Position numbers and translations under genes: made by a program | Part shown: positions 1 to 64,000 of the stretch, piece after piece | Numbering within the stretch: the first letter of the stretch is position 1 | How the letters are laid out: every line of letters begins with the position of its first letter | Source: Acidimicrobiales bacterium | GTDB taxonomy: Bacteria > Actinomycetota > Acidimicrobiia > Acidimicrobiales > SKKL01 | Length of the DNA stretch: 64,000 nucleotides | Direction: 5' to 3' | NCBI GenBank assembly: GCA_034521975.1 | Contig: JAXHLR010000009.1 | Location: 62,001-126,000, forward strand | The notes under the pieces: generated by a model | What the model saw: only the letters and a program-made list of their open reading frames with translations | What the model was told of the DNA's origin: nothing | Database searches by the model: none

Positions 1-1
1 C

Positions 2-487
2 GGGTGGCTGCACTCCGAGCCCATCGACGAGGTGTGGACGAGTCCGCTCCGCCGTGCCCGCCAGACCGCAGCACCCATCGAGGCCGCGTTCGGCACCGAG
101 GCCCGCGTCGACGACGACCTTCGCGAGTTCGACGCCGACGAAGAGCACTACATCCCGTTGGAGGAGCTCCGCGGCTCCGACGACCCCCGCTGGCAGGAGC
201 TGATGGAGCGCCTGGGGGCACCGGAGCAGTTCGCCTTCCGCGACCAGGCCGCGGCCGCCGTCGAACGCATCGTCGAGGCCAATCCCGGGCGACAGGTGGC
301 GGTGGTGTGCCACGGCGGGGTCATCAACGCCTACCTGTCGACCATCCTGGGCATCGATCGTCCACTGTTCTTCGAGCCGACCTACACCAGCATCAGCCGG
401 GTGATGGCCTCCTCCCGCGGTGTTCGCTCGCTCGTGAGCGTCAACGAGATCCCCCACCTGCCCGACCTGCGTCGGACCCACCGCTAA
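2..487 (+). CDS. Histidine phosphatase family protein, 5' end outside window
   Basis: This is the C-terminal 161 residues of a phosphoglycerate-mutase-like histidine phosphatase. The reading frame is open from base 2, so the N-terminal RHG motif with the catalytic histidine lies left of the window. The fragment shows the family's TSPLRRARQTA helix near its start and the second catalytic histidine in VVCHGGVINAY at about bases 302-335. Family members remove phosphate from small molecules or proteins, and the substrate cannot be told from this fragment. The gene converges with the acyl-CoA dehydrogenase, with a short hairpin between the two stop codons. The family call is firm; a specific substrate is not supported. 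Confidence 0.85.
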   Translation, partial: GWLHSEPIDEVWTSPLRRARQTAAPIEAAFGTEARVDDDLREFDADEEHYIPLEELRGSDDPRWQELMERLGAPEQFAFRDQAAAAVERIVEANPGRQVAVVCHGGVINAYLSTILGIDRPLFFEPTYTSISRVMASSRGVRSLVSVNEIPHLPDLRRTHR

Positions 488-497
488 CCTCCCGCTA

Positions 498-518
498 GCC
501 CGCGGGGTCCCGCAGGGC
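498..518. terminator. Candidate bidirectional terminator hairpin
   Basis: GCCCGCGG (498-505) pairs with CCGC-A-GGGC (510-518), with one bulged A and a loop of about four bases. It lies in the 32-base gap between two convergent stop codons. There is no T-run on either side, so this is positional inference. Confidence 0.4.
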
Positions 519-519
519 C

Positions 520-1731
520 TCAGTTGCGGGGCACCTCGATCCAGGGCCGGTCCTTGTCGACCCGGATGTCGCCGGGCAGACCCAGGACGCGCTCGCCGAG
601 GATGTTGCGCATGACCTCGGTGGTGCCTCCCTCGATCGAGTTGGCCCGCATGCGAAGGAACGCCCGTTGGGGTGTGCGTCCCTCGGCCGCGGTGTCGGGG
701 CGGCGCATGGTGTAGTCGTCGTAGAGCAGGCCCTCGGGACCGAGGAGATCGATGGTGAACGAGGTGATCTCCTTGTTCAGCTCGGCCGACGCCAGCTTGC
801 CGACCGAGCCCTCGGGTCCGGGAGTGCCCATCTTGCGGTTGTCCGAGGCTCGCATGTTGGTCAGGCGGTGAACCTCGGCCCGGACCCAGAGACTCATGAG
901 CTGGTCCTTCAGCGCAGACCGGTGCCGTTCGCCACGGGCATCGCGGTGGTCGTGATAGGCCTTGACCGCGGTCGCGATGTGGCCCGACCCGCGGGGTGCG
1001 ACGCCCCCGCCGATCGAGACCCGTTCGTTCATGAGGGTGGTGAGCGACACGCCCCATCCCTCACCGGTGTCGCCGAGGCGCTCGGAGTCGGGGATGCGGA
1101 CGTCGGTGAAGTAGACCTCGTTGAACTCCGCGTCGCCGGTCATCTGGCGCAAGGGCCGCACCTCGACACCGGGGGCCTCCATGTCGACGACGAAGTAGGT
1201 GAGACCCTTGTGCTTGGGCTGATCGGGGTCGGTGCGTACGACCAGCATCCCCCACCGCGAGAGGTGCGCGAGGGTGGTCCACACCTTCTGGCCGTTCACC
1301 ACCCACTCGTCACCGTCGCGCACCGCCCGGCTGGACAGACCGGCGACGTCGGAGCCCGCCCCCGGTTCGCTGAAGAGCTGACACCAGATCTCCTCGCCGG
1401 TGAAGAGGGGGCGCAGGTACCGCTGCTTCTGCTCCTCGGAGCCGTGGGTGACGATGGTGGGCGCCCCCATGCCGTAGCCGATGGGGTTGCGGGCGTAGGG
1501 ACTCGGCGCGTGGACCTCGGCGAGCCTGGCGTTGACGAGGTTCTGCAGCTTGGGCGAGAGCCCGAGGCCGCCGTAGCCCTCGGGGAAGTGCACCCATGCC
1601 AGACCGAGGTCGTACTGCGCCCCGAGGAAGCCGACGGCATCGGAGGTGTCGTGTCCCGAGACGAGCTGTTCGAGCGCGTCGCGCACCCGCTGCTCGTCGA
1701 CCTGTGTGCTTGCTGCGTCGGTGACGGCCAT
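520..1731 (-). CDS. Acyl-CoA dehydrogenase family protein (FadE-like)
   Basis: A 403-residue flavoenzyme predicted to introduce an alpha-beta double bond into an acyl-CoA, passing electrons to ETF. It has the family signature QLFSEPGAGSDVAGL in the first third, the WVVNGQKVWTT segment, and a C-terminal SIEGGTTEVMRN stretch, where the Glu of IEGG aligns with the usual catalytic base. The length is normal for the family. ATG at 1731 was chosen because GGGGAACAGG lies just upstream; an in-frame TTG at 1743 is the alternative. The gene is divergent from an acyl-CoA synthetase, which fits a shared fatty-acid or sterol side-chain degradation role. The substrate chain length cannot be read from sequence. 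Confidence 0.92.
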   Translation of the reverse strand: MAVTDAASTQVDEQRVRDALEQLVSGHDTSDAVGFLGAQYDLGLAWVHFPEGYGGLGLSPKLQNLVNARLAEVHAPSPYARNPIGYGMGAPTIVTHGSEEQKQRYLRPLFTGEEIWCQLFSEPGAGSDVAGLSSRAVRDGDEWVVNGQKVWTTLAHLSRWGMLVVRTDPDQPKHKGLTYFVVDMEAPGVEVRPLRQMTGDAEFNEVYFTDVRIPDSERLGDTGEGWGVSLTTLMNERVSIGGGVAPRGSGHIATAVKAYHDHRDARGERHRSALKDQLMSLWVRAEVHRLTNMRASDNRKMGTPGPEGSVGKLASAELNKEITSFTIDLLGPEGLLYDDYTMRRPDTAAEGRTPQRAFLRMRANSIEGGTTEVMRNILGERVLGLPGDIRVDKDRPWIEVPRN

Positions 1732-1820
1732 CCTGTTCCCCAAGCCTCTCTTGACATCTCGTCCAACGGAGTGCCGTCGACGCTACTCGCGGCAGGTCCG
1801 GAGGGCGACTCGACGCCGCG

Positions 1821-1847
1821 CCGCGACCGTACGCGGTACGGTCGCGG
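1821..1847. promoter_or_regulatory. Perfect 27-bp inverted repeat over the -10 element of the acyl-CoA synthetase gene
   Basis: The arms CCGCGACCGTAC and GTACGGTCGCGG are perfectly complementary (12 bp each) around a 3-bp centre, GCG. The right arm contains TACGGT (1837-1842), a TAnnnT -10 hexamer eight bases before the ATG at 1851, so the transcript would be nearly leaderless. A regulator dimer bound here would block RNA polymerase. The site lies in the divergent promoter region shared with the acyl-CoA dehydrogenase. The repeat is seen directly; the operator role is inferred. Confidence 0.65.
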
Positions 1848-1850
1848 ACC

Positions 1851-3410
1851 ATGTCGACCAACTACCCAGGCGCCTTCGCCGAGACCCGGCCCGATCACCC
1901 GGCCTACATCATGGTCTCCACCGGCCAACCCGTGACCTACCGCGAGCTCGACGACGCTGCCAACCAGATCTCCCAGCTGATCCGTGCCTGCGGTGTCGCC
2001 GAAGGCGAGCACGTGGCGTTCTGTCTGGAGAACCACCCCGACTTCTTCAAGATCGCCTGGGGCGCGGCCTACGCCGGGGTGTACTGGACCGCCATCAGCT
2101 CGCGCCTGACCGTCGACGAGATGCAATACATCCTCAACGACTGCGGGGCGAAGGTGTTCATCACCAGCGCCTACAAGCGCGACGCTGCCTCCCAGCTCAC
2201 CGACAAGACTCCCGACGTCACCCACCGGTTCATCATCGACACCGACCTCGACGGCTACGAGCGCTTCGAGGACGCGGTGGCCGCACAACCCGCCGAGCCG
2301 CTCCCCGAACCCCGCCACGAGGGGCTCGACATGTTGTACTCGTCGGGGACGACGGGCAGGCCGAAGGGCGTGAAGATCCCCATGTCCGACACCGAGCTGG
2401 GAACGCCCACCGCCTTGTCGGGAGCGGGACAGCTGCTGTTCGGCTTCGACGAGGACGCCGTGTACCTCAACCCCGCCCCCCTGTACCACGCCGCGCCGCT
2501 GCGCTTCTGCATGGGGATCCACCGGTTCGGAGGCACCGTGATCGTGATGGAGCACTTCGATCCCGAGGAGGCCCTGACGCTCATCGAGCAGTACCGGGTC
2601 ACCACGAGCCAGTGGGTGCCCACCATGTTCGTGCGGATGCTGAAGCTGCCCGAGGAGGTCCGCAACCGCTACGACGTGTCGAGCCTGCAGGTGGCCATCC
2701 ACGCCGCCGCCCCCTGCCCGATTCCGGTCAAGGAGCAGATGATCGAGTGGTGGGGCCCGGTGCTGCACGAGTACTACGCCGGCACCGAGGGCAACGGGTT
2801 CGTGTACACCAACTCCCAGGACTGGCTCGAGCACAAGGGCACGGTGGGACGGCCGCTCGTGGGCGAGGTGCACATCCTCGACGAGGACGGCAACGAGGTT
2901 CCCACCGGCGAGGCGGGCACGGTCTACTTCGGCTCCGAGGGCTCCTTCGAGTACCACAACGACCCCGACAAGACCGAGGACTCGCGCGACCCGAAGGGCC
3001 GGGGCTGGACCACCCTCGGCGACGTCGGGCGGGTCGACGAGGACGGGTTCCTGTACCTCACCGACCGCAAGGCATACATGATCATCACCGGCGGGGTGAA
3101 CGTCTATCCCCAGGAAGCCGAGAACGTCCTCACCATGCACCCTGCAGTGCTCGACGTCGCGGTCATCGGTGTCCCCAACGAAGACTTCGGCGAAGAGGTC
3201 AAGGCCGTGGTCCAGCTCGCCGAGGGCTACGAACCCTCCGAAGAGCTCGCACGCGACATCATCGCCACCTGCCGCGAGCAGCTCGCCGACGTCAAGTGCC
3301 CGCGCTCGGTCGACTTCCGCGATGAGCTGCCCCGCCACCCCACCGGCAAGCTCTACAAGCGCCTGCTCCGTGACGAGTACTGGCAGGGCCGCGACTCCAA
3401 GCTCGTCTGA
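1851..3410 (+). CDS. Acyl-CoA synthetase / AMP-dependent ligase
   Basis: A 519-residue member of the ANL adenylating family, predicted to activate a fatty or carboxylic acid with ATP and load it onto CoA. The P-loop-like motif YSSGTTGRPKGVK is at about residues 161-173, the YYAGTEGNG (A5) motif near 305-313, and the hinge and C-terminal domain appear as GDVGRVDEDGFLYLTDRK. The catalytic lysine sits in PTGKLYKR near residue 500. ATG at 1851 is eight bases behind a TACGGT hexamer, which supports a leaderless start. The divergent neighbour is an acyl-CoA dehydrogenase and a crotonase lies 2 kb downstream, consistent with acyl-CoA catabolism. Confidence 0.92.
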   Translation: MSTNYPGAFAETRPDHPAYIMVSTGQPVTYRELDDAANQISQLIRACGVAEGEHVAFCLENHPDFFKIAWGAAYAGVYWTAISSRLTVDEMQYILNDCGAKVFITSAYKRDAASQLTDKTPDVTHRFIIDTDLDGYERFEDAVAAQPAEPLPEPRHEGLDMLYSSGTTGRPKGVKIPMSDTELGTPTALSGAGQLLFGFDEDAVYLNPAPLYHAAPLRFCMGIHRFGGTVIVMEHFDPEEALTLIEQYRVTTSQWVPTMFVRMLKLPEEVRNRYDVSSLQVAIHAAAPCPIPVKEQMIEWWGPVLHEYYAGTEGNGFVYTNSQDWLEHKGTVGRPLVGEVHILDEDGNEVPTGEAGTVYFGSEGSFEYHNDPDKTEDSRDPKGRGWTTLGDVGRVDEDGFLYLTDRKAYMIITGGVNVYPQEAENVLTMHPAVLDVAVIGVPNEDFGEEVKAVVQLAEGYEPSEELARDIIATCREQLADVKCPRSVDFRDELPRHPTGKLYKRLLRDEYWQGRDSKLV

Positions 3411-3424
3411 TCGGCCGGCCCCAA

Positions 3425-4198
3425 GTGACCAGAGCCGCCGACTTCGAGTTCCTCGACCACGGTGGTCCCCTCGCGTTCGCGCACCGGGGCGGCGCGGGCG
3501 ACTGGCCGGAGAACACGATGCCGGCGTTCGAGCACGCAGTGGCCCTCGACTACCCCTATGTCGAGACCGACGTGCACGTCACCTCCGATGGCGTGCTCGT
3601 CGCGTTCCACGACGAGGCCCTCGACCGGGTCACCGACCGAAGCGGGCTCATCCGCGACCTGCCGTGGTCAGAGGTCAGCCGGGCACGGGTGGACGGCCGT
3701 GAGCCGATTCCACTGTTCGAGGACATCCTCGGCACCTGGCCCGCGCTCCGCATCAACATCGACCCGAAGCACGACAGCGCGGTCGACCCGTTGGTCGAGG
3801 CCATCCGCCGGACCGACTCGGTGCGCCGCGTGTGCATCGGAGCGTTCTCGGATCAACGCCTCGAACGAGTGCGGAACGCGCTGGGACCCGAGCTGTGCAC
3901 GTCACTGGGTCCGCGCGGGATCGCCCGGTTGAAAGCGGCATCGTTCGGTGCGCCGCTGCAACTGCCCGCCCCGTGCGCCCAGGTGCCGGTGAAAGCCAAG
4001 GGGGTGACCGTCACCGACCGACGACTGGTGGCCGCCGCCCATCGTCTCGGCCTCCAGGTGCACGTGTGGACCATCGACGACCCCGACGAGATGGGGCGCC
4101 TCCTCGATCTCGGCGTCGACGGCATCATGACCGACCGCCCCGCCGTCCTGCGCGAGGTCCTCGAGCGGCGCGGCCAGTGGGCGGGGGCGTCAGGGTAG
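3425..4198 (+). CDS. Glycerophosphodiester phosphodiesterase family protein
   Basis: A 257-residue protein with a single GDPD TIM-barrel domain filling the chain. It is predicted to split glycerophosphodiesters into an alcohol and glycerol-3-phosphate. The diagnostic N-terminal AHRGGAGDWPENT (residues 19-31), the metal-binding YVETDVHV and the second histidine in VAFHDEALDR are all present, as is the C-terminal VHVWTIDDPDEM segment. No signal peptide is visible, so a cytoplasmic role is likely. The start is GTG, 14 bases after the acyl-CoA synthetase stop, so co-transcription is likely. The last 9 bases overlap the end of the convergent FAD-linked oxidase gene. Confidence 0.93.
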   Translation: MTRAADFEFLDHGGPLAFAHRGGAGDWPENTMPAFEHAVALDYPYVETDVHVTSDGVLVAFHDEALDRVTDRSGLIRDLPWSEVSRARVDGREPIPLFEDILGTWPALRINIDPKHDSAVDPLVEAIRRTDSVRRVCIGAFSDQRLERVRNALGPELCTSLGPRGIARLKAASFGAPLQLPAPCAQVPVKAKGVTVTDRRLVAAAHRLGLQVHVWTIDDPDEMGRLLDLGVDGIMTDRPAVLREVLERRGQWAGASG

Positions 4199-5548
4199 GA
4201 GCACCCCCGGGTTGAACAGTCCGTCGGGATCGAGCGCGGCCTTGATGGCCCGAAAAGTGTCGATCTCCTCGGCGCTGCGGTTGAGGTGGAGCCACGGCCG
4301 CTTGACCCGACCGATGCCATGCTCTGCGCTGATGCTCCCCCCGACGTCGGCCACCAGCCGCAGGACGATCTCGTCGACGGATCCGTCCTCGGGCACAGGA
4401 CCGGTGACGTTGACGTGCAGGTTGCCGTCGCCCGCATGCCCGAAGATCCACGTGGTCGCGTCGGGATGCGCGGACCGAACGGCGGCTCGGACCCGTGGAA
4501 CGAACTCTGCCACGACGTCGAGCGGCAGGGTGACATCGAGCTTGTGGGGAGGATGAGGGCCCACCGCGTTGATGACCTCGGTGTGGGCCTCCCGCCAGCG
4601 CCAGATCTCGGCGCTGCTGCGGGGATCGGACCCGACCGCGGTGGAGCCCACCGGCCCCGCCGACGCGACGGCCTCGACGAGGGTCTCGACCGGATCGGGG
4701 CCCCCTCCCGTCTCGATGAGGAGCACGACCGGATCCGCTACCGGAGGTCGCACCCCCAGGTGCGCGCCCACCGCCGCGAGCCCGTCGTCGAGCATGAGCT
4801 CGATGGCCTCCACCTCGGGCAGCGCCCGACGGAGCGGCCCGATGGCGCCGATGGCGGTGTGCAGGTCGGCGAAGCCGACCAGCGCCACGGCCAAGGGACC
4901 GGGCTCGGGGACCAGCGCGAGCCGGGCGGCGGTGACGATGCCGAGGGTGCCCTCGCTTCCACAGAACAGCCCAGCCAGGTCGTATCCGGTGTTGTCCTTG
5001 ACCAATCCACCCAGGTGCGACAGCACGCGGCCATCGGCCAGGACCGCCTCGATGCCGACCAGCTGGCGACGCGTCATCCCGAAGCGCAGCACGTGGTGAC
5101 CGCCGGCGTTGGTGGCGATCGAACCTCCGATGGTCGCGGTGTCGCGGGCGGCGAAGTCGACGGCGTAGCGCCAACCCGCGCGCCGGGCCGCGGTCAGCAC
5201 CTCGGCCACGGTGACACCTGCTCCTGCGGTGACCTGGCCGCTGACCGCGTCGACCGGACCGAGCGTGCGCAAGCGGCTGGTCGACAGCACCACCGCGTCA
5301 CCCTCGGGAACCGCGCCACCGACGAGCCCGGTGTTCCCGCCCTGGGCGACCATCGGGGCACCGTGACCGGAGCAGACCTCGACCACCGCTGCCAGCTCTG
5401 CGGTCGAGGCCGGACGCACCACTGCGGCGCACCCACCCGTCCATCGTCCGGTCCAGTCGGCCACGTGGGCGGCAGTCAGGTCACCGGTCAGCACGTGGGA
5501 CGTGCCGACCACGCCCGCCAGCTCGTCGAGGAGTCCGGTGCGGGCCAT
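4190..5548 (-). CDS. FAD-binding oxidase/dehydrogenase (GlcD / D-2-hydroxyacid dehydrogenase-like)
   Basis: A 452-residue flavoprotein of the vanillyl-alcohol-oxidase superfamily. Residues of about 30-210 form the FAD (PCMH) domain, with VAQGGNTGLVGGAVP as the flavin-pyrophosphate loop. The C-terminal half is the FAD-oxidase C domain, with FGHAGDGNLHVN and SAEHGIGRVKR, the metal- and flavin-proximal motifs of glycolate, D-lactate and D-2-hydroxyglutarate dehydrogenases. The terminal FNPGVLLP is also typical. A 2-hydroxyacid substrate is likely, but which one cannot be decided here. Its ATG overlaps the stop of the upstream crotonase gene (TGATG), indicating translational coupling. Confidence 0.9.
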   Translation of the reverse strand: MARTGLLDELAGVVGTSHVLTGDLTAAHVADWTGRWTGGCAAVVRPASTAELAAVVEVCSGHGAPMVAQGGNTGLVGGAVPEGDAVVLSTSRLRTLGPVDAVSGQVTAGAGVTVAEVLTAARRAGWRYAVDFAARDTATIGGSIATNAGGHHVLRFGMTRRQLVGIEAVLADGRVLSHLGGLVKDNTGYDLAGLFCGSEGTLGIVTAARLALVPEPGPLAVALVGFADLHTAIGAIGPLRRALPEVEAIELMLDDGLAAVGAHLGVRPPVADPVVLLIETGGGPDPVETLVEAVASAGPVGSTAVGSDPRSSAEIWRWREAHTEVINAVGPHPPHKLDVTLPLDVVAEFVPRVRAAVRSAHPDATTWIFGHAGDGNLHVNVTGPVPEDGSVDEIVLRLVADVGGSISAEHGIGRVKRPWLHLNRSAEEIDTFRAIKAALDPDGLFNPGVLLP

Positions 5549-6420
5549 CAGTCCTGGAAGTCGGGTGCCCGCTGCTCGAAGTAGGCCCTGACGGCCTCGG
5601 CGTTGTTCGCCGAGCCGATGAGCGCGGCCATGGTCTCGGCCTCGGCCGCGAAACCCTCGGCCAACGGGGCTTGCCCTGCCATGTTGACCAGCCGCTTGGC
5701 GCCACGGATCGCGTGGGGGCTCTTGGCGGCGATCTCACTGGCCAGCTCCATCGCTGCCCCCTTCGGGTCCTCGCTCAGGTGGGTGGCAAGGCCGAGCTCG
5801 ACACACTCGCGGCCATCGACCATCCGCCCGGTGAAGGCGAGCTCCTTGGCCACGTCGAGGCCGACCAACCGCGGCAGCATCTGGGTGCCGGTCATGTCGG
5901 GTACCAGACCCCATCGGATCTCGAGCACGCTCATCGTCGCGTCGGGAGCGATGAAGCGGATGTCTGCGGCCAGCGCGATCTGCAAGCCCGCACCCAACGC
6001 CGGACCGGTGATCGCGGCGATCACCGGCGCCGGCTGCTCGGTCCAGGTGTAGGCGGCCTGCTGACCCAACGACGTGATGCGATCCCCCCGATCGAGGATG
6101 GTGCTCGGGCCGACAGCATCGGGGGCCCGGTCGTCGGTGTCCCCCGAGTCGGAGCGGGTGCGATCTCCGCCGGCCATCGCCGCGAAGCTCGACAGGTCGA
6201 GGCCGGCACAGAACCCGCGCCCCTCCCCCGACAGCACGATGGCCCGAACCGAGCGGTCGGCTCGGAGGGCTGCACCGGTGTCGACCAACGCCCGGAACAT
6301 CGCCGGGTCGACCGCGTTGAGCTTCGACGGGCGGTTCAGGCGCACATCGGCCACCGCACCGTCGATCGACACGGTGACCCGGGACGCCCCGTCGTCTGCG
6401 GTGCTGGCGGTCTTGCTCAT
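5548..6420 (-). CDS. Enoyl-CoA hydratase/isomerase family protein (crotonase)
   Basis: A 290-residue crotonase-fold protein predicted to act on an acyl-CoA thioester. The first oxyanion-hole segment is GEGRGFCAGLDLSS and the second is GPALGAGLQIALAADIRF. LEIRWGLVPDMTGTQML occupies the usual catalytic helix region with its Glu. The start at 6420 gives a GGGAG Shine-Dalgarno five bases upstream; a longer frame to 6501 exists but its extra N-terminus is not crotonase-like. A TAGGGT hexamer (6450-6455, minus strand) is a plausible -10 element. The stop overlaps the start of the FAD-linked oxidase. Hydratase versus isomerase activity cannot be separated by eye. Confidence 0.9.
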   Translation of the reverse strand: MSKTASTADDGASRVTVSIDGAVADVRLNRPSKLNAVDPAMFRALVDTGAALRADRSVRAIVLSGEGRGFCAGLDLSSFAAMAGGDRTRSDSGDTDDRAPDAVGPSTILDRGDRITSLGQQAAYTWTEQPAPVIAAITGPALGAGLQIALAADIRFIAPDATMSVLEIRWGLVPDMTGTQMLPRLVGLDVAKELAFTGRMVDGRECVELGLATHLSEDPKGAAMELASEIAAKSPHAIRGAKRLVNMAGQAPLAEGFAAEAETMAALIGSANNAEAVRAYFEQRAPDFQD

Positions 6421-6449
6421 CTCATCTCCCACGTGTCGCTTCGAGCAGC

Positions 6450-6455
6450 ACCCTA
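6450..6455 (-). promoter_or_regulatory. Candidate -10 element TAGGGT for the crotonase-oxidase operon
   Basis: TAGGGT on the minus strand lies 29 bases before the crotonase ATG, followed by a GGGAG ribosome-binding site. The form matches other TAnnnT elements in this window. No clear -35 is seen. Confidence 0.4.
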
Positions 6456-6530
6456 CCCAAGCCACAGCGATCGGCCCGTCGGACACCCCGACGGCGAGCA
6501 TGTCTCATCCAGCCCTCGGGAGCGGCCATC

Positions 6531-7904
6531 ATGGAGTCGCCTCAGATCATGGACACCCATCCCTTCCTCCTCCGCTGCCTCCGCGGCAGTCGCCATCGGG
6601 CACGCGTGACCACCGCCGCCGCCGCGGTGGTCGCGCTGCTCGCCTCCGCTGCCCCTGGCGCTGCCCAAGCGGTACCCGACGAGGGCCTGATCGACAGGGT
6701 GCTGGCCGACCCCGAGTCCGAGATCGGTCCCCCCGACCCGCTGGGCTCCGAATCGGCGCTCGAGGAGGCACGAGCCCTTCTACCGGAGTCGGTTCGCGAG
6801 GTCCCGGCCGTCGGGGTCGCCGTCGAGGACGCCGAAGCCGAGATCCGCTCGCTGGAGGCGACGATCCGCACCAACCGCGCCGTCCGGAACCAGGCCTCGA
6901 CCGACCTCGACCGCCTCGAGGGTGAGCGGCAGGGCCACCGCACCCAGATCTCTGCCATGACCGGGCGCCGCCGCTCGGCCGGTCAGCGGGCCGCCCAGCT
7001 GCGAGACGAGCTCGGGGCGCTGGCCGTGGCCGCCTATGTCGGGGCCGGTGACCCCGCGCCCGGGCTCGGGATCGGACTCGACCCGACCGCCGTGGCCGAG
7101 ACCGGACGGCAACGGGTGATGATGGAGGCGGTGGACACCACGCTTCGCGAGCGCTTGGCGCTCGCCGAAGCCGAGGTCACCTTCCTCGGTCGCCAGATCG
7201 ACCACACCCAGGATGATCTGATCCGAGTGCGCGAGGAGATCGAGGTCAACACCCAGCGACGCGATGACGCCATCGAGGAGCTGGCGGTCGCCGAGCCGGC
7301 GCTGCCCGGAGCCCAGGAACGCTTCAGCGAGGTGTTCATGACCTCGCGGGTCGAGGGCGCCGACTTCACCGTCGTCGCCCTCGACGCCTACCGCACCGCC
7401 GCCGGTGTGGTCAACGCGGAGCTACCGAGCTGTGCGGTGCCGTGGTCCGTGCTCGCCGGCATCGGCCGCGTCGAGAGTCGCCACGGCCACTACGGCCGCT
7501 CCACGGTGCGAGCCGACGGCACCACCACCCGGCGCATCACCGGCATCGCGCTCGACGGAGCCGACGGCATCCTTCGCATCCCAGACACCGACGGTGGCGC
7601 CCTCGACGGCGACCCGGTGTTCGACCGGGCGGTCGGTCCGATGCAGTTCATCCCCTCGACCTGGCGCATGGTTCGCCGCGACGGCGACGGCGACGGTCGG
7701 ATGGATCCCCACAACCTCTATGACGCCGCCGCCGCAGCCGCTGCCTACCTGTGCCGCTCGCACAGCCGGCTCGACCGTCCAGCCTCGCTCAACCGCGCGC
7801 TGCTGTCCTACAACCGCTCCCAGTCGTATGTGAGCTCGGTGCTCAGCCACCGTCTCTCCTACGACCGTCTGGGACTGCCCCTCGGAGGCGACCATGACAA
7901 TTGA
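6531..7904 (+). CDS. Secreted lytic transglycosylase with N-terminal coiled coil
   Basis: A 457-residue exported protein. A basic N-terminus and an Ala/Val-rich segment ending in AAPGAAQA (about residues 22-47) form a signal peptide. Residues of about 85-125 and 190-245 are Glu/Arg/Leu-rich coiled coil. The C-terminal 160 residues are an MltB-type transglycosylase domain: VPWSVLAGIGRVESRHG carries the catalytic Glu, followed by VGPMQFIPSTWR and the Asp-rich loop DGDGDGRMDP. It is predicted to cleave peptidoglycan glycan strands outside the membrane. The coiled coil may anchor it to a partner, as in divisome hydrolases. GGGAG sits 8 bases before the ATG. The next gene follows after 138 bases, or 251 bases to the ABC ATPase. 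Confidence 0.88.
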   Translation: MESPQIMDTHPFLLRCLRGSRHRARVTTAAAAVVALLASAAPGAAQAVPDEGLIDRVLADPESEIGPPDPLGSESALEEARALLPESVREVPAVGVAVEDAEAEIRSLEATIRTNRAVRNQASTDLDRLEGERQGHRTQISAMTGRRRSAGQRAAQLRDELGALAVAAYVGAGDPAPGLGIGLDPTAVAETGRQRVMMEAVDTTLRERLALAEAEVTFLGRQIDHTQDDLIRVREEIEVNTQRRDDAIEELAVAEPALPGAQERFSEVFMTSRVEGADFTVVALDAYRTAAGVVNAELPSCAVPWSVLAGIGRVESRHGHYGRSTVRADGTTTRRITGIALDGADGILRIPDTDGGALDGDPVFDRAVGPMQFIPSTWRMVRRDGDGDGRMDPHNLYDAAAAAAAYLCRSHSRLDRPASLNRALLSYNRSQSYVSSVLSHRLSYDRLGLPLGGDHDN

Positions 7905-7930
7905 CACGGCGACAACGCAATGAATACCGT
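7901..7930 (+). promoter_or_regulatory. Promoter candidate for the ABC ATPase operon
   Basis: TTGACA (7901-7906) and TACCGT (7925-7930) are 18 bp apart; the -35 box overlaps the stop codon of the transglycosylase gene. The same TACCGT hexamer occurs before the nucleotidase gene at 31172. Transcription from here would give a leader of about 100 bases to the small gene at 8043 and about 220 to the ATPase. Confidence 0.5.
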
Positions 7931-8042
7931 TCGAGCGACCCGTGGCGACTCAGATCACGCGGGCGTCCGCGACCATCGCACGCGGGCCGGACGAAGGCTC
8001 AGTGACGCTCGAGATCATCGGGCACCAAGGGGGAGGATTCGG

Positions 8043-8159
8043 GTGAAGCTCACGCCGTGTCAGGTGACCGCTCCGGCCATCTCGCGAAGCGGTGCCGCAA
8101 CTCGGGCCACCGTCGGCGGATCCATCTGCCACCACACCATCCAGGAGTGCTGCCCATGA
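8043..8159 (+). CDS. Possible 38-residue Cys-containing small protein or leader peptide coupled to the ABC ATPase gene
   Basis: A short frame starting at GTG 8043 behind one of the best Shine-Dalgarno sequences in the window, GGGGGAGG at 8029-8036 with a 6-base spacer. Its TGA overlaps the ATG of the following ATPase as ATGA, the layout of translationally coupled genes. The product is small and basic with four cysteines, three of them in the last ten residues, after a GG pair: GGSICHHTIQECCP. About 79% of its codons end in G or C, lower than in the neighbouring genes, so coding status is unproven. It could be a real small protein, a regulatory leader peptide, or chance. No maturation enzyme for a modified peptide is nearby. 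Confidence 0.4.
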   Translation: MKLTPCQVTAPAISRSGAATRATVGGSICHHTIQECCP

Positions 8160-9280
8160 ACCGTCGTCGCTCGGTCTCCACACTCGAGCCCCGGTTGCAG
8201 AGCGACAGCGCGCACCTGCTCGAGGTGCGCGACCTCAAGACGCACTTCATCACCCCGCTCGGTCGGGTGCGTGCCGTCGACGGGGTCAGCTTCGATCTCG
8301 AGCGGGGCAAGACCCTCGGCATCGTCGGCGAATCCGGCTCGGGGAAGACGGTGCTGTCGCGGTCGGTCATGAACCTGCTTCCGCGCAGCAACGTGGTCCG
8401 CGACGGCAGCGTGGTCTTCGAAGGCCGCGACATCACCAGGCTGAGCCCCAAGGCGATGCGCGACATCTGGGGCATCGAGGTCGCCATGGTCTTCCAGGAC
8501 CCGATGACCTCGCTCAACCCGGTGGTCAAGGTCGGTCGCCAGATCACCGAGTCGCTCCGCTTCCACCTCGACCTCAACAAGCAGGAGGCCCGCGACACCG
8601 CCATCGCCCTCCTGCACTCGGTCAACATTCCCGAGCCCGAGAAGCGCATCGACGAGTATCCGCACCAGCTCTCGGGTGGGATGCGACAGCGCGTCACGAT
8701 CGCCATCGCACTGGCGTGTGGCCCCAAGCTGTTGATGGCGGACGAACCGACGACCGCCCTCGACGTCACGGTGCAGGCCCAGATCCTCGAGTTGCTGGCC
8801 AGGCAGCAGCGCGAGCGTGACATGGGCATGGTCCTGGTGACCCACGATCTCGGTGTGGTTGCCGGTCGGACCGATGAGATCATCGTGATGTACGGCGGGA
8901 AGGTGGTCGAGAAGGCGCCGACCCCGGTGCTGTTCGCCCACATGCGGATGCCCTACACCGAGGCGTTGCTGAACTCGATCCCCCGCCTCGAGAGTCGCAG
9001 TCACACACGGCTCAAGGTGATCGGCGGACGTCCGCCCGACCTCATCAACCCGCCGAAGGGGTGCACGTTCAGTCCACGGTGCCCCTACGCCCAACCGAAG
9101 TGCCACGAGGAGGAACCCCCGCTCGTCGAAGCCGACTCGCCCGGGCACCAGTTCGCCTGCTGGTTCCCCGTCGGGACCCCCGAGAATCGGGCCGCCTTCG
9201 AGCGCAACATCGAGGTCGGGCTCCCGCAGACCCTCGTGACCCTGGAAGAGAACCCGACGGAGGCTTCACATGGCCGGTAG
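8156..9280 (+). CDS. Oligopeptide/dipeptide ABC transporter ATP-binding protein (OppD/DppD-type)
   Basis: A 374-residue ATPase of the peptide-uptake family. Walker A is GESGSGKT, the signature is LSGGMRQRVTIA and Walker B is LLMADEPTTALD. The C-terminal extension has the family's Cys-rich motif GCTFSPRCPYAQPKC, which marks OppD/DppD rather than a generic ATPase. ATG 8156 has AGGAG eight bases upstream; the frame extends further up, but without family similarity. It overlaps the OppF-type gene by 11 bases. No permease or peptide-binding protein gene lies next to the pair, so the ATPases must serve a transporter encoded elsewhere. Confidence 0.92.
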   Translation: MNRRRSVSTLEPRLQSDSAHLLEVRDLKTHFITPLGRVRAVDGVSFDLERGKTLGIVGESGSGKTVLSRSVMNLLPRSNVVRDGSVVFEGRDITRLSPKAMRDIWGIEVAMVFQDPMTSLNPVVKVGRQITESLRFHLDLNKQEARDTAIALLHSVNIPEPEKRIDEYPHQLSGGMRQRVTIAIALACGPKLLMADEPTTALDVTVQAQILELLARQQRERDMGMVLVTHDLGVVAGRTDEIIVMYGGKVVEKAPTPVLFAHMRMPYTEALLNSIPRLESRSHTRLKVIGGRPPDLINPPKGCTFSPRCPYAQPKCHEEEPPLVEADSPGHQFACWFPVGTPENRAAFERNIEVGLPQTLVTLEENPTEASHGR

Positions 9281-10292
9281 CGGCACCGCACACCTGCGCA
9301 CTGACCAGGACCCGCTGATCAGCGTCGAGCACCTCACCGTGGAGTTCCCGTTGAAGAAGGGGCTCAAGGTCCACGCCGTGTCCGACATCAGCTTCGACAT
9401 CCTCGAGGGCGAGACGCTCGGGCTGGTGGGCGAGTCCGGGTGTGGCAAGTCGACGACGGGCCGCGCGCTGATGCAGCTTCCCCGCCCCACCAGCGGCACC
9501 GTGACCTTCCGCGGCCAGGACATGACCGAGCTCGACGCCGAAGCGATCCGGCGGTTGCGTCCCGAGATCCAGATGATCTTTCAGGACCCCATCTCATCGC
9601 TCAACCCCCGCCGGCGCATCGGTGATGTCATCGCCGAACCTCTCGCCATCTGGGGTCGCGGCGACGCCAAGGAGCGAGCGAAGGTCGTCGACCACGTTCT
9701 GGCATCGGTAGGCCTCAATCCCGAGGTCGCCAGGACCAAGCGGGCCCACGAGTTCTCCGGCGGTCAGTGCCAGCGCATCTCCATCGCCCGGGCCCTCGTG
9801 CTCGACCCCAAGGTGATCATCTGTGACGAACCGGTGTCCGCGCTCGACGTGTCGGTGCAGGCCCAGATCCTCAACCTGCTCGAGGACATGAAGGCCGAGT
9901 ACCAGCTGACCCTCGTCTTCATCGCCCACGACCTGGCGGTGGTCAAGAACGTCAGCGACCGCGTCGCGGTGATGTATCTCGGAAAGATGTGCGAGGTCGG
10001 ACGACCCGACACCATCTACGAACGCCCCGCCCATCCCTACACCGAAGCGCTCCTCACCTCGATCCCGGTTCCGGACCCCACGGTGAGCCCCGAATCCCGC
10101 GACACGATCAAGGGGGAGCTGCCCTCGCCGATCATGCCGCCCAGCGGCTGTCGGTTCCGCACTCGGTGCCCTCGTGCCGAGGATCGGTGCGCCCAGATCG
10201 AACCCACGATGCGCCGGGTCGGTGATGATCACTGGGCGGCATGCCACTACCCCCTCATCCCGGTCGTCGAGGAGCCCGCCGCCACGACCTGA
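9270..10292 (+). CDS. Oligopeptide/dipeptide ABC transporter ATP-binding protein (OppF/DppF-type)
   Basis: A 340-residue partner ATPase. Walker A is GESGCGKSTTGRAL, the signature is FSGGQCQRISIARAL and Walker B is VIICDEPVSALDVS. The C-terminal oligopeptide motif CRFRTRCPRAEDRC is present. The start overlaps the OppD-type gene by 11 bases, so the two products are probably made in equal amounts and form the usual heterodimeric motor. The order D then F is the normal order at the end of opp/dpp operons, but here the B, C and A genes are missing upstream. Confidence 0.92.
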   Translation: MAGSGTAHLRTDQDPLISVEHLTVEFPLKKGLKVHAVSDISFDILEGETLGLVGESGCGKSTTGRALMQLPRPTSGTVTFRGQDMTELDAEAIRRLRPEIQMIFQDPISSLNPRRRIGDVIAEPLAIWGRGDAKERAKVVDHVLASVGLNPEVARTKRAHEFSGGQCQRISIARALVLDPKVIICDEPVSALDVSVQAQILNLLEDMKAEYQLTLVFIAHDLAVVKNVSDRVAVMYLGKMCEVGRPDTIYERPAHPYTEALLTSIPVPDPTVSPESRDTIKGELPSPIMPPSGCRFRTRCPRAEDRCAQIEPTMRRVGDDHWAACHYPLIPVVEEPAATT

Positions 10293-10353
10293 CGTGACCG
10301 GGTCGACCGGTCGGGTTCACACCGGCCGGACGGGCCCAGGAGGAGGAAGGCCG

Positions 10354-10986
10354 ATGACCCAACGGCGGGGTGGTCGCACCAGGCTCGCTCCCGAACTGCG
10401 CCGCGCCCAGATCGTCGAGGCAGCCATCGAGGTCATCGCCGGTCGTGAACCGTCCGAGGTGACCTTCGAGGAGATCGCCGACGCTGCCGGGGTGTCGCGG
10501 GCCCTGGTCTACAACTACTTCGGCGACCGCGGCGGGCTGGTCGGCGCCGCATGCATGAGGGCCTTCGACCAGCTCGACCACGCCATCACACCGGCGTTCG
10601 ATCCGGCGCTGCGCCCGGCCGAACAGGCCAGGGAGTGGATCCGACTGTGCCTGGTCTTCGCCCGGGACCACCCGGGGCCGTGGGCCATGATCAGCTCGTC
10701 GGCGGCCAGCAAGCATCCGGCGGTCCAACAAGCACGTCGGCGGCGCCTCGAAGGGCTCACCCGCAGGTGGGGTGGGACCGACCAAGCCCGCATCATCACT
10801 GCGGCGATCGGCGGGCTGTTGAACACCGCCATCACCGAGCACGAAGCGATGGGCCGACCGCTCGAGCTCGATCAGTTGGTCGACCTGCTGAGCGTCCTTG
10901 CCTGGAAGGGCTTGTCGCCCCTCATCCCCAGTGGTCTGGCCACCATCTCCCCCACAGACGACATCGAACCCACCGACCGGGTGTGA
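10354..10986 (+). CDS. TetR family transcriptional regulator
   Basis: A 210-residue regulator. The N-terminal helix-turn-helix spans about residues 12-60, with VTFEEIADAAGVSRALVYNYFGDRGGLV as the DNA-binding core, where Tyr-Tyr/Phe is the classic TetR end of the recognition helix. The rest is an all-helical ligand domain that I cannot place in a subfamily. ATG 10354 follows a very strong AGGAGGAAGG (10339-10348). It is followed 30 bases later by a cyclophilin gene and then an acyl-CoA synthetase, so a fatty-acyl or CoA-ester ligand is possible. The 61-base upstream gap contains GGTCGACC (10301-10308), too short to call an operator. Confidence 0.88.
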   Translation: MTQRRGGRTRLAPELRRAQIVEAAIEVIAGREPSEVTFEEIADAAGVSRALVYNYFGDRGGLVGAACMRAFDQLDHAITPAFDPALRPAEQAREWIRLCLVFARDHPGPWAMISSSAASKHPAVQQARRRRLEGLTRRWGGTDQARIITAAIGGLLNTAITEHEAMGRPLELDQLVDLLSVLAWKGLSPLIPSGLATISPTDDIEPTDRV

Positions 10987-11016
10987 CCCCGCCGATGAGG
11001 CATGCGACGATGGAGC

Positions 11017-11493
<477 letters not shown>

Positions 11494-11497
11494 GTAC

Positions 11498-13153
11498 GTG
11501 GAGCTCAACCTCCCTGAGATCCACGAGGCGATCGCCCGGGTCGTTCCCGACCGCGACTGCATCGTGCACCGCGACCACCATCTGAGCTGGGCCGCGGTCA
11601 CCGACCGGACCCGGCGTTTCGCCGCCCTTCTCGCCTTCAACGGAATCGGCCGCAACCGGCGGCTCGCCGACTGCGAGCCGTGGGAGTCACCGCACGACCC
11701 CGTCGCGCTCTACCTCCACAACGGGCCGGAGTACCTCGAGGCCATGCTGGCGGCGATGAAGGCCGGAGCAGCCGCGGTGAACGTCAACTACCGCTATGTC
11801 GCCGACGAGCTCCGCTACGTGCTCGACGACTCGCGGGCTCGAGCGATCGTCTACCACGAAGCTCTCAGTCCCGTGCTCGCCGAGGTGCTCGACGACCTCG
11901 AGCACCTCGACCTGCTCATCCGGGTCCCCGACGGATCGGGCCACGACCCCTTGCCGCAGAGCATCGACTGGGACGATGCGCTCGACCACGCCGACCCCGG
12001 CCTTCCCCACGAGATGGTCGAGCAGTGGAGCGGCGACGATCTGTACCTGCTCTACACCGGGGGAACGACCGGTGCGCCCAAGGGTGTGTGCTGGCGTCAG
12101 GCCGACTTCCTCGTCTCGGCGCTCGGTGTGCGGACCCGCTCCGGCGACGAGTACGACGGGATCGCCCCCATCGTCCAGCGGGCCACAGGATCAACGCTCC
12201 GTGCCCTCCCGGCACCCCCGTTCATGCACGGCGCTGCGCACTGGAACGCCATCAGCGCCTGGATCAGCGGCGGAACGGTGGTCATCCAGGACCGCACCGA
12301 TCACCTCGATGCCGCCGACCTGATCGACACGTGCGCCCGCGAGGCGGTCACGGCGCTGCAGATCGTGGGCGACTCCTTCGCCCGACCACTGATCGAGGAG
12401 CTGCGTCGGCGACCACGCGAGCTTCCTTCCCTGAGGTTCGTGACCAGTGGCGGCGCTCCCCTCACCGAGCGGACCGCCGATGAGCTGCTCGAGGTCCTCC
12501 CCGCGATCACCCTCACCGATGTCCTCGGGTCCTCCGAGAGCGGTCGGCAAGGCACCCGGTCCGCCGACGTCGACCACCACGGCGGAGAGAGCTTCACCCC
12601 GTCGAAGGGCTCGGTCGTGCTGTCCGAGGACCGGAACCGGGTGCTCGCGCCCGGAGAGCCGGAGTTGGGATGGCTGGCCCAGGGCGGGCGCGTGCCTCGC
12701 GGATACCTCGGTGACCCCGAGAAGACCGCGCAGACCTTTCCGGTCGTCGACGGTCTCCGCTACTCGGTACCCGGCGACCGTGCCCGGCTGCTCGACGATG
12801 GCAGCATCGAGTTGCACGGGCGCGACTCGGTCACCATCAACACCGGCGGCGAGAAGGTGTTCGCCGAGGAGGTCGAGGCCGCCCTCAAGTCCCACCCCGA
12901 GGTCGACGATGCCATCGTTGTCGGACGTCGGTCGCCCACCTGGGGCCAGGAGGTCGCCGCGGTGGTGGCGCTCCGTCCCGGTTCAGCGGTCACCGACGAC
13001 GACCTGCGCGCCGCCTGTGCCGCCCACCTGGCTCGCTACAAGTTGCCCAAGACCATCGTGCGGTGCGACCAGGTGGTCCGGAGCCCTGCGGGCAAGCCCG
13101 ATTACGGGTGGGCCCGAGCGCGGGTGCTCGAGGCCACCGACCTCACTCCTTGA
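11498..13153 (+). CDS. Acyl-CoA synthetase / AMP-dependent ligase
   Basis: A 551-residue ANL-family ligase. The nucleotide-binding motif is YTGGTTGAPKGVCW (about residues 185-198). LGSSESGRQGT takes the place of the usual YGxTE region, and the C-terminal domain has INTGGEKVFAEEVEAAL. The end keeps the SPAGKPDYGWAR region, with a lysine at the expected place. It resembles actinobacterial FadD proteins that activate fatty or steroid-derived acids, though the substrate is not readable. The start GTG 11498 is four bases after the cyclophilin stop. Its 3' end overlaps the convergent zinc-ribbon gene by 11 bases. It is only distantly similar to the ligase at 1851. Confidence 0.9.
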   Translation: MELNLPEIHEAIARVVPDRDCIVHRDHHLSWAAVTDRTRRFAALLAFNGIGRNRRLADCEPWESPHDPVALYLHNGPEYLEAMLAAMKAGAAAVNVNYRYVADELRYVLDDSRARAIVYHEALSPVLAEVLDDLEHLDLLIRVPDGSGHDPLPQSIDWDDALDHADPGLPHEMVEQWSGDDLYLLYTGGTTGAPKGVCWRQADFLVSALGVRTRSGDEYDGIAPIVQRATGSTLRALPAPPFMHGAAHWNAISAWISGGTVVIQDRTDHLDAADLIDTCAREAVTALQIVGDSFARPLIEELRRRPRELPSLRFVTSGGAPLTERTADELLEVLPAITLTDVLGSSESGRQGTRSADVDHHGGESFTPSKGSVVLSEDRNRVLAPGEPELGWLAQGGRVPRGYLGDPEKTAQTFPVVDGLRYSVPGDRARLLDDGSIELHGRDSVTINTGGEKVFAEEVEAALKSHPEVDDAIVVGRRSPTWGQEVAAVVALRPGSAVTDDDLRAACAAHLARYKLPKTIVRCDQVVRSPAGKPDYGWARARVLEATDLTP

Positions 13154-13355
13154 GCGCCACCGCGTTGGGCGTCACGTTCATCTTCGGCTCGTAGGCCTGA
13201 ACCTCGACCTCACGTCGAGGTCCGCCCAGGTGGTCTCGGAGTTGTCGACGGCAGCCCGCACACGGGCCGTAGAAGCGCTCGGACGCGTCCTGACCGCAGC
13301 GCGGGCACGTGATCGCCGCTTCGTCCGAGCATGCATCGAGCACGGTGGGCTCCAT
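13143..13355 (-). CDS. Small zinc-ribbon protein
   Basis: A 70-residue protein with two CxxC knuckles, CPRCGQ and CAGCRR, about 16 residues apart. This arrangement typically binds one structural zinc. The N-terminal 20 residues are acidic, and the C-terminal half (VQAYEPKMNVTPNAVALKE) has no recognisable domain. ATG 13355 was chosen as the first start close to the conserved part; GTG 13358 directly before it is equally possible. The gene converges with the acyl-CoA synthetase and overlaps it by 11 bases. The two CxxC pairs in a well-formed frame make a real gene likely. Its function is unknown; it could be a nucleic-acid or protein-binding adaptor. Confidence 0.65.
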   Translation of the reverse strand: MEPTVLDACSDEAAITCPRCGQDASERFYGPCAGCRRQLRDHLGGPRREVEVQAYEPKMNVTPNAVALKE

Positions 13356-13490
13356 CACCCGAGCATGGCACAGCCCGTCGCTGCCCTGGCGGACCTGTGG
13401 ACGACCGTCACAATCCACAGGGTTGCTCCCCTTCCTCCCCACAGGCCCGGCTCCGTACCATGCCGACAGCGACCATCAGAGGAGCCCGCC

Positions 13491-13718
13491 ATGCCTCGCT
13501 ACCAGATCACCCTCATCGACGAGTCCGTCGAGTGCATCGACGGCGCCGACGCCTACCTCCAGGAAGGGCAGATGACCACCTTCTTCGCCACCGACCGGCG
13601 CGTCGTCGACTCGTGGAGCACCCGCCTGGCCAGCTTCCGCACCGCCGACATCCGGGCGGTGCGGCGCCTCGATCACGTGCTCGCGGCCAGCGTCGAACCC
13701 ACCCGGTACACGGCCTGA
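13491..13718 (+). CDS. Hypothetical protein, 75 residues
   Basis: A small protein with no family I recognise. It begins MPRYQITLIDESVE and runs through alternating polar and hydrophobic residues that look like a compact alpha/beta fold. There is no signal peptide, membrane segment or metal motif. GAGGAG lies seven bases before the ATG at 13491, which supports translation. It stands alone between the convergent zinc-ribbon gene's promoter side and the GT-C gene 54 bases downstream, and the two upstream genes are divergent from it. A function cannot be proposed. Confidence 0.6.
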   Translation: MPRYQITLIDESVECIDGADAYLQEGQMTTFFATDRRVVDSWSTRLASFRTADIRAVRRLDHVLAASVEPTRYTA

Positions 13719-13771
13719 GGGCGCGGTGAGCAACGGGTCGACCCCCTCCTCGACGCGCTAGCTTCTTCGGC

Positions 13772-15775
13772 TTGTCCGCTGTGCCACCGCGCCGCCCCGG
13801 GTCCACCCACGCCGCCCGCGTCGTCGGCGCGCTCGTCGCTGCCCTCGGCTCGCGCCGGACGACCTTCGGGCTCGCCATCGCCGCCGCGGTCGCCGCCGCG
13901 CTGATCCAGCACCTCGTCTACCCGGCCTTCTCCTGGAACCGCGACGAACCCGTCTATCTGTGGCAGGTCGAGCTGTTGCGGCAGGGCCAGCTCAGCGGGA
14001 CCGACGGAGGGTTCCCTGCGCTGTTCCACCCGTGGCTCAGCGCCTGGCGCGACGGACAGTTCTTCACCCAGTACCCCCTGGGCTGGCCGGTCGTCATCCT
14101 CGCCGGCACCTGGATCAGCTGGCCCGGTGCCGCCATCAGTGCCGCCGCCGCACTCGCGGTCAGCGGGGTCAGCGCCCTCACCCACCAGCTGTCGGGAGAT
14201 CGTCTCCTCGCCAACGTCGCCGGGTTGGTCCTGTTGTGCTCGCCGATCTTCGCCGTGCAGGGCGGGCTCTACCTCAACTACCTGTTCACCACCGGCCTCG
14301 GCCTGTGGTTCCTCGTGCTGTTCCTCGGGGCGGTCCGGACGCGATCGCCGTGGCGTGCCGCCGCGTCCGCGATCCCGTTCGGATGGATCGTGTGCACCCG
14401 GACCTTCGACGCGGTCCTCTGGGGCAGCGTCGCCGTCGGCTACGTGGCCGTGGTCGAGCGTGGACGGTGGAACCGGCAGCTGCGCACCGCCGCCGGGTTC
14501 GTCGCGGCACTGGCTCCCTTCGTCGCCATCCAGCTCCTGCACAACCGGGCGCTCACCGGTTCGCCGTTCACCTTCCCCATCACCGCCAAGGATCCCCTCG
14601 ACACCTTCGGGTTCGGTCATCGCCGGCTCATGCCTGCGTTCGAGTCCGAGGGCTACGGCCTCCGTCGTGCGGTGGTCAGCACCGTCAAGCACGGGTTCTT
14701 CCTCCCGTGGTTCCTGGTGGGCGCCTATCTCGGCGTCGCAGTGGCTGCGGCCACGGCGTGGTTCCACCGACGCCGATCGTCCACGTGGCTCCTGGTGGCT
14801 CTGATCGTGGTGTTCCCGGTCGGCTACTTCGCGTTCTGGGGCACCTACGTCTCCTCGCTCACCGTCCGGCTCAGCGGTCCGATCTACTTCGTCCCCCTGT
14901 ACGCCCCACTGGCCATCCTCATCGCCACCGGTCTGGTGGAGCTGGCACGCCAGCGGCCGCGGGCGACGATGGCCCTGGTGATCGTGCTGGCGGTGATCAC
15001 CGTTCCGGTCACCACCGGACGGCTCGGTCTCAACCGCGAGCTCAGCCGGGCCCAGGTGGCCTGGCGCGACTCGGTCGCGGGCCTCGACGAGCCCGCGGTG
15101 GTGGTCGTGGCCGCCACCTCGTACCTCCTCTACCTCAACCCCTTCTCGGCCAACACCCCCGACATCGACGGCGACATCATCTATGCCACCAACTCGTCGC
15201 CGACGGTGATCGATCTCCTCGACGCCCATCCCGAGCGCGAGCACCTCCTCCAGCGGACGGAGCTGCCGCCGGAGCAGCTGCTCCCCTCGGAGCGACCTCG
15301 CCGGTCCAGGATCGTGCTCGAACCCATGGAGGTGATCGAGGACGAGGCCGTCCTGGTCACGGCCCGGATCGTGCCACCTCGCGACGGGGAGCGGGTCTGG
15401 GCGCACCTCGACCTCGGCGATGAGGAGACCTGGCGCTCGCTGACCTATGACTCCGAGGCCGGGACGCCCATCGAGACCTCCTGGCTGCTCGCCACCTCGG
15501 ACTCGTCTGCTTCGGTGCGAGACGATCCCGACACCGTCATGCTGCCACGGGGATATCTCACGGTCTCCTTCGGCGCGACCTTCGGCGCCGCGCCGCGCCG
15601 AACCCGGCTGACGCCGTTCGTGTTCCAGCGGTTCCACCTCCGCACCGTCGACGGGGTCGAGGTCCTGACGCCAGGTCCGAGCTTCCGCGGTCGCGAGCAG
15701 GACGACCTGCCCTTTCCCGTGCGTTGGGATGCGGTGCTCGACAATCCCGAGCTCAGCGTGGAGGTCGATCCCTGA
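13772..15775 (+). CDS. GT-C family glycosyltransferase (PMT/ArnT-like integral membrane protein)
   Basis: A 667-residue polytopic membrane protein. About ten hydrophobic segments fill residues 30-415. The first extracytoplasmic loop has NRDEPVYLWQ, where the Asp-Glu pair is the usual metal and catalytic site of GT-C enzymes that use polyprenyl-phosphate sugars. The remaining 250 residues are a soluble outer domain rich in beta-type sequence. The likely role is transfer of a sugar to an envelope glycan or protein outside the membrane. TTG 13772 lies seven bases after a TAGCTT hexamer; GTG 13781 is the alternative start. The last 23 bases overlap the end of the convergent AftD-like gene, which supports an envelope role. 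Confidence 0.8.
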   Translation: MSAVPPRRPGSTHAARVVGALVAALGSRRTTFGLAIAAAVAAALIQHLVYPAFSWNRDEPVYLWQVELLRQGQLSGTDGGFPALFHPWLSAWRDGQFFTQYPLGWPVVILAGTWISWPGAAISAAAALAVSGVSALTHQLSGDRLLANVAGLVLLCSPIFAVQGGLYLNYLFTTGLGLWFLVLFLGAVRTRSPWRAAASAIPFGWIVCTRTFDAVLWGSVAVGYVAVVERGRWNRQLRTAAGFVAALAPFVAIQLLHNRALTGSPFTFPITAKDPLDTFGFGHRRLMPAFESEGYGLRRAVVSTVKHGFFLPWFLVGAYLGVAVAAATAWFHRRRSSTWLLVALIVVFPVGYFAFWGTYVSSLTVRLSGPIYFVPLYAPLAILIATGLVELARQRPRATMALVIVLAVITVPVTTGRLGLNRELSRAQVAWRDSVAGLDEPAVVVVAATSYLLYLNPFSANTPDIDGDIIYATNSSPTVIDLLDAHPEREHLLQRTELPPEQLLPSERPRRSRIVLEPMEVIEDEAVLVTARIVPPRDGERVWAHLDLGDEETWRSLTYDSEAGTPIETSWLLATSDSSASVRDDPDTVMLPRGYLTVSFGATFGAAPRRTRLTPFVFQRFHLRTVDGVEVLTPGPSFRGREQDDLPFPVRWDAVLDNPELSVEVDP

Positions 15776-18700
15776 CCCCTCGACCGCCGGTGCGCAGCTC
15801 CCACGCCGCGGCGGCCGCGACGACCACGCCGAGCGCGGCCCACGCCACCATCGGGCGATCGAGGGGGTAGCTGGCCAGGAGGAACGCCGGCGCGGCCACG
15901 GCGGCCACGTAGCGCAGCCGTGGCCACCACCCGACCGCAACGGTGCCCAGCGCGGCGACCACTCCGACCCATGGCCGGCTGACCACGAACATGGCTGTGC
16001 CCGTTGCCGCCGCCGCCACCGCGAGCGCAACGGCCCCGGGCCGTCGGCCATCGCCGGTTGATGTGGTCGGGCTCTGGGTAGCGGCCACGGCCCCCGGCGA
16101 TGGTCGGGTGCCGATCACCAACCCCAGGCAGATCCCGATCGCGAACACCGACACCGCCAGCGCCCACCACACGATCTGCTGAGGCTCCCACCTCAGCTCG
16201 ACCGCGATGGTGCCCGCCGCGTCGGGTTCGACGAGCCAACCGTTGGCATAGCCGTTCACGAGGGTGCGGTCGCCGACCGAGAGCTCGGCTCCGGTGGCGT
16301 CGTCGGTGGCGGTGGCCGTCCATCCGTCGTTGATGCTCTGGCCCAGCACCACCCACACCGGGTTCCCGTCGCTGCGAACCGTGGCGCTCCAGGACGTGCG
16401 GCCGGCACGGACCTCGACCAGATCGGCGGGAGCGGGACCGGTCCGGCCATGATCCTCGGCGGTGGCCCCAGCCTCGGCCGGGGCGCTCAGCACCAGGCGG
16501 TCGAGGTCCAGACCCGACTCGTGGCCGGGCGTGGCAACCATCCGGTGCCGTCCCGCTCCCAGCTCGACCGCGCCATCGCAGAGCTCCACCTCCAGCCCGT
16601 CGCGCATCTGGTCCGCTCGACCGTGCACCCGCACCGCAAGTGGCTCGCCGTCGAGATCGACCAGATCGTCCCGGCATCCTGTGTCCAGGCGGTCGACATC
16701 GTCGATCCCAGGGTTCGGGCTCCCCACCTCCACCTCGCTGATGGCGACCGGCAGCGTGGCCATCGGCGCGGGATCGCCGGGCGGTGAGCTACGGCGCTCG
16801 ACGTCGATGATCTCCAATTCGAGTTCCTGGCCGGTGATCGGGTTCATCTCCAGCTCGATCCGGTGGAGCGAACCCGGGGTCCCCGGATCCGGGGAGCTCT
16901 CGAGTCGATGGGTCGCGACGATCTCGCCGTCGACGCGCAGCGCCAGCTCGGTGGGCACCGAGTGCAGCTCATCGTTGGCCACGTCGACCGACACCGACCT
17001 CGTGCTGAGCGGTTCGTCGTAGCGGACCCGGATGGATTGGCCCACCTGGGGACCGAACGCTGCGGTCCACGCCGTGTCCTCGTCGCCGTCAAAGGCCGAC
17101 GAGGCACGGGCGTCGATGTCGCCCTGCAGCCGGCTCGTGGCCTCGACCACCCCCGCCGGACGGCTGCCGAGCAGCTCATCGAGCACCGCGTCGGGAGCCC
17201 CTGGGTTGGCCCGGACGGTGCCCCCGAGGGTGAACCGCCGATCGCCGGGAAGCTCGAAGGTTCGATCCAACCACCGTTCGGCATCGGTGCGTCCCCGCGC
17301 GTAGGGGTCGTAGCGGAGGCGGGTCAACACCACGTCGAGGCGATGGTCACCGGCGTCCTGTCCGGCCCGGTCGAACAGCTCGCGGGGGAGGACCACGGTC
17401 TCGGCCAGCGAGACCCCCGGTATCTGCACCTCGGCGAAGCCCACCGCGTTGGCCAGCTCCGGTTCGAACCCCGGGTCGGACACGCCGGTGATCTCGATCT
17501 CGAACCGCTGGACCGGTTCGTCGAGGTCGAGCGGGATCGGTTGCCCGGTCGGCGATGACGAGGTGGCGTCGAGCTCGACATCCACGGGTGGCGCAGCATC
17601 GAAGTGGATGCGCACGCGCTCGACGACCCGGTCTCGGGGACCATCCTGGGGCTGGACGAGCACGATCTGGTCCGGGGCGATCGCCTCGTCGAGCGCGACC
17701 GACACTCGCTGGCCTCGGGGATCAGCCCCTCCGATGCGCCACGCCGTCGCCAGGTCGTCGTCGAAGGCGGCGAAGGCCCGGTCCTCGGGACGGGCCGCCC
17801 CGCCGGTGATGCTCGCGCTGACCTGACCACCGAGGTGCTCGACCACCGTGCGGGCGTCATCGGAACTCCCGGTGAAGGGGTCCAGGCGCACGTCGTAGCC
17901 GGTGGGTTCGATGAGCGTCTCCCCCGCACGCTCGGTCGGTCCTCGTGTGTCGCGGATGGCATAGAACCAGGTCTGGATGCGGCGACGATTCGAGTCGGTC
18001 AGGACCAGGTGGGCATCGCGGGACAGGGCGTGGTCCAGCGCGACGTCGTCGAGACCGGCCGAGTAGAGCAGTAGCGAACGCCCGTCGACGAGTCCTGCCG
18101 CCGCGGCGTCGACCACACCGTCGCCGTCGCCGGCGAGCACGATCGGGCCGCGGGAGTCCTGAACGCGGAGCACTCCCGACGCATCGGAGATCTCCAGGGA
18201 CGTGATCGGGGGAACCGGTCCATCGACCAGGGGTGGTCGGGCCCCCCGCAGCGCGGCGAAGTTCAGATGCCGTGGGTCGACCGGAGCGAGACGGCGTTCG
18301 GGCTCATTGACCGCGACGTCGCCGAAGGTCGCGAGCCCGGAGACCCCTGGCGTCGCCGGCTGGGTCAGCGCCGACCAGAGGCGATACGGCTCGGGGGCCC
18401 GGAACCGCTCGAACTGCAGGTCCGATCGGATCACCACGTCTCCGGCCCCGAACAGCCTGGCCACGGGAGCCAGCGACTCGGGTTCGACGATGCCCTCCTG
18501 CATGCGGCGGTCGAGAGCATCGAGCAGGTTCGCGGTCGCGGCCGACCCGTAGGGGAGCACCTCGCGAGCCAGGTGGGGGCGGTCGATCAGCGCCGGGAGC
18601 ACCGGCTCGACGGTGTTGCCCCAGCGGTGCGCGGCAAAGGGGCTACCGGGCACCTCGAGCACCCTCGACGGGTTGCCCGTCGGGAGCGCGCCGCGGGCGT

Positions 18701-20030
18701 CGAGATGCTCGGCAGCCTCGACCCATTCGTGGGGGAGGGATTCCGGACGGTCGAGGTGCTCGGAGAGGTAGCCGTGAACGCCGATCGGCGCCATCGTGGC
18801 CAGCGCCGCGACCACCAGCAGGCCGGCACCGAGGCGCCGGTGCTCGGAGCGGGGCATCGACTCGATCCAGGTGGCGAGCACCACGACAACACCGATGAGC
18901 AGCACTGGCACGATCCGGTGGGAGTTGCGGAACGCCAGCCCCACGGTGGTCTCCTCGCCGAACCATCGAAACCCCCGGCCGAACCAGCTGGGGTCCCGGT
19001 AGGGCCAGGCACCGACGGCGACCACCGTCGCCACCGCCATGCAGGCCACCGCGAAGACCCGCCGGGCGCCGGTGGTGAGCACCGCCGCGGCGAGGGCCAG
19101 TGCGGGGATCACGAGGCTCACCGCGATCACCCACGGCGTGTCGAGATAGGACTCGGCCTGGTCGATGGAGTACCCCAAGCGGTCCTCTCCTGCGAAGAAC
19201 CAGTTGCCGAGCCCGCGGAGCACGTCATTGGGCATCGACCACCGGGCGACCTCGGCAAGGTTCTCGGTGACCGCCAGCACCGGCATGCCATAGGCCCCCT
19301 GCACCCACAGCCCCGCGAGCCACCAGGCCGACGCCAGCAGCGACAACGCGCCGATCCGCACCGCCGTCGCGGCCGATCGACCGGCCTCGGAGAGCCCGCC
19401 CAGGGCGTGATGCATCACGACGAGGATCGGGCCGATCGCAACCAGTGCCAGCGACGTGGCGTTGACACCAGCCACGGTGGCCACCGTCAGGGCGATCAGC
19501 GCCGGATGGCGCCATCCTCCCCACCTCAGGGCCCGGCGGGTCAGTTCCACCAGCCACGGCAGGCCGACCCAAGGCAGCAACAGCACCGAGGCTCTCGCCG
19601 TGAAGGCGAGCTGATAGGGGCTGAGCGCATAGACGAGCGCGCCGGCGAAGGCGACGCACGGTCCTGCGCCGAGGTGTCGGAGCAACCACCTGGCCCCCAG
19701 CGCGGCCAGGAAGGTCAGCGTGCCGAGCCAGAGGCGTTGGGCCACCCAGTCGGGCACGCCGAGCTGTTCGAAGGCCCAGAACCACGGGCCCATGGGCCAC
19801 AGGTAGCCGATGTGTTGGTGGGGGACGGTTCCGGCCCCATGGGACGGGTCCCACATGAAGGCCGCTCCCTCGAGGAACCGGCCCGGATCGACATAGAGCG
19901 CCTGCTTGCTGTCGGCGCTGACCCGACCGGGCGACGACAGCAGGAACGGGAGGTAGGCGATCACCGCCAGGGCGGCGAACTCGCCGGCACGCGCCAGCCC
20001 GACCCACCCGGGGCGCCGCAGGTTCACCAT
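15753..20030 (-). CDS. AftD-like alpha-(1->3)-arabinofuranosyltransferase family protein (paralog 1)
   Basis: A 1425-residue giant membrane glycosyltransferase. The N-terminal 420 residues form a GT-C fold. VSADSKQALYVDPGR (about residues 37-51) holds the Asp expected to be catalytic, followed by the strongly conserved IGYLWPMGPWFWAFEQLG. The large central part is extracytoplasmic and has two discoidin-like carbohydrate-binding stretches with the DxDxxTAW pattern, near 770 and 1060. Four transmembrane helices close the protein after residue 1280. In mycobacteria AftD adds arabinofuranose branches to arabinogalactan and lipoarabinomannan; whether this protein uses arabinose is unknown. ATG 20030 lies nine bases after a TAGCAT hexamer. 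A divergent paralog starts 117 bases away. Confidence 0.85.
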   Translation of the reverse strand: MVNLRRPGWVGLARAGEFAALAVIAYLPFLLSSPGRVSADSKQALYVDPGRFLEGAAFMWDPSHGAGTVPHQHIGYLWPMGPWFWAFEQLGVPDWVAQRLWLGTLTFLAALGARWLLRHLGAGPCVAFAGALVYALSPYQLAFTARASVLLLPWVGLPWLVELTRRALRWGGWRHPALIALTVATVAGVNATSLALVAIGPILVVMHHALGGLSEAGRSAATAVRIGALSLLASAWWLAGLWVQGAYGMPVLAVTENLAEVARWSMPNDVLRGLGNWFFAGEDRLGYSIDQAESYLDTPWVIAVSLVIPALALAAAVLTTGARRVFAVACMAVATVVAVGAWPYRDPSWFGRGFRWFGEETTVGLAFRNSHRIVPVLLIGVVVVLATWIESMPRSEHRRLGAGLLVVAALATMAPIGVHGYLSEHLDRPESLPHEWVEAAEHLDARGALPTGNPSRVLEVPGSPFAAHRWGNTVEPVLPALIDRPHLAREVLPYGSAATANLLDALDRRMQEGIVEPESLAPVARLFGAGDVVIRSDLQFERFRAPEPYRLWSALTQPATPGVSGLATFGDVAVNEPERRLAPVDPRHLNFAALRGARPPLVDGPVPPITSLEISDASGVLRVQDSRGPIVLAGDGDGVVDAAAAGLVDGRSLLLYSAGLDDVALDHALSRDAHLVLTDSNRRRIQTWFYAIRDTRGPTERAGETLIEPTGYDVRLDPFTGSSDDARTVVEHLGGQVSASITGGAARPEDRAFAAFDDDLATAWRIGGADPRGQRVSVALDEAIAPDQIVLVQPQDGPRDRVVERVRIHFDAAPPVDVELDATSSSPTGQPIPLDLDEPVQRFEIEITGVSDPGFEPELANAVGFAEVQIPGVSLAETVVLPRELFDRAGQDAGDHRLDVVLTRLRYDPYARGRTDAERWLDRTFELPGDRRFTLGGTVRANPGAPDAVLDELLGSRPAGVVEATSRLQGDIDARASSAFDGDEDTAWTAAFGPQVGQSIRVRYDEPLSTRSVSVDVANDELHSVPTELALRVDGEIVATHRLESSPDPGTPGSLHRIELEMNPITGQELELEIIDVERRSSPPGDPAPMATLPVAISEVEVGSPNPGIDDVDRLDTGCRDDLVDLDGEPLAVRVHGRADQMRDGLEVELCDGAVELGAGRHRMVATPGHESGLDLDRLVLSAPAEAGATAEDHGRTGPAPADLVEVRAGRTSWSATVRSDGNPVWVVLGQSINDGWTATATDDATGAELSVGDRTLVNGYANGWLVEPDAAGTIAVELRWEPQQIVWWALAVSVFAIGICLGLVIGTRPSPGAVAATQSPTTSTGDGRRPGAVALAVAAAATGTAMFVVSRPWVGVVAALGTVAVGWWPRLRYVAAVAAPAFLLASYPLDRPMVAWAALGVVVAAAAAWELRTGGRGVRDRPPR
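19774..19812. repeat. Inverted repeat copy A, inside AftD-like paralog 1
   Basis: A 39-bp stretch identical, on the opposite strand, to 20357-20395 in the divergent paralog. It encodes the conserved IGYLWPMGPWFW segment. After one mismatch the identity resumes for another 14 bases. The centres of the two copies are about 580 bp apart. Confidence 0.85.
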
Positions 20031-20039
20031 TGGGGCCCG

Positions 20040-20045
20040 ATGCTA
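20040..20045 (-). promoter_or_regulatory. Candidate -10 element TAGCAT for AftD-like paralog 1
   Basis: TAGCAT on the minus strand ends nine bases before the ATG at 20030, with no Shine-Dalgarno between, so the message would be leaderless or nearly so. No -35 is evident. Confidence 0.45.
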
Positions 20046-20097
20046 CCCCTCACCACCGCTTCGCCTTCGCGTACCCCACCAGACCTGCCCGAGCAGG

Positions 20098-20103
20098 TAC
20101 GGT
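20098..20103 (+). promoter_or_regulatory. Candidate -10 element TACGGT for AftD-like paralog 2
   Basis: TACGGT sits in a short imperfect palindrome (GCAGGTACGGTACTGC) in the 117-bp divergent gap. It would give a leader of about 38 bases before GTG 20148. This is the same hexamer as at 1837. Confidence 0.35.
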
Positions 20104-20147
20104 ACTGCCCTGCCTGACCTCGACCTGACCCAGATGCCTGCTCGCTC

Positions 20148-23100
20148 GTGACCCGCACCAACCGTCCAGCACCGAGGCAGGCGCTCCCCTACCTCGCGTT
20201 CGCAGCACTCTGCTACGTGCCGCTGGTCCTGACCCGGCCAGGTTGGTTGAGCGCCGACACCAAGTCGTACCTCTACATCGATCCCGGACGCCTGTTGAGC
20301 CGGGCCTGGTCGATGTGGGACCCCCAGATCGGACTGGGGACCGTGTCGCACCAGACCATCGGCTACCTGTGGCCCATGGGCCCGTGGTTCTGGGCGTTCG
20401 AACAGCTCGGGGTCCCCGATTGGCTCGCGCAGCGCCTGTGGTGGGGCACCTTGCTCTTCCTCGCCGGGGCCGGGGTCGTGTACCTGTTGCGCCGGTTCGA
20501 CTGGCCGCCGGTGGCCATCTGGCCCGCCGCACTGGTCTACGCGATGACGCCCTATGTCCTCACCCACATCGCACGCCTCTCGGGTGTGCTTCTCCCCTAC
20601 GTGGGGCTCCCGTGGATGCTCGCGCTGACGGTCCTGTCGATCCGAAGCCAGCGGTGGCGTCACCCGGCCCTGTTCGCGCTGCTGGTGACGACGGTGGGAA
20701 GCATCAATCTCACGGCGCTGGTCTTGGCCGGTCTCGCACCGGTGATCTGGGTGGTGTATGTCGCCGTCACCGGCCAGGAGCGGCTCGGACAGCTGGTCCG
20801 GGCCGTGGGGCGTATGGCGGTGCTCACGGTGGTGACCAGCCTGTGGTGGCTGGCCGGTCTGGCCGTGCAGGCTTCGCACGGGATCGACATCGTGCGCTAC
20901 ACCGAGACCGCGGAGGTCGTGGCCCGCACCTCGACCGCGTTCGAGGTGCTCCGGGGGCTGGGCTACTGGTTCTTCTACGGGGGCGACAAGCTCCAGCTGT
21001 GGCTCGAGGTGAGCTACCTCTACACCCAGCGCCCGTGGTTGCTGGCGGTCACCTTCGCGCTGCCCGGCCTGGCACTGCTGGGTCCGGCGATCGGGCGGTG
21101 GCGTCACCAGGCGTTCGCCGTCGCCCTGCTCGTCGTCGGTGCGCTCGTGGCGATCGGCGCCCACCCGTGGGGCGACCCCAGCCCCTTCGGTCGAGCCCTG
21201 CAGTGGTTCCTCGCCACCGAGCGGGGGCTCGCGTTCAGGAGCCTGCCGCGTGTCGCCCCTCTGGTGGCGCTGGGGTCAGCGCTGCTCATCGGCACGGTCG
21301 TCGGAACGCTGGCCACGCGCTGGCCACGGCAGGCCAGGGCGGGAGCCGTGGCGGTGGTCGCCCTCGCCGTGGCCGGCTTGGCGCCGCTGTGGCAACGCTC
21401 GCTGGTGAACGACAACCTGTCCCGTCAGGACATCCCCGCCTACTGGCACGATGCCGCCGACACGCTCGAGTCGCGCGACGACGGCACGCGAGTCCTGGCA
21501 CTGCCCGGCAGCGACTTCGCCTCCTACCGATGGGGTATGACGGTCGATCCCGTCATGCCGGGCCTCACCGATCGTCCCTACGTGGCGCGCGAGCTCGTGC
21601 CACACGGCGGCGCCATGGGGGCCGACTTGCTGAACGCGCTCGACCTGCGGCTGCAGGAGAACACCATCGACCCGGACTCGATCGCCCCGGTGGCCCGTCT
21701 CATGCGGGCAGGCGACGTGTTGGTCCGAAGCGATCTGGAGTTCGAACGCCACAACACCGCGCGTCCACGCACGGTCTGGCGGATCCTCACCCACGCGCCG
21801 GGTCTGGAGGCGCCAGTCGGGTTCGGCGATCCGGTCCCCAACGAGGCAGGACCCATCCTCCAGCACCTCGACGAGCAGTGGCTGCTCTATGAGGGCACGC
21901 TGCCCGACCCGCCACCGGTCGCGGTCTTCGACGTGGCCGACGCGGTTCCGATCGTGTCGGCGAAGCCGGCCGAGGCCCCGCTGCTGCTCGCCGGCGACGG
22001 CGCGGGGATCGTGGACGCTGCAGCTGCAGAGCTCATCGACGGGACCGAGCTGATCCGCTACACCGGCAGCCTCGATGCCGAGGAGATCGAGGCCGAACTG
22101 GCCGGCGGAGCCACCCTGCTCATCACCGACACCAACCGCAAGCGTGGCGAGCGGTGGGGCGCGCTGCGTCACAACCGGGGCCACACCGAACGCCTCGACG
22201 AGTCGCCCCTGCGAGAAGATCTGGCCGACAACCGCCTTCCCCGCTTTGCCGACGCTCCTGCCTCGGCCCAGACAGTGGCCATCCAACGGGGTGGGGTCAC
22301 CGCCGACGCCACGGCCTACGGCAACCCGATCACCTACGCCGGCGAGGAGCGGGCCGCTCGCGCGGTCGACGGCGACCCTCGCACCGCGTGGAGCGTCGGC
22401 GTGTTCTCCGACGCCCGTGAGGAGCGTCTGAGGGTGCAGCTCGACGATCCCCACACGCTCGACTGGATCCGCCTGCAGCAGATGTCCCCCGAGGACTCGA
22501 ACCGCGTCATCACCGAGGTTCGCATCACCTTCGACGGCACCGACCACATCGACGTCGAGCTCGATCCCAGCTCCTGGGAGGAACCGGGCCAGCTCATCAC
22601 CTTCCCGGCACGAGAGATCGACCAGGTCGAGGTCGAGATCGTGGCCGACACCGCCGGGGACCCGCCCCGGTTCGGTGAGTTCGGGCCGCTCGGCATCGCC
22701 GAGCTCACCCTCGGTCCCGACTCACCGACGATCGACGAGATCATCAAGGCCCCCACCCACGCCGTGGACGCGGCCGGCGACCGCCTCGCCACCGCCCCGC
22801 TCGGGGTGGTCCTCACCCGCATCCGCCAGGACCCGACCGACCGGACCCGAGACGACGAGGAGCGCTCGATCCGGCGACTCGTCGAGCTCGGTGCCGATCG
22901 CTCCTTCAGCTTCGACGCGGTGGTCCGCCTCTCGGCCCGGGCCGAGGATCCCGTGATCGACCAGCTCATCGGGCACACCTCACCCGAGGTGGAGGTCTTC
23001 GCCACCGACCGCATGGACGGCAGCCGGCGCGAGCGGGCGGCGGCCGCGTTCGACGGCGACGCGACCACCGCCTGGAAGACGCCGTGGGGCCAGCCCACCG

Positions 23101-24473
23101 GTCACGCCATCGCCGCCGAGGTGGCGCGACCCCGCACCTTCGACGGCTTCGACCTCGTGGTGGTCACCGACGGGCGCCACTCGGTCCCGAGCCGGCTGAG
23201 GGTCACCGTCGACGGAACCGAGGTCGCGGTGGTCGACATCGCCGAGCTGGAGCACCTCCCCGAGCCGGGCGCCACCACCACCGTTGCGGTGGAGTTTCCC
23301 GCCACCGAGGGCGAACGTCTCGAGGTCGAGGTCGTCGCTGCACACGAGGTGCGATCCATCGACTGGACCGAGGCACGCCCGCTCGCCCACCCCATCGGCA
23401 TTGCCGAGTTGGGTGTCCCCGGGCTCAGCCTCGGACCGGCCCCCGAGCGGATCGACACCGGGTGCCGCGACGATCTCGTGCGCATCGAGGGCCGACCCGT
23501 ATCAGTGCGGGTCACCGCCGGCACCGAGGCCGCGATGGCCGGTCGGCCCCTGTCCGTCACCCGGTGTGATCCCGACCCGATGGCGCTGCAGGCAGGCGAC
23601 AACGAGCTGATCGTCGCTCGTGGGGTCGACACCGGGCTCGACTTCGACCAAGTCGTCCTCTGGAGCGATGCGCCCGACCCCCCTCCCTCGCCCGACGACC
23701 CGGCCGAGGTGGCAGACATCGAGATCGTCGATGAACAACCCCATGCCATCACCGCCGAGGTGGCCGGTCTCGAACCGGGTCGACCGGTGTGGATCGTCCT
23801 CGGCCAGAACCTGTCCACCGGCTGGACCGCCAGCGCCGGGGACGTCGACCTCGGCGAGCCGCGGCTGGTCGACGGTTACGCCAACGGTTGGCTGCTGGTC
23901 CCCGACTCGACCGAGGTCACCATCGAGCTCGCATTCGCCCCGCAGAACAGGGTGAACCTGGCGCTGGCCGGGTCCGCTGTCGGCGTGCTGGTGTGCCTCG
24001 CGCTGGTCGTGCTGCATCGCGGCGATCGACCGCGGCCCGATCCCGCTCCGCCGCTTCGGCCCGACCCCTCACCGTGGCGCTACGACGGCCAGCGACCGTC
24101 GGCGGCGGCCGCGGTGGCGGCCGCGGCAGGGGTCGGGCTCGTTGCGGCGGCGTTCGGTCCCCCGCTGATCGCGTTGGCCCTCGCGATCGTGGCCGGCCTG
24201 GGGGCACGGCTCGATCGCTCCCGACCGATGGTGGCAGTGCTTCCGGCCGGGTTGTTCGGGCTCGCCGCGCTGTACGTGATCGCCTGGCAGCTACGACACT
24301 CGATCCAGCCGGGGATGGAGTGGGTCGGCGAACTCGAGCGGGCCCACCCGATCGCCCTCGCCGCCATCCTCGCGCTCCCGATCCATCCACTGCTGAGATG
24401 GCTCTGGCGCCGTGGTCCGGACCAGCGCGAGGACTGGTCCTCCCAACGGGACACCGCCACACCTGCCAACTAG
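20148..24473 (+). CDS. AftD-like alpha-(1->3)-arabinofuranosyltransferase family protein (paralog 2)
   Basis: A 1441-residue paralog of the divergent gene, with the same layout. The N-terminal GT-C membrane part carries LSADTKSYLYIDPGR and IGYLWPMGPWFWAFEQLG. It is followed by a long extracytoplasmic part with two discoidin-like segments (around VDGDPRTAWSVG and AFDGDATTAWKTP), and several closing transmembrane helices from about residue 1265. The N-terminal 90 residues match paralog 1 closely while the middle has diverged, which suggests duplication followed by a change in acceptor. Predicted to transfer a polyprenyl-linked pentose to an envelope polysaccharide. The start is GTG. The flavoprotein gene follows after 35 bases and is probably co-transcribed. 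Confidence 0.85.
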   Translation: MTRTNRPAPRQALPYLAFAALCYVPLVLTRPGWLSADTKSYLYIDPGRLLSRAWSMWDPQIGLGTVSHQTIGYLWPMGPWFWAFEQLGVPDWLAQRLWWGTLLFLAGAGVVYLLRRFDWPPVAIWPAALVYAMTPYVLTHIARLSGVLLPYVGLPWMLALTVLSIRSQRWRHPALFALLVTTVGSINLTALVLAGLAPVIWVVYVAVTGQERLGQLVRAVGRMAVLTVVTSLWWLAGLAVQASHGIDIVRYTETAEVVARTSTAFEVLRGLGYWFFYGGDKLQLWLEVSYLYTQRPWLLAVTFALPGLALLGPAIGRWRHQAFAVALLVVGALVAIGAHPWGDPSPFGRALQWFLATERGLAFRSLPRVAPLVALGSALLIGTVVGTLATRWPRQARAGAVAVVALAVAGLAPLWQRSLVNDNLSRQDIPAYWHDAADTLESRDDGTRVLALPGSDFASYRWGMTVDPVMPGLTDRPYVARELVPHGGAMGADLLNALDLRLQENTIDPDSIAPVARLMRAGDVLVRSDLEFERHNTARPRTVWRILTHAPGLEAPVGFGDPVPNEAGPILQHLDEQWLLYEGTLPDPPPVAVFDVADAVPIVSAKPAEAPLLLAGDGAGIVDAAAAELIDGTELIRYTGSLDAEEIEAELAGGATLLITDTNRKRGERWGALRHNRGHTERLDESPLREDLADNRLPRFADAPASAQTVAIQRGGVTADATAYGNPITYAGEERAARAVDGDPRTAWSVGVFSDAREERLRVQLDDPHTLDWIRLQQMSPEDSNRVITEVRITFDGTDHIDVELDPSSWEEPGQLITFPAREIDQVEVEIVADTAGDPPRFGEFGPLGIAELTLGPDSPTIDEIIKAPTHAVDAAGDRLATAPLGVVLTRIRQDPTDRTRDDEERSIRRLVELGADRSFSFDAVVRLSARAEDPVIDQLIGHTSPEVEVFATDRMDGSRRERAAAAFDGDATTAWKTPWGQPTGHAIAAEVARPRTFDGFDLVVVTDGRHSVPSRLRVTVDGTEVAVVDIAELEHLPEPGATTTVAVEFPATEGERLEVEVVAAHEVRSIDWTEARPLAHPIGIAELGVPGLSLGPAPERIDTGCRDDLVRIEGRPVSVRVTAGTEAAMAGRPLSVTRCDPDPMALQAGDNELIVARGVDTGLDFDQVVLWSDAPDPPPSPDDPAEVADIEIVDEQPHAITAEVAGLEPGRPVWIVLGQNLSTGWTASAGDVDLGEPRLVDGYANGWLLVPDSTEVTIELAFAPQNRVNLALAGSAVGVLVCLALVVLHRGDRPRPDPAPPLRPDPSPWRYDGQRPSAAAAVAAAAGVGLVAAAFGPPLIALALAIVAGLGARLDRSRPMVAVLPAGLFGLAALYVIAWQLRHSIQPGMEWVGELERAHPIALAAILALPIHPLLRWLWRRGPDQREDWSSQRDTATPAN
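20357..20395. repeat. Inverted repeat copy B, inside AftD-like paralog 2
   Basis: This is the reverse-complement partner of 19774-19812, perfect over 39 bp. It could serve as a site for recombination that inverts the shared promoter region, although coding constraint alone may explain the identity. Confidence 0.85.
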
Positions 24474-24508
24474 CCTGCCGCCCGCACGCCGTTCGAGAAG
24501 AGTTGCCG

Positions 24509-26017
24509 ATGACCGACACCGCCCCAGACTCCGCCACACCCGACGTCGTCGTGATCGGTGCCGGCCCGGCCGGCCTCACCGCCGCGTTCCAGCTGGTGAA
24601 GTACGACATCGCCCCGACCGTGCTCGAGGGGACCGACCAGGTCGGGGGGATCAGCCGCACCGTCGAGCGCGACGGCTGGCGGTTCGACATCGGCGGGCAC
24701 CGGTTCTTCACCAAGGTCCAGGAGGTCGAGGACCTCTGGCACGAGATCCTTCCCGACGAGGACTTCCTCCTGCGTCCACGGATGAGCCGCATCTTCTACC
24801 GCGGCAAGTACTACGACTACCCCTTGCGGGCGATGAACGCCCTGGGCAACCTCGGGGTCCTCGAGGCGGTCCGCTGCGTGCTGTCCTACGTGTGGGCCCG
24901 CATCCGCCCCCCGAAGAACCAGCACACCTTCGAGGGCTGGGTCACCGCCAAGTTCGGCAAGCGCCTCTACCAGCACTTCTTCAAGACCTACACCGAGAAG
25001 GTGTGGGGTGTTCCCGCCGACCACCTCGCCGCCGACTTCGCCGCCCAGCGCATCAAGAACCTCGACCTGAAGAAGGCGATCATCAACGCCCTCATGCCCA
25101 GGCGCAACCAGAAGGAGATCACCTCGCTCATCGAGGAGTTCCAGTACCCCAAGTACGGGCCCGGCCAGATGTGGGAGGTGTGTCGCGACAAGGTCGAGGC
25201 GGCAGGCACCAAGGTCGTCATGGAGAACAAGGTCCGCAAGGTCCGTCACCGCGACGGCCGGGCCACCGAGTTGGTGGCGGTGGGGCCCGATGGCAGCGAG
25301 ACCACCTACCCGTTCGATCACGTCATCTCCAGCATGCCGCTGGCGACGCTGGTGCGGATCATGGAGCCGTCGCCACCCGACGACGTCCTGGCCGCGGCCA
25401 ACGGGCTCAACTTCCGCGACTTCCTCACCGTGGCCCTGGTGGTTCCCGCCGAGTACTCGTTCCCCGACAACTGGATCTACATCCACTCCCCCGAGGTGCA
25501 GGTCGGTCGGATCCAGAACTTCGGCTCGTGGTCGCCGTACCTCATCAAGGAGGGCCACACCTGTCTCGGTCTGGAGTACTTCGTCTTCGAGGATGAGGGC
25601 CTCTGGGCCGAGGACGACGACGACCTGGTCGCCCTCGCCGCCCGCGAGCTGGAGGTCCTCGGGCTCGTCGAGGCCGACAAGATCGAGGCGGGATACGTGG
25701 TGCGGATGCCCAAGGCCTATCCGGTCTATGACGAGGGCTATGACGACCACGTGGCGGTGCTGCGCCGCTGGATCGACGAGCACGCCCCCAACGTGCATCC
25801 CGTCGGCCGCAACGGCATGCACCGCTACAACAACCAGGACCACTCCATGTACACCGCGATGCTCTCGGTCGAGAACATCGTCGAGGGGACCAACCACGAC
25901 ATCTGGTCGGTCAACGTCGAGGAGGAGTACCACGAGGAAGCGAGCTCCTCGGTGAAGGAGGGCGGCCGCGCCACAGGTACCGGCCGCGACGCCCCGGTGC
26001 TGCCCAAACGTTCCTGA
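24509..26017 (+). CDS. FAD/NAD(P)-dependent oxidoreductase, UDP-galactopyranose mutase-like
   Basis: A 502-residue flavoprotein. The N-terminal dinucleotide-binding fold is VVVIGAGPAGLTAAFQL (residues 11-27), ending in VLEGTDQVGGISRTV, followed by FDIGGHRFFTKV, which resembles UDP-galactopyranose mutases. KTYTEKVWGVP and the C-terminal NNQDHSMYTAMLSVENI complete an amine-oxidase-like fold. It is about 100 residues longer than canonical mutases, so activity on UDP-galactose is not assured; a different nucleotide-sugar isomerase or desaturase is possible. ATG 24509 follows GAGAAG. Its position directly after an AftD-like gene, in a glycan cluster, supports a furanose-sugar role. The frame continues far upstream, but only as a shadow of the previous gene. 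Confidence 0.8.
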   Translation: MTDTAPDSATPDVVVIGAGPAGLTAAFQLVKYDIAPTVLEGTDQVGGISRTVERDGWRFDIGGHRFFTKVQEVEDLWHEILPDEDFLLRPRMSRIFYRGKYYDYPLRAMNALGNLGVLEAVRCVLSYVWARIRPPKNQHTFEGWVTAKFGKRLYQHFFKTYTEKVWGVPADHLAADFAAQRIKNLDLKKAIINALMPRRNQKEITSLIEEFQYPKYGPGQMWEVCRDKVEAAGTKVVMENKVRKVRHRDGRATELVAVGPDGSETTYPFDHVISSMPLATLVRIMEPSPPDDVLAAANGLNFRDFLTVALVVPAEYSFPDNWIYIHSPEVQVGRIQNFGSWSPYLIKEGHTCLGLEYFVFEDEGLWAEDDDDLVALAARELEVLGLVEADKIEAGYVVRMPKAYPVYDEGYDDHVAVLRRWIDEHAPNVHPVGRNGMHRYNNQDHSMYTAMLSVENIVEGTNHDIWSVNVEEEYHEEASSSVKEGGRATGTGRDAPVLPKRS

Positions 26018-26052
26018 GCACGCATCTCCCGAACCGGTCATCCTGGCCCCGT

Positions 26053-26091
26053 CAAGACGACGACTGGTGACCAAGACGACGACTGGTGACC
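26053..26091. repeat. Perfect 19-bp tandem duplication
   Basis: The 19-mer AAGACGACGACTGGTGACC occurs at 26054-26072 and again at 26073-26091 without a gap. It lies in the 212-bp gap between two convergent genes, immediately before the hairpin at 26093. Two copies only. Confidence 0.9.
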
Positions 26092-26092
26092 T

Positions 26093-26139
26093 CTCTGCCG
26101 GCAAGAAGTGCCTTCCTGGGGCGTTTTGCGCCGGCAGAG
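26093..26139. terminator. Long hairpin between convergent genes
   Basis: CTCTGCCGGCAA (26093-26104) pairs with TTGC-GC-CGGCAGAG (26126-26139), giving 12 pairs with a 2-base bulge, or 10 perfect pairs without the inner four. The loop is about 21 bases. No U-tract follows on either strand. Its place between convergent stops suggests termination or 3'-end protection; a remnant of a small mobile repeat is the alternative. The rest of 26018-26229 shows no gene. Confidence 0.5.
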
Positions 26140-26229
26140 TGGATTCACCTGTGGGCAGCGTCGGCGAGTTCAACCGACGTCGCCCAGGTGCCGGTCGTCG
26201 ACAGGGCGCACGCGCCCGTGCCCCCGCGC

Positions 26230-26991
26230 TCAGTAGGGAGGGTTGCTCTCGGTGTGGCCGAACCAGCGGTCGGCCAGCCGGGGCTGACCGGCGGCGAGCA
26301 GCACCTTGATGGCCAGGTTGCGGATGAACCACGGCAGCTGGGCCAGTTGCCGGAGCGCGTTCACCACCCGGCCGCCGGGGCCCAGTGGCTCCTTGCGGTA
26401 CTCCGCCAGCGAACGCGAGCGGCCGACATAGCGCCACTCGGCCGACGCCACGAGATCGGTGAGGATCGCCATGGTGACGCCCACCGAGCTGAAGGAGTCG
26501 TGGATGAGCATCGTGCCTCCGGGCCTCACCTTGGCCCCGAAGGCCCGTATGTCACCCACCGCCGGCTGGTACTGGTGGGCGCCGTCGACATAGAGGAGGT
26601 CGATCGTCGCCTCGACATCGTCGAGCGCGTCGTGGGAGAACTTGCGGACGTGGGTCACCCGGTCGCGGACCCCGGCCGCGTCGAGGTTGGTGTTGAAGGC
26701 CTTGTTGTCGATCTCGGCCTCTTCCTGCTGGGTGGACCCTTCACCCCGCAGGGTGCCCCGATCGTTGCCGGCGTGGGGATCGATGGCGACCAGGGTCGTG
26801 CCCGGACCGGCGGCGGTGGCCAGGATGACCGCGGAACGACCCCGGAAACTGCCGATCTCGACCAGCTGCGCGCCGGCCTCGAGCGTCGCCGCCGCGTTCC
26901 ACAGTCGCTCGGCCTGGTCGGTCGAGAGCCAGCCCTCGATCCCCTCGACCTGCTGGAGAGCCTCGGCGAAGGTCGGAGTGGTGGTGCTCAT
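26230..26991 (-). CDS. Class I SAM-dependent methyltransferase
   Basis: A 253-residue protein with a Rossmann methyltransferase core. QLVEIGSFRGRSAVILA (about residues 42-58) is motif I, with the SAM-binding Gly-rich loop; VAIDPHAG is the acidic end of strand 2; TIDLLYVDGAHQY and GGTMLIHD are motifs IV and V. It resembles the Methyltransf_24 group found with glycosyltransferases in polysaccharide and macrolide-sugar clusters. The C-terminal 60 residues are basic and hydrophobic and may lie at the membrane. GAGGA is about ten bases before the ATG. It is divergent from a GT4 glycosyltransferase, with a perfect palindrome in between, so a glycan-methylating role is likely but unproven. Confidence 0.85.
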   Translation of the reverse strand: MSTTTPTFAEALQQVEGIEGWLSTDQAERLWNAAATLEAGAQLVEIGSFRGRSAVILATAAGPGTTLVAIDPHAGNDRGTLRGEGSTQQEEAEIDNKAFNTNLDAAGVRDRVTHVRKFSHDALDDVEATIDLLYVDGAHQYQPAVGDIRAFGAKVRPGGTMLIHDSFSSVGVTMAILTDLVASAEWRYVGRSRSLAEYRKEPLGPGGRVVNALRQLAQLPWFIRNLAIKVLLAAGQPRLADRWFGHTESNPPY

Positions 26992-27036
26992 CAGCAGAGG
27001 TCCTCGTCAGACGGCGGCGATCCGCAGACCCGTTCG

Positions 27037-27063
27037 GGCCGGTGCGTAGTATACGCACCGGCC
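27037..27063. promoter_or_regulatory. Perfect 27-bp inverted repeat in the divergent methyltransferase/GT4 promoter
   Basis: GGCCGGTGCGTA and TACGCACCGGCC are perfect 12-bp arms around the centre GTA. The middle contains -10-like hexamers on both strands: TAGTAT (27047-27052, plus) and TATACT (27048-27053, minus). One bound dimer could therefore control both genes. The repeat is directly visible; promoter and operator roles are inferred. The arm and spacer lengths equal those of the palindrome at 1821. Confidence 0.65.
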
Positions 27064-27094
27064 CTGATCCGCCTTCCCCCAGCGAGCCCGCCGC

Positions 27095-28315
27095 GTGACC
27101 CCACCTGCCCACGAGCGACCAACCTCAGCAGGCCCCGAGACCCTCGACACGCTCCGCACCATCGCCGACAGTGCTGGCCTCGCCCGCATCCAGCTCCTCG
27201 CCTGGCGAGAGCTCGCCGATCCCGAAGCCGGAGGCTCCGAAGTCCACGCCCACGAGGTGATGCGCCGGTGGGCCGCGGCCGGACTGGCGGTCACCATCCG
27301 CACCTCGGCCGCGGCCGGGCACCCCCCGGTCGGCTACCGCGACGGCTACCGGTCGATCCGGCGGGGCGGGCGCTACACCGTCTTCCCGCGAGCAGCGCTC
27401 GGTGCGGCCGCCCACAGGATGGGACCCCGCGACGGCCTGGTCGAGATCTGGAACGGCGTCCCGTTCCTGTCGCCGATGTGGGACCGCGGGCCCCACATCG
27501 CGGTGGTCCACCACGTGCACGGTCCGATGTGGGAGATGGCCCTCGGTCGCCACCTCGGTCGGGTCGGCGAGCTCATGGAGCGCCGCGTCGCCCCACACTT
27601 CTACCGGCGAACCCGCATCGTCACCCTCTCGCAGTCCTCCCACGACGAGCTGGTCGACGACCTCGGCTTCGACCCCGAGATGATCGAGATCGTGCCGCCC
27701 GGCATCGATCCCCGGTTCGCGCCCGGTCACCCCAAGTCGCCGACACCGCTCATCGTGTCGGTCGGGCGGCTGGCGCCGGTCAAGCGGTTCGATGCCCTTG
27801 TCCGCAGCGTGGCCCAGGTGCGCGACCGGCATCCTCACCTGCGTCTGGTCATCGCCGGGGAGGGCACGGAACGACCGGTGCTCGAGGCCGAGATCGCACG
27901 ACTCGGGGCCGCCGACTGGGTGTCGCTGCCGGGTCGAGTCCCCGACGACGAGCTGGTCGAGCTGTTCCAGCAGGCCTGGCTGGTGACCAGCGCCTCGCTG
28001 GTCGAGGGGTGGGGCATGACCCTCACCGAAGCGGCAGCCTGTGGCACCACCGCGGTGGCGAGCCGAACGACGGGACACCTCGACGCGGTGGCCGACGGGG
28101 TCACCGGCGTGCTGGCCGATGACGACACCGAGCTGGCCGGAGCCATCGACCAGGTCCTGTCCGACGCCGAGCTCCGTGATCGGCTGTCGGCCGCGGCCCT
28201 CGAACGCTCGGCCCAGTTCTCCTGGGACGCCACCGCCGAGGCGATCCTCTCCATTCTTGCCCGGGCCGCGGCCGACCAGCGGACCAAGGCTCGGTTCCGC
28301 TCACGCGCCACCTAA
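27095..28315 (+). CDS. Glycosyltransferase family 4 protein
   Basis: A 406-residue GT-B glycosyltransferase. The N-terminal acceptor half contains the Gly-rich DPEAGGSEVHAHEV loop. The C-terminal nucleotide-sugar half has VSVGRLAPVKRFDALV, the strand LVIAGEGTERPVLEAE, and the E-x7-E region VEGWGMTLTEAAACG, where the first Glu contacts the sugar-nucleotide. No signal peptide or membrane segment, so it works on the cytoplasmic side, probably on a lipid-linked or membrane acceptor. The start is GTG without a clear ribosome-binding site. The stop codon overlaps the putative -10 of the next gene. The donor sugar cannot be inferred. Confidence 0.9.
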   Translation: MTPPAHERPTSAGPETLDTLRTIADSAGLARIQLLAWRELADPEAGGSEVHAHEVMRRWAAAGLAVTIRTSAAAGHPPVGYRDGYRSIRRGGRYTVFPRAALGAAAHRMGPRDGLVEIWNGVPFLSPMWDRGPHIAVVHHVHGPMWEMALGRHLGRVGELMERRVAPHFYRRTRIVTLSQSSHDELVDDLGFDPEMIEIVPPGIDPRFAPGHPKSPTPLIVSVGRLAPVKRFDALVRSVAQVRDRHPHLRLVIAGEGTERPVLEAEIARLGAADWVSLPGRVPDDELVELFQQAWLVTSASLVEGWGMTLTEAAACGTTAVASRTTGHLDAVADGVTGVLADDDTELAGAIDQVLSDAELRDRLSAAALERSAQFSWDATAEAILSILARAAADQRTKARFRSRAT

Positions 28316-28318
28316 GGT
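28313..28318 (+). promoter_or_regulatory. Candidate -10 element TAAGGT for the alpha/beta hydrolase gene
   Basis: TAAGGT overlaps the TAA stop of the glycosyltransferase and ends eight bases before ATG 28327, with no Shine-Dalgarno between. Consistent with a leaderless message. Confidence 0.4.
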
Positions 28319-28326
28319 CTTGGGCC

Positions 28327-29007
28327 ATGCGCACCGAACCCGTCCTGCTCGTCCACGGATTCGCCACCTCGGCCACCCGCACCTGGGCCGAACCCGGATG
28401 GATCGATCTGATCACCGAGGCCGGACGTGAGGTCATCGCGGTCGATCTGCTCGGCCATGGTGACGCTCCCAAGCCCCACGATCCGGCCGAGTACGAGCGC
28501 ATGGACCAGCACCTGCTCGACCAGCTCCCCGCCACCCCCGTCGATGCCATCGCCTTCTCGCTCGGAGCCCGCCTCACCCTCACCCTCGCCACCCGCCACC
28601 CGGACCGGTTCAGCCGCATCGTCGTCGCGGGCATCGGCGAGAACCTGTTCGGCTCAGAGGGTGGCAGCACGATCGCCGACGCGATCGAATCGAGCGAGAT
28701 CCCCGAGAACCTCACCGCCCGTCACTTCAAGGATCTGGCCGAGACACCGGGCAACGACCCGCAGGCGCTCGCCGCGTGCATGCGCCACCCGTTCGCCGCG
28801 CTCGACGAAGACCAGCTCGCTCGGGTCACCAATCCGGTGCTGGTGGTGCTGGGCGATCAGGACTTCGTCGGGCCCGCCGACCGGCTCGTCGCCGCCCTCC
28901 CCGATGCCCGGCTGGTCACGTTGAAGAAGATGGACCACTTCGGCACGCCGAAGGACTTCACCTTCATCGACGAGGCGCTGGGGTTCATCGACGCTCGCCC
29001 GTTCTGA
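28327..29007 (+). CDS. Alpha/beta hydrolase
   Basis: A 226-residue alpha/beta-hydrolase fold protein. PVLLVHGFATSA supplies the oxyanion region. The nucleophile elbow is AFSLGA: Ser is in place but the first Gly of GxSxG is Phe-preceded Ala. The acid is in VLGDQDFVGP and the histidine in MDHFGTP. Short for the family, with a small lid. It probably hydrolyses an ester or thioester, substrate unknown. A TAAGGT hexamer eight bases upstream suggests leaderless transcription. Its last 23 bases overlap the end of the convergent acyltransferase gene. The Ala in the elbow is found in some functional hydrolases and does not by itself predict loss of activity. Confidence 0.85.
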   Translation: MRTEPVLLVHGFATSATRTWAEPGWIDLITEAGREVIAVDLLGHGDAPKPHDPAEYERMDQHLLDQLPATPVDAIAFSLGARLTLTLATRHPDRFSRIVVAGIGENLFGSEGGSTIADAIESSEIPENLTARHFKDLAETPGNDPQALAACMRHPFAALDEDQLARVTNPVLVVLGDQDFVGPADRLVAALPDARLVTLKKMDHFGTPKDFTFIDEALGFIDARPF

Positions 29008-31075
29008 ACCCGCTCAACGCCCGTCCACCCTGGGGTTCGGCGGTGGCATCGGCGTCGTCGAGGTCGGCGACCGCCTCGGCGCGCTCGTACCACGCATCGA
29101 GGATCTCCCCGGCGAGCCACTGCCCCACCACCGGCGCCTGCTCATCGGTGATGTGGACACCGTCGGGGCGGATCTGGGGGTCCAACGGGCCGCCGGGCAA
29201 CGCCTCGAACCACCCTCGGAGATCGACCATGGTGGCCTCGGTGTCGGGGTAGCGGGCGATCTCGGCGGCCACCAGCTCGTTCCATCGGATGAGACGCTCG
29301 GGGTCGCTCGCGGGGTCGGGGGCGTTGCCGAGCTGGTTCATGCTCTGGTCGATCGGAGGGCTGGTCAGCCACACCACCAGGTCGACATGGTCGGTGAGCA
29401 CCTCGAGCGCCAGACGGATCTCGTTGGCGGCGTGCTCGTCGTAGCGGGGATCGCCGAGCGCGATCCACTCGTTGGTGCCCTCGAGCATCCGGTCGCTGGC
29501 ATCCCACGGGGCGAACAGCACCACCGCGATGTGCGGCTCGTGCTCGTCGAGCACCGACGACCACCGCTCGGGCCAGCTCGCACACAGGTCGCTCAACGGA
29601 TACTCGGACCCGAACGAGCGCATCACCGCGGTGCGCACCAGACCACACCCCAGCACGGTGCTGCCGGGGACCACGAGCACCTCGCCGGTCGTGGTGTCGA
29701 CGTGGAGCAGCCCGTAGTAGGGACCGATCGCGGTCGAGTCGCCGAACAACGCGACGCGAGGCACCCTCACCGTGTCGAGCTCCTCGTCGGTCTCGGCTTC
29801 GTCGGCGAGCCGGGACTGGCGCTCGGCGTCGAGCTCGAGCTCGCTGAACGGGTCGATCTCGCTTCCGAACGATGCGGACTGCATCATCGTGGGCGGCTCG
29901 GAGGGAACTGCGAGGACCCCCGCGAAGAGCGCCACCACCGTCGCGGGCGCGGCGACCAGGGCCACGCGCCCCCGCAGCCGCACGCCGGTGCGGATGGGAC
30001 GCTCGACCACCACATAGGACACCACCGACACCGCCAGGGTGACCGCGCACCGCAGCGCGAACAGCGTCCAGCCGTCGAGCCCGGTGCGCGAGGCGTTCAA
30101 CCACAGAAAGATCGGCCAGTGGAAGAGGTAGACGCCATAGGAGATCAGTCCGAGCCGGCGGAGCGGCTCGAACCCGGCCACCCGGCGTATGGGCCCGGGG
30201 CGCGAGACGGCGAAGAGCACCAGCACCACCGCCAGCGCGTGCAGCGCGAACCCACCCCGGTACAGCCCGGGCGAGCTCACCGGCACCTGGGTCCAGACAT
30301 AGACGATCGCCCCCAGTGCCACCGCTCCCCCCATCTGGAGGGTCGCCTCGGCCAGGCGTCGAGGGGGTCGGCCGGTGTGGCCACTCAGCCACCGCTGCCA
30401 CACCAGCGCGGCGCCGGCGCCGATGAGCAGCTCCGCCGCCCTGGTGTCGGTGCCGTAGTAGGCCCGGGTGGTGTCGCCACCGCTCTGGTACACGACGGCC
30501 ATCCACAACGTGGAGGCCGCCACCAGCGTGGCGAGACCCACAGCCAGGGCCCACCGCCGTCCCCCCGCCAGCATGAGCAGGCCGGCGACGAACAGGGGGA
30601 AGACGACGTAGTACTGCTCCTCGATGGCCAGCGACCACAGGTGGGTCACCGGAGACGGCTCGGCGAAGAGCGCCTCGTAGCTGCTGTCGGTGAACACGAA
30701 GCGCCAGTTCGCGACGTAGGCCAGGGCGGCAACGACATCGCCGGGGAGGTCGCGCTGCACCACGGGGGAACCGGCGGCGATGCCGTAGACCAGGGCGCCG
30801 GCAAGCGCCAACCACGCCGCAGGGAGCAGACGGCGGGCGCGACGCTTCCAGAACCGGAGCAGGTCGATGCGACCGTTCTGCACCCGCTCGTCGATGAGCA
30901 GCGAACAGATCAGGAACCCGGACAGGGTGAAGAACCCGGAGACGCCCAGATAGCCGCCGGTCGCCCACGAGAACCCGCCGTGGAAGCACAGCACGGCGAT
31001 GACGAACACGCCTCGGAGACCGTCGAGGCCGGGTTGGTACCCGAGGGGGGTGGACTGGGTGGTGACCGGGAGCAT
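28985..31075 (-). CDS. OafA/YrhL-type acyltransferase with C-terminal SGNH domain
   Basis: A 696-residue membrane protein. Residues of about 10-400 carry ten hydrophobic helices of the acyltransferase-3 family, with the hallmark GLDGLRGVFVIAVLCFHGGF near the N-terminus (conserved Arg and His). A linker is followed by an extracytoplasmic SGNH-hydrolase-like domain: ALFGDSTAIGP near residue 440 holds the nucleophile Ser, and PDGVHITDEQA near residue 655 the Asp-His pair. Such fusions O-acetylate cell-surface polysaccharides or peptidoglycan. Its place at the edge of the glycan cluster fits acylation of the polymer made by the neighbouring transferases. It is convergent with, and overlaps, the alpha/beta hydrolase. 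Confidence 0.9.
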   Translation of the reverse strand: MLPVTTQSTPLGYQPGLDGLRGVFVIAVLCFHGGFSWATGGYLGVSGFFTLSGFLICSLLIDERVQNGRIDLLRFWKRRARRLLPAAWLALAGALVYGIAAGSPVVQRDLPGDVVAALAYVANWRFVFTDSSYEALFAEPSPVTHLWSLAIEEQYYVVFPLFVAGLLMLAGGRRWALAVGLATLVAASTLWMAVVYQSGGDTTRAYYGTDTRAAELLIGAGAALVWQRWLSGHTGRPPRRLAEATLQMGGAVALGAIVYVWTQVPVSSPGLYRGGFALHALAVVLVLFAVSRPGPIRRVAGFEPLRRLGLISYGVYLFHWPIFLWLNASRTGLDGWTLFALRCAVTLAVSVVSYVVVERPIRTGVRLRGRVALVAAPATVVALFAGVLAVPSEPPTMMQSASFGSEIDPFSELELDAERQSRLADEAETDEELDTVRVPRVALFGDSTAIGPYYGLLHVDTTTGEVLVVPGSTVLGCGLVRTAVMRSFGSEYPLSDLCASWPERWSSVLDEHEPHIAVVLFAPWDASDRMLEGTNEWIALGDPRYDEHAANEIRLALEVLTDHVDLVVWLTSPPIDQSMNQLGNAPDPASDPERLIRWNELVAAEIARYPDTEATMVDLRGWFEALPGGPLDPQIRPDGVHITDEQAPVVGQWLAGEILDAWYERAEAVADLDDADATAEPQGGRALSGFRTGERR

Positions 31076-31171
31076 CAGCGATGGTTCTGGGTTGGTGGAG
31101 CGCTACGTGCTGCACCCGCCCGCTCGGGTCGCTCCCTGGGTGGTGTGTTCTCCCCACCGCCCACGGTGACC

Positions 31172-31177
31172 TACCGT
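31172..31177 (+). promoter_or_regulatory. Candidate -10 element TACCGT for the nucleotidase gene
   Basis: TACCGT ends six bases before ATG 31184. There is no ribosome-binding site, which favours a leaderless start at 31184 over the in-frame GTG at 31166. Confidence 0.45.
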
Positions 31178-31183
31178 GACGGC

Positions 31184-31840
31184 ATGACGTTCATCTTCGG
31201 CGTCGACCTCGATGGCGTCTGCGGAGAGTATACCGCTGCCCTCGCCCCCATCGTGGCCACCCACCAGGGACGAGCCACCGAGGAGCTGGAACCGCCGACG
31301 ACCTGGGACTTCTCGGACTGGGGCCTCGACCGGCCGACCTTCGAGCACCTGCACCGCCGGGCGGTGCTCGATCACCGCATCTTTCGGACCATGCCGGTGG
31401 TGGCCGATGTCGCGGAGGTGCTGTGGCGCCTCTCCGATGCCGGGGTCTGGATCCGGGTGATCAGCCACCGGCTGGCGGTCAACTGGGGTCATGCGGTGGC
31501 GGTCTCCGACACCGTCGAGTGGCTCGACCGGGCGGGCATCCCCTACCGCGACCTGTGCTTTCTGGGCGACAAGCCCCAGATCGAGGCCGATCTCTACATC
31601 GACGATGCTCCCCACAACGTCGTTGCCCTACGGGAGCAGGGCAACGACGTCATCGTCTTCGATGCCGCCTACAACCGTCACCTGGACGGGCCCCGGGCAA
31701 GCGACTGGTTGGCCGTCGAGCACCTGGTCTCAGACGCCGCATCCCGGGCTGGGCTCCCGGTGCAGACCCAGTTCGGTGGGTTGGTGGAGCCGAGCGAACG
31801 CCTCGGGGCACGGATCGATCCCCCCACCGACCGCCCCTGA
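31184..31840 (+). CDS. HAD-family 5'(3')-deoxyribonucleotidase-like protein (NT5C type)
   Basis: A 218-residue HAD-superfamily hydrolase. The catalytic DxD is in FGVDLDGVCGEY (residues 5-16). Motif II lies in WIRVISHRLA, and YIDDAPHN is the motif IV acidic pair. DLCFLGDKPQIEAD provides the lysine region. This matches the NT5C-type 5'-nucleotidases that dephosphorylate deoxyribonucleotides, although bacterial members are mostly uncharacterised. ATG 31184 is preceded by a TACCGT hexamer. An in-frame GTG six codons upstream is the alternative. The open frame running up to 29153 is a shadow of the acyltransferase gene. The gene stands alone, divergent from the acyltransferase. Confidence 0.82.
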   Translation: MTFIFGVDLDGVCGEYTAALAPIVATHQGRATEELEPPTTWDFSDWGLDRPTFEHLHRRAVLDHRIFRTMPVVADVAEVLWRLSDAGVWIRVISHRLAVNWGHAVAVSDTVEWLDRAGIPYRDLCFLGDKPQIEADLYIDDAPHNVVALREQGNDVIVFDAAYNRHLDGPRASDWLAVEHLVSDAASRAGLPVQTQFGGLVEPSERLGARIDPPTDRP

Positions 31841-31890
31841 GGAGTCTGCGGTTGTGGCAGGATGCTGCGGTCGTCAGCAAGGGGGAAGAC

Positions 31891-32976
31891 ATGCGTGCAG
31901 CAGTGCTCAACTCGATTCCGGGCTCGCTCCAGATCGAGGACATCGACATCGCGTCACCCGGGCCCCGCGAGGTGCTCATCGAGGTGGCGGCTGCCGGACT
32001 CTGTCACAGCGACCTCCACTTCATCGAGGGCAAGTATCCCTACATGACGCCCACGGTGCTCGGCCACGAGTCGGCGGGAATCGTCCGGGCGGTCGGCGAC
32101 CAGGTCACCTATGTCCAACCCGGTGATCACGTGATCACCTGCCTGTCCGTCTACTGCGGCAACTGCGAGAACTGTCTGACCGGCCACCTGTCGATCTGCT
32201 CGAACTCGGCAGCCACCGACCGCGGGCCCCAGGACGCCCCCCGCTTGTCGCGGGGGGACGAACCGGTCCATCAGTTCCTCAGGATGTCCTCGTTCGCCGA
32301 ACAGATGCTCGTCCACGAGCACGGAGTGGTGAAGGTTCGCGACGACATGCCCCTCGACCGGGCGGCGCTGATCGGGTGTGGGGTCACCACCGGTCTCGGT
32401 GCGGTGTTCAACACCGCCAAGGTCGAGCCGGGCACCACGGTCGCGGTCATCGGGTGCGGGGGCATCGGGCTCAACGCCGTCCAGGGCGCACGCATCGCCG
32501 GGGCGAGCCGCATCATCGCCATCGACATGCTCGACGAGAAGCTCGAGCTGGCCACCCAGTTCGGAGCCACCGACGTGGTGAACGCCGGGGAGCAGGATCC
32601 GGTCAAGGCCGTGCAGACCCTGACCGACGGGGGCGTCCACTACTCGTTCGAAGCGATCGGACTCAAGGTGGCGGCCGAGCAGTCGTTCAACATGTTGCGC
32701 TCCGGAGGGACCGCCACAGTGATTGGCATGATCCCTGTCGGCCAGAACCTCGAGCTGCCCGGCGTCTCGTTCCTCGGCGAACGCAAGATCCAGGGCTCGG
32801 CCATGGGTTCGAACCGGTTCCGGGTCGACATGCCCCGCTACGTCGACCTCTACCTGGACGGCCGACTGAAGCTCGACGAGTTGGTGTCGGCCCGCATCGT
32901 GCTGGACGAGGTCAACGACGGCTTCGAGGCCATGAAGCAGGGCTCGATCGCCCGCAGCGTCATCACCTTCGACTGA
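31891..32976 (+). CDS. Zinc-dependent alcohol dehydrogenase (MDR family)
   Basis: A 361-residue medium-chain dehydrogenase/reductase. Catalytic zinc ligands are Cys in GLCHSDLH, His-Glu in LGHESAG, and Cys in GCGVTTGLG. The structural zinc site is the four-cysteine lobe CGNCENCLTGHLSIC. The NAD-binding loop is VAVIGCGGIGLNAVQGA, followed by an Asp in AIDMLDEK that favours NAD over NADP. It resembles actinobacterial class III/NDMA-type alcohol dehydrogenases, so mycothiol-linked or aldehyde-related chemistry is possible, but the substrate is not settled. GGGGGAA is eight bases before the ATG. It is convergent with the conservon, with a 39-base gap. Confidence 0.92.
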   Translation: MRAAVLNSIPGSLQIEDIDIASPGPREVLIEVAAAGLCHSDLHFIEGKYPYMTPTVLGHESAGIVRAVGDQVTYVQPGDHVITCLSVYCGNCENCLTGHLSICSNSAATDRGPQDAPRLSRGDEPVHQFLRMSSFAEQMLVHEHGVVKVRDDMPLDRAALIGCGVTTGLGAVFNTAKVEPGTTVAVIGCGGIGLNAVQGARIAGASRIIAIDMLDEKLELATQFGATDVVNAGEQDPVKAVQTLTDGGVHYSFEAIGLKVAAEQSFNMLRSGGTATVIGMIPVGQNLELPGVSFLGERKIQGSAMGSNRFRVDMPRYVDLYLDGRLKLDELVSARIVLDEVNDGFEAMKQGSIARSVITFD

Positions 32977-33015
32977 TGGTGAGCACACCTGGGCGTCCGG
33001 GGGCCTGAACCGAGG

Positions 33016-33603
33016 TCAGGCCGCGGTGGCCCTCGCCATGGCGTGTTGCACGACCTCGAGCAGCGCCATCTTGGTCGACTCGCGCTCGCGAGCGTCGCAC
33101 TCGATCATGGGCACATCGTCCGGGACGGCCAGCGCCTCGCGCAGGTCCTCGATCGAGTGGTTGGCGATGCCGTCGAACGCGTTGTGCGCGACGACGAAGG
33201 GAACGTCGCGGGCCTCGAAGTAGTCGACCGCGGGGAACGAGTCGGCGATGCGGTTGCTGTCGACCAGCACCACCGCACCGATCGCTCCCCGGACCAGGTC
33301 GTCCCACATGAAGTGGAATCGGGGCTGGCCCGGCGTTCCGAACAGGTAGAGGACCAGGTCGTTCCCGAGCGAGATCCGGCCGAAGTCCATGGCGACGGTG
33401 GTGGAGGTCTTGCCGGTGACCGAGGAGATGTCGTCGACGCCGACGCTCACATCGGTCATCGCTGCCTCGGTGGTCAGCGGCGAGATCTCCGAGATCGAAC
33501 CGACGAAGGTCGTCTTGCCGACCGCGAACCCCCCGGCGACCACGATCTTGACCGGGATCGGCCCTGCGGGCTCGGCGTCGTCCTCAAAGTGCTTGGAGGC
33601 CAT
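33016..33603 (-). CDS. cvnD: Conservon small GTPase-like protein (CvnD type)
   Basis: A 195-residue Ras-like P-loop protein. Walker A is VAGGFAVGKTTF near residue 22. The switch II motif reads YLFGTPGQPRFHF, with Gly where classical GTPases have Asp, and the guanine-specificity motif is HNAFDG instead of NKxD. Both variants are typical of the conservon group. It is expected to cycle with the roadblock protein and the membrane sensor kinase encoded upstream, as shown for some Streptomyces conservons, where the four products form a complex like a eukaryotic G-protein-coupled system. It overlaps the DUF742 gene by 20 bases and is the last gene of the operon. Confidence 0.92.
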   Translation of the reverse strand: MASKHFEDDAEPAGPIPVKIVVAGGFAVGKTTFVGSISEISPLTTEAAMTDVSVGVDDISSVTGKTSTTVAMDFGRISLGNDLVLYLFGTPGQPRFHFMWDDLVRGAIGAVVLVDSNRIADSFPAVDYFEARDVPFVVAHNAFDGIANHSIEDLREALAVPDDVPMIECDARERESTKMALLEVVQHAMARATAA

Positions 33604-33949
33604 CGAGCACCCTTTCGAGCAGTCTCAGGTCGGGACGGTCCCCGACGTGGTTGGGGCGGTGCACCGCGATCAGGCCCTCTCCGGCGAGATCCCCGACCAG
33701 CACCTTGGCCACACCGAGGTGTAGGCCGAGGTGGGCCGAGATCTCCGCGACGGACTGCGGCGTGGAGCACAAGGCCACGATCCGACCGCGTTCGAGGGTC
33801 AGCGTCTCCTGGTCGGCCAACCCCTGCGGCGTGGAGCTGACCATCGCTTCGATCGGCAGTTCGGTCCCGCCCCTGGTTCGACCGCCGGTGATGGCGTAGG
33901 GCCGGATCCGGACCCCCAGGTCTGGTTCTTCTGGATCGGACGTGGTCAT
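33584..33949 (-). CDS. cvnC: DUF742 conservon protein (CvnC type)
   Basis: A 121-residue DUF742 protein. It has an N-terminal VRIRPYAITGGRT segment, the family hallmark, and a winged-helix-like C-terminus (TPQSVAEISAHLGLHLGVAKVLVGDL). It could bind DNA or a partner; in conservons its biochemical role is not well defined. It overlaps the roadblock gene by four bases (ATGA) and the GTPase gene by 20, so production of all three is coupled. Length and order are standard. Confidence 0.92.
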   Translation of the reverse strand: MTTSDPEEPDLGVRIRPYAITGGRTRGGTELPIEAMVSSTPQGLADQETLTLERGRIVALCSTPQSVAEISAHLGLHLGVAKVLVGDLAGEGLIAVHRPNHVGDRPDLRLLERVLDGLQAL

Positions 33950-34368
33950 CGTGGCAACGCTCCTTGCAGCTCCGCCCGAAGCTCAGGCGTCAGGACGGCT
34001 CCTGTCTTTTCGACCAGGAGCGCCATCTCGTAGCCGACCAGCCCGACGTCGCAGTCCGAGCCGGCCACCACCGACAGGCACGACCCGTCGCTGATGCCGG
34101 TCACGAAGAGGAAGGCCCGCTCCATCTCGACGATGACCGACTGCACGGGACCACCGCCGAAGCGTCCGGCCGCGCCGTAGGCCAGGCCGATGAAGCCCGA
34201 CGCGACGGCGGCGAAGCGATCGGCCGCCTCACGAGAGAGACCAGCCGAGACCGCCATCGGCAACCCGTCAGCGGACACGACCACCGCCTCGCTGACGCCG
34301 GGAACCCGGTCCACGAAGTTGGTGACGAGCCAGTTGATGTTGCTTGCCGCAGAGCTCAGTTCAGTCAT
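33946..34368 (-). CDS. cvnB: Roadblock/LC7 domain protein (CvnB type)
   Basis: A 140-residue roadblock/LC7-fold protein filling its whole length. NWLVTNFVDRVPGVSEAVVVSADG is the first helix-strand, with the usual hydrophobic dimer surface, and the second half contains the MERAFLFVTGISDG strand pair. Roadblock proteins dimerise and act as regulators or activators of small GTPases, here presumably the CvnD-type protein two genes on. It starts 14 bases after the sensor-kinase gene. No membrane segment is present. Confidence 0.92.
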   Translation of the reverse strand: MTELSSAASNINWLVTNFVDRVPGVSEAVVVSADGLPMAVSAGLSREAADRFAAVASGFIGLAYGAAGRFGGGPVQSVIVEMERAFLFVTGISDGSCLSVVAGSDCDVGLVGYEMALLVEKTGAVLTPELRAELQGALPR

Positions 34369-34382
34369 CGATCAGATCCCTC

Positions 34383-36920
34383 TCAGTTCGTCGAGTCCGA
34401 GCCGCTGTCGCTCGGTCCCGTTCCGTCGCTGGGCTGGTTGGCCCGCTGCAGGCCCGACCGGTAGCGGGACAACATGGCCCGCACCTCCTCGGGTGACCGC
34501 TGTGAGGCGGCAACCGAGGTGGAACTACCCGGGCGTTCGACCGACTCCTCGGCCGGTGCTTGAGCACGCGGCACCCGCCGGACGAGGCCAGCGGAGGTGA
34601 CCCCGCCATCGCTGGGGGTCGAATCGGTGTCACCGTCGCCCGAGCTCATGGCCGCGTCGCTGAACAGGCTCGGTGCGCTGCTCGGTTCACTGGGCGCTGT
34701 CTCATCGGTGTTCCTGTCGTCGTGGTGTTCGTCGTCGGCCGCCGTGGAGTCCTCACCCATGAGCGCAGCCAGGCCGGCATCGAACGCCTCGCCTTCGGGC
34801 ACCGCCGAGGCCAGCGACGTGCTGGCCGGCGCCGGCGACACCCAGTCGGGAGCCGGCTCCTCCGGTTGTGGCAGGTCAGGCTCGAGATCGAGCACCGGCG
34901 TCGACCCTGCCGGCTCGTCGGCGGACGCGGGCTCCGGCTCGGGCGAGGCCACTTCTTCCTTCTGGTCGGGCTCGACGCGGACCTCGGGGGCTGCGTGGAG
35001 CACCGCGTCCGGGAGGGTCACCAGTGCGGTGACACCACCGGTGGGCGAGGACGTGAGGCGGATGTTGATGTCGAAGCGGTCGGCGAGGCGCCCGACCACG
35101 GTGAAGCCGAGCGACCGCGAGAGGGTCAGGCCCACCAGCGGAGGATCGGCCAGGAGCCGGTTGGCCTCCGCGAACTGCTCCTCGCTCATTCCGATGCCCT
35201 GGTCCGAGATCGAGATCACATAGCCGTCGGGGCTCTGGTGCCCGAGGATCTCGACGTTGGTCTCCGGTGGCGAGAACGAGGTGGCGTTCTCCATGAGCTC
35301 GGACAAGAGGTGGGCCACGTCCATGGCGGCGGTGCCGGTCACCATGGCGTCGTCCAGCGACAGCAGGTTGAGCCGGGCAAAGTCCTCGACCTCACCGATC
35401 GCCACTCGCACGACGTCGGCCAACGGCACCGGCTTCGATCGCCGGTGGCCGGTGTCGACCCCGGCCAGCACGAGCAACGACTCTGCGTTGCGCCGCATGC
35501 GGGTGGCCAGGTGGTCGAGCTTGAACAGGTCTTCGAGGACGTCGGGGTCCTCCTCGGAACTCTCGAGCTGGTCGATGAACTCGATCTGGCGGTCGAGCAG
35601 GGTCTGGTTGCGACGAGCGAGGTTGACGAAGATGTCGCCGATGCCCTTGCGCAACAGGCTCGCCTGCTCCTCGGCCACTTCCACCGTCACCCGCTGGATG
35701 GAGTCGAAGGCGTCGGCGAGGTGGCCGATCTCGTCGGTGCGACGCATCCCGATCGGTTCGAGGGTGACCCCGCCTGAACTCTCCGACGGGTTGCGGAGGC
35801 GTTCGACCAGTGCGGGAAGCTGCTCTCCCGAGAGCCGGTCGGCTGCGTCGGTCAGCTCCCGCAGTGGCCGGGTGACACGACGGGCCACGACCACCGCCAG
35901 GACCGCGGACAAGAGGACAGCGGCAGCGGTCACCAACAGGAAGAGCAGCGCCGACTGCTCGGAGTCGCTACGCACCGTCGACACGTAGCTGGACACCTCG
36001 CCCAGGATCTCGTCGCCCAACCCTCCGATGGCCTCGAGTCGGCTCTCGCTGAGGTCGACCCAACGGGCGGCATCGAAGTCGAGCTGAACCGGCTCGCCGA
36101 TCGCGCTGCCGTCGCCGATCCAGTCGATGGAGGTACCGGCCTCCTCGATGACCTGGAGGCGCATGCGCTCGGCTTCCTGGGCCTCGGAGGAGCCGAGGGC
36201 GCCGCGCAGCTCCGACTGCAGCTCGGCGGGCGAGATGTCGTAGAAGAGGGATTCGTAGCGCTCGAACGATGCTTCGGAGTCGCGCATCGACCGCCACAGC
36301 CGGCCCTCGGCGTCGAACTGCCCGTTGGCGAGGGCCACGACGAGCGCGGCGCCGGTCCGGGCCGACGCCTCCTTGGCCTGGGCCAGCGCGGAGAACGAGG
36401 CGAGATCGGCCGACACCTCGACCACGGGCACGGTGTTCGACACCTCGCTCATGAGACTCAGGTGGTCATCGATCGCCGAATCGAAGCCGCTGCGGACGAT
36501 CCAGACGTCGGTCGATTCGGAGTCGATGGTGCTGCGGAACGAATCGATCCTGGAGCGGTGCGCCGCCGCGCTCTCGATCAGCGAGTCGAGCGCCGGGTCG
36601 TCCGAACCGAGCACCGCGTCCGCAGCATCGGAGAAGCGGTCCCACTCGGCATCGGCACGTGCGCGCCGTTCGTCGAGCAGCTCGCTCACGTCCTCGCCGC
36701 TGGCCAGGGCGTACAGCGAGAGGTTGCGCTCCCACTGCATCGTCGTCACCGTCGCACTGCTGGCGGCTGCCAGCTCGATGTACTCGTCGGCAGCGCGCGC
36801 GTCGGACGCCTCCTCGAGACGGTCGTTGGCCCCGACGCCGGCCACCACGACCAGCACGATCAACGGCGGCAGGATGACTGCCAGCAGCTTGGTCCCCAGC
36901 TTGGTGTTTCGCAGCATCAT
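34383..36920 (-). CDS. cvnA: Nitrate/nitrite-sensor-type histidine kinase of a conservon (CvnA type)
   Basis: A membrane sensor kinase of 845 residues. TM1 is near residues 10-30 (VILPPLIVLVVVAGV), followed by an extracellular all-helical NIT domain to about 320, TM2 at about 323-346, HAMP (RRVTRPLRELTDAAD) and an unusual dimerisation helix, FKLDHLATRMRRNAESLLV. A HATPase domain has ELMENATSFSPP (N box), ISDQGIGM (G1) and GLTLSRSLGF. The last 200 residues are Pro/Glu/Ser-rich and disordered. ATG 36920 follows GAGGG; a longer frame exists but lacks a start signal. It is first in the cvnABCD operon and divergent from a DUF4388 gene. The ligand is unknown. Confidence 0.9.
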   Translation of the reverse strand: MMLRNTKLGTKLLAVILPPLIVLVVVAGVGANDRLEEASDARAADEYIELAAASSATVTTMQWERNLSLYALASGEDVSELLDERRARADAEWDRFSDAADAVLGSDDPALDSLIESAAAHRSRIDSFRSTIDSESTDVWIVRSGFDSAIDDHLSLMSEVSNTVPVVEVSADLASFSALAQAKEASARTGAALVVALANGQFDAEGRLWRSMRDSEASFERYESLFYDISPAELQSELRGALGSSEAQEAERMRLQVIEEAGTSIDWIGDGSAIGEPVQLDFDAARWVDLSESRLEAIGGLGDEILGEVSSYVSTVRSDSEQSALLFLLVTAAAVLLSAVLAVVVARRVTRPLRELTDAADRLSGEQLPALVERLRNPSESSGGVTLEPIGMRRTDEIGHLADAFDSIQRVTVEVAEEQASLLRKGIGDIFVNLARRNQTLLDRQIEFIDQLESSEEDPDVLEDLFKLDHLATRMRRNAESLLVLAGVDTGHRRSKPVPLADVVRVAIGEVEDFARLNLLSLDDAMVTGTAAMDVAHLLSELMENATSFSPPETNVEILGHQSPDGYVISISDQGIGMSEEQFAEANRLLADPPLVGLTLSRSLGFTVVGRLADRFDINIRLTSSPTGGVTALVTLPDAVLHAAPEVRVEPDQKEEVASPEPEPASADEPAGSTPVLDLEPDLPQPEEPAPDWVSPAPASTSLASAVPEGEAFDAGLAALMGEDSTAADDEHHDDRNTDETAPSEPSSAPSLFSDAAMSSGDGDTDSTPSDGGVTSAGLVRRVPRAQAPAEESVERPGSSTSVAASQRSPEEVRAMLSRYRSGLQRANQPSDGTGPSDSGSDSTN

Positions 36921-36949
36921 GTCCCTCGCGGACTCGACAGCGGTAGAAG

Positions 36950-36966
36950 CACGAACGCGCTTCGTG
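36950..36966. promoter_or_regulatory. Short inverted repeat upstream of the conservon
   Basis: CACGAA-CGCGC-TTCGTG is a 17-bp perfect palindrome, apart from its centre, 30 bases upstream of the cvnA start, in the 163-bp divergent gap. It may be an operator or a weak hairpin in the leader. The gap also holds a small GGGCC-GTTT-GGCCC hairpin (37017-37030). Confidence 0.4.
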
Positions 36967-37071
36967 ATGCATCTCCATCGGACATGAGTTCCCGATCTTG
37001 AGCGCAGAGCCAAGAGGGGCCGTTTGGCCCATATCGAGCGACGATGGTCGATCGGCGAACCGACGCTTGGC

Positions 37072-37077
37072 TAGCGT
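37072..37077 (+). promoter_or_regulatory. Candidate -10 element TAGCGT for the DUF4388 gene
   Basis: TAGCGT ends six bases before ATG 37084, with no Shine-Dalgarno in between. The layout is identical to that before the nucleotidase gene, which suggests leaderless transcription. Confidence 0.5.
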
Positions 37078-37083
37078 GCCGGT

Positions 37084-37809
37084 ATGAGTTCCAGCACGTC
37101 TGGCTTGGAAGGCCGACTCGACGAGGTCCCCTTCGCCGATGTCCTGCGGCTACTGCAGTCGTCCCGCCAGGAGGGCACCCTGCACCTCGAAGGTGAATCC
37201 TCGATCGTGGTCGTCGTGGCGCCGGACGAGGTCCGCTTGGCGGCCAACGGTGTCGACCTCGGCCTCCGTCAGGCGGTCCTCGGCGGTGGTCTCGTCGATA
37301 CCGGCACCTGGGACCGGGTGGTGGCCGAGACCGCGGACGCCGCCGAGCCGGGTGCGGCGGTCCGGCTCCTCGAGCAGCGCGGTGCCGACCCCCAGCGCCT
37401 GCGGTCGCGCCTCTACGAGCACACGGTGAGCACCTTGTTCGAGCTGCTCCTCCCCAGCGATGCCCGCTTCCACTTCACCCGGGGCGAATCGCATCCCTTC
37501 GCGTCCGAGCCGGGGTTCCCCTTCGACGATGTGCTCGCCGACGTCCGCCACCGGGTCGAGGAGTGGCGCGAGATCGCCACCTCGATCCCGAGCACCGACA
37601 TGGTGCTGCGTCGTACGGCCCGGCTCCCGCTCTCGAGCGGCCCGATCACGTTGTCACCCGAGGAGTTCGAGCTCCTGGGCCTGCTCGACGGCCGGCGCGA
37701 CATCACCCAGCTCATCCAAATCCTCGGCATGAGCGCCTTTCGGGTCATGACCCTGCTGCACCGTCTCGTGCAGGTCGGAGCGGCCGAGCCCGTGGAGGCG
37801 CAGCGGTGA
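37084..37809 (+). CDS. DUF4388 (PATAN-like) domain protein
   Basis: A 241-residue protein. Residues of about 5-100 match the DUF4388/PATAN pattern: LEGRLDEVPFADVLRLLQ, then SRQEGTLHLEGE. The C-terminal region, LSPEEFELLGLLDGRRDITQL, is a winged-helix-like segment common in such proteins. DUF4388 domains occur in two-component and small-GTPase signalling and motility systems, often near roadblock genes. Here the gene is divergent from cvnABCD, so a role in the same pathway is reasonable. A TAGCGT hexamer six bases before the ATG suggests leaderless transcription. The stop overlaps the aminopeptidase start (GTGA), so these two genes are co-translated. Confidence 0.8.
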   Translation: MSSSTSGLEGRLDEVPFADVLRLLQSSRQEGTLHLEGESSIVVVVAPDEVRLAANGVDLGLRQAVLGGGLVDTGTWDRVVAETADAAEPGAAVRLLEQRGADPQRLRSRLYEHTVSTLFELLLPSDARFHFTRGESHPFASEPGFPFDDVLADVRHRVEEWREIATSIPSTDMVLRRTARLPLSSGPITLSPEEFELLGLLDGRRDITQLIQILGMSAFRVMTLLHRLVQVGAAEPVEAQR

Positions 37810-39125
37810 GCTCGGACACCACGATGGCGGCCTCCTCACCCGTCGGCTCCCTGCTCGGCTTCATCGACGCCGCGCCCACGCCGTACCACGCCGTGCACCA
37901 CGCGGCGTCCACGCTGCGCGCCGCAGGGTTCGAGCCCCTCGCTCGCACCGAGGCGTGGCCTGCCGGGGCCGGGCGATGGTACGTGGCCGAAGGCGGCGCG
38001 CTGATCGCCTGGGCCACCACCGAGGGTCCCGCTCCCGAGACGCCCTTCCGGATCGTCGGCGCCCACACCGACAGCCCGAACCTGCGGATCAAGGCCCGAC
38101 CCGACACGGGGCGCGCCGGCTGGCGCCAGATCGGCGTCGAGGTCTACGGCGGGGCGCTGGTCAACTCGTGGCTCGACCGTGATCTGGGCCTGGCCGGGCG
38201 GCTCACGGCCCGCGATGCGGGTGCCCCGATGGGCTACTCCACCCATCTGGTCCACATCGATCGGCCCCTGTTGCGCGTGCCCCAGCTCGCCATCCATCTC
38301 GACCGCGAGATCAACGAGAAGGGTTTGAACCTCAACCGCCAGCAGCATCTCGTGCCGGTGTGGGGCCTCGGCGTACCCGAGCCGGGTGAGCTGGGCGAGC
38401 TCGTCGCGACCGAAGCGGGTGTCGATCCTGCCGCGGTGCTCGGGTGGGACCTCATGCTGCACGACGTGACGCCCTCGACGGTCGCCGGGGTCGATTCCGA
38501 CCTCATCTTCGCTCCCCGGCTCGACAACCTCTTCTCGTGCTTCGCCGGGATCGAGGCCCTCATCGCCGCCGCCGATGCCGAACCCGCCGGCGTGGTGCCG
38601 GTGGTCAGCCTCTTCGACCACGAGGAGGTCGGCAGCACCTCGGCCTCAGGGGCCGCGGGAACGCTGCTCTCCCAGGTGCTCGAGCACCAGCTCGTCGCCC
38701 GCGGCGGCGACCGCGCCGATCTGCTGCGCTCGCTCGCCGGCTCGGTGTGCGCATCGGCCGACATGGCCCACGCCACCCATCCCAACTACGTCGAGCGCCA
38801 CGAACCCGACCACCACATCGTCCTCAACGGCGGCCCGGTGCTCAAGATCAACGCCAACCATCGCTACGCGTCCGACGCCGGCAGCGTGGCGGCGTTTCAG
38901 CTGGCCTGCGACGCGGCCGAGGTCCCGTGCCAGCGCTACATCCACCGCACCGATCTGGCGTGTGGGTCCACGATCGGACCGGTGACCGCGGCGGGCCTGG
39001 CCATCCCCACCGTCGACGTCGGGGTCGCCCAGCTCTCCATGCACTCGGTGCGCGAGCTGGCCGGCGCCGACGACCTGGTCCGCATGGTCGACGCCCTCGG
39101 AGCCTTCCTGGCACCGTCTCGATGA
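37806..39125 (+). CDS. M18 family aminopeptidase
   Basis: A 439-residue metallo-aminopeptidase of the aspartyl-aminopeptidase type. Metal ligands and catalytic residues are visible: IVGAHTDSPNLRIK (His, Asp), FDHEEVGSTSASGA (the Glu-Glu pair), SADMAHATHPNY (Asp), and the C-terminal STIGPVTAAG with a final His in LSMHSVRELAG. It is predicted to remove N-terminal acidic residues from peptides in the cytoplasm as a large oligomer. GTG 37806 overlaps the previous stop by four bases and has GGAGG (37794-37798) seven bases upstream, which fixes the start. Coupling to the DUF4388 gene has no obvious functional reason. Confidence 0.94.
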   Translation: MSSDTTMAASSPVGSLLGFIDAAPTPYHAVHHAASTLRAAGFEPLARTEAWPAGAGRWYVAEGGALIAWATTEGPAPETPFRIVGAHTDSPNLRIKARPDTGRAGWRQIGVEVYGGALVNSWLDRDLGLAGRLTARDAGAPMGYSTHLVHIDRPLLRVPQLAIHLDREINEKGLNLNRQQHLVPVWGLGVPEPGELGELVATEAGVDPAAVLGWDLMLHDVTPSTVAGVDSDLIFAPRLDNLFSCFAGIEALIAAADAEPAGVVPVVSLFDHEEVGSTSASGAAGTLLSQVLEHQLVARGGDRADLLRSLAGSVCASADMAHATHPNYVERHEPDHHIVLNGGPVLKINANHRYASDAGSVAAFQLACDAAEVPCQRYIHRTDLACGSTIGPVTAAGLAIPTVDVGVAQLSMHSVRELAGADDLVRMVDALGAFLAPSR

Positions 39126-39144
39126 CGCGACGCCGGCGCGGTGC

Positions 39145-39174
39145 TTGACCGTCGCTGCCTCCACGACTTAGGTT
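39145..39174 (+). promoter_or_regulatory. Promoter candidate for the DtxR-family regulator / pyrophosphatase operon
   Basis: TTGACC (39145-39150) and TAGGTT (39169-39174) are separated by 18 bp. The -10 is embedded in TTAGGTT, which matches one half of the DtxR/IdeR box; the second half is not recognisable. The leader to GTG 39230 would be about 50 bases. Confidence 0.5.
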
Positions 39175-39229
39175 TCCACGCGTCAAAACTCTGACTTTCC
39201 CCCGTCGCGAACCGCAACGTCGTGAGGCC

Positions 39230-39949
39230 GTGACCGAACCCCCCACGCTCGAACCGATCACCAAGGCCGACCGCGAGATGCTCAAGGCGATCTACCGCCA
39301 GAGCGTCGGCGGCGCCGGCAGCGACCATCCCGTGGCCCACACCGGCGACCTCGCCGAGGCCATGGGGACCTCGCCGGGCACCGCCACGACCCACGTCAAG
39401 CGCCTCGCCGACCGCGGCTTGGTCGTCCACACGCCCTATGTCGGGGTCGCCCTCACCGACCGAGGACGTGCCGCGGCGGTGCGCGCCATCCGGCGGCACC
39501 GTCTGGTCGAGCGCTTCCTCGCCGACGTGTTGGGCTATGACTGGAAGGACGCCGACCGCCTCGCCACCACCTTCGAGCACGAGCTGCCCGACGAGGTCGA
39601 GGAGCGCATCAACACCACGCTCGGGCACCCCGACTCGTGCCCGCATGGATTTCCCATCCCGGAGGCGAGCGCGCTCGATGTGCCACCGCTGCCGCCTCTG
39701 GCCGATCTCGAACCCGGCGATGTCGCCGTGGTCGCCGTGCCCGGATCCACCGATCCGGACATCGTCGAGTTCCTCGACGGGCTCGGGCTGGTGCCCGGTG
39801 CCCGCATCGAGGTGCGCGAGAAACACCCCTTCGACGGACCGCTCGTGGTCCGGGTGGAGGGACACGACCGGACACTGGGGCGACCTGTCGCCAACCAGGT
39901 GTTCGTGCGGTCCGGCGACACCCCGCCGGGCAACCGCAAAGCAAGCTGA
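39230..39949 (+). CDS. DtxR/MntR family metal-dependent transcriptional regulator
   Basis: A 239-residue regulator with the three-domain DtxR layout. It has a winged helix (residues 10-72; HTGDLAEAMGTSPGTATTHVKRLADRGLV), a metal-binding and dimerisation domain (75-140) with RRHRLVERFLADVLGYDW, HELPDEVEERI and HPDSCPHGFPIP, and a C-terminal FeoA/SH3-like domain from about 155. It is expected to repress uptake genes, or control storage, when iron or manganese is bound. GTG 39230 has no strong ribosome-binding site. The membrane pyrophosphatase gene starts 30 bases after its stop, suggesting a two-gene operon, which is an odd pairing. Confidence 0.92.
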   Translation: MTEPPTLEPITKADREMLKAIYRQSVGGAGSDHPVAHTGDLAEAMGTSPGTATTHVKRLADRGLVVHTPYVGVALTDRGRAAAVRAIRRHRLVERFLADVLGYDWKDADRLATTFEHELPDEVEERINTTLGHPDSCPHGFPIPEASALDVPPLPPLADLEPGDVAVVAVPGSTDPDIVEFLDGLGLVPGARIEVREKHPFDGPLVVRVEGHDRTLGRPVANQVFVRSGDTPPGNRKAS

Positions 39950-39979
39950 CCGTCAACCGTCTCTCAGAGGAGACCTGAA

Positions 39980-42076
39980 GTGGAAGCCGTACCGTACCTG
40001 GCAGTAGGAGCCGCCGTCGCCGGCCTGGTTCTTGCCGTCTACTTCTTCAACAACGTGAAGAAGGCGAGCCCCGGCGACGAGAACATGGTCAGGATCATGG
40101 GCGAGATCCAGAAGGGGGCCAAGGCGTTCCTCCGGCAGGAGTACACCTGGGTCGCCGCCTTCGCCGTCGTCCTTGCCGTCCTCATCGCCATCTTCGTCGC
40201 CCCGCTCGGCGCCGTCACCTACGCGATCGGCGCCGTCTTCTCGGCGCTCGCCGGCTATGCCGGCATGACCGTGGCCACCATGGCCAACGCCCGGACCACC
40301 GAAGCCGCCAAGGATGGGCCCGCCAAGGCGCTTCCGCTCGCCTTCCGGGGCGGCGCCGTCATGGGCTTCTCGGTGGCTGGCCTGGCCCTGCTCGGCCTCA
40401 GCCTCGTCTACATCGTGTTCATCCTGTGGCTGCAGGTCGATGACGCCTTCGAGATCCTCACCGCCTTCGGCCTCGGAGCCTCGACCATCGCACTGTTCTC
40501 CCGTGTCGGTGGCGGCATCTACACCAAGGCCGCTGACGTGGGTGCCGACCTGGTCGGCAAGGTCGAGGCCGGCATTCCCGAGGACGATCCCCGAAACCCC
40601 GCCACCATCGCCGACAACGTTGGTGACAACGTGGGCGACGTGGCCGGCATGGGTGCCGACCTGTTCGAGTCCTACGCGGGTTCGATCATCGCTCCGATCG
40701 CCCTCACCGCGTTCGCCTTCGCGCTGGTCGCCGAGGACGTCACCACCGTCGGCATTCTCCCGCTGCTCATGTTCCCGCTGGCGGTCGCCTTCGTGGGCAT
40801 GATCGCCTCGATCATCGGCTCGTTCTTCGTCAAGGCCGGCAGCTCGATCGACGCCAAGTCGCTGTCCCGTGCGCTGCACATGGGCACCAACGTGGCCATG
40901 GGCATCACCGTCGTCGCCACCATCGGCCTCGCCTACTGGATGTTCAGTGGCGACGAGTTCGACCAGCCCATCGGCCTGGCTCTCTCGGTCATCGGTGGCC
41001 TCGCGGTCGGCTACGGCATCGGCAAGGTCGCCGAGTTCTGGACCAGCGACCACTACGCGCCGGTGAAGAAGCTGGCCGGACAATCGGTCACCGGCCCCGC
41101 CACCACCATCCTCGGCGGTATCTCGCTCGGCATGGTGTCGGTCGCGGCGTCGGTCGGGCTCGTCGTCGCCGGCATCGGCCTCGCCTACTGGGGCGGCCAG
41201 ATCGCCTTCGTCGGTGAGATGGACGCCTTCGGCGGCATCTACGGCATCGCCGTCGCCGCCATCGGCATGCTCGCCACCCTCGGTGTGGTCGTGTCGGTCG
41301 ACGCCTACGGCCCGATCGCCGACAACGCCGGTGGCATCGCCGAGATGGCCGAGCTCGACCCGTCGGTCCGTGAGGTCACCGACTCGCTCGACTCGCTGGG
41401 CAACACCACCGCCGCCATCGCCAAGGGCTTCGCCATCGGTTCGGCCGCCCTCACCGCGCTGGCCCTGTTCAAGACCTTCGAGTTCGCGGTGGCCGATGGC
41501 GGGGAGGGGGTCATCCTCGATCTCGACATCGGTTCGGTCGAGGTCTTCATCGGCCTCTTCCTGGGGGCCATGCTTCCGTTCCTGTTCGCCGCGCTCACCA
41601 TCGACGCGGTGGGCCGCGCCGCCCAGCAGATGATCGAGGAGGTCCGCCGCCAGTTCCGCGAGATCCCCGGTCTGCGCGAAGGAGAGCCGGGCGTGTTCCC
41701 CGACTCGGCCACCTGTGTGGCCATCTCCACCAAGGCCTCGCTGCGCGAGATGGTCATCCCGGGCTCGCTCGCTGTGGTCGTGCCGCTGGTCATCGGCTTC
41801 GTCGACGTCAACGCCCTCGGCGGGTTCCTCGCCGGCGCCCTGGTCACCGGGTTCGCACTGGCCATCTTCATGGCCAATGCCGGTGGCGCGTGGGACAACG
41901 CCAAGAAGTACATCGAAGCCGGCCACCACGGGGGCAAGGGCTCCGAGCCCCACCACGCTGCGGTCGTGGGCGACACCGTGGGTGATCCGTTCAAGGACAC
42001 CTCCGGCCCGGCGATGAACATCTTGCTCAAGGTCATGACGATCGTGTCGCTCGTGTTCGCCGGCGCCTTCATCTGA
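39980..42076 (+). CDS. hppA: Membrane-bound ion-translocating pyrophosphatase
   Basis: A 698-residue, about 16-helix membrane pyrophosphatase that couples hydrolysis of PPi to pumping of H+ or Na+. Substrate-binding motifs are GADLVGKVEAGIPEDDPRNP and the Asp-rich DNVGDNVGDVAGMGADL; the C-terminal GDTVGDPFKDTSGPA completes the site. GNTTAAIAKG (residues 474-483) has Ala where K+-independent enzymes have Lys, so the enzyme is predicted to need K+ and may belong to the Na+-pumping branch. GTG 39980 follows AGAGGAGA (39966-39973). It lies downstream of a DtxR-family gene and is followed by a strong hairpin terminator. Confidence 0.95.
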   Translation: MEAVPYLAVGAAVAGLVLAVYFFNNVKKASPGDENMVRIMGEIQKGAKAFLRQEYTWVAAFAVVLAVLIAIFVAPLGAVTYAIGAVFSALAGYAGMTVATMANARTTEAAKDGPAKALPLAFRGGAVMGFSVAGLALLGLSLVYIVFILWLQVDDAFEILTAFGLGASTIALFSRVGGGIYTKAADVGADLVGKVEAGIPEDDPRNPATIADNVGDNVGDVAGMGADLFESYAGSIIAPIALTAFAFALVAEDVTTVGILPLLMFPLAVAFVGMIASIIGSFFVKAGSSIDAKSLSRALHMGTNVAMGITVVATIGLAYWMFSGDEFDQPIGLALSVIGGLAVGYGIGKVAEFWTSDHYAPVKKLAGQSVTGPATTILGGISLGMVSVAASVGLVVAGIGLAYWGGQIAFVGEMDAFGGIYGIAVAAIGMLATLGVVVSVDAYGPIADNAGGIAEMAELDPSVREVTDSLDSLGNTTAAIAKGFAIGSAALTALALFKTFEFAVADGGEGVILDLDIGSVEVFIGLFLGAMLPFLFAALTIDAVGRAAQQMIEEVRRQFREIPGLREGEPGVFPDSATCVAISTKASLREMVIPGSLAVVVPLVIGFVDVNALGGFLAGALVTGFALAIFMANAGGAWDNAKKYIEAGHHGGKGSEPHHAAVVGDTVGDPFKDTSGPAMNILLKVMTIVSLVFAGAFI

Positions 42077-42107
42077 TCGGTCTCAACCGAATCGTCGGTC
42101 CGATGGT

Positions 42108-42141
42108 GCGGGGTCGGCCTCCTGGTGGGGGCCGGCCCCGC
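42108..42141 (+). terminator. Hairpin terminator after hppA
   Basis: GCGGGGTCGGCC (42108-42119) pairs with GGCCGGCCCCGC (42130-42141) over 12 bp, with one G-U wobble and a 10-base loop, 31 bases after the hppA stop. No U-tract follows, as is common for actinobacterial terminators. Confidence 0.65.
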
Positions 42142-42182
42142 GCCGCGCCCGGCCTGGTGCAGGCCGGATACGGATCGGACGC

Positions 42183-42188
42183 TAGGGT
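42183..42188 (+). promoter_or_regulatory. Candidate -10 element TAGGGT for the LLM oxidoreductase gene
   Basis: TAGGGT lies 29 bases before ATG 42218, giving a short leader that contains GGAGGGGG. No clear -35. Confidence 0.4.
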
Positions 42189-42217
42189 GCCTCCCAGATC
42201 AGATGGAGGGGGCCAGC

Positions 42218-43123
42218 ATGCGCATCGGGATCAACGGTTCGGCATCGGCCGGTTCGGTCGACGAGGTCGTGGGCGCGGCGCGCCTCTCCGCCGAGAGTGG
42301 TTTCTCCAGCTTCTGGCTGGCCCAGATCTTCGGCGTGGATGCGCTCACGGCTCTGGCGGTCGCGGGGCGCGAGGTGCCATCGATCGAGCTGGGTACCGCC
42401 GTGGTACCCGTGCAGCCACGACATCCTCAGATGCTGGCTTCGCAGGCGCTGACGGTCCAGGCCGCCACCGACGGCCGGCTGACCCTCGGTATCGGCCTGT
42501 CCCACCAGGTGGTCGTCGAGTCGATGTGGGGCATCTCGTTCGACCGCCCGGTGCAGTACCTGCGTGAGTACCTCGATGCCCTCATCCCGCTGCTCAACGG
42601 CGAGCAGGCCGAGGTCCGCGGCGATCGGATCACCGCGGTCGGCTCGGTCGGCGTGGCCGACGCTGCCGCCCCTCCCCTGCTCATCGCCGCACTCGGCCCC
42701 CGGATGCTCGAGCTCGCCGGCTCGGTCGGTGCCGGCACCATCACCTGGTGCACGGGTCAGCGTGCGCTGGCCGACCACATCGTGCCGAAGATCCACGCCG
42801 CCGCCTCCGCTGCGGGCCATCCCGCGCCCCGTGTGGTGGCGTCGCTACCGGTCTGTGTGACCGACGATCCCGATGCCGAGCGGGGCGCGATCGCCGAAGG
42901 GCTCGCCATCTACGGCACCCTTCCCTCCTACCGCGCGATGCTCGACCTCGACGGTGCCGAGAGCCCCGCCGACATCTCGCTCATCGGCGACGAGGCCACC
43001 GTGACCGCGCAGCTGCGCGACCTCGAGGCGGCCGGCGTCACCGACTTCGCCGCTGCGGTCAGCGCACGGGACCCGGCCGACGCCGCCCGCACCCACCGCC
43101 TGCTGGCTTCGCTGAGCGGCTGA
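42218..43123 (+). CDS. LLM-class (F420-dependent type) oxidoreductase
   Basis: A 301-residue bacterial-luciferase-like TIM-barrel protein. It starts MRIGINGSASAG, followed by SGFSSFWLAQIFG, and has the conserved ELGTAVVPVQPRHPQMLASQA and GRLTLGIGLSHQ strands that hold the deazaflavin. In actinobacteria this subclass usually uses reduced F420 rather than FMN, but the cofactor cannot be proved from sequence. ATG 42218 is chosen for the GGAGGGGGCC just upstream; the frame continues to 42125 without similarity. The substrate is unknown. It is a single-gene unit between the hppA terminator and the MarR operon. Confidence 0.9.
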   Translation: MRIGINGSASAGSVDEVVGAARLSAESGFSSFWLAQIFGVDALTALAVAGREVPSIELGTAVVPVQPRHPQMLASQALTVQAATDGRLTLGIGLSHQVVVESMWGISFDRPVQYLREYLDALIPLLNGEQAEVRGDRITAVGSVGVADAAAPPLLIAALGPRMLELAGSVGAGTITWCTGQRALADHIVPKIHAAASAAGHPAPRVVASLPVCVTDDPDAERGAIAEGLAIYGTLPSYRAMLDLDGAESPADISLIGDEATVTAQLRDLEAAGVTDFAAAVSARDPADAARTHRLLASLSG

Positions 43124-43168
43124 CGCCGCTGGGTTGCGAACCCGGTACTACTTCGCCACACTAACTAT

Positions 43169-43611
43169 GTGGATCTCGAACTAATCTCGCGCGATGGCGT
43201 GCGCGGCGTCGCGCTGTTGGCCAAGGTGCTCGACAACACGCTGCACGCCCACGGGCTCTCCCCCTCGCAGTACCGCCTCCTCGTGTTCCTCCTCGAGAAG
43301 CCCTCCGCCGCGACCGCGCTCGCCCAGCGTCTCGACGTCACCCGACCCAGCCTCACCGGCCTCGTCGACGGTCTGGTCGCCAAGGGGTTCGTCGTGCGCG
43401 AGCCGGATCCGTCCGACCGTCGCCGGGTCACCCACCAGATCTCGACCGCGGGGCGCGCGGCCGTGCACCGCGCCGACGAGGCGCTGCAAGCTCGCCTCGA
43501 CCAGATCCTCGCCAACGTCGAACCCGCCGATGCGGCGGGGAGCACCGCGGCCGCGCTCGAGCACTGGCGCAGTGCGATCATCGCCACCAGGGCTTCGGAG
43601 AAGGCCACCCG

Positions 43612-43615
<4 letters not shown>
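43169..43615 (+). CDS. MarR family transcriptional regulator
   Basis: A 148-residue winged-helix regulator. SPSQYRLLVFLLEKPSAAT and LAQRLDVTRPSLTGLVDGLVAKG form the helix-turn-helix, and REPDPSDRRRVTHQIS is the wing with the characteristic Asp-Arg pair. The GTG start at 43169 has no Shine-Dalgarno. The bases around it, CACA-N7-TGTG (43157-43171), form a weak inverted repeat that could be its own operator. The stop overlaps the first ABC exporter gene (ATGA), so the regulator and exporter are made together, the classic layout of a drug-responsive MarR repressor and its efflux pump. Confidence 0.92.
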
Positions 43616-45602
<1,987 letters not shown>

Positions 45603-45603
<1 letters not shown>

Positions 45604-47546
45604 TGGGCATGATGGGAGGCGGTGCCTTCGGAGCGGCGCGCAGCGGCGCGCAGGGTGCCGGGCTGCCCTTCGCCGGCATCCCACCCGAGCTCCAGGAGAA
45701 GGTCGACGCCCTGCTCGCCACCGAGGAGGACCGCGAGCCGCCCCACGTCCCGTTCAGCCACTCGGACTACGACCGCCGGCGGCTCTCGTTGCGGGGTCTG
45801 CTCAAGCCGCACTGGCTCGCGCTGGCCGGCGCCTTCGTACTCGTCTGCATCGAGACCGCCGCCATGCTCGCCGGCCCCACCCTCACCAGGATCGGCATCG
45901 ACGACGGGATCCGGGAAGGCGACCGCGGCGTGATCGTCACCGTGGCCGTCGTGTTCCTCGCGAGCATCTTCGTCCACCTCCACGCGAACCGCGCACGTGT
46001 CGCCTGGGCGGGACGGGTGGGCGAACGACTCATGTACACGCTCCGGGTCCGGGTGTTCTCCCACCTGCAACGCCTCGACATCAGCTTCTACACCGAGGAG
46101 AAGGCCGGCCGGCTGATGAGCCGGATGACCAGCGACATCGAGAGCCTCACCCAGCTGTTCCACGAGGGCCTCATCCAGATGCTGGTCCAGGCCCTGACGC
46201 TCCTGTTCGTCATGATCGTGCTGTTCACCATGAACGTGCAGCTGGCCATGGTCACCCTGTTCCTCATCCTGCCGGTGATGGTCGCCATGACGCTGTGGTT
46301 CCGCGGCGCATCGGACCGCGGCTACGAGATCGTGCGTGATCGCATCGCCGACGTGCTCGCCCACCTCCAGGAGAGCCTCTCGGGCGTGCGCATCGTCGCC
46401 GCCCACAACCGCCAGCGCCACAACATCGCCCAGCACCGCAACATCGCCGGCGCCTACCGCGACGCCAACAACCACACCGCCAAGCTCGGCGCGCTGTACG
46501 GGGGCGGCACCGAGGTGGTCGCCATCGTCGGCCAGGCGACGATCCTGCTCGTCGGTGGCAACATGGTGCTCGACAACAGCCTCACCATCGGTGAGCTCAC
46601 CGCCTTCGTGCTCTACCTCAGCACGTTCTTCGCCCCGATCCAGCAGCTGGTCAACCTCTACAACACCTATCAGAAGGGTCAGGCGGCCATGTACAAGCTG
46701 GCCGCCCTGCTCGACACCCAGCCCCGCACGGCCGAGGACCCCGACGCCATCGACCTGCCGGCCATCCGGGGCGAGATCGACCTACGGGGTGTCTCGTTCA
46801 GCTACCTGGACGACCAGCCCGTCCTGGCTGACGTCGACCTGACCATCCATCAGGGCGAGGTGTTCGCCCTCGTCGGCCCCACCGGCGCCGGCAAGTCGAC
46901 CCTGGCGGCTCTGGTCACCCGCTTCTACGACCCCACCGCCGGTACCGTCTCGATCGACGGACACGACCTCCGGGGCGTGACCCTCGCCTCGTTGCGGCGC
47001 CAGCTCGGCATCGTCCCCCAGGAGCCGTTCCTGTTCGCCGGATCCATCCGGGACAACATCGCGTTCGCCCGACCCGCCGCCTCCGACGCCGAGGTCCTCG
47101 AAGCCTGCCGAGCAGTGGGGATCGACGATCTCGTCGAGCGGCTCCCGAACGGCATCGACACGCCGTGCCACGAGCGCGGCGTGTCGCTGTCCTCGGGCGA
47201 GCGTCAGCTGCTGGCCCTCGCTCGGGCGTTCCTCGCCCGCCCCAGAGTGCTGGTCCTCGACGAAGCCACCTCCAACCTCGACCTGCGCTCGGAGGCGAAG
47301 ATCGAGCGGGCGCTCGACACGCTCCTCGAGGGTCGGACGGCCATCATCATCGCCCACCGCCTGGCGACGGCGATGCGTGCCGACCGCATCGCCGTGGTGC
47401 GCGACGGCGGCATCGCCGAGCTCGGTAGCCACGACGAGCTGGTCGAGCTGGGCGGGCACTACGCCGACATGTACGCCACCTGGGAGCGTCACGCCTCCGG
47501 CGACGATGCCCATGCCGCCTCGGGGGTCTCGACCCCGCGCCGCTGA
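45603..47546 (+). CDS. ABC exporter half-transporter with catalytic ATP site
   Basis: A 647-residue partner subunit. A Gly/Met/Ala-rich N-terminus is followed by six transmembrane helices (about residues 60-345) and an ATPase domain. Walker A is GPTGAGKST, the Q-loop Gln is intact (Gln473, IVPQEPFLFA) and Walker B is VLVLDEATSNLD with Glu554. The signature is LSSGERQL (529-536) instead of LSGGQ. The intact Walker motifs of this subunit pair with the intact signature of the first subunit to make the one working ATP site. Its ATG shares a base with the previous stop (TGATG). A perfect hairpin terminator follows 15 bases after the stop. Confidence 0.93.
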
Positions 47547-47560
47547 GCCGGGCGCGGACG

Positions 47561-47597
47561 CGACGAAGGGGGCCGCGTCGCCAGCCCCCCTTCGTCG
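47561..47597. terminator. Bidirectional terminator between exporter operon and binding-protein gene
   Basis: CGACGAAGGGGG (47561-47572) and CCCCCTTCGTCG (47586-47597) form a perfect 12-bp stem with a 13-base loop, in the 69-bp gap between two convergent genes. The A/T pairs in each arm and the central position fit use in both directions. Confidence 0.75.
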
Positions 47598-47615
47598 TCT
47601 GCGGCTCTGGTCGGA

Positions 47616-49331
47616 TCAGCCTTCGCGGCCCGACCGGCGCTGGTAGCGCGGCGGACGGTCCTCCTCGGGCCGCTCGTCGAAGACCACCACCGTGCCCTCG
47701 GGTTCGAAGAACGGGGTCGTGGATTCGCCGACCTCTCCGGGCAGGTAGCGCTTCCCCTCGTCGAGGTAGCGGTACATGCCGACGTCGCCGGCGTCGGTGC
47801 GAGGATCGGGCTCGTCGGCATCCCACCAGAGCAGCGTCACGTCATCCGCGGCGAGGTAGTCGGGCCACTGCCACAGCACCTCGCCGTAGGAGGTGCCGTA
47901 CTGGGTCCGGTATCCCCATGCCGGTTCGAACGAGAACATCCCGTCGCGGAACGTCTCGGGTGTGAGCTCGGGACCGGCCAAGTGGACCCCGTTGAAGAAC
48001 CGGGCCCAGTCGAAGATGTCGGGGTAGTTGGACAGCTCCTCACCGAGGTGCCAGCTCACCAGGTTCCCCTCCTGCTGGGTGTAGGCGGGGTCGATGGGCG
48101 GCAACAGGTAGGACAGACCGAAGGCGTTGGCCCACTGGTCCTGGTCGTACAAGCGGGCCAGATCCGAGTTGTCGGTGGCCGCTGCCCCCACCACGATCCA
48201 CTCCGGCCAGTAGTCCTGGGCGGTGGCCTGACTGGTGAGGTTCTGGGGCATGAACGGATCGGTGGCGATGATGACCGAGGTGACCCCTGCCTCCTTGAGA
48301 CGGGTGATGATCGCCTGGGCGTCTTCTTCGCGGTTGCTCGAGTCGGCCATGAAGGTGATGCTCGCCGCCAACTCGACGTCGTGCTCGGCCAATTGCTCCT
48401 CGAAGAACTCGACCCCGTCCTGATAGGCGCCGTCCGGGGTCTCGTACCACACCAACCCGAACTGACGCTCGGTCTCCTGCAGCTCGGGAGTACCCGCGTA
48501 CTGTGCGGGTGATCCGGCCAAGCGGTTGGCGATGAAGTCGGCCCGGTGCACATAGCCCTGGGTCGACGACATGAGACCGGACCACACGTAGGGCGCCCAC
48601 TCGAGGTAGTTCTCGATGGGCTGCGAGCCGGTGCAGAAGCACATGACACCACGATCGACGAGCTCGTTCACATAGGCGTTGATGGCGCCGCCACCGGGAC
48701 CGTTGACCACCGCGAACGCGCCGACCTCCTCGGCGATGGCGATGGCATCGGCCCGGGCGGCGGCCTCGTCGTTGCCATCGCCCGACGCCGCCACCACCTC
48801 GACCCGCACGTCGCGGCCGTAGGTCTCGTAGAGGTCGTTGAACGCACCCACCAGCTTGAGCCGGTTCTCGGCCTCTACGGCCTCCTCCGGCGTGGTGATG
48901 CCGGTGCGCTCCTGGGCGTCGAGCCCGGCTTCGCTCGTCTCGGCGTCGTAGAGCGCGACCACGATCTCGTCCTCGGTCACGCCCTGGTAGGTGGCTCCCC
49001 CGTTGTCGGCGCCCTCTGGCCACAAGGGCACGCAGTTGGGCGCGGCGACGGTGGGTAGCATGATCCGACCCGTGTCGGGGTCGCAATCCGGCGCGTCATT
49101 CGGATCGCCGAGGTCGTCTCCCACCGCAACGTCGTCCGAGCCCTCGTCGGAGCCCCCGTCGGTGGTCTCGGTGTCGTCGGGTCCGACCGCGACATCATCA
49201 TCGTCGCCATCGTCGCCGTCGTCGCTCCCGCTCAACGCGCCGATCGCCACCACCGCGGCGATCACCACGATCGCAACCAGCACTGGCCAGTAGCGAGCGA
49301 TGGCAGGACTGGTCTTGGTTGATTCTTCCAC
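47616..49331 (-). CDS. Membrane-anchored substrate-binding protein of a Liv-type ABC transporter
   Basis: A 571-residue periplasmic-binding-fold protein of the branched-chain-amino-acid (LivK) class. It begins with a hydrophobic helix (YWPVLVAIVVIAAVVAIGAL, residues 13-32) without a lipobox cysteine, then an Asp/Glu/Gly/Ser linker of about 40 residues (DDGDDGDDDD). The two-lobe binding domain follows, with VTEDEIVVALYDAE, AFAVVNGPGGGAINAY and SVIIATDPFMPQNL. It should sit outside the membrane on a flexible stalk and deliver ligand to the permease encoded on the other strand. GTG 49331 follows GGGGGGAAA. The long upstream frame is not part of the protein. The ligand is unknown; amino acids, amides or urea are all possible. 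Confidence 0.87.
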   Translation of the reverse strand: MEESTKTSPAIARYWPVLVAIVVIAAVVAIGALSGSDDGDDGDDDDVAVGPDDTETTDGGSDEGSDDVAVGDDLGDPNDAPDCDPDTGRIMLPTVAAPNCVPLWPEGADNGGATYQGVTEDEIVVALYDAETSEAGLDAQERTGITTPEEAVEAENRLKLVGAFNDLYETYGRDVRVEVVAASGDGNDEAAARADAIAIAEEVGAFAVVNGPGGGAINAYVNELVDRGVMCFCTGSQPIENYLEWAPYVWSGLMSSTQGYVHRADFIANRLAGSPAQYAGTPELQETERQFGLVWYETPDGAYQDGVEFFEEQLAEHDVELAASITFMADSSNREEDAQAIITRLKEAGVTSVIIATDPFMPQNLTSQATAQDYWPEWIVVGAAATDNSDLARLYDQDQWANAFGLSYLLPPIDPAYTQQEGNLVSWHLGEELSNYPDIFDWARFFNGVHLAGPELTPETFRDGMFSFEPAWGYRTQYGTSYGEVLWQWPDYLAADDVTLLWWDADEPDPRTDAGDVGMYRYLDEGKRYLPGEVGESTTPFFEPEGTVVVFDERPEEDRPPRYQRRSGREG

Positions 49332-49392
49332 TCGGTTTCCCCCCGGATGAGCAGACTGTGGTGACAGGCCGTGTCCACCGCCTGCCCCGCGC

Positions 49393-49402
49393 AGACTACC
49401 CT
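49393..49402. promoter_or_regulatory. Overlapping -10 candidates of the divergent Liv-type locus
   Basis: TACCCT (49397-49402, plus) and TAGTCT (49393-49398, minus) overlap in the 148-bp gap between the binding protein and the lipoprotein gene. Overlap would make the two promoters mutually exclusive. Both genes have near-identical GGGGGGAA ribosome-binding sites. Confidence 0.35.
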
Positions 49403-49479
49403 GTGGGCCACGCGACATGGCCGCAGGTTGGAACGCGGCTGCTTCGCGACGTGTCGCACTTGACATCTCAGGGGGGAAC

Positions 49480-50079
49480 ATGCAAGTCGAGCCGACCACG
49501 CCGCGAACCGCGCGCCGGGGCGCCGCTCCGCGCCGCCAGTTGTTGTTCGCGGTCGCCGCCGCCGCCTTGGTGGCCGGGTGCGTGCTTCCCGGCAGCGAGG
49601 ATGCCGACGATTCGAGCATCGACGTCGAGCGCCCGCTCCGCGAGGCCGGCGACGTCGAGGGCCGCGTGGGCGACCCGCTCGAGGTCTACGGCATCACCGC
49701 CACCGTGCTCGAGGTGGGGCGCGTCGCCGAGTACAACGAGTTCGACACCTGGGGCTACATCTGGGCCCGCGTGAGGGTCGAGAACACGACCTCCCGCGAG
49801 ATCGACTTCCACCGTCGACAGTTCCAGATCGAAAAGCCCGACGAAACGGTCTCCAACACGGCCAACATCAGCACCGAGACCCAGCTCGAAGGCAGCTCGG
49901 TCACCCGTCCCGACGTCCTCGCTCCGGGAGAGACCGGGGAGGGTCAGGTCATCTACACCGTCGGCGACCTCGACGGTCAGTTCGCGCTCATCTACCGCCC
50001 CGACCCTCCGACCGAGGACGTCATCGATGCCGAGCGCGGCGTGTGGGTCTTCGAAAGCAGCCCTGAAGACGCCGAATGA
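49480..50079 (+). CDS. Putative lipoprotein with DUF4352-like domain
   Basis: A 199-residue exported lipoprotein. Basic residues, a hydrophobic run and the lipobox LVAGC (Cys at about residue 32) indicate lipid anchoring outside the membrane. After a short acidic linker, the domain begins GDPLEVYGITATVLEVGRV and continues with WARVRVENTTSREIDFHRRQFQIE and LAPGETGEGQVIYTV, the pattern of the DUF4352/immunoglobulin-like telokin family. ATG 49480 has GGGGGGA eight bases upstream. Its stop overlaps the permease start (ATGA), so it belongs to the transporter operon. It could be an accessory substrate or stability factor for the transporter; no such role is established. Confidence 0.8.
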   Translation: MQVEPTTPRTARRGAAPRRQLLFAVAAAALVAGCVLPGSEDADDSSIDVERPLREAGDVEGRVGDPLEVYGITATVLEVGRVAEYNEFDTWGYIWARVRVENTTSREIDFHRRQFQIEKPDETVSNTANISTETQLEGSSVTRPDVLAPGETGEGQVIYTVGDLDGQFALIYRPDPPTEDVIDAERGVWVFESSPEDAE

Positions 50080-52415
50080 CCGCCGCCACCACCGCCACAG
50101 TCGGCCGGCGCCCACCGCTCATCACCGCCGAGTCGCTGCGGTCGGCGGGTCTGATCGCCGCGTGTGGGGCCGGGTTCCTCGCCATTCAGTCGGTCCTGTT
50201 GCCCATGCCCCTCGGCGTGATGGTACAAGGCGCGATCATCGGCGGGCTCACCGCCCTCATCGCCCTCGGCATCGCGCTGGTCTACCGAGCCAACCGCATC
50301 ATCAACTTCGCCCAGGGCGACCTCGGCGCGGTGCCGACGGTGTTCACCGTCCTGCTCATCTCCGGGGCAGGGGTACCGTTCCTGCTCGCCCTCCCCATCG
50401 GAATCGCCGGAGCCCTCGCGCTCGGCGCCCTGGTGGAGTTCACCATCATCCGCCGCTTCGCCAACGCGCCCCGCCTGATCCTCACGGTCGCCACTCTTGG
50501 CCTGGCCCAGGCGTTGGCCGGCTTCGGCCTCATCCTGCCGTCGCTGCTCAACAACGCCTGGCCGGGCATCTTCCCCGACAGCGGCATCAGCGGCACCTTC
50601 CCGGCGCCGTTCGACGCCCGGTTCAACATCGGCACCGTCGTGTTCGGCGGCAACGACATCATCGCCCTGGTGGCGATCGTCGCCTCGGTCGCGGCGCTCT
50701 CGGCGTTCTTCCGCTACACCCGCATCGGCATCGCGGTCCGGGCCAGCGCCGAGAGCGCCGACCGCGCCATGCTGCTCGGCATCCCCGTGAGGCGCATCGG
50801 CACCATCGTGTGGGTCATCGCCAGCTTCCTCGCGTTCCTCGCCCTGTTCCTGCGGGCGGGCGTGCTCGGCCTCTCGCTCGGCACGGTGCTCGGCCCCACC
50901 ATCCTCATCCGGGCCCTGGCCGCTTGTGTCATCGGCCGCATGGAGCGCATGGCGGTGATCTTCTGGTCGGCGGTCGGACTGGGAATCCTCGAACGGGGCA
51001 TCTTCTGGAACACCGACCGCAGCGCGCTGGTCGCGCCGGTGATCTTCGGTGTCCTGCTGGTCGTGCTCCTGATCCAACGCCGGGCCAAGCTGGCTCGCAC
51101 CGACGAGCAGTCCAACTGGCAGGCCGTCGCCGACGTGCGCCCGGTGCCACCGGAGCTCGCCGGCCTTCCCGAGGTCCGCTGGGGGTTCCGCGCCGTGTAC
51201 CTGGCCCTGCTGGCCGTCGCCCTGGCACTCCCGCCGGTGCTGTCGGTGAGCCAGATCAACCTCGCGGCGACGATCTTCATCTACGCCATGGTGGCGGTAT
51301 CTCTGGTGGTGCTCACCGGGTGGGCCGGCCAGGTCAGTCTCGGCCAGATCGCGTTCTTCGGCTTCGGCGCTGCGATCGCCGGCGCCATCACGACCAGGTT
51401 CGGGTGGGACATCTCCCTGGCGATCCTCGTGGCGGCCGTCGTCGGCGCCGTCATGGCGGTGGTGATCGGTCTCCCGGCGCTTCGGGTCAAGGGGCTGTTC
51501 CTCGCCGTGATCACCCTGGCCTTCGCCGCCGCCACCTCCGGCTACTTCCTGAACCGGGGCGACTTCGGTTGGTGGCTCCCCGACGGTCGCGTCGACCGTG
51601 GCGAGCTGTTCGGCGTGATCCCCCTCGGCACCGAGACCCAGTACTACTACTTCGCCTTCGCCTGCCTGTTGCTGATGATGGCCATGGCCAGACAGCTCCG
51701 TCAGTCGCGGGTCGGGCGGGTGATCGTCGGTGTCCGGGAGAACGAGCGGGGTGCGCAGGCCTATGCGGTCAACCTGGTTCGAGCCAAGCTCACCGCGTTC
51801 GCGATCTCGGGCTTCATCGCCGCGTTCGCGGGCGCGGTGTTCGTCCACCACCAGCGGGACTTCGGCATCCAGCCCTATGCCACGACCGAGAGCCTCGCCG
51901 TCTTCACCATGGTGGTCATCGGGGGACTCGGCTCGATTCCCGGTGGCATCGTCGGCGCCCTCTACGTCAAGGGCACGCAGAACTTCCTCCCCAGCGAGCT
52001 GAGCTTCTTCGCCAGCGGCCTCGGCCTCCTCGCGGTCCTCATCGCCCTGCCCGGCGGCCTGGCTTCGCTCATCTACCGCGGCCGCGACGGCATCCTCCGC
52101 CGGGTGGCCGAACGGCGCAAGATCATGGTCCCCAGCCTCTTCGCCGACGCAGCCGACCTCGACGGCATCACCAGCAGCCGCGAAAAGGGCATGGAGTTCG
52201 TCCGCCAGATGGCCGACTTCATGGATGCCTCCCGGGCCTCCGCCGCCACAGCTCGCGGCCGGCGTCGCGCCGATTCCGAGGAGTTGGACGACGAGGGGGT
52301 CGACGGCGAGGCGCCGGTACCGGCGCCACCCCGGCTCCCCGATGACGATGCACCGCTCATCGCTCCCCCGAGCACCGACTCCGAAGCGCCGACCGGGCGA
52401 GGAGGTCGCCGGTGA
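50076..52415 (+). CDS. Branched-chain amino acid-type ABC permease, LivH-LivM fusion
   Basis: A 779-residue protein holding both Liv permease halves in one chain. Residues of about 45-335 match LivH (ALVYRANRIINFAQGDLGA is the family hallmark). A hydrophilic linker follows, and about 365-685 match LivM (LTGWAGQVSLGQIAFFGFGA and VIGGLGSIPGGIVGALYVKG). The last 90 residues form a polar tail rich in Arg, Glu and Pro. It should form the full membrane channel on its own. It overlaps the lipoprotein gene (ATGA) and the MFS-ATPase fusion gene (GTGA) by four bases each. Fused LivHM proteins are known in actinobacteria; the long tail is unexplained. Confidence 0.92.
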   Translation: MTAATTATVGRRPPLITAESLRSAGLIAACGAGFLAIQSVLLPMPLGVMVQGAIIGGLTALIALGIALVYRANRIINFAQGDLGAVPTVFTVLLISGAGVPFLLALPIGIAGALALGALVEFTIIRRFANAPRLILTVATLGLAQALAGFGLILPSLLNNAWPGIFPDSGISGTFPAPFDARFNIGTVVFGGNDIIALVAIVASVAALSAFFRYTRIGIAVRASAESADRAMLLGIPVRRIGTIVWVIASFLAFLALFLRAGVLGLSLGTVLGPTILIRALAACVIGRMERMAVIFWSAVGLGILERGIFWNTDRSALVAPVIFGVLLVVLLIQRRAKLARTDEQSNWQAVADVRPVPPELAGLPEVRWGFRAVYLALLAVALALPPVLSVSQINLAATIFIYAMVAVSLVVLTGWAGQVSLGQIAFFGFGAAIAGAITTRFGWDISLAILVAAVVGAVMAVVIGLPALRVKGLFLAVITLAFAAATSGYFLNRGDFGWWLPDGRVDRGELFGVIPLGTETQYYYFAFACLLLMMAMARQLRQSRVGRVIVGVRENERGAQAYAVNLVRAKLTAFAISGFIAAFAGAVFVHHQRDFGIQPYATTESLAVFTMVVIGGLGSIPGGIVGALYVKGTQNFLPSELSFFASGLGLLAVLIALPGGLASLIYRGRDGILRRVAERRKIMVPSLFADAADLDGITSSREKGMEFVRQMADFMDASRASAATARGRRRADSEELDDEGVDGEAPVPAPPRLPDDDAPLIAPPSTDSEAPTGRGGRR

Positions 52416-55400
52416 CCACCCACGACACGCCCTCGACAGATCAGGGAGACGAGCCCGAGGGACCGGCGTCGCGTCGTCGCAAGGCCACCGAGTCCGGTGC
52501 CGGCACGCGCCCCCTGTCCGAACGGCTCCGCGACTGGAAGCCCTCCAACATCACCCAGGGGGCCCCGGTCTTCCCGCTGTTCGTCCTGTTCGGGCTCAAC
52601 GTGGTCGACGAGCTGGACCGCGAGGCGTTCAACGTCTTGCTCCCCAACATCCGCGACCACTTCGGCCTGGGGATCACCGGCATCCTCACGCTCGTCTCGG
52701 TGGTCGGCTTCTTCGTGCTGTTCCTCGAGATCCCGCTCGCCCACCTCGCCGATCGACGCAACCGCACCCGCATCGCCGCGGGCGGCGCCGCCGCCTGGGG
52801 CGTGGCCTCGGCGCTGACCGGCGCCGCGACCAACATCTGGATGGTTGGCGGCGTGCGGGGTGCGGCCAACCTCGGACGAGCGGTCAACGGCGCCACCCAC
52901 CGGCCGTTGCTCTCGGACTACTACTCGATCAACGTCCGCCCCGCGGTGTTCGCCGCCCACGACGCGGCGAACTCGATCGGTCGCATCATCGGGCCGATCG
53001 CTGCGGGGACCCTGGCGTTCTACTTCACCTGGCGCACCCCGTTCTTCGTGTTCGCCGTCCCCACGATGATCTTCGTGCTGCTCGCGCTGCGGCTCAAGGA
53101 ACCGGTGAGGGGGTTCCACGAGCGCCAGGCGCACGGAGCCGACGAGACCACCTCCACCACCGAGGAGGCCCCCGCCTCGATGGCCGAGGCGTGGCGGGTG
53201 CTGTGGCAGGTGCGGACGCTGCGCCGCATCTGGATCGCCACTCCAGTGCTGGCCATCCCCATCTTCACGCTCTCGCCCTTGCTGCAGCTCTTCTATGCCG
53301 ACGTGCTCGGGCTCGACGAGTACCAGCGCGGACTGGTGTCGGCAGCCACCGAGCCCTTCCAGATCGTCGGCCTGCTCATCGGCATCCCCATCGCCACCAA
53401 GCTGATGCGCAAGGATCCGGCGCTGCTGCTCAAGTTCCTCGGCGTCGCCGGCGCGCTGCAGGTCGTCGCCCTTTTCCTCCTGGTGTTCACCGAGAACCTG
53501 CCGATGGTCATCGCCATGCGAGCCGCACTCGCCTTGGTCACCTCGTCCACCGCACCCGGACTGGCCGCTGCCACGTCGCTCATCATCCCGCCCCGGGTCC
53601 GTTCGATGGGCTTCACCATCGGGAACCTGTTCATCATCCCGTCGCTGCTGGCGGGGCCCATCCTGGGCGCGCTGGCCGATCAGTGGGGCCTGCGGACCTC
53701 GCTCATCGTCCTCTGCCCCATGATCCTGCTGGGGGTGGCGATGATCACCTCCGCCGGGCCCTTCATCACACCCGACATCCACAAGGTGCGCACATCGACG
53801 GTGGCGATGGCCGAGGTGCGCAAGGCCCGCGACGAGGGCCGGGCCAAGCTCCTCCTGGTCAAAGAGCTCGACGTGCACTACGACACCGTCCAAGTGCTCT
53901 TCGACGTCGACTTCGAGATCGACGAAGGAGAGATCATCGCGCTGCTCGGCACCAACGGTGCGGGCAAGTCCACGCTGTTGAAGACCATCTCGGGGCTCGT
54001 CGAGCCCTCGGCCGGGGCGATCATCTTCGACGGGGTCAACATCAGCAACGCACCCCCGAACGAGATCGTGCGCCACGGGGTGGTCCAGGTGCCCGGCGGC
54101 AAGGGGATCTTCCCGTCGCTGTCGGTCGGTGAGAACATCAGGCTGGCGGGATGGCCCTACGTCGACGAACCCGAGTACCTCCAGGCTGCCACCGAGGAGG
54201 TCCTCGGACACTTCCCGATCCTCCGCCGGCGCTGGAACGATGCCGCCGGGAACCTCTCCGGCGGCGAGCAGCAGATGCTCACCCTGTCGATGGCCTTCAT
54301 CGCCAAGCCCCGCCTGCTGATGATCGACGAGCTCTCGCTCGGCCTGGCCCCGGTGATCGTCGAGCGTCTGCTCGAGGTGGTCGAGGCGATCCGCGCTCGC
54401 GGCACGACGATCATCCTCGTCGAGCAGTCGATCAACGTCGCCCTCACCGTCGCCGAGACCGCGTACTTCATGGAGAAGGGCGAGATCCGCTTCAAGGGAC
54501 CCACCAGCGAACTGCTCGAACGCCCCGACATCCTGCGGGCGGTCTTCCTGGAAGGGGCTGCCTCGCTCGAGGGCGCCGATGAATCGCCCCGGGTCGCCGC
54601 CAGGACACGCTCGAACCAGGACGTGGACGCCGATGCGCCCGTCCTCAGAGCAGAAGGGCTCACCCGCTCCTACTCGGGCGTCCTCGCCGTCAACGACATC
54701 AGCTTCGACCTGCGACGCGGCGAGATCCTCGGGATCATCGGGCCGAACGGCGCGGGCAAGACCTCCTTGTTCGACCTGCTGTCGGGCTATCTCACCCCCG
54801 ACCGTGGACGGCTGTGGTTCGACGGTCGCGACATCACCCACCTGTCTCCCAGCGCCCGTGCCGGGTTGGGCTTGGGGCGCTCGTTCCAGGACGCACGGCT
54901 GTTCCCGGGCCTCACGGTCAAGGAGACGATCTCGCTGGCGCTCGAGCGCACCGTCGAGGTTCGGGACCCCGTCGCCACCGCCCTGGGGCTCCCCGTGGTC
55001 CGCGACTCCGAACGCAAGGTCGCGGCCCGTGCCGACGAGCTCATCGGGATGCTCGGTCTCGAGGCCTTCGCCACCAAGTTCGTCCGCGAGCTGTCCACCG
55101 GCAGCCGCCGGATCGTCGACATCGCCTGCATCCTGGCCCACGAACCCACGGTCATCCTCTTCGACGAGCCGTCGTCGGGGATCGCCCAGCGCGAGAGCGA
55201 GGCCCTCGGCCCGATGCTGGCGCGCATCCGCGAGGTCACCGGAGCCAGCCTCGTGGTCATCGAGCACGACATGCCGCTGATCCGCTCGGTGTCCGACGAG
55301 ATCCTGGCGCTCGAGCTCGGCGAGGTCGTCATCAGGGGCACACCCGACGAGGTGATGCACGATCCCCGGGTCGTGGCGTCGTACCTGGGCACCAACGAGG

Positions 55401-55447
55401 CGGTCATCGGTCGGTCAGGACCCACCGGTGGCGAGGACGGCGGGTAG
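52412..55447 (+). CDS. MFS transporter fused to two Liv-type ABC ATPases (MFS-LivF-LivG)
   Basis: A 1011-residue three-part protein. Residues of about 50-455 are a 12-helix major-facilitator transporter ([12 protein letters not shown] is its loop 2-3 motif). About 478-710 form a LivF-like ATPase with Walker [10 protein letters not shown], signature LSGGEQQML, Walker [14 protein letters not shown] and [10 protein letters not shown]. About 742-990 form a LivG-like ATPase with Walker A GPNGAGKT, a divergent signature LSTGSRRI, Walker [14 protein letters not shown] and IEHDMPLI. The reading frame is continuous, with good codon bias throughout, so it is not an assembly joint of separate genes with stops. 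The GTG start overlaps the LivHM stop. How an MFS unit works with an ABC motor is unknown. Confidence 0.93.
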
Positions 55448-55566
55448 GCCCCAGGCCTCACGAACGACGGCGACTCGCCGATGGGGACATGGGTGGGGAT
55501 CGGACCTCGCCGCCACGGAGGTCGGTCCGAACATGGACCCAGTCGACAACACCCAGCGGGCGTCAC

Positions 55567-57663
55567 GTGAGCTCTGCCGAGATCGGTGACCGCGGGGGAC
55601 CGAACGGGCATCCCACCGGCTGGTGGAAGGCCGTCGTCGAACGGTCCTCCGACGTGCTCGTCGCGCTCGACGCGAGCGGCACCATCACCTATGTGAGCCC
55701 GTCGGTGCGTCGGGTCTTCGGGTGGGACGAGTCGGACCTGGTGGGCTCCACCGGCTTCCACCTCGTCCACACCGACGACTCCGACCGGATCCGGATGGTG
55801 CTCGAGCGAGGTCTCGGCGGCGGCACCCCCGATTCGTATCCCACCTTCCGGCTGCGCCACCAGAACGGCTCGTGGCGCCACGTCGAGGCTCGGGCGTCGA
55901 ACCTGCTCTCGCTTCCCGATGTGCAGGCGTTCATCATCAGCATCCGCGACGTGACCGAACGGGTGGAGGCCGAAGCAGCGGTCCAGCTCCGCGACGAGCG
56001 GTATCGGGCGGTGGTCCAGGCATCGCCCGAAGCGATCCTCATCCACCAGAACGAGACCGTGGTCCACGCCAACCCCGCGGCGGTGCGGCTCCTCGGTGCC
56101 AGCGACCGCTACGAGCTGGTCGGCTTGGACCCCGCGGACCTGGTCCAAGCCGAGCCCGACGACCCTCAGCCGGGCACGCCGACCGGGGTGACGGGGTTGG
56201 ATCGTCCGATCTCTCCGATCGATCGAATCGTGCGACGCCTCGACGGCAGCACCGTGGCGGTGGAGGTCACGAGCATCCCGACGATCTGGGACGGATTCGC
56301 GGCCATCCAGTTGATCGCCCGTGACGTCACCGAGGCGCGACAAGCCGACCAGACGCTGATGCACCTGGCCACCCACGACCCGCTCACCGGACTCCCCAAC
56401 CGCAACCTTCTCGAGGACCGGCTCCGCCATGCATCGGCCCGCGCCGTTCGCACCCAACGTCCCTTCGCCGTGCTCTTCGTCGACCTCGACCGCTTCAAGG
56501 TCATCAACGACACCTTCGGCCACCAGGTGGGTGACGAGGCGCTCCGCGAGGTGGCCGGCCGGCTGACCGAGGCGGTGAGGCCGGGTGACACCGTGGCCCG
56601 CTTCGGAGGCGACGAGTTCGCGGTCGTGGTCGAGGATCTGCTCGTGGCCGACACCGTCGACCTGGTCGTCGAGCGGGTTCACGCCGCCTTCGACGAGCCC
56701 ATCGTGGTCCGCGATCGTGAGATCAGCATCGGGGGGAGCATCGGTGTGGTGGTCGCCGAAGAGGGGGGCGATCCCCGCACGCTGCTCCGCGATGCCGACA
56801 CGGCCATGTACACCGCCAAGACCAAGGGACGTGGCCAAGCTGTACGGTTCGACGCCGCCCTCCGCGAGCAGGTGCATCGCCACGAGGAGTTGGAGCTCCG
56901 GCTGCGGGCGGCACTCGATGAGCACCAGGTGGTACTCGCGCTCCAGCCCCTGGTGAGGTTGGCCGATCGCAAGGTGGTTGGCGTCGAGGCACTGATGCGC
57001 TGGGACCATCCAGAGCGCGGACTGCTGCTACCCGAGGCCTTCCTCGAGGTCGCCGATGAATCCGGGATCCTGCCCGACCTGGGACAGGAGCTCTTCGAGC
57101 TCGCCTGCGCCGACGCGGCGCGTTGGCGCACGTCCCGCCAGGGTCCCGACGGGGGCGAGGTGCCGTGGATGAGCATCAACGTCGCCGCCAGCGAGCTGTT
57201 CCACCCGGGGTACGCGAGCCGGATCTTACAAACGCTCTCGGACCACGGGCTGCCGCCCACCAGTCTCTACCTCGAGCTCGGCGAGGACGCGATCCTCGAC
57301 GATCCGGTGGGGGCCGTCGAGGCCCTCCGGCCGCTGCGCGAGGCAGGTGTGTCGGTGGCCATCGACGACTTCGGCACCGGGTACACCTCGCTCACGACCC
57401 TGCGACGCCTCGGGCCCGACCTCCTCAAGATCGATCAGTTCTTCGTCGAGCGGATGACCGAGTCACCGTCGGATGCCGCCATGGTCCGAGCCGTGATCCA
57501 GATGGGGCATGCGCTGGGGATCCCGGTGGCGGCCGAAGGCGTCGAGCTCGTGGAGCAACAGAACTTCCTGACCGTCCTGGGATGCGATGTGGCCCAGGGG
57601 TTCCTCATCGCTCGACCCGGCCCGCTCTCCTCGCTCGACTCGGTCTTCGACCCCGGTCACTGA
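55567..57663 (+). CDS. PAS-PAS-GGDEF-EAL cyclic-di-GMP signalling protein
   Basis: A bifunctional-looking protein of about 698 residues. Two PAS domains (about 20-135 and 140-255) precede a GGDEF domain (265-430) with the intact RFGGDEF site and an RxxD (RPGD) five residues upstream, the usual product-inhibition site. An EAL domain (437-690) has VEALMRW, LELGEDAI, IDDFGTGYTSL, LKIDQFF, AAEGVE and DVAQGF, so the metal and catalytic residues of a phosphodiesterase look intact. No transmembrane helix is seen, so it senses something in the cytoplasm. GTG 55567 is the likely start, though weakly supported; ATG 55489 is possible. It makes and breaks c-di-GMP according to the PAS input. Confidence 0.92.
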   Translation: MSSAEIGDRGGPNGHPTGWWKAVVERSSDVLVALDASGTITYVSPSVRRVFGWDESDLVGSTGFHLVHTDDSDRIRMVLERGLGGGTPDSYPTFRLRHQNGSWRHVEARASNLLSLPDVQAFIISIRDVTERVEAEAAVQLRDERYRAVVQASPEAILIHQNETVVHANPAAVRLLGASDRYELVGLDPADLVQAEPDDPQPGTPTGVTGLDRPISPIDRIVRRLDGSTVAVEVTSIPTIWDGFAAIQLIARDVTEARQADQTLMHLATHDPLTGLPNRNLLEDRLRHASARAVRTQRPFAVLFVDLDRFKVINDTFGHQVGDEALREVAGRLTEAVRPGDTVARFGGDEFAVVVEDLLVADTVDLVVERVHAAFDEPIVVRDREISIGGSIGVVVAEEGGDPRTLLRDADTAMYTAKTKGRGQAVRFDAALREQVHRHEELELRLRAALDEHQVVLALQPLVRLADRKVVGVEALMRWDHPERGLLLPEAFLEVADESGILPDLGQELFELACADAARWRTSRQGPDGGEVPWMSINVAASELFHPGYASRILQTLSDHGLPPTSLYLELGEDAILDDPVGAVEALRPLREAGVSVAIDDFGTGYTSLTTLRRLGPDLLKIDQFFVERMTESPSDAAMVRAVIQMGHALGIPVAAEGVELVEQQNFLTVLGCDVAQGFLIARPGPLSSLDSVFDPGH

Positions 57664-57750
57664 GGCGCGCCCCGCCGGACCCGCGCGATTCCAGCCCCGT
57701 GTAGCGCCGCGCGACCGTTGCAGAGCGTGCGATCCCGCCCGGCGAGGCCC

Positions 57751-57756
57751 TAGAAT
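57751..57756 (+). promoter_or_regulatory. Candidate -10 element TAGAAT ahead of the small SHOCT-like gene
   Basis: TAGAAT is the closest match to TATAAT in this part of the window. A transcript starting near 57763 would begin with the structured leader at 57766. No good -35 is found. Confidence 0.45.
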
Positions 57757-57765
57757 GGGTCCACC

Positions 57766-57832
57766 GTGCCCGGTGCCCTCGCGAGCGCCGCGCTTTCGGC
57801 GGAAGCGCAAGGCTGCCCCGCTGGGCGGGCAC
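57766..57832 (+). ncRNA. Candidate structured RNA leader
   Basis: GTGCCCG (57766-57772) pairs with CGGGCAC (57826-57832) to close a domain. The domain contains GCGCTT-TCGGCGG-AAGCGC (57790-57808) and a short GCCC-CGCT-GGGC helix (57815-57826; its last base overlaps the closing stem). The result resembles a three-way junction starting a few bases after the likely transcription start and ending 34 bases before the ATG at 57867. I do not recognise it as a known riboswitch, and it lacks tRNA features. In DNA this GC-rich, chance pairing is a real alternative. Confidence 0.35.
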
Positions 57833-57866
57833 GATCACCGATGTCGATTGCAAGGGACCCACTGTC

Positions 57867-58175
57867 ATGGGAGCCAACCGCACCACGTTCGAGAAGCTGC
57901 AGCGCGACCGGGCCAAGAAGGCCAAGGCAGACGCCAAGCGCGCCCGACGGATGGGGCTCGAGACCCCCGCCACCTCCGACGAGCGGTCAGACCCCGGACC
58001 AGACACCGCTGTCGGTGGCGAATGGGACCTCGGGCCGAGCGAGAAGCCGCTGTCCGCCTCCGAGCTGCTGGTCCTGGTCGAACAGCTCCAGCAGCAGTTC
58101 GACTCCAAGGCCATCTCGTTCGAGGAGTACGAGGAGCGCAAGGCCGACCTCATGGCCCGGCTCCCGATCGACTGA
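57867..58175 (+). CDS. Small SHOCT-like protein, 102 residues
   Basis: A small soluble protein. The N-terminal 30 residues are strongly basic (FEKLQRDRAKKAKADAKRARR), which would suit binding to nucleic acid. A polar middle is followed by a C-terminal helical pair, LVLVEQLQQQFDSKAISFEEYEERKADL, close to the SHOCT pattern often found at protein ends as an oligomerisation or binding module. AAGGGA lies nine bases before the ATG. It has a long, possibly structured leader and precedes ung by 39 bases, so the two may be transcribed together. No function can be assigned; a nucleic-acid-associated role is only a suggestion. Confidence 0.75.
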   Translation: MGANRTTFEKLQRDRAKKAKADAKRARRMGLETPATSDERSDPGPDTAVGGEWDLGPSEKPLSASELLVLVEQLQQQFDSKAISFEEYEERKADLMARLPID

Positions 58176-58214
58176 GCCCGCTGGCCGCGGCGCTTCGACC
58201 ACACGCCTGCATCC

Positions 58215-58895
58215 GTGCCCAAGACCGACTGGAACCCCGTCCTCCGCGACCAGCTCGATGCCCCCTACTGGTCCGAGCTGCAGGAGTTCGTCGCCAGCGA
58301 GCGGCACGCGCACCGGGTCTATCCCCCACCGCAGCAGGTGTTCGCCGCGCTGCACCTCACCCCGTTCGCCTCGGTCCGGGCGGTCATCCTCGGCCAGGAC
58401 CCCTACCACGGGCCCGGACAGGCACACGGCCTGTGCTTCTCGGTCCCCGGCGGTGTCGACATCCCTCCGTCGCTGCGCAACATCTACGCCGAGCGCGAGT
58501 CGGACCTCGGCCTGGCTCCACCCGACCACGGCAACCTCGAGGCCTGGGCACGTCAGGGGGTGCTGTTGCTCAACGCCACGCTCACCGTCCGTGCCGGCCG
58601 TGCCGGTTCCCACAACGGCAAGGGTTGGGAGCGGTTCACCGACCAGGTCATCCGTGCGGTGGCCGCCAAGCCCGACCGCGTCGTGTTCATCCTGTGGGGA
58701 GCTGCGGCACGCAAGAAGAAGGAGCTGGTCGCCCAGGTCGGCGCTCACCGACATGGCGTGATCGAGAGCCCCCACCCTTCTCCGCTGTCGGCCAGCAGCG
58801 GGTTCTTCGGCAGCCGCCCTTTCTCGCGAACCAACGCCGCCCTCGAGGAAGCCGGACGCGAGCCCGTCGACTGGAGGGTCGACGGAGAGCACTGA
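58215..58895 (+). CDS. ung: Uracil-DNA glycosylase, family 1
   Basis: A 226-residue Ung that removes uracil from DNA at the start of base-excision repair. The water-activating Asp is in GQDPYHGPGQAHGLCFS, the uracil-specificity Asn in LLLNATLTVRAGRAGSH, and the catalytic His in ESPHPSPLSAS, all as in the E. coli enzyme, and the length is normal. GTG 58215 has no strong ribosome-binding site and may rely on coupling to the small gene before it. The gene converges with a DrrB-type permease gene after a 23-base gap. Confidence 0.96.
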   Translation: MPKTDWNPVLRDQLDAPYWSELQEFVASERHAHRVYPPPQQVFAALHLTPFASVRAVILGQDPYHGPGQAHGLCFSVPGGVDIPPSLRNIYAERESDLGLAPPDHGNLEAWARQGVLLLNATLTVRAGRAGSHNGKGWERFTDQVIRAVAAKPDRVVFILWGAAARKKKELVAQVGAHRHGVIESPHPSPLSASSGFFGSRPFSRTNAALEEAGREPVDWRVDGEH

Positions 58896-58918
58896 TCCAC
58901 GGACCGAGCGGCCTCGGG

Positions 58919-59746
58919 TCAGCGCTTGGCGGTCGCCGCGAACTTCCGGGTGGCGACGACGGCGAACACCACGGTGATGGCGACCGCCCAGCCCAGCGCG
59001 ATCCACGGATCGTTGCCGGCCTCTCGGCCGTTGTAGAGGGCTCGAGTCGCGTCGGTGAGGGTCGTGAAGGGGTTGTGCTCGGCGACGGGCTGGAGCCATC
59101 CCGGCATCGTCGAGGGGGAGACGAAGGCCGACGACACGAACGTGAGCGGGAACATCCAGATGAACCCACCGGAGTTGGCCGCCTCGACGGTCTTCACCGA
59201 CAGGCCGATCCAGGCCTGGATCCAGCTGAACGCGTAGCTGAAGGCGAGCAGCAACAAGGTGGCCATGACCGCTCCACTCACGGTCCCGTCGAAGCGGAAG
59301 CCGACCAGCAGCGCCAGACCGATCATCATCACGAAGGTCAAGATGTTGCGCACCAGATCGGACAGCGTGCGCCCGATCAGGACTGCACCCTGCGCGATCG
59401 GCAGGGAGCGGAGTCGGTCCACGATGCCCTTGGTGAGGTCCTCGGCCAGGCCGACCCCGGTGAAGGCCGACCCCCACAGCACGGTCTGGGCGAAGATGCC
59501 CGGGATGAGGAACTGCTTGTAGTCGTCGTAGTCGGGCACCATGATCGCCCCGCCGAACACGTAGACGAACATGACGACGAACATGACCGGCTGCACCGCG
59601 GCGTAGACCAAGAGCTCGGGACTTCGGGGCATCGCCCGCAGGTGGCGCAGGGCCTCGACCCAGCTGTCCCGCAGGATCAACAGTCGGCGATGGTGCGCTC
59701 CGCGGGCGTACCCGGCGTCGGGTGCGGCATCGACCCCGGCGATCAT
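58919..59746 (-). CDS. ABC-2 type permease (DrrB-like)
   Basis: A 275-residue membrane protein with six hydrophobic helices. The N-terminal amphipathic segment LRHLRAMPRSPELLVYA leads into the first helix, and VGLAEDLTKGIVDRLRSLPI is the conserved cytoplasmic loop of ABC-2 exporters that couples to the ATPase. It resembles daunorubicin-resistance DrrB proteins. Together with the ATPase it should export a hydrophobic drug, lipid or glycolipid. Its ATG overlaps the stop of the ATPase gene (ATGA), so they form a translationally coupled pair. The substrate is unknown. Confidence 0.92.
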   Translation of the reverse strand: MIAGVDAAPDAGYARGAHHRRLLILRDSWVEALRHLRAMPRSPELLVYAAVQPVMFVVMFVYVFGGAIMVPDYDDYKQFLIPGIFAQTVLWGSAFTGVGLAEDLTKGIVDRLRSLPIAQGAVLIGRTLSDLVRNILTFVMMIGLALLVGFRFDGTVSGAVMATLLLLAFSYAFSWIQAWIGLSVKTVEAANSGGFIWMFPLTFVSSAFVSPSTMPGWLQPVAEHNPFTTLTDATRALYNGREAGNDPWIALGWAVAITVVFAVVATRKFAATAKR

Positions 59747-60738
59747 GTCGCCCCCACCTCGGCGGTCCTGGACCGCTGCCCCTGGTCCTCGGCGGGGGGA
59801 TCGTCGACAGGATGCCCGGTGAGGGCGAAGAACACGTCGTCGAGCGTCGCGCGCGCGGTCGCAACGTCGTCCACCACAAGTCCCAGGTTGTCGAGATGAC
59901 GGATGAGCCGCGGGACCACGCCGTCGAGGGTCTCGACGGGAACCCGCACCGAGCGGCCGCCGGGATCGACCACCAGCTCACCGCAGGCGTGAGGCGCCAA
60001 GACCTCCCGGGCCCGGTCGATGTCGCGGTGGTCGGCCAGGGTCACGACCACCTGCTCGCCACCCACCCGGCGCTTCAGATCGGCGGGCGTGCCACGAGCG
60101 ATGACCCTGCCCAGGTCGATCACCGCGATCTCGTCGGCGAGCCGGTCGGCTTCGTCGAGGTACTGAGTGGTGAGCAGCGTCGTGGTGCCGGCGGCGGTGA
60201 GCTCGTCGATGAGCTCCCACACCGCGATCCTGCTCCGGGGGTCGAGCCCGGTGGTCGGTTCATCGAGGAACAGCACTGCGGGATCGCCGACCAGGCTCAT
60301 CGCGATGTCGAGCCGTCGGCGCATGCCCCCCGAGTAGCCGCCGGTGACCCGTGACCCGGCCTCGACGAGGTCGAACCGCTCGAGCAGTTCCGAGGCGCGG
60401 CGCCGTGCCTCACGCTTGGGCCGGTGGAACAACCGGCCCACGTGCTCGAGGTTCTCGAAGCCGGTGAGGCGCTCGTCGACCGCGGCGTACTGGCCGGTGA
60501 GTCCGATGCGGGCGCGCGCTTCGCGGGGGTCGGCCATCACATCGATGCCATCGATCCATGCCCGCCCCGCGTCGGGCGCGAGCAGGGTGGTGAGGATTCG
60601 CACCGCGGTGGTCTTGCCCGCGCCGTTGGGCCCGAGGACACCGAGCACGCTCGACCGGGCCACCTCCAGATCGACGCCCCGGAGCGCCTCGGTCGTTCCG
60701 AACCGCTTCGTCAGGCCCTCGGCCACCACCGCGTTCAT
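59743..60738 (-). CDS. ABC transporter ATP-binding protein (DrrA-like)
   Basis: A 331-residue ATPase of the DrrA type. Walker A is [14 protein letters not shown], the Q-loop is IGLTGQYAAVDE, the signature is YSGGMRRRLDIA and Walker B is VLFLDEPTTGLDPRS. The C-terminal 90 residues carry the DUF4162-like regulatory domain of drug and lipid exporters. The start is uncertain: ATG codons at 60738, 60750 and 60801 are in frame; 60738 begins just before the conserved domain. It is divergent from the ArsR-fusion gene, and its promoter must lie near the arsenic operator. It overlaps the permease gene by four bases. Confidence 0.92.
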   Translation of the reverse strand: MNAVVAEGLTKRFGTTEALRGVDLEVARSSVLGVLGPNGAGKTTAVRILTTLLAPDAGRAWIDGIDVMADPREARARIGLTGQYAAVDERLTGFENLEHVGRLFHRPKREARRRASELLERFDLVEAGSRVTGGYSGGMRRRLDIAMSLVGDPAVLFLDEPTTGLDPRSRIAVWELIDELTAAGTTTLLTTQYLDEADRLADEIAVIDLGRVIARGTPADLKRRVGGEQVVVTLADHRDIDRAREVLAPHACGELVVDPGGRSVRVPVETLDGVVPRLIRHLDNLGLVVDDVATARATLDDVFFALTGHPVDDPPAEDQGQRSRTAEVGAT

Positions 60739-60844
60739 GAGCCCACCCATGGCGATCCCCGCCGACCGATCACCCTCGTGCCGATTCGCATCAAGGGCCA
60801 ATCACACCACGCCCGGCACCGACGAGGCCACTCACCACCGATCG

Positions 60845-60862
60845 ACTCAATCCGCGTTGAGT
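60845..60862. promoter_or_regulatory. ArsR-type operator candidate
   Basis: ACTCAA-N6-TTGAGT is a perfect inverted repeat with the TCAA-N6-TTGA core usual for ArsR-family sites. It ends three bases before TACGAT (60866-60871), a -10 element that is itself six bases before GTG 60878. Binding here would cover the -35 region and block a leaderless transcript. The position next to an ArsR gene supports autoregulation. Confidence 0.65.
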
Positions 60863-60877
60863 GATTACGATGGCGAC

Positions 60878-61603
60878 GTGCCCCACTCGTCGACATCGGA
60901 CTCGTCGCTCCACGTGCGGGCGACACGGCACGCGGCCTTGGGCGACCCGAGCCGCCTCGCCATCGTCGACTCGTTGGCCATCTCCGACCGCTCACCGGCC
61001 GAGCTCGGCCGGTCGTTGCAGCTGCCTTCGAACCTGCTCTCCCACCACCTCGACGTCCTGGAGCGGGTGGGCCTGGTCGAACGAACACCCTCCAGCGGCG
61101 ACCGGCGTCGCCGCTATGTGCGCCTGCTCCTGCAGGTGCCGTACCTCCCCGACGTGGTGCGGACGCCGGCTCGACCGGCGTTGTTCGTGTGCACCCACAA
61201 CTCGGCGCGAAGCCAGCTCGCGGCCGCGCTCTGGCGGTCGGTCACCGGCGAGCACGCCCTCTCGGCGGGCACCGATCCCAGCGACCGCGTGGCCCCCGGC
61301 GCGATCAGAGCGGCCCGCCGCGCCGGCCTCGACCTGGGCGACGCCCGTCCACGACCTCTCCACGAGGTCGTCGACCCACCCTCGCTCGTGGTCACCGTGT
61401 GCGACCGGGCCCACGAGGCTCTCGGGCCCGTGCCGAGCCACCTCCACTGGTCGGTCCCCGACCCGGTCGTCGCCAACACCCCGGAGACCTTCGACCGAGT
61501 CGTCGTCGAGCTCCGCGGACGCATCGAGCGCTGCTTCGCCCCCAGTGCGGGCGGCACGGCGCATCGCTCCCCTCCCCCACCCGAAGGAAGGCACGATCCA
61601 TGA
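60878..61603 (+). CDS. ArsR-type regulator fused to a low-molecular-weight phosphatase/arsenate-reductase domain
   Basis: A 241-residue fusion. Residues of about 8-80 form an ArsR winged helix (SPAELGRSLQLPSNLLSHHLDVLERVGLV). From about residue 98 comes a low-molecular-weight phosphatase fold with the CX5R loop FVCTHNSARSQLAAAL. The redox cysteines seen in the next gene's product are replaced, with one in TVCDRAH, so reductase activity is uncertain; the domain may sense arsenate or phosphotyrosine-like ligands. GTG 60878 is six bases after a TACGAT hexamer, which favours a leaderless start; TTG 60857 is the alternative. It overlaps arsC by four bases. Such fusions occur in actinobacteria. Confidence 0.85.
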   Translation: MPHSSTSDSSLHVRATRHAALGDPSRLAIVDSLAISDRSPAELGRSLQLPSNLLSHHLDVLERVGLVERTPSSGDRRRRYVRLLLQVPYLPDVVRTPARPALFVCTHNSARSQLAAALWRSVTGEHALSAGTDPSDRVAPGAIRAARRAGLDLGDARPRPLHEVVDPPSLVVTVCDRAHEALGPVPSHLHWSVPDPVVANTPETFDRVVVELRGRIERCFAPSAGGTAHRSPPPPEGRHDP

Positions 61604-62025
61604 CCACCGAAGCACCTGAGGTTCTCTTCGTCTGTGTCCACAACGCCGGCCGGTCCCAGATGGCGGCCGCCCTGTTGCAGCACCACGCGGGCGACCGGGT
61701 CGTGGTTCGCTCGGCGGGCACCGCCCCCGCCGAGGAGATCAACCCCGCCGTCGTCGATGCCATGGCCGAAGTCGGGATCGACCTGCTCGCGTCCGGCGCT
61801 CACCCCAAGGCGCTCGATGACCCCGCCGTCGAGGCCTCCGACGTGGTGATCACCATGGGCTGTGGTGACGAGTGCCCCTTCTACCCCGGCAAGCGATACC
61901 TCGACTGGTCATTGGACGACCCCGCCGGCAAGGGGGTCGAGGCGGTGCGTCCCATCCGCGACGACATCGACCGCCGGGTCCGCGAGCTGCTCGACGAACT
62001 CGTACCCGACACCGCCACCTCGTAG
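61600..62025 (+). CDS. arsC: Arsenate reductase, low-molecular-weight phosphatase type
   Basis: A 141-residue reductase that converts arsenate to arsenite. The catalytic loop is FVCVHNAGRSQMAAAL (CX5R). MGCGDECPFYPGKRY holds the second and third redox cysteines, and DWSLDDPAGK is the family's general-acid region. Whether it uses thioredoxin or mycothiol cannot be decided by eye; the short length and an actinobacterial host fit either. GAAGGAAGG precedes the ATG, which overlaps the stop of the ArsR fusion gene (ATGA). No arsenite efflux gene is next to it, so arsenite must leave through a pump encoded elsewhere. Confidence 0.93.
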   Translation: MTTEAPEVLFVCVHNAGRSQMAAALLQHHAGDRVVVRSAGTAPAEEINPAVVDAMAEVGIDLLASGAHPKALDDPAVEASDVVITMGCGDECPFYPGKRYLDWSLDDPAGKGVEAVRPIRDDIDRRVRELLDELVPDTATS

Positions 62026-62049
62026 CGCCACGGTCGCGACCCTCGCCCG

Positions 62050-63132
62050 CTACCGCTCGGTGGTCGCTGCCTCGAAGCCCGACCAGCGGTGGGTCGTGAA
62101 GTCGTAGAGCTTGCAGGTGCGGAAGATGTGCCTGACCGTGCGCCACCGGAACCGGTAGGTGGTGATCTCGTCGCCGTGGACGGCCGCCAGGTCGGCCGAG
62201 GCGCCCGCGAGCCGGTAGAAGGGGATGCGGGTGTCCACGTGGTGGGGCGTGTGCACGAGGATGTGGTGGGTGAGGTGCTCCCACACCGGGTTGCACCGGA
62301 TCGTGATCGAGCTGCGGAGCTGTCCGTCGAGGGCGCTCCACTCGCGACGCTCGTCGTAGAAGGCCACGTCGGGGTGGGTGTGGTGCAGGTAGACGAAGAA
62401 CGCGATGAACCACGTGAACACCACGAAGGGAACAACGACCGCGGCCACCGCGGCGACCGGACCACCGAGGAGCCACGCCACCGTGCCCAGCCCCAGGGCG
62501 TAGGCCAGCGTGATGACCTTGGTGGCGCCCACCCCGCGGGTCCTGCGGGCTCGGGGGTCGGGGCGGAAGCGCACCATGCCCTGCCACCACACCCGCAACA
62601 GGTAGTGCAGCGCACAGGTGACGGGGTGGCGTTCGAGCCGGTACACGAGCCGGCTCCATCGGCTGGCAGCGCGGTACTCGTCGATGGTCCACGGTCGCCA
62701 GATCCAGTCGATGGTGCTCAGGCTGGTGAACCCGTGGTGAACCTTGTTGTGGCCGAACACCCAGAGTCGGTACATGTTCAGCGACGGGAGCATGGCGATG
62801 GTGCCGAGCACCTCGGACACGCGGTCGGAGTCGAACAGCGCCCCGTGGGCGGCGTCGTGGCCCCACACGAACGCGAACGCCACCGCGAACCCGGCGAGGA
62901 CGCCGAAGCCGATGGTGAGCACCGGGTTGGCGACCACGATGGCGGCGGCGATCAGCGCGGTGTACAGCGCCAGGTCGAACGCCAGGGTCAGCAGCGCCCG
63001 CGCGGTCGAACGCTCGTAGCAGCGTGGGGAGAACGCGGCGCGCACCTGACCGAGGGTGAGCCGGCGTGGGGAGTGGGGAGCCGGCTCGGCGGTCTGGGCG
63101 GCATCTGGGGTGGTGATCGTCGAACTGCTCAT
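62050..63132 (-). CDS. Membrane fatty-acid desaturase
   Basis: A 360-residue di-iron membrane desaturase. Three histidine clusters are in place: HDAAH (about 91-95), HNKVHH (about 128-133) and, near the C-terminus, HHILVHTPHH. An extra HHTHPD lies in between. Hydrophobic pairs flank them, giving four membrane passes. It is predicted to introduce a double bond in an acyl chain using oxygen and electrons from ferredoxin or a similar donor. ATG 63132 lies eight bases after a TAGGCT hexamer, with no ribosome-binding site. A perfect 20-bp palindrome overlaps that hexamer, so control by a TetR-like repressor sensing acyl-CoA is likely. Confidence 0.9.
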   Translation of the reverse strand: MSSSTITTPDAAQTAEPAPHSPRRLTLGQVRAAFSPRCYERSTARALLTLAFDLALYTALIAAAIVVANPVLTIGFGVLAGFAVAFAFVWGHDAAHGALFDSDRVSEVLGTIAMLPSLNMYRLWVFGHNKVHHGFTSLSTIDWIWRPWTIDEYRAASRWSRLVYRLERHPVTCALHYLLRVWWQGMVRFRPDPRARRTRGVGATKVITLAYALGLGTVAWLLGGPVAAVAAVVVPFVVFTWFIAFFVYLHHTHPDVAFYDERREWSALDGQLRSSITIRCNPVWEHLTHHILVHTPHHVDTRIPFYRLAGASADLAAVHGDEITTYRFRWRTVRHIFRTCKLYDFTTHRWSGFEAATTER

Positions 63133-63142
63133 GGCCCGAGAG

Positions 63143-63162
63143 CCTACCTACCAGTAGGTAGG
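63143..63162. promoter_or_regulatory. Perfect 20-bp palindrome over the desaturase promoter
   Basis: CCTACCTAC-CA-GTAGGTAGG has two perfect 9-bp arms. On the minus strand it overlaps the -10 candidate TAGGCT (63141-63146). The CTACC..GGTAG form is common for TetR-family operators. The helicase gene on the other side starts 108 bases away, with no clear promoter. The only TetR gene in the window is at 10354, too far to assume a link. Confidence 0.7.
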
Positions 63163-63270
63163 TGATGCCAGGGCCGAACGTCCCGAGCTCGCACGGGGCC
63201 CGGATTGCCCCTGGCCCGATGGTGATCGAAGCTGGACCGTCCCCGACCTGGACACTGGTTCGCCCCACCC

Positions 63271-64000
63271 ATGACACCCGCCACCCGCGATGCTCACCGC
63301 GCCGAGCTCCACCGGCACCTGACCGGTGCGCTCCGGTTCCCTGCCGACCTACCGATCAGCGCGCGCCGCGACGATCTCGTGACGGCCATCGCCGAGCACC
63401 AGGTGGTGGTGGTCGCCGGCGAGACCGGCTCGGGGAAGAGCACCCAGCTCCCCAAGCTGTGCCTCGCCGCCGGACGTGGGCGTGACGGGTTCATCGGCCA
63501 CACCCAGCCTCGCCGCATCGCTGCCCGGACCATCGCCGAACGAGTCGCCACCGAGCTCGACACCGAGCTCGGCGGGGCGGTCGGCTACACCGTCCGATTC
63601 CACGACCAGGTCGGCGACGACACCCTCCTCAAGGTGATGACCGACGGCATCCTCCTCGCCGAGATCCAACGCGACCGCCTCCTGTCGCGCTACGACACGA
63701 TCATCATCGATGAGGCGCACGAGCGCAGCCTCAACATCGACTTCCTCCTCGGCTACCTGCACCAGCTGCTGCCCCGACGGCCCGACCTCACGGTGATCAT
63801 CACCTCGGCCACCATCGACACGGCCCGGTTCGCCGAGCACTTCGACGACGCCCCGGTGATCGAGGTGTCGGGCCGGACCCATCCGGTCGAGATCCGCTAC
63901 GAACCACCCGAGGACCCCGACACCGGCGTGGCGCTCGACCAGTCCGAAGCCATCGTCGGCGCCGTGCGCTCGTTGCAGCGCGAGGGTCCCGGTGACGTGT
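63271..64000 (+). CDS. hrpA: ATP-dependent RNA helicase HrpA, 3' end outside window
   Basis: The first 243 residues of a DEAH-box helicase. [19 protein letters not shown] (about residues 44-62) is the P-loop, [15 protein letters not shown] is motif Ia, [20 protein letters not shown] is motif II with the DEAH box at about 147-150, and [11 protein letters not shown] is motif III. The order and spacing match HrpA, which unwinds RNA and rescues stalled ribosomes in E. coli. No other in-frame start is near ATG 63271, and it lacks a clear ribosome-binding site. The frame is open to the window end, so the helicase C-terminal and OB-fold parts are missing. Confidence 0.93.

Follow-up and report, generated by a model that had tools for sequence, protein, structure and literature searches.

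Two divergent AftD-like glycosyltransferase genes beside a UDP-galactopyranose-mutase-like gene in an Acidimicrobiales genome with no detected arabinose-donor pathway

The locus and its setting

The window analysed here is a stretch of 64,000 nt from an Acidimicrobiales bacterium (SKKL01; assembly GCA_034521975.1), corresponding to positions 62,001-126,000 of contig JAXHLR010000009.1, forward strand. The host genome is 98.7% complete and consists of 10 contigs. The window contains two intact genes for AftD-like glycosyltransferases of the GT-C type, designated AftD1 and AftD2, which are oriented divergently and separated by 117 bp (Table 1); open reading frame lengths, orientation and spacing are exactly those given in an initial annotation of this DNA. 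GC content by codon position is coding-like in both genes (0.75/0.53/0.87 in AftD1 and 0.74/0.51/0.88 in AftD2). Scanning of the intergenic region detected no sigma-70 consensus promoter, and there are no Rfam matches within the window. Profile searches recovered the neighbours described earlier, namely a UDP-galactopyranose mutase (UGM)-like flavoprotein, a GT4, a methyltransferase, an acyltransferase and a further GT-C, the last one being the 667-aa protein. The host was also correctly placed in a non-mycolate lineage, its relatives at the class level being Acidimicrobiia.

Table 1. Features of the AftD-like locus, with positions in the window
Feature	Position	Strand	Matches
GT-C-like membrane protein, 667 aa, DE motif at residues 58-59	13772..15775	+	
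AftD1, AftD-like GT-C glycosyltransferase, 1425 aa, ATG start	15753..20030	-	PF11847
Divergent intergenic region, 117 bp, 68% GC	20031..20147	.	
AftD2, AftD-like GT-C glycosyltransferase, 1441 aa, GTG start	20148..24473	+	PF11847, PDB AftD
UDP-galactopyranose-mutase-like flavoprotein	24512..26017	+	NCBIfam NF005548, PRK07208
Methyltransf_24 methyltransferase	26230..26991	-	PF13578 75 bits
GT4 glycosyltransferase	27095..28315	+	PF00534 128.5 bits
Alpha/beta hydrolase	28327..29007	+	PF00561 67.6 bits
Membrane acyltransferase (Acyl_transf_3), C-terminal part DUF459	28985..31075	-	PF01757 103.4 bits, DUF459 27.7 bits

The AftD-like pair and its partners

AftD catalyzes a known step in mycobacterial cell-wall synthesis. 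The proposed AftD-like GT-C identity of both proteins is confirmed by Pfam model PF11847 (GT-C_AftD; 272.6 bits for AftD1 and 333.2 bits for AftD2, cut-off 26) and by the alignment of AftD2 residues 15-1370 to the solved AftD structures (PDB IDs: 6w98 and 6wbx; E 3e-41). The ectodomain of AftD2 matches the F5/8 type C domain (42 bits) and CBM_AftD, the third carbohydrate-binding module of AftD (PF24607; 37.7 bits, cut-off 27). AftD1 scores 22.3 bits with PF24607, which is below the cut-off, and its residues 969-1076 give weak discoidin/CBM_AftD matches. Residues D37, located in the first loop, and E253 of AftD2 are invariant in 12 relatives, and the same residues of 6w98 align with them. GT-CA enzymes reportedly have in common a catalytic aspartate on the tip of their first juxtamembrane helix (PMC12041299).

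AftD1 and AftD2 share 40% identity over 1298 aa. Their catalytic parts (residues 1-440) had been called nearly alike, which overstates an identity of 45%; the extracellular parts (721-1275) do differ, by degree only, with 37% identity and an identical layout. The pair has in common with AftD (Rv0236c), the arabinofuranosyltransferase of mycobacteria and corynebacteria, the PF11847 domain and discoidin-like CBM matches, and AftD2 also the full-length alignment and the Asp and Glu residues. It differs from it in being present as two divergent copies accompanied by a UGM-like gene and a second GT-C.

The flavoprotein scores 814 bits against NCBIfam NF005548 (cut-off 389) and matches UGM in PDB with E 4e-25. 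The best structural matches of its AlphaFold model (pLDDT 82) are all UGMs, and it carries equivalents of the UGM active-site residues H63, F66, Y104, R182, Y317 and R327. As judged from the model, the protein has the predicted fold and the catalytic residues of UGM, and the flavoprotein noted earlier beside the AftD pair appears to be of genuine UGM type. In predicted fold (TM ~0.77) and active-site residues it resembles UGMs of Aspergillus fumigatus (3ukh) and Trypanosoma cruzi (4dsg), to which it is 22% identical; it is nearer to eukaryotic UGMs than to bacterial ones of the short Glf type. The NF005548 family itself is annotated merely as hypothetical protein.

Genes for UGM-like, GT4 and AftD-like proteins recur together across loci, and homologs of the GT4 are present in 61 of the 80 named AftD-like loci. 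The gene of the 667-aa GT-C, whose 3' end overlaps that of AftD1, accompanies AftD1-type genes in another five genomes and at loci L230, L242, L243 and L255. Residues D58 and E59 of its product are invariant; its structural model is of low confidence (pLDDT 64), with ArnT as the nearest match.

Distribution of AftD-like, UGM-like and arabinose-donor genes

AftD-like genes were found in 64 of 149 Acidimicrobiia genomes. The statement that AftD is usually encoded by one gene holds for mycobacteria and fails for this class, where about 25 of the 64 genomes have at least two matches. The window pair belongs to a large clade of AftD-like proteins that are common in Acidimicrobiia and occur in Frankia too. 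AftD1 is in a clade whose genes are linked to that of the 667-aa GT-C. Mycobacterium abscessus AftD and three proteins scoring 600-665 bits are separated from the window clade by a branch of 1.51 with support 100, in one quick tree calculated without bootstrap. In this tree AftD1 and AftD2 are outside the mycobacterial AftD ortholog clade and do not group with true AftD. Our literature search, within the collection of papers covered, found no paper on AftD in Acidimicrobiia; for whole-cell arabinose in the class it turned up only a taxonomy overview.

Profile searches of the host genome gave no match to DPPR synthase, Emb (PF04602) or AftA (PF12249), and the best matches to DprE1 and DprE2 reached 65 bits (cut-off 500) and 69 bits (cut-off 250), respectively. 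The mycobacterial arabinogalactan system, to which Emb and AftA belong, is in this respect different. The initial annotation had named two traces by which its reading could be judged, a polyprenyl-phospho-pentose pathway in the genome and arabinose in the envelope, and had listed dprE1/dprE2, emb and aftA among the genes to look for; as to the genome, neither such a pathway nor these genes were found, which leaves arabinan-type donor chemistry unsupported. An assembly gap is an unlikely cause, because DPPR synthase was not found in three relatives from the same family either (4/4 genomes with the host), and AftD-like genes are kept in all four.

Taken over the class, the decaprenyl-phosphoarabinose pathway is missing from 15 of the 64 AftD-like genomes; besides the host, both DPPR synthase and DprE1 are missing from 14. 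The other 49 have DprE1 and, except for one contig-edge fragment, DPPR synthase. In one family (f2), a cluster of HAD phosphatase, DPPR synthase, DprE1, DprE2 and GT4 genes adjoins the AftD-like genes. In our survey, decaprenyl-phosphoarabinose gene sets are present in many Acidimicrobiia while Emb and AftA are almost absent, so that the evolution of arabinan synthesis becomes open to testing. Automatic naming of such proteins as arabinofuranosyltransferases is unsafe, since the large AftD-like clade resides in a non-mycolate class and is partly without the arabinose-donor pathway.

UGM-like genes occur in 52/64 AftD-positive versus 11/85 AftD-negative genomes, and in 24/24 AftD-positive versus 5/16 AftD-negative families (p 2e-6), these counts coming from genomes of one class that are not independent. 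The family counts for DprE1 are 15/24 and 3/16 (p 0.01). The UGM-like gene is thus a better correlate of AftD-like genes than the arabinose-donor pathway. An early impression that UGM-like genes lie near AftD-like ones solely in donor-minus genomes was rejected after more loci had been read, as was the idea that donor-plus and donor-minus sequences form strictly separate clades of the AftD-like tree, the labels being interleaved with 16 changes. The distribution is suggestive of complementarity between UGM-like genes and the donor pathway; this is not claimed, because the UGM-negative genomes are almost all from one family. Both are missing from just one AftD-positive genome, which is a fragmented MAG.

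Possible donors and acceptors

We propose, with a probability of about 0.5, that the two paralogs are extracytoplasmic transferases which use a polyprenyl-phosphate sugar other than decaprenyl-phosphoarabinose and act on a galactofuranose-containing envelope glycan. AftD1 and AftD2 would be ancient paralogs within an AftD-like family of GT-C fold. By homology, each may act at a membrane-facing site containing the invariant first-loop Asp, taking one sugar from a polyprenyl-phosphate carrier and adding it to a long envelope glycan, which the discoidin-type carbohydrate-binding domains would hold. Since the pathway is absent from the host genome, the carrier sugar would not be decaprenyl-phosphoarabinose made by the known route. 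The UGM-type flavoprotein would make a UDP-furanose, most likely UDP-galactofuranose, which could enter the same glycan via cytoplasmic transferases such as the GT4; AftD1 and AftD2 would then decorate the glycan at different positions. The analysis establishes the gene structure, the homology, the recurrent partners and the lack of arabinose-donor genes in the host; what the pair does, with which donor and on which acceptor, and how the two share the work is what we infer here. The previously suggested furanose-containing envelope polymer is plausible. The envelopes of Acidimicrobiia have been little described, and the class may make a so far undescribed furanose polymer.

The 49 genomes with the arabinose-donor pathway count against this proposal. 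So does the f2 cluster, which speaks for arabinose in at least some members of the clade, and so does the interleaving of donor-plus and donor-minus sequences; the UGM association may merely reflect a common envelope cluster. The pathway in these genomes and the f2 cluster would favour D-arabinofuranosyltransferases as in mycobacteria, the host's donor genes having been missed through an assembly gap or replaced by a non-homologous polyprenyl-phosphoarabinose route. This is quite improbable given the completeness and contiguity of the host genome, the lack of DPPR synthase in its family relatives and of DPPR synthase and DprE1 in 14 further AftD-like genomes, and the ease with which the same searches detect these genes elsewhere. 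It is unlikely that the donor is an ordinary polyprenyl-phosphate hexose (of mannose, glucose or GalNAc type), with the AftD label valid only at the level of fold and the UGM gene serving an unrelated polymer. Such donors are used by many GT-C enzymes, the host encodes two GT2 proteins resembling polyprenyl-phosphate-sugar synthases outside the window cluster, and a long branch separates the window clade from AftD proper; the repeated UGM-like linkage and the arabinose-donor linkage in f2, however, point to furanose chemistry.

The UGM product might itself be the donor: a GT2 would load UDP-galactofuranose or another UDP-furanose on polyprenyl phosphate, for the AftD-like enzymes to transfer outside the membrane. 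UGM-like genes are present in every AftD-positive family, a GT2 resembling polyprenyl-phosphate-sugar synthases adjoins them in several loci (for example L149, L205 and L152), and the host has its own two such GT2 genes. We regard this as distinctly unlikely, because the GT2s score well below the curated cut-offs of their profiles, the window cluster contains no such GT2, AftD-like genes of f2 are mostly without UGM-like genes, and UDP-Galf is normally consumed directly in the cytoplasm. An unlikely variant is that the clade was re-tooled to transfer a non-arabinose furanose, for example galactofuranose, from polyprenyl phosphate, with the furanose supplied by the UGM-like protein and f2 using decaprenyl-phosphoarabinose; one enzyme family would then switch its donor sugar between lineages. 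A conceptual likeness exists to the three-component pentofuranose systems (GT136), in which a lipid-linked furanose is used by a CBM-bearing GT-C transferase outside the membrane (PMC11127046); these need a polyprenyl phosphoribose synthase, and none was detected in the host genome with the DPPR-synthase model.

Among the remaining neighbours, the acyltransferase scores far below the cut-off for SucT, and the family of the methyltransferase (F10) is found also inside decaprenyl-phosphoarabinose clusters of relatives.

Two AftD-like GT-C genes and their relatives

The presence of two AftD-like GT-C genes, AftD1 and AftD2, is confirmed: the coordinates given for both reading frames in the initial annotation proved exact, and the genes lie start to start, 117 bp apart. 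Their scores against the Pfam family PF11847 reach 272.6 bits (AftD1) and 333.2 bits (AftD2) at a cut-off of 26, and residues 15 to 1370 of AftD2 align with solved mycobacterial AftD (6w98, 6wbx; E 3e-41). D37, located in the first loop, and E253 are invariant in twelve relatives and present as the same residues in 6w98. GT-CA enzymes reportedly have in common a catalytic aspartate, placed at the tip of their first juxtamembrane helix (PMC12041299).

Features of the AftD-like region
Feature	Position	Strand	Nearest match
667-aa GT-C	13772-15775		predicted model nearest ArnT, low confidence
AftD1 ORF	15753-20030	-	PF11847 GT-C_AftD
AftD2 ORF	20148-24473	+	PF11847 GT-C_AftD
UGM-like flavoprotein	24512-26017	+	NCBIfam NF005548 ('hypothetical protein'), 814 bits

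The paralogs share 40% identity over 1298 residues. Their catalytic parts, initially described as nearly alike, are only 45% identical over the first 440 residues; the extracellular parts do differ (37% identity), but discoidin/CBM matches, weak to clear, occur in both ectodomains and the aligned layout is identical in kind, so that the contrast between catalytic and outer parts is merely one of degree.

The genome belongs to the Acidimicrobiia, which are non-mycolate bacteria. PF11847 matches were found in 64 of 149 genomes of this class, about 25 of them carrying two or more hits, and a scan of public genomes returned 377 encoding stretches, the best 80 of which belong mostly to Acidimicrobiia, together with Frankia, Parafrankia, Pseudofrankia and Protofrankia. 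Only three proteins of the class score 600-665 bits, and these group with Mycobacterium abscessus AftD in the tree. AftD1, AftD2 and all remaining sequences form a separate clade (dividing branch 1.51, support 100), and are therefore AftD-like proteins rather than orthologs of mycobacterial AftD. Proteins of the high-scoring group at two loci, L003 (G140:C145) and L005 (G012:C13), come from genomes without detectable DprE1 or DPPR synthase.

AftD1 falls into a small clade, most members of which adjoin a gene resembling that of the 667-aa GT-C. Five more genomes show this linkage, as do loci L230, L242, L243 and L255, of which L242 and L255 are contigs already counted among those five. The divergent AftD1/AftD2 pair itself recurs at L230 (KLAP198), L243 (HKST-UBA08) and L235 (a short contig). 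At L190 (G054:C140:60803 and 64770), two near-identical AftD-like frames adjoin each other, one short and with an in-frame stop within the match, which points to either recent duplication or misassembly.

Arabinose donor genes

The initial annotation proposed to look for dprE1/dprE2, emb and aft genes; for dprE1/dprE2, emb and aftA the outcome in this genome (3.3 Mb, 10 contigs, 98.7% complete) was negative throughout. Profile searches gave no match to Emb or AftA, and none to DPPR synthase; DprE1 scored no higher than 65 bits (cut-off 500), the match being a general sugar-lactone oxidase, and DprE2 no higher than 69 bits (cut-off 250). Arabinose transfer by the known route is thus impossible there. 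Its three family relatives keep their AftD-like genes and likewise lack DPPR synthase.

In the class as a whole, DprE1, counted at a score of at least 430 bits (three such genomes are under the curated cut-off of 500), is present in 49 of 64 AftD-positive genomes, leaving 15 without, and in 14 of 85 AftD-negative ones. One family, f2, has a complete set beside its AftD-like gene: HAD phosphatase, DPPR synthase, methyltransferase, DprE1, DprE2 and GT4; in the example tested, DPPR synthase, DprE1 and DprE2 exceed the NCBIfam cut-offs. Given this set and the DprE1 count, part of the AftD-like clade plausibly transfers arabinose. Sequences from genomes with and without the donor pathway are intermixed in the AftD-like tree (16 changes). 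The clade is widespread in Acidimicrobiia and Frankia, and some of its lineages, the present one included, lack any known arabinose donor.

L078:150-5732 (G048:C11, Acidimicrobiales) holds a decaprenyl-phosphoarabinose cluster complete with HAD phosphatase, DPPR synthase, DprE1 and DprE2; this DprE1 lacks a cysteine where the M. tuberculosis enzyme has Cys387 in the alignment. Emb-type arabinosyltransferase domains of 102-104 bits occur at L032/L037 (G025:C7), beside a weaker one of 44 bits, and at L033/L036 (G102:C23); in neither genome does DprE1 or DPPR synthase reach its cut-off.

The UGM-like flavoprotein and a proposed pathway

The UGM-like flavoprotein is a better partner of AftD-like genes than DprE1. 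It is encoded in 52 of 64 AftD-positive and 11 of 85 AftD-negative genomes; by family, with kinship allowed for to family level only, the counts are 24/24 versus 5/16 (p 2e-6), those of DprE1 being 15/24 versus 3/16 (p 0.01). Among 80 named AftD-like loci, a GT4 homolog accompanies 61 and a UGM-like gene lies within 10 kb in 27, while DPPR synthase, DprE1 and DprE2 occur in none. In sequence, the flavoprotein comes closest among solved structures to UDP-galactopyranose mutases (E 4e-25), and the top 34 Foldseek matches of the predicted structure (pLDDT 82) are all UGMs (TM about 0.74-0.83). Equivalents of H63, F66, Y104, R182, Y317 and R327 of Aspergillus fumigatus UGM are present in it and invariant in 22 relatives. 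UGM-like proteins of about 50% identity are found in unrelated bacteria too, and UGM is therefore no exclusive mark of AftD-like systems.

With fold class and partners of AftD1 and AftD2 established, the best supported reading is that both are extracytoplasmic GT-C enzymes that would transfer a sugar from a polyprenyl-phosphate carrier onto an envelope glycan containing galactofuranose, which the UGM-like protein probably helps to make; the two paralogs may serve two positions on this glycan. The initial interpretation of the pair is partly supported. Two GT2 proteins of the genome, C6:340688 and C5:471716, could load the carrier, judging by their resemblance to polyprenyl-phosphate sugar synthases, at scores far under curated cut-offs.

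Further along the window, positions 33016-37013 (-) encode a signalling module of the conservon type, made up of four genes (NIT/HAMP histidine kinase, Roadblock/LC7, DUF742, small GTPase), homologs of which are also close to AftD-like genes at L169, L172 and L173, in relatives from the same family. Positions 47616-55447 hold an ABC system of the branched-chain-amino-acid type in which parts are fused: one protein, of 779 aa, has two permease stretches, and another, of 1011 aa, joins an MFS-type part to two ABC ATPase stretches.

Follow-up and report, generated by a model that had tools for sequence, protein, structure and literature searches.

The stretch of DNA analysed here, 64,000 nucleotides of contig JAXHLR010000009.1 from an Acidimicrobiales bacterium (hereafter the window), contains a gene in which an MFS domain is joined in one open frame to two ATPases of the Liv type, next to the genes of the presumed partner subunits. 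The genes, and the parts of the fusion, are as follows.

47616–49619, minus strand: gene for a putative large periplasmic binding protein, divergently oriented (weak Peripla_BP_6 match under the Pfam cut-off)
49417–50079, plus strand: gene for a small DUF4352 protein of 220 aa, overlapping the LivHM start (ATGA) and present in locus L010 too
50076–52415, plus strand: gene for a fused LivH–LivM permease of 779 aa, the partner subunit, with BPD_transp_2 twice (Pfam)
52412–55447, plus strand: MFS–LivF–LivG fusion gene, 1011 aa, a single open frame with a GTG start and a TAG ending at 55447
52547–53752, plus strand: MFS domain, residues 46–447, 12 TM helices, Spinster/DgoT-like (Pfam MFS_1, closest solved structure, model)
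53756–53833, plus strand: joint helix, residues 449–474, straight after TM12 and leading to LivF strand 1 at residue 479 (models and lengths)
53846–54547, plus strand: LivF-type ATPase domain, residues 479–712 (profiles, homologue alignment, structure match 1ji0)
54548–54637, plus strand: flexible LivF–LivG linker, residues 713–742, of low pLDDT, the AlphaFold model being disordered from 709 to 739
54638–55411, plus strand: LivG-type ATPase domain, residues 743–1000, with the signature LSTGS

The GTG start of the fusion gene and the stop of the LivHM gene share a 4-base overlap (GTGA). A preliminary description of this DNA had claimed a single uninterrupted MFS–LivF–LivG frame of 1011 residues, which is borne out by the open frame, by Pfam and by the 12-helix model; the domain search that it proposed found MFS_1 once, with E=8.6e-37, and ABC_tran twice, with E=2.4e-60. 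The MFS_1 score of 127.3 bits, against a gathering threshold of 33.4 bits, together with the 12 modelled helices, places the N-terminal domain in the MFS. The AlphaFold model of the fusion, with 48 homologues in the alignment, has a mean pLDDT of 83.5, and its 12 MFS helices mostly reach about 90 or more. A structure search matched the LivF domain to 1ji0 (42% identity, TMt 0.91); when the whole fusion model was searched, ATPase pairs dominated and the result was uninformative for the MFS domain. The source genome carries the fusion in single copy, with ordinary stand-alone LivF and LivG genes elsewhere on contig 3.

When such a frame is encountered, it is necessary to consider that separate genes may have been joined by an error of assembly or annotation, and the preliminary description had itself named a sequencing error near 53850 as a concern. 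We rejected a frameshift or chimera at this point, as the homologues examined, among them those of the isolate genomes CP011489.1, NZ_CP077604.1 and NZ_KI632509.1, read through the junction without interruption. The one homologue that might be cited in favour of an artefact, L112, is the single exception to the open junction, and its apparent split corresponds to 10 consecutive N in the assembled sequence; among the Liv-linked homologues found, none has a real split into MFS and ATPase genes, the observation that the preliminary description had put forward as its refutation. Since dozens of assemblies as well as isolate genomes show the fused frame, and no linker position has a conserved start codon (best column 26/48), we regard an artefact as extremely improbable.

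Walker A, Walker B and signature motifs are legible in both ATPases, as had been stated, with Walker B reading LLMIDE and VILFDE; the statement needs qualification in that the signature of the LivG domain is LSTGS instead of LSGGQ (window 55091–55105, residues 894–898), that of the LivF domain being LSGGE. Across the 48 aligned homologues the P-loop and Walker B residues are invariant, as are the LivF signature residues S616-G617-G618 and Q672 and, in LivG, H952 and the signature residues S895-T896-G897. One nucleotide set, comprising the LivG Walker motifs and H952 with the LivF signature LSGGE, is fully canonical, and the other combines Q672 at the switch position, where glutamine is usual for LivF, with the signature LSTGS.

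The best profile matches of the two ATPases are of the LivF/UrtE and LivG/UrtD types, which supplies the two ATPases of a Liv/HAAT importer; the two permeases are represented by the two BPD_transp_2 stretches in the LivHM fusion of the same operon, and a candidate binding protein shows a weak Peripla_BP_6 match (21.2 bits against a cut-off of 31.7). A urea transporter of the UrtABCDE type was considered and rejected, as the full subunit set fails the NCBIfam equivalog cut-offs. LivF scores above the cut-off for UrtE (296.8 against 285.8), but the scores for UrtD (288.9 against 304.1), UrtB (74.9 against 250.3) and UrtC (86.2 against 296.2) all fall below theirs, and the window permeases lie far under the LivH, LivM, UrtB and UrtC cut-offs. 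Because LivG scores above the cut-off for LptB as well, the single-subunit UrtE and LptB cut-offs are non-discriminating here.

A survey of homologues for the order MFS–LivF–LivG beside LivHM had been suggested, and in all 46 of the three-domain loci with room to see, LivHM lies directly upstream of the fusion; in 41 of 45 other loci the gene that comes next after the fusion encodes a homologous binding protein. In several of these loci (L013, L015, L017, L020, L035, L049, L058, L060 and L068) the fusion is followed by two to four binding-protein paralogues in tandem, which suggests several receptors serving one importer. The binding-protein ORF of the window (47616–49619, minus strand) has a long low-complexity N-terminal stretch and then a single membrane segment, with no obvious lipobox, and it is probably over-long at its N-terminus, the true start lying about 100 codons downstream. 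Beyond the fusion, at about 55530–57663 on the plus strand, is a gene in which PAS, GGDEF and EAL-like domains are apparent by sequence reading. No substrate emerged from gene context, neighbour counts over 33 loci being unremarkable beside those at free-MFS loci; acyl-CoA ligase, enoyl-CoA hydratase and thiolase genes surround the operon in IMCC26256 (L024), and amidohydrolase and PhyH matches occur in 7 of 33 loci each, largely from related marine MAGs.

The expectation that other genomes carry the fusion was confirmed: about 70 further Acidimicrobiia loci have the same domain order, and two of these belong to isolates with closed genomes (CP011489.1 and NZ_CP077604.1). Our scan of GTDB genomes gave 80 loci, most of which encode full-length MFS–LivF–LivG proteins from Acidimicrobiia MAGs with 80 to about 47% identity. 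There is also a second layout, in which MFS–LivF (about 750 aa) is followed by LivHM–LivG (LivHM after MFS–LivF in 20 of 23 loci); it occurs in Acidimicrobiia and in other Actinomycetota, for example Haloechinothrix halophila (L077), and in both layouts the MFS domain is at the N-terminus of LivF. An even sample of the class contained a fused form in about 30 of 100 genomes, and of 396 genomes sampled from the phylum 25 had MFS–LivF in one frame, with matches spanning both domains. One genome from the same order as the window, G078, has about nine fusions of the MFS–LivF type in both layouts, a local expansion.

In a tree of MFS domains made by a quick method, a branch with support 99 has on one side 99 rows, 98 of them fused and one free, and on the other nearly all free relatives together with HnSpns and a fused outlier, L137; among the fused rows, proteins with two domains lie apart from those with three, although seven two-domain proteins bore a three-domain label in this tree. 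Each free relative is encoded by a single gene, of 440–550 aa, and none of those fetched adjoins Liv permease genes. The simplest story would be one early fusion followed by a change of LivG partner, although the root of the tree is not secured. The LivF tree places within the three-domain clade two loci without the MFS domain, L056, where LivF starts directly behind LivHM, and L081, from a Chloroflexi-labelled MAG, where LivF is fused to LivHM in place of the MFS; the MFS domain has therefore been lost at least occasionally, with the ABC part surviving. Three further loci (L083, L087 and L061) tell nothing about such loss, being on truncated contigs or having no visible MFS region.

The joint between MFS and LivF differs markedly from that between the two ATPases. 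With every protein aligned to domain profiles and grouped by its domain content, the MFS–LivF gap measured 7–9 residues in 71/71 three-domain proteins and 4–9 residues in 32/33 two-domain proteins, whereas the LivF–LivG gap ranges from 12 to 105 residues in homologues. In the window model a helix of residues 449–474 is continuous from TM12 and LivF strand 1 begins five residues on; a second and independent model, of the Haloechinothrix protein, the MFS domain of which is only about 21% identical to that of the window, has the same 26-residue helix (435–460), with LivF strand 1 eight residues on, at 468. Part of this helix is the MFS family's own, since D455 at its head is also invariant in free relatives. 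The length of a tether could vary and that of the joint does not, which is our strongest argument for an MFS domain packed into the importer rather than merely carried along; loose co-localization is likewise made less likely by its being tied to LivF in particular, by a helical joint of near-constant length. The same contrast with the freely varying LivF–LivG linker argues against two independent transporters on one chain, namely a low-affinity ion-coupled MFS carrier and a high-affinity ABC importer for the same solute class, fused for co-expression and co-location only, an arrangement that we consider unlikely.

The closest solved MFS structures by sequence are those of HnSpns (6e8j, 1.7e-35), DgoT and human SPNS1. 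In HnSpns, Asp41, Glu129, Arg42, Arg122 and Asp142 take part in a proton-operated relay, of which Asp41 and Glu129 are the proton switches (PMC9440201). Their counterparts D69 (HnSpns D41), R149 (R122) and D169 (D142) are kept in 69/71, 68/71 and 71/71 proteins of the three-domain branch, as are D114 (D87), the aspartate of motif A (residues 108–122), in 70/71 and R70, the counterpart of Arg42, in 58/71. At the position of Glu129, the master switch of Spns, most three-domain proteins have K, R or Q, so that of the two proton switches the first is kept and the second mostly replaced, and Spns coupling therefore cannot be read across to the fusion MFS. We rejected loss of Glu129 as a mark of fusion, as free relatives are also changed there. 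Residues that do follow the fused proteins include R306, which the model places at the outer end of TM8 (97/99 fused against 1/13 free MFS proteins), R272 (71/71 three-domain, 11/12 of the two-domain branch F2a, 1/13 free) and H163, N164 and H183, a polar TM4–TM5 set of the three-domain branch. The MFS domain is under purifying selection and maintained, its dN/dS of 0.02–0.14 between close orthologues matching the range of the ATPases; within the clade of the window itself the values are about 0.3–0.4 for MFS and 0.04–0.29 for LivF. In the window's branch it probably still has working alternating access. This selection, a divergence about like that of the permeases, and the keeping of motif A, D69, R149 and D169 in the three-domain branch are what two independent transporters would predict.

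The two-domain branch F2a (12 rows, Haloechinothrix among them) presents a different picture, with D69 mostly replaced by Q, D114 by Q and R149 mostly by L. Given these losses its MFS domain may not transport, yet the fusion and the joint persist, which again counts against independent transporters. The loss of carrier residues in one sister branch argues against carrier transport as the sole force keeping the fusion, and what all branches share is attachment to LivF, not the relay. Such persistence is consistent with the MFS domain being a transceptor-like membrane sensor, that is, a receptor for solute or proton status that gates the ATPases, as would be the rigid joint to one ATPase. The MFS-type receptor UhpC reports to a kinase, and soluble regulatory domains gate other importers. 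A fused precedent is provided by the sensor kinase–MFS family, of unknown function, listed as TC 2.A.1.34 (PMC3924187). The window's branch nevertheless retains the charge-relay residues, and we hold the sensor to be as doubtful as the pair of independent carriers. It could also be argued from F2a, which lacks the aspartates of motif A and TM1 and the arginine of TM4, and from L056, where the MFS domain is dispensable, that the domain passively anchors the ATPases or helps them to assemble as a chaperone, neither transporting nor sensing; such an anchor would have no need of a conserved 12-helix core, of motif A or of the branch-specific H163, N164 and H183, and we think this role improbable.

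The explanation that we favour, and to which we would commit about half of our confidence, is that of an MFS domain built into a Liv-type importer as an integral subunit and coupled mechanically or allosterically to LivF. The preliminary description had put forward three candidate roles, a second substrate route, a membrane anchor or a switch between primary and secondary transport. In this scheme the importer, of the Liv (HAAT) type, would consist of two polypeptides, MFS–LivF–LivG pairing with LivH–LivM, to which the binding protein would deliver substrate. A helix of near-fixed length would join the MFS domain end-on to LivF, so that the conformation of the carrier and the movement of LivF could influence each other, and in the window's branch an MFS domain with Spns-type charge-relay machinery may move or sense the same or a related solute beside the importer. 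The single frame, the order and recurrence of the domains, the geometry of the joint in models and alignments, the selection and the retention of residues are shown by the data; the 1:1 complex, the mechanical or allosteric coupling and the retained transport are the parts of this explanation that we infer. In favour of an integral subunit we count the MFS–LivF order kept in two operon layouts; against it we count the evidence from L056 and L081 that the ABC part can do without the MFS domain, the loss of the relay in F2a and the replacement of E129. A bolder arrangement, which we judge distinctly less probable than either the sensor or the independent carriers, is a hybrid transporter with two translocation units, LivHM and the MFS domain, both served by a single ABC ATPase pair; acting on the MFS domain by way of its rigid joint to LivF, ATP hydrolysis would drive or lock the alternating access of what would be an ATP-gated MFS.

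Primary transport, driven by ATP, and secondary transport, driven by gradients, are normally carried out by unrelated proteins, and a joint of nearly fixed length across dozens of species, in a large group of actinobacteria from soil and water, suggests two transporter classes working as one machine. This widespread and geometrically constrained union offers a system for asking whether an ATPase controls the MFS or the MFS regulates an ABC importer, and its sister branches, in which the carrier residues are kept or lost or the MFS domain itself is lost, form a natural mutant series. The preliminary description knew of no characterized protein of this type, and we likewise found no MFS joined to Liv ATPases described in the 5.39 million open-access papers to which the search extended. 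Sequence databases probably hold such proteins under domain names, while neither the family nor its pair of layouts nor the near-constant length of its joint appears to have been described; it is a large importer family in the Acidimicrobiia, a class of poorly known nutrition.

Several known systems resemble the fusion in part. It shares with the Liv/HAAT importers (LivFGHMK, UrtABCDE; TC 3.A.1.4) the LivF and LivG ATPases, the LivH and LivM permease folds, a putative binding protein and an organization in one operon, and differs from them in that the components are fused into two polypeptides, with MFS on LivF and the signature LSTGS in LivG. With Spns proteins (HnSpns 6e8j, SPNS1) and DgoT the MFS domain has in common motif A, the TM1 aspartate, the TM4 arginine and the TM4 aspartate, whereas E129 has become K, R or Q, R289 an acidic residue or glutamine, and the C-terminal helix runs on into an ABC ATPase. 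As in ArsA/ArsB, where a carrier runs on a gradient, or on ATP once the ATPase joins, a carrier and an ATPase come together, but ArsA is not an ABC protein, ArsB is not an MFS protein, and a full ABC permease is present here. Sensor kinase–MFS fusions likewise join an MFS domain to a soluble signalling or energy domain, the partner in the present case being an ABC ATPase pair within a complete importer operon.

Follow-up and report, generated by a model that had tools for sequence, protein, structure and literature searches.

A palindromic promoter element in Acidimicrobiales as the predicted operator of a TetR-type regulator of fatty acid desaturase genes

Introduction

Acidimicrobiales are widespread and mostly uncultured. 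The closest described counterparts of the regulatory system reported here are MadR and DesT, two members of the TetR family, to which FabR and FasR also belong, and the mycobacterial genes desA1 and desA2 are taken here to encode acyl-ACP desaturases of the PF03405 type. In mycobacteria, both genes are repressed by MadR (Rv0472c / MSMEG_0916), an acyl-CoA-responsive member of the TetR family, and deletion of madR leaves the genes adjoining it unaffected, according to excerpts of two reports (PMC8872791; PMC6398593). Release by saturated C16-C24 acyl-CoA is a feature of MadR. DesT of Pseudomonas aeruginosa and FabR are described, in an excerpt of PMC8872791, as controlling desaturase genes through acyl-CoA. 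PfmR (TTHB023) of Thermus thermophilus is a TetR protein tied to fatty acid genes and has the operator TACCGACCGNTNGGTN, as reported in an excerpt of PMC7022988 that names no desaturase targets for it. Finally, the OsdR site is given as AGGGCCGATCGGCCCT in part of PMC5069765.

The element considered here is a palindrome located in a stretch of 64,000 nucleotides (hereafter, the window; G000:C9:62001-126000) of an Acidimicrobiales genome of 3.3 Mb, which is 98.7% complete and consists of 10 contigs (G000, the source genome). Judging from sequence comparisons, the palindrome is most likely a TetR operator that would work in the manner of the MadR and DesT systems. The likeness to MadR includes an acyl-ACP desaturase as a predicted target (the site at C3:90975 and 38/42 promoters in genomes with the candidate TetR), whereas membrane desaturases are also predicted targets here. 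The two systems differ in their operators: TCTGTGN7GT, the consensus published for MadR, is not matched exactly at any of the palindrome loci of the source genome (L001-L003). A single match to this consensus falls within the gene that precedes the candidate TetR gene (L097 5235-5249), and none of the 12 NCBIfam matches of the candidate protein is a model named Rv0472c. DesT and FabR come from another phylum and are likened to the present system by their targets and their described acyl-CoA control. As for PfmR, its operator TACCGACCGNTNGGTN shares the core of CCTACCKACYRGTMGGTAGG, the sequence family of the palindrome, and PDB entry 3vpr, the structure of PfmR, is the best single-sequence match of the candidate TetR, with RutR ranking first when a profile is used; the protein similarity, however, is only that of TetRs in general.

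A second element adjoining the palindrome, the box GGGACNWWNGNCCC, resembles the sites of DevR/DosR and OsdR. Here, the box is paired with a predicted TetR operator on a desaturase promoter, in contrast to the available part of PMC5069765, where no such pairing is mentioned. A search of the open-access literature returned no report of a regulon of this kind, and a search of open-access papers for the operator strings returned no relevant paper.

Results and Discussion

On the forward strand, positions 63143-63162 of the window read CCTACCTAC-CA-GTAGGTAGG, with two 9-bp arms flanking a 2-bp centre (Table 1). The initial annotation had described a perfect 20-bp palindrome at 63141-63162; the palindrome is real, but it starts at 63143, and its two central bases are unpaired, so that 18 of the 20 positions are symmetric. 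Full symmetry is observed in the two other copies of the genome, where the centre is CG. Symmetry by itself proves nothing and was rejected as evidence: perfect 9-bp inverted repeats with a 2-bp gap occur twice in the window, compared with a mean of 0.9 in 30 first-order simulations (at the window composition of 69% G+C), and are thus expected about once per 64 kb of similar composition. It is the recurrence of the same letters that exceeds chance. The window contains a single match to the palindrome at ≤3 mismatches, and no match appeared in 100 shuffles.

The desaturase gene that follows the palindrome has its ATG (63132, minus strand) 10 nt away and encodes a protein that matches Pfam FA_desaturase with an E value of 1.6e-24; its nearest NCBIfam model is the Delta(5) desaturase DesA, with a score far below the cut-off. 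The divergent gene for an HrpA-type helicase starts 108 bp from the palindrome and is probably not one of its targets. Elsewhere in the window, ORF 60344-61603 contains another 20-bp inverted repeat, ACCGGCCGAGCTCGGCCGGT (60994-61013), which is probably a chance occurrence. Inspection by eye suggests that this ORF carries an ArsR-like helix-turn-helix and an arsenate-reductase-like (low-molecular-weight phosphatase) domain in a single frame, and that another arsenate-reductase-like reading comes immediately after it, inside ORF 61189-62025 (whole region, 60861-62025).

Table 1. Coordinates of the features around the palindrome, given as positions of the window
Feature	Position	Strand	Remarks
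Palindromic operator (predicted)	63143..63162	minus	reads CCTACCTAC-TG-GTAGGTAGG on the minus strand
-10 element TAGGCT (inferred)	63141..63146	minus	its first four bases are the last four of the palindrome
-35 hexamer position, by 17-bp spacing	63164..63169	minus	GGCATC, poor match
DevR/DosR-like box GGGACGTTCGGCCCT	63170..63184	minus	7 nt upstream of the palindrome; abuts the -35 position
DesA-type membrane fatty acid desaturase, 360 aa	62050..63132	minus	ATG at 63132
HrpA-type RNA helicase gene, divergent	63271..63999	plus	continues past the window end

A genome-wide search for the site, as proposed in the initial annotation, was carried out in the source genome and in related ones. At ≤3 mismatches, the source genome contains three sites, each with 0 mismatches, and the reversed control pattern gives four matches; because of the latter, the argument rests on exactness and position and not on the number of matches. 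The first site is that of the window, upstream of the DesA-type desaturase gene. The second, at C3:90975, lies 9 bp upstream of a gene for a soluble acyl-ACP desaturase (PF03405, E 3.3e-64), and the third, at C5:171644, is found 10 bp upstream of a nitronate monooxygenase (NMO) family gene (PF03060, E 1.4e-16). The earlier suspicion that the regulator may control more genes thus agrees with three perfect sites, two of them before desaturases. With a looser pattern, three more places of low quality (2-3 mismatches) come up in the same genome, versus nine for the control. These places were excluded from the counts, and the use of matches with 2-3 mismatches as evidence was rejected, since the reversed control matches as well.

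At the level of the phylum, the exact family CCTACCKACYRGTMGGTAGG is present in 8 of 396 genomes, the source genome included, while its reversed pattern is found in 0/396. These genomes are confined to the same order (7/30) and the other orders of the class (1/8), with 0/358 in other classes. Across 148 genomes, again including the source genome, ≤2 mismatches give 85 sites in 59 genomes, whereas the reversed control gives 29 sites in 27 genomes. The census of targets took in 75 of the 85 sites, from the source and related genomes (loci L001-L073), and 64 of these 75 have a desaturase gene of one of three types downstream. Acyl-ACP desaturases account for 30 sites and DesA-type membrane desaturases for 13; the remaining 21 belong to a second membrane-type desaturase, either alone (12) or sharing the site with a divergent TetR gene (9). 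This second type also matches PF00487 (E 4e-17 and 1e-18 in two examples). Furthermore, two sites precede an NMO-family gene, two adjoin a TetR gene alone, one of the latter being non-orthologous, and no recognised target was found downstream of seven of the 75 sites. Ten further sites come from Aquihabitans sp. G128, two Ca. Microthrix bins, ZC4RG19 and two phylum genomes, although the ZC4RG19 site is not independent of the set of relatives, as it appears to be G077. Nine of the ten adjoin desaturases and cover all three kinds; no desaturase adjoins the tenth, which has two mismatches.

The candidate regulator is the TetR protein encoded at G000:C9:46340-47041 (L077), outside the window and 78 kb from its site on the same contig. 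It carries a TetR_N domain (PF00440, E 3.4e-15, above the cut-off) and the C-terminal domain PF17938, and is one of 22 TetR_N matches above cut-off in the source genome. In ten genomes, a TetR gene lies beside a site, and the ten proteins are 58-71% identical to L077; the next best TetR of the source genome by score, L085, reaches only 30-36% with them. The recognition helix of the site-adjoining orthologues is mostly constant (GIRRPSLLHHF). With orthologues defined by at least 54% identity (the next matches are at 32-36%, and only fragments occur in G013 and G133), the protein is present in 58 of the 148 genomes. The palindrome and the orthologue occur together in 51 genomes, the palindrome only in 8, the TetR only in 7 and neither in 82. 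When one genome per family is retained (n=60), the distribution is preserved: both in 24, either one in 3 and 3, neither in 30 (p 2e-10).

The same relation is readily apparent at the promoters, where a match to CCTACCKACNNGTMGGTAGG with ≤2 mismatches was counted as a site if it fell in the 200 bp upstream of the gene. The palindrome proved to be conserved in orthologous promoters: acyl-ACP desaturase promoters bear the site in 38/42 cases in genomes with the TetR orthologue versus 2/30 in genomes without it, and DesA-type promoters in 14/16 versus 1/10; for NMO promoters, the figures are 2/7 and 0/6. These tables omit the fragment G001:C69 (in the DesA-type search) and TetR matches at 32-36% identity. 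With one genome per family, the acyl-ACP promoters still differ (17/19 versus 2/10, p 4e-4), and the DesA-type promoters (5/7 versus 1/5, p 0.24) fall below significance. The closest DesA-type genes outside the TetR-containing set (G043, 58%; G089, 53%) have no site, whereas most TetR-containing genomes whose DesA-type genes are only 34-40% identical keep it, with G020 and G039 as exceptions. The correspondence is not complete in either direction: the site is absent despite the TetR at 4/42 acyl-ACP and 2/16 DesA-type promoters, and three genomes (G014, G033 and G048; 95, 92 and 88% complete) have a site before a desaturase gene with the TetR orthologue undetected.

Regarding the TetR gene itself, its promoter in the source genome has no site, and the link between regulator and operator therefore rests on co-occurrence and on the neighbours in other genomes. 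Since only 10/58 orthologue promoters carry the site, autoregulation was rejected for most genomes. Among the best 80 of 294 named TetR loci, the site is found in nine, eight of them with a divergent desaturase, and one locus has a divergent desaturase without the site. Non-orthologous TetRs adjoin near-matches (CTTACC...) in G115 and G080 (L009 1044-1063 and L010 1501-1520), which suggests that similar operators may serve other TetRs. In the family labelled f35, G037 and G119 have GVRRQSLLHYF as their recognition helix, and the acyl-ACP sites are altered (CCTGCC...) in G037 and G086 (loci L129, L127, L180 and L186); a co-change of regulator and operator is possible, but it was set aside as proof, given that it concerns one family and that the altered sites are imperfect as palindromes. 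Two genes directly follow the TetR gene of the source genome, one of ATP-grasp type and a CoA-binding one of the ADP-forming acyl-CoA ligase type (G000:C9:44194-47041; L097 2195-5042). Such ATP-grasp and CoA-binding neighbours are found at 42 and 39, respectively, of the best 80 of 294 named TetR loci, and at 9 and 7 of 30 loci in relatives. Records titled Ca. Microthrix have both the TetR orthologue and sites. A few records with a TetR of the Acidimicrobiales type are titled Bifidobacterium breve, Acidobacteria or Thermoanaerobacterales (L280, L285, L284, L328 and L324) and are probably mislabelled MAGs.

The position of the palindrome within the promoter was derived from an alignment of 57 acyl-ACP, DesA-type and NMO promoters bearing the site, the second membrane type being excluded; they belong to a total of 111 desaturase and NMO promoters, of which the 54 without a site remained outside the alignment. 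In 52 of the 57, the second base past the palindrome is T, so that the palindrome end and the two bases that follow it read TAGGNT, a plausible actinobacterial -10 element. Upstream, T is enriched at -7 (37/57) and -6 (28/57), which places the start of the -35 element there and gives a spacer of 17 bp. In 29 of the 57 promoters, 8 nt separate the palindrome from the start codon, and transcription therefore probably starts at or next to it; some of the assigned starts (gaps of 0, 1, 5 and ≥40, and one with none) were chosen by script and may be wrong. In its usual position in the aligned promoters, the palindrome would thus take up the 17-bp spacer as well as four bases at the start of the -10 element, and so overlap the core promoter as deduced from the alignment. 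A sigma-70 consensus scan found no promoter at the window site. That the palindrome covers the likely -10 element had been a guess from one sequence and now gains support from the 57 promoters, and a near-leaderless desaturase gene is possible, with the ATG 10 nt past the palindrome in the window rather than the 8 nt of the commonest arrangement.

The DevR/DosR-like box, as well as the fact that symmetry alone is uninformative, had been overlooked in the initial annotation. The box GGGACGTTCGGCCCT is the only exact match in the window to the pattern GGGACNWWNGNCCCT, with 0.01 expected. It is found in 5 of the 57 promoters, each time at a distance of 7-8 nt upstream of the palindrome when measured from CCC: those of the desaturase and NMO genes of the source genome, of DesA-type genes in G001 and G003, and of an NMO gene in G098. 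The matches in the promoters from which the pattern was derived are not independent, because the pattern comes from them. Two DesA-type loci (G020 and G065) have a box match upstream and no palindrome. In the source genome, the pattern has 13 matches (L348-L360), 11 of them independent of its derivation, and the reversed pattern has none; these 13 boxes likely represent a DevR-type regulon, as far as can be judged from sequence. Taking the start codons chosen by script, boxes among these 11 lie upstream of two multicopper-oxidase-domain (Cu-oxidase) genes, a gene for a ScdA/hemerythrin-type protein and one for an amine-oxidase-domain flavoprotein, and further precede alcohol dehydrogenase, AMP-binding enzyme and cupin genes. 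Two box-preceded genes gave no Pfam match in the scanned part, one of which resembles a molybdopterin oxidoreductase by eye. Two more, also by eye, appear to encode an acyl-CoA dehydrogenase and a substrate-binding protein. The predicted Cu-oxidase-domain and ScdA/hemerythrin genes behind boxes would fit induction by hypoxia or NO.

A probable DevR relative is encoded in the source genome by the response regulator gene L367, whose best match among solved structures is DevR (PDB 3c3w, E 1.1e-72), followed by VraR (1.5e-39). Among NCBIfam models, it scores best with NF047785, 'MadR family response regulator' (181.5 bits, below the cut-off of 300), a family distinct from the TetR-type MadR (Rv0472c). 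In the window, some 43 bases separate the centre of the box from the inferred transcription start, and the box adjoins the poor -35 hexamer (GGCATC), a position that would suit an activator. TT at -7/-6 occurs in 0/5 promoters with the box versus 21/52 without it, and T at -7 in 35/52 of the latter; the difference in the -35 region between the two groups is a trend only and is not claimed as a result.

Collectively, these findings make it highly probable that a TetR repressor uses the palindrome as its operator, that most members of the corresponding Acidimicrobiales regulon are fatty acid desaturase genes, and that the TetR L077 is the regulator. The initial annotation had implied a TetR-like regulator acting from elsewhere, and both points are upheld on sequence evidence by an orthologue group that co-occurs with the sites and adjoins them, and by a candidate located 78 kb away. 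A chance inverted repeat, or a terminator or hairpin with no regulatory role, would be compatible with the expectation of about one perfect 9+2+9 repeat per window. This reading is already contradicted by conservation, as the same letters stand at three promoters, position and targets are retained in many families, and no exact match occurs in 358 genomes of other classes; moreover, no terminator-like site was found at the palindrome, whose loop would comprise two bases. Such an origin is extremely improbable.

Greater weight can be given to the possibility that another DNA-binding protein, either a different TetR or a member of another family, binds the palindrome and that the TetR at C9:46340 is merely co-inherited with it. 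The source genome offers 22 TetR_N matches above the cut-off, the promoter of its own TetR gene has no site, and non-orthologous TetRs adjoin near-matches in G115 and G080. It is, however, the same orthologue group that stands beside sites in ten genomes and co-occurs with them over 60 families, and in f35, one family only, the GVRRQSLLHYF helix of G037/G119 is found alongside altered acyl-ACP sites in G037/G086, so that binding by another protein is considered unlikely. The regulator could also be an activator or a dual regulator instead of a repressor, since FasR activates its targets according to an excerpt of PMC8872791. Against this stands the placement of the site, which fills the spacer and overlaps the -10 element in the aligned promoters, where a bound dimer would compete with RNA polymerase; an activating or dual role of the candidate TetR is accordingly regarded as very unlikely.

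Conclusions

In the proposed mechanism, a dimer of the TetR protein (G000:C9:46340-47041) would bind the 20 bp and cover the spacer together with four bases of the -10 element, thereby excluding RNA polymerase from a leaderless or near-leaderless promoter. Repression by polymerase exclusion is the natural reading of this coverage. Long-chain acyl-CoA would set the affinity of the TetR for its operator, so that desaturation would follow the state of the lipid pool; sensing of acyl-CoA is suggested by analogy with MadR and DesT and, weakly, by the ATP-grasp and CoA-binding neighbours. At the window and NMO promoters, a DevR/DosR-type activator bound to the box would probably add a low-oxygen or NO signal, an input that is assigned to the DevR-like box by analogy.

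Taken as a whole, the proposal is that of a lineage-wide Acidimicrobiales regulon in which one TetR, acting on an operator built into leaderless promoters, would control oxygen-dependent desaturases of three types, some promoters in the lineage of the window carrying in addition a DevR/DosR box at fixed spacing. These would act as a composite switch, with low oxygen raising and lipid state lowering the making of unsaturated lipids; the chances that this full scheme holds are judged to be even. With an operator, a candidate regulator and a set of targets at hand, the control of membrane lipids in Acidimicrobiales becomes testable, and a function is proposed for the whole group of TetR orthologues. 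The arrangement further suggests that oxygen sensing and lipid desaturation, itself an oxygen-requiring reaction, may meet at the level of the promoter.
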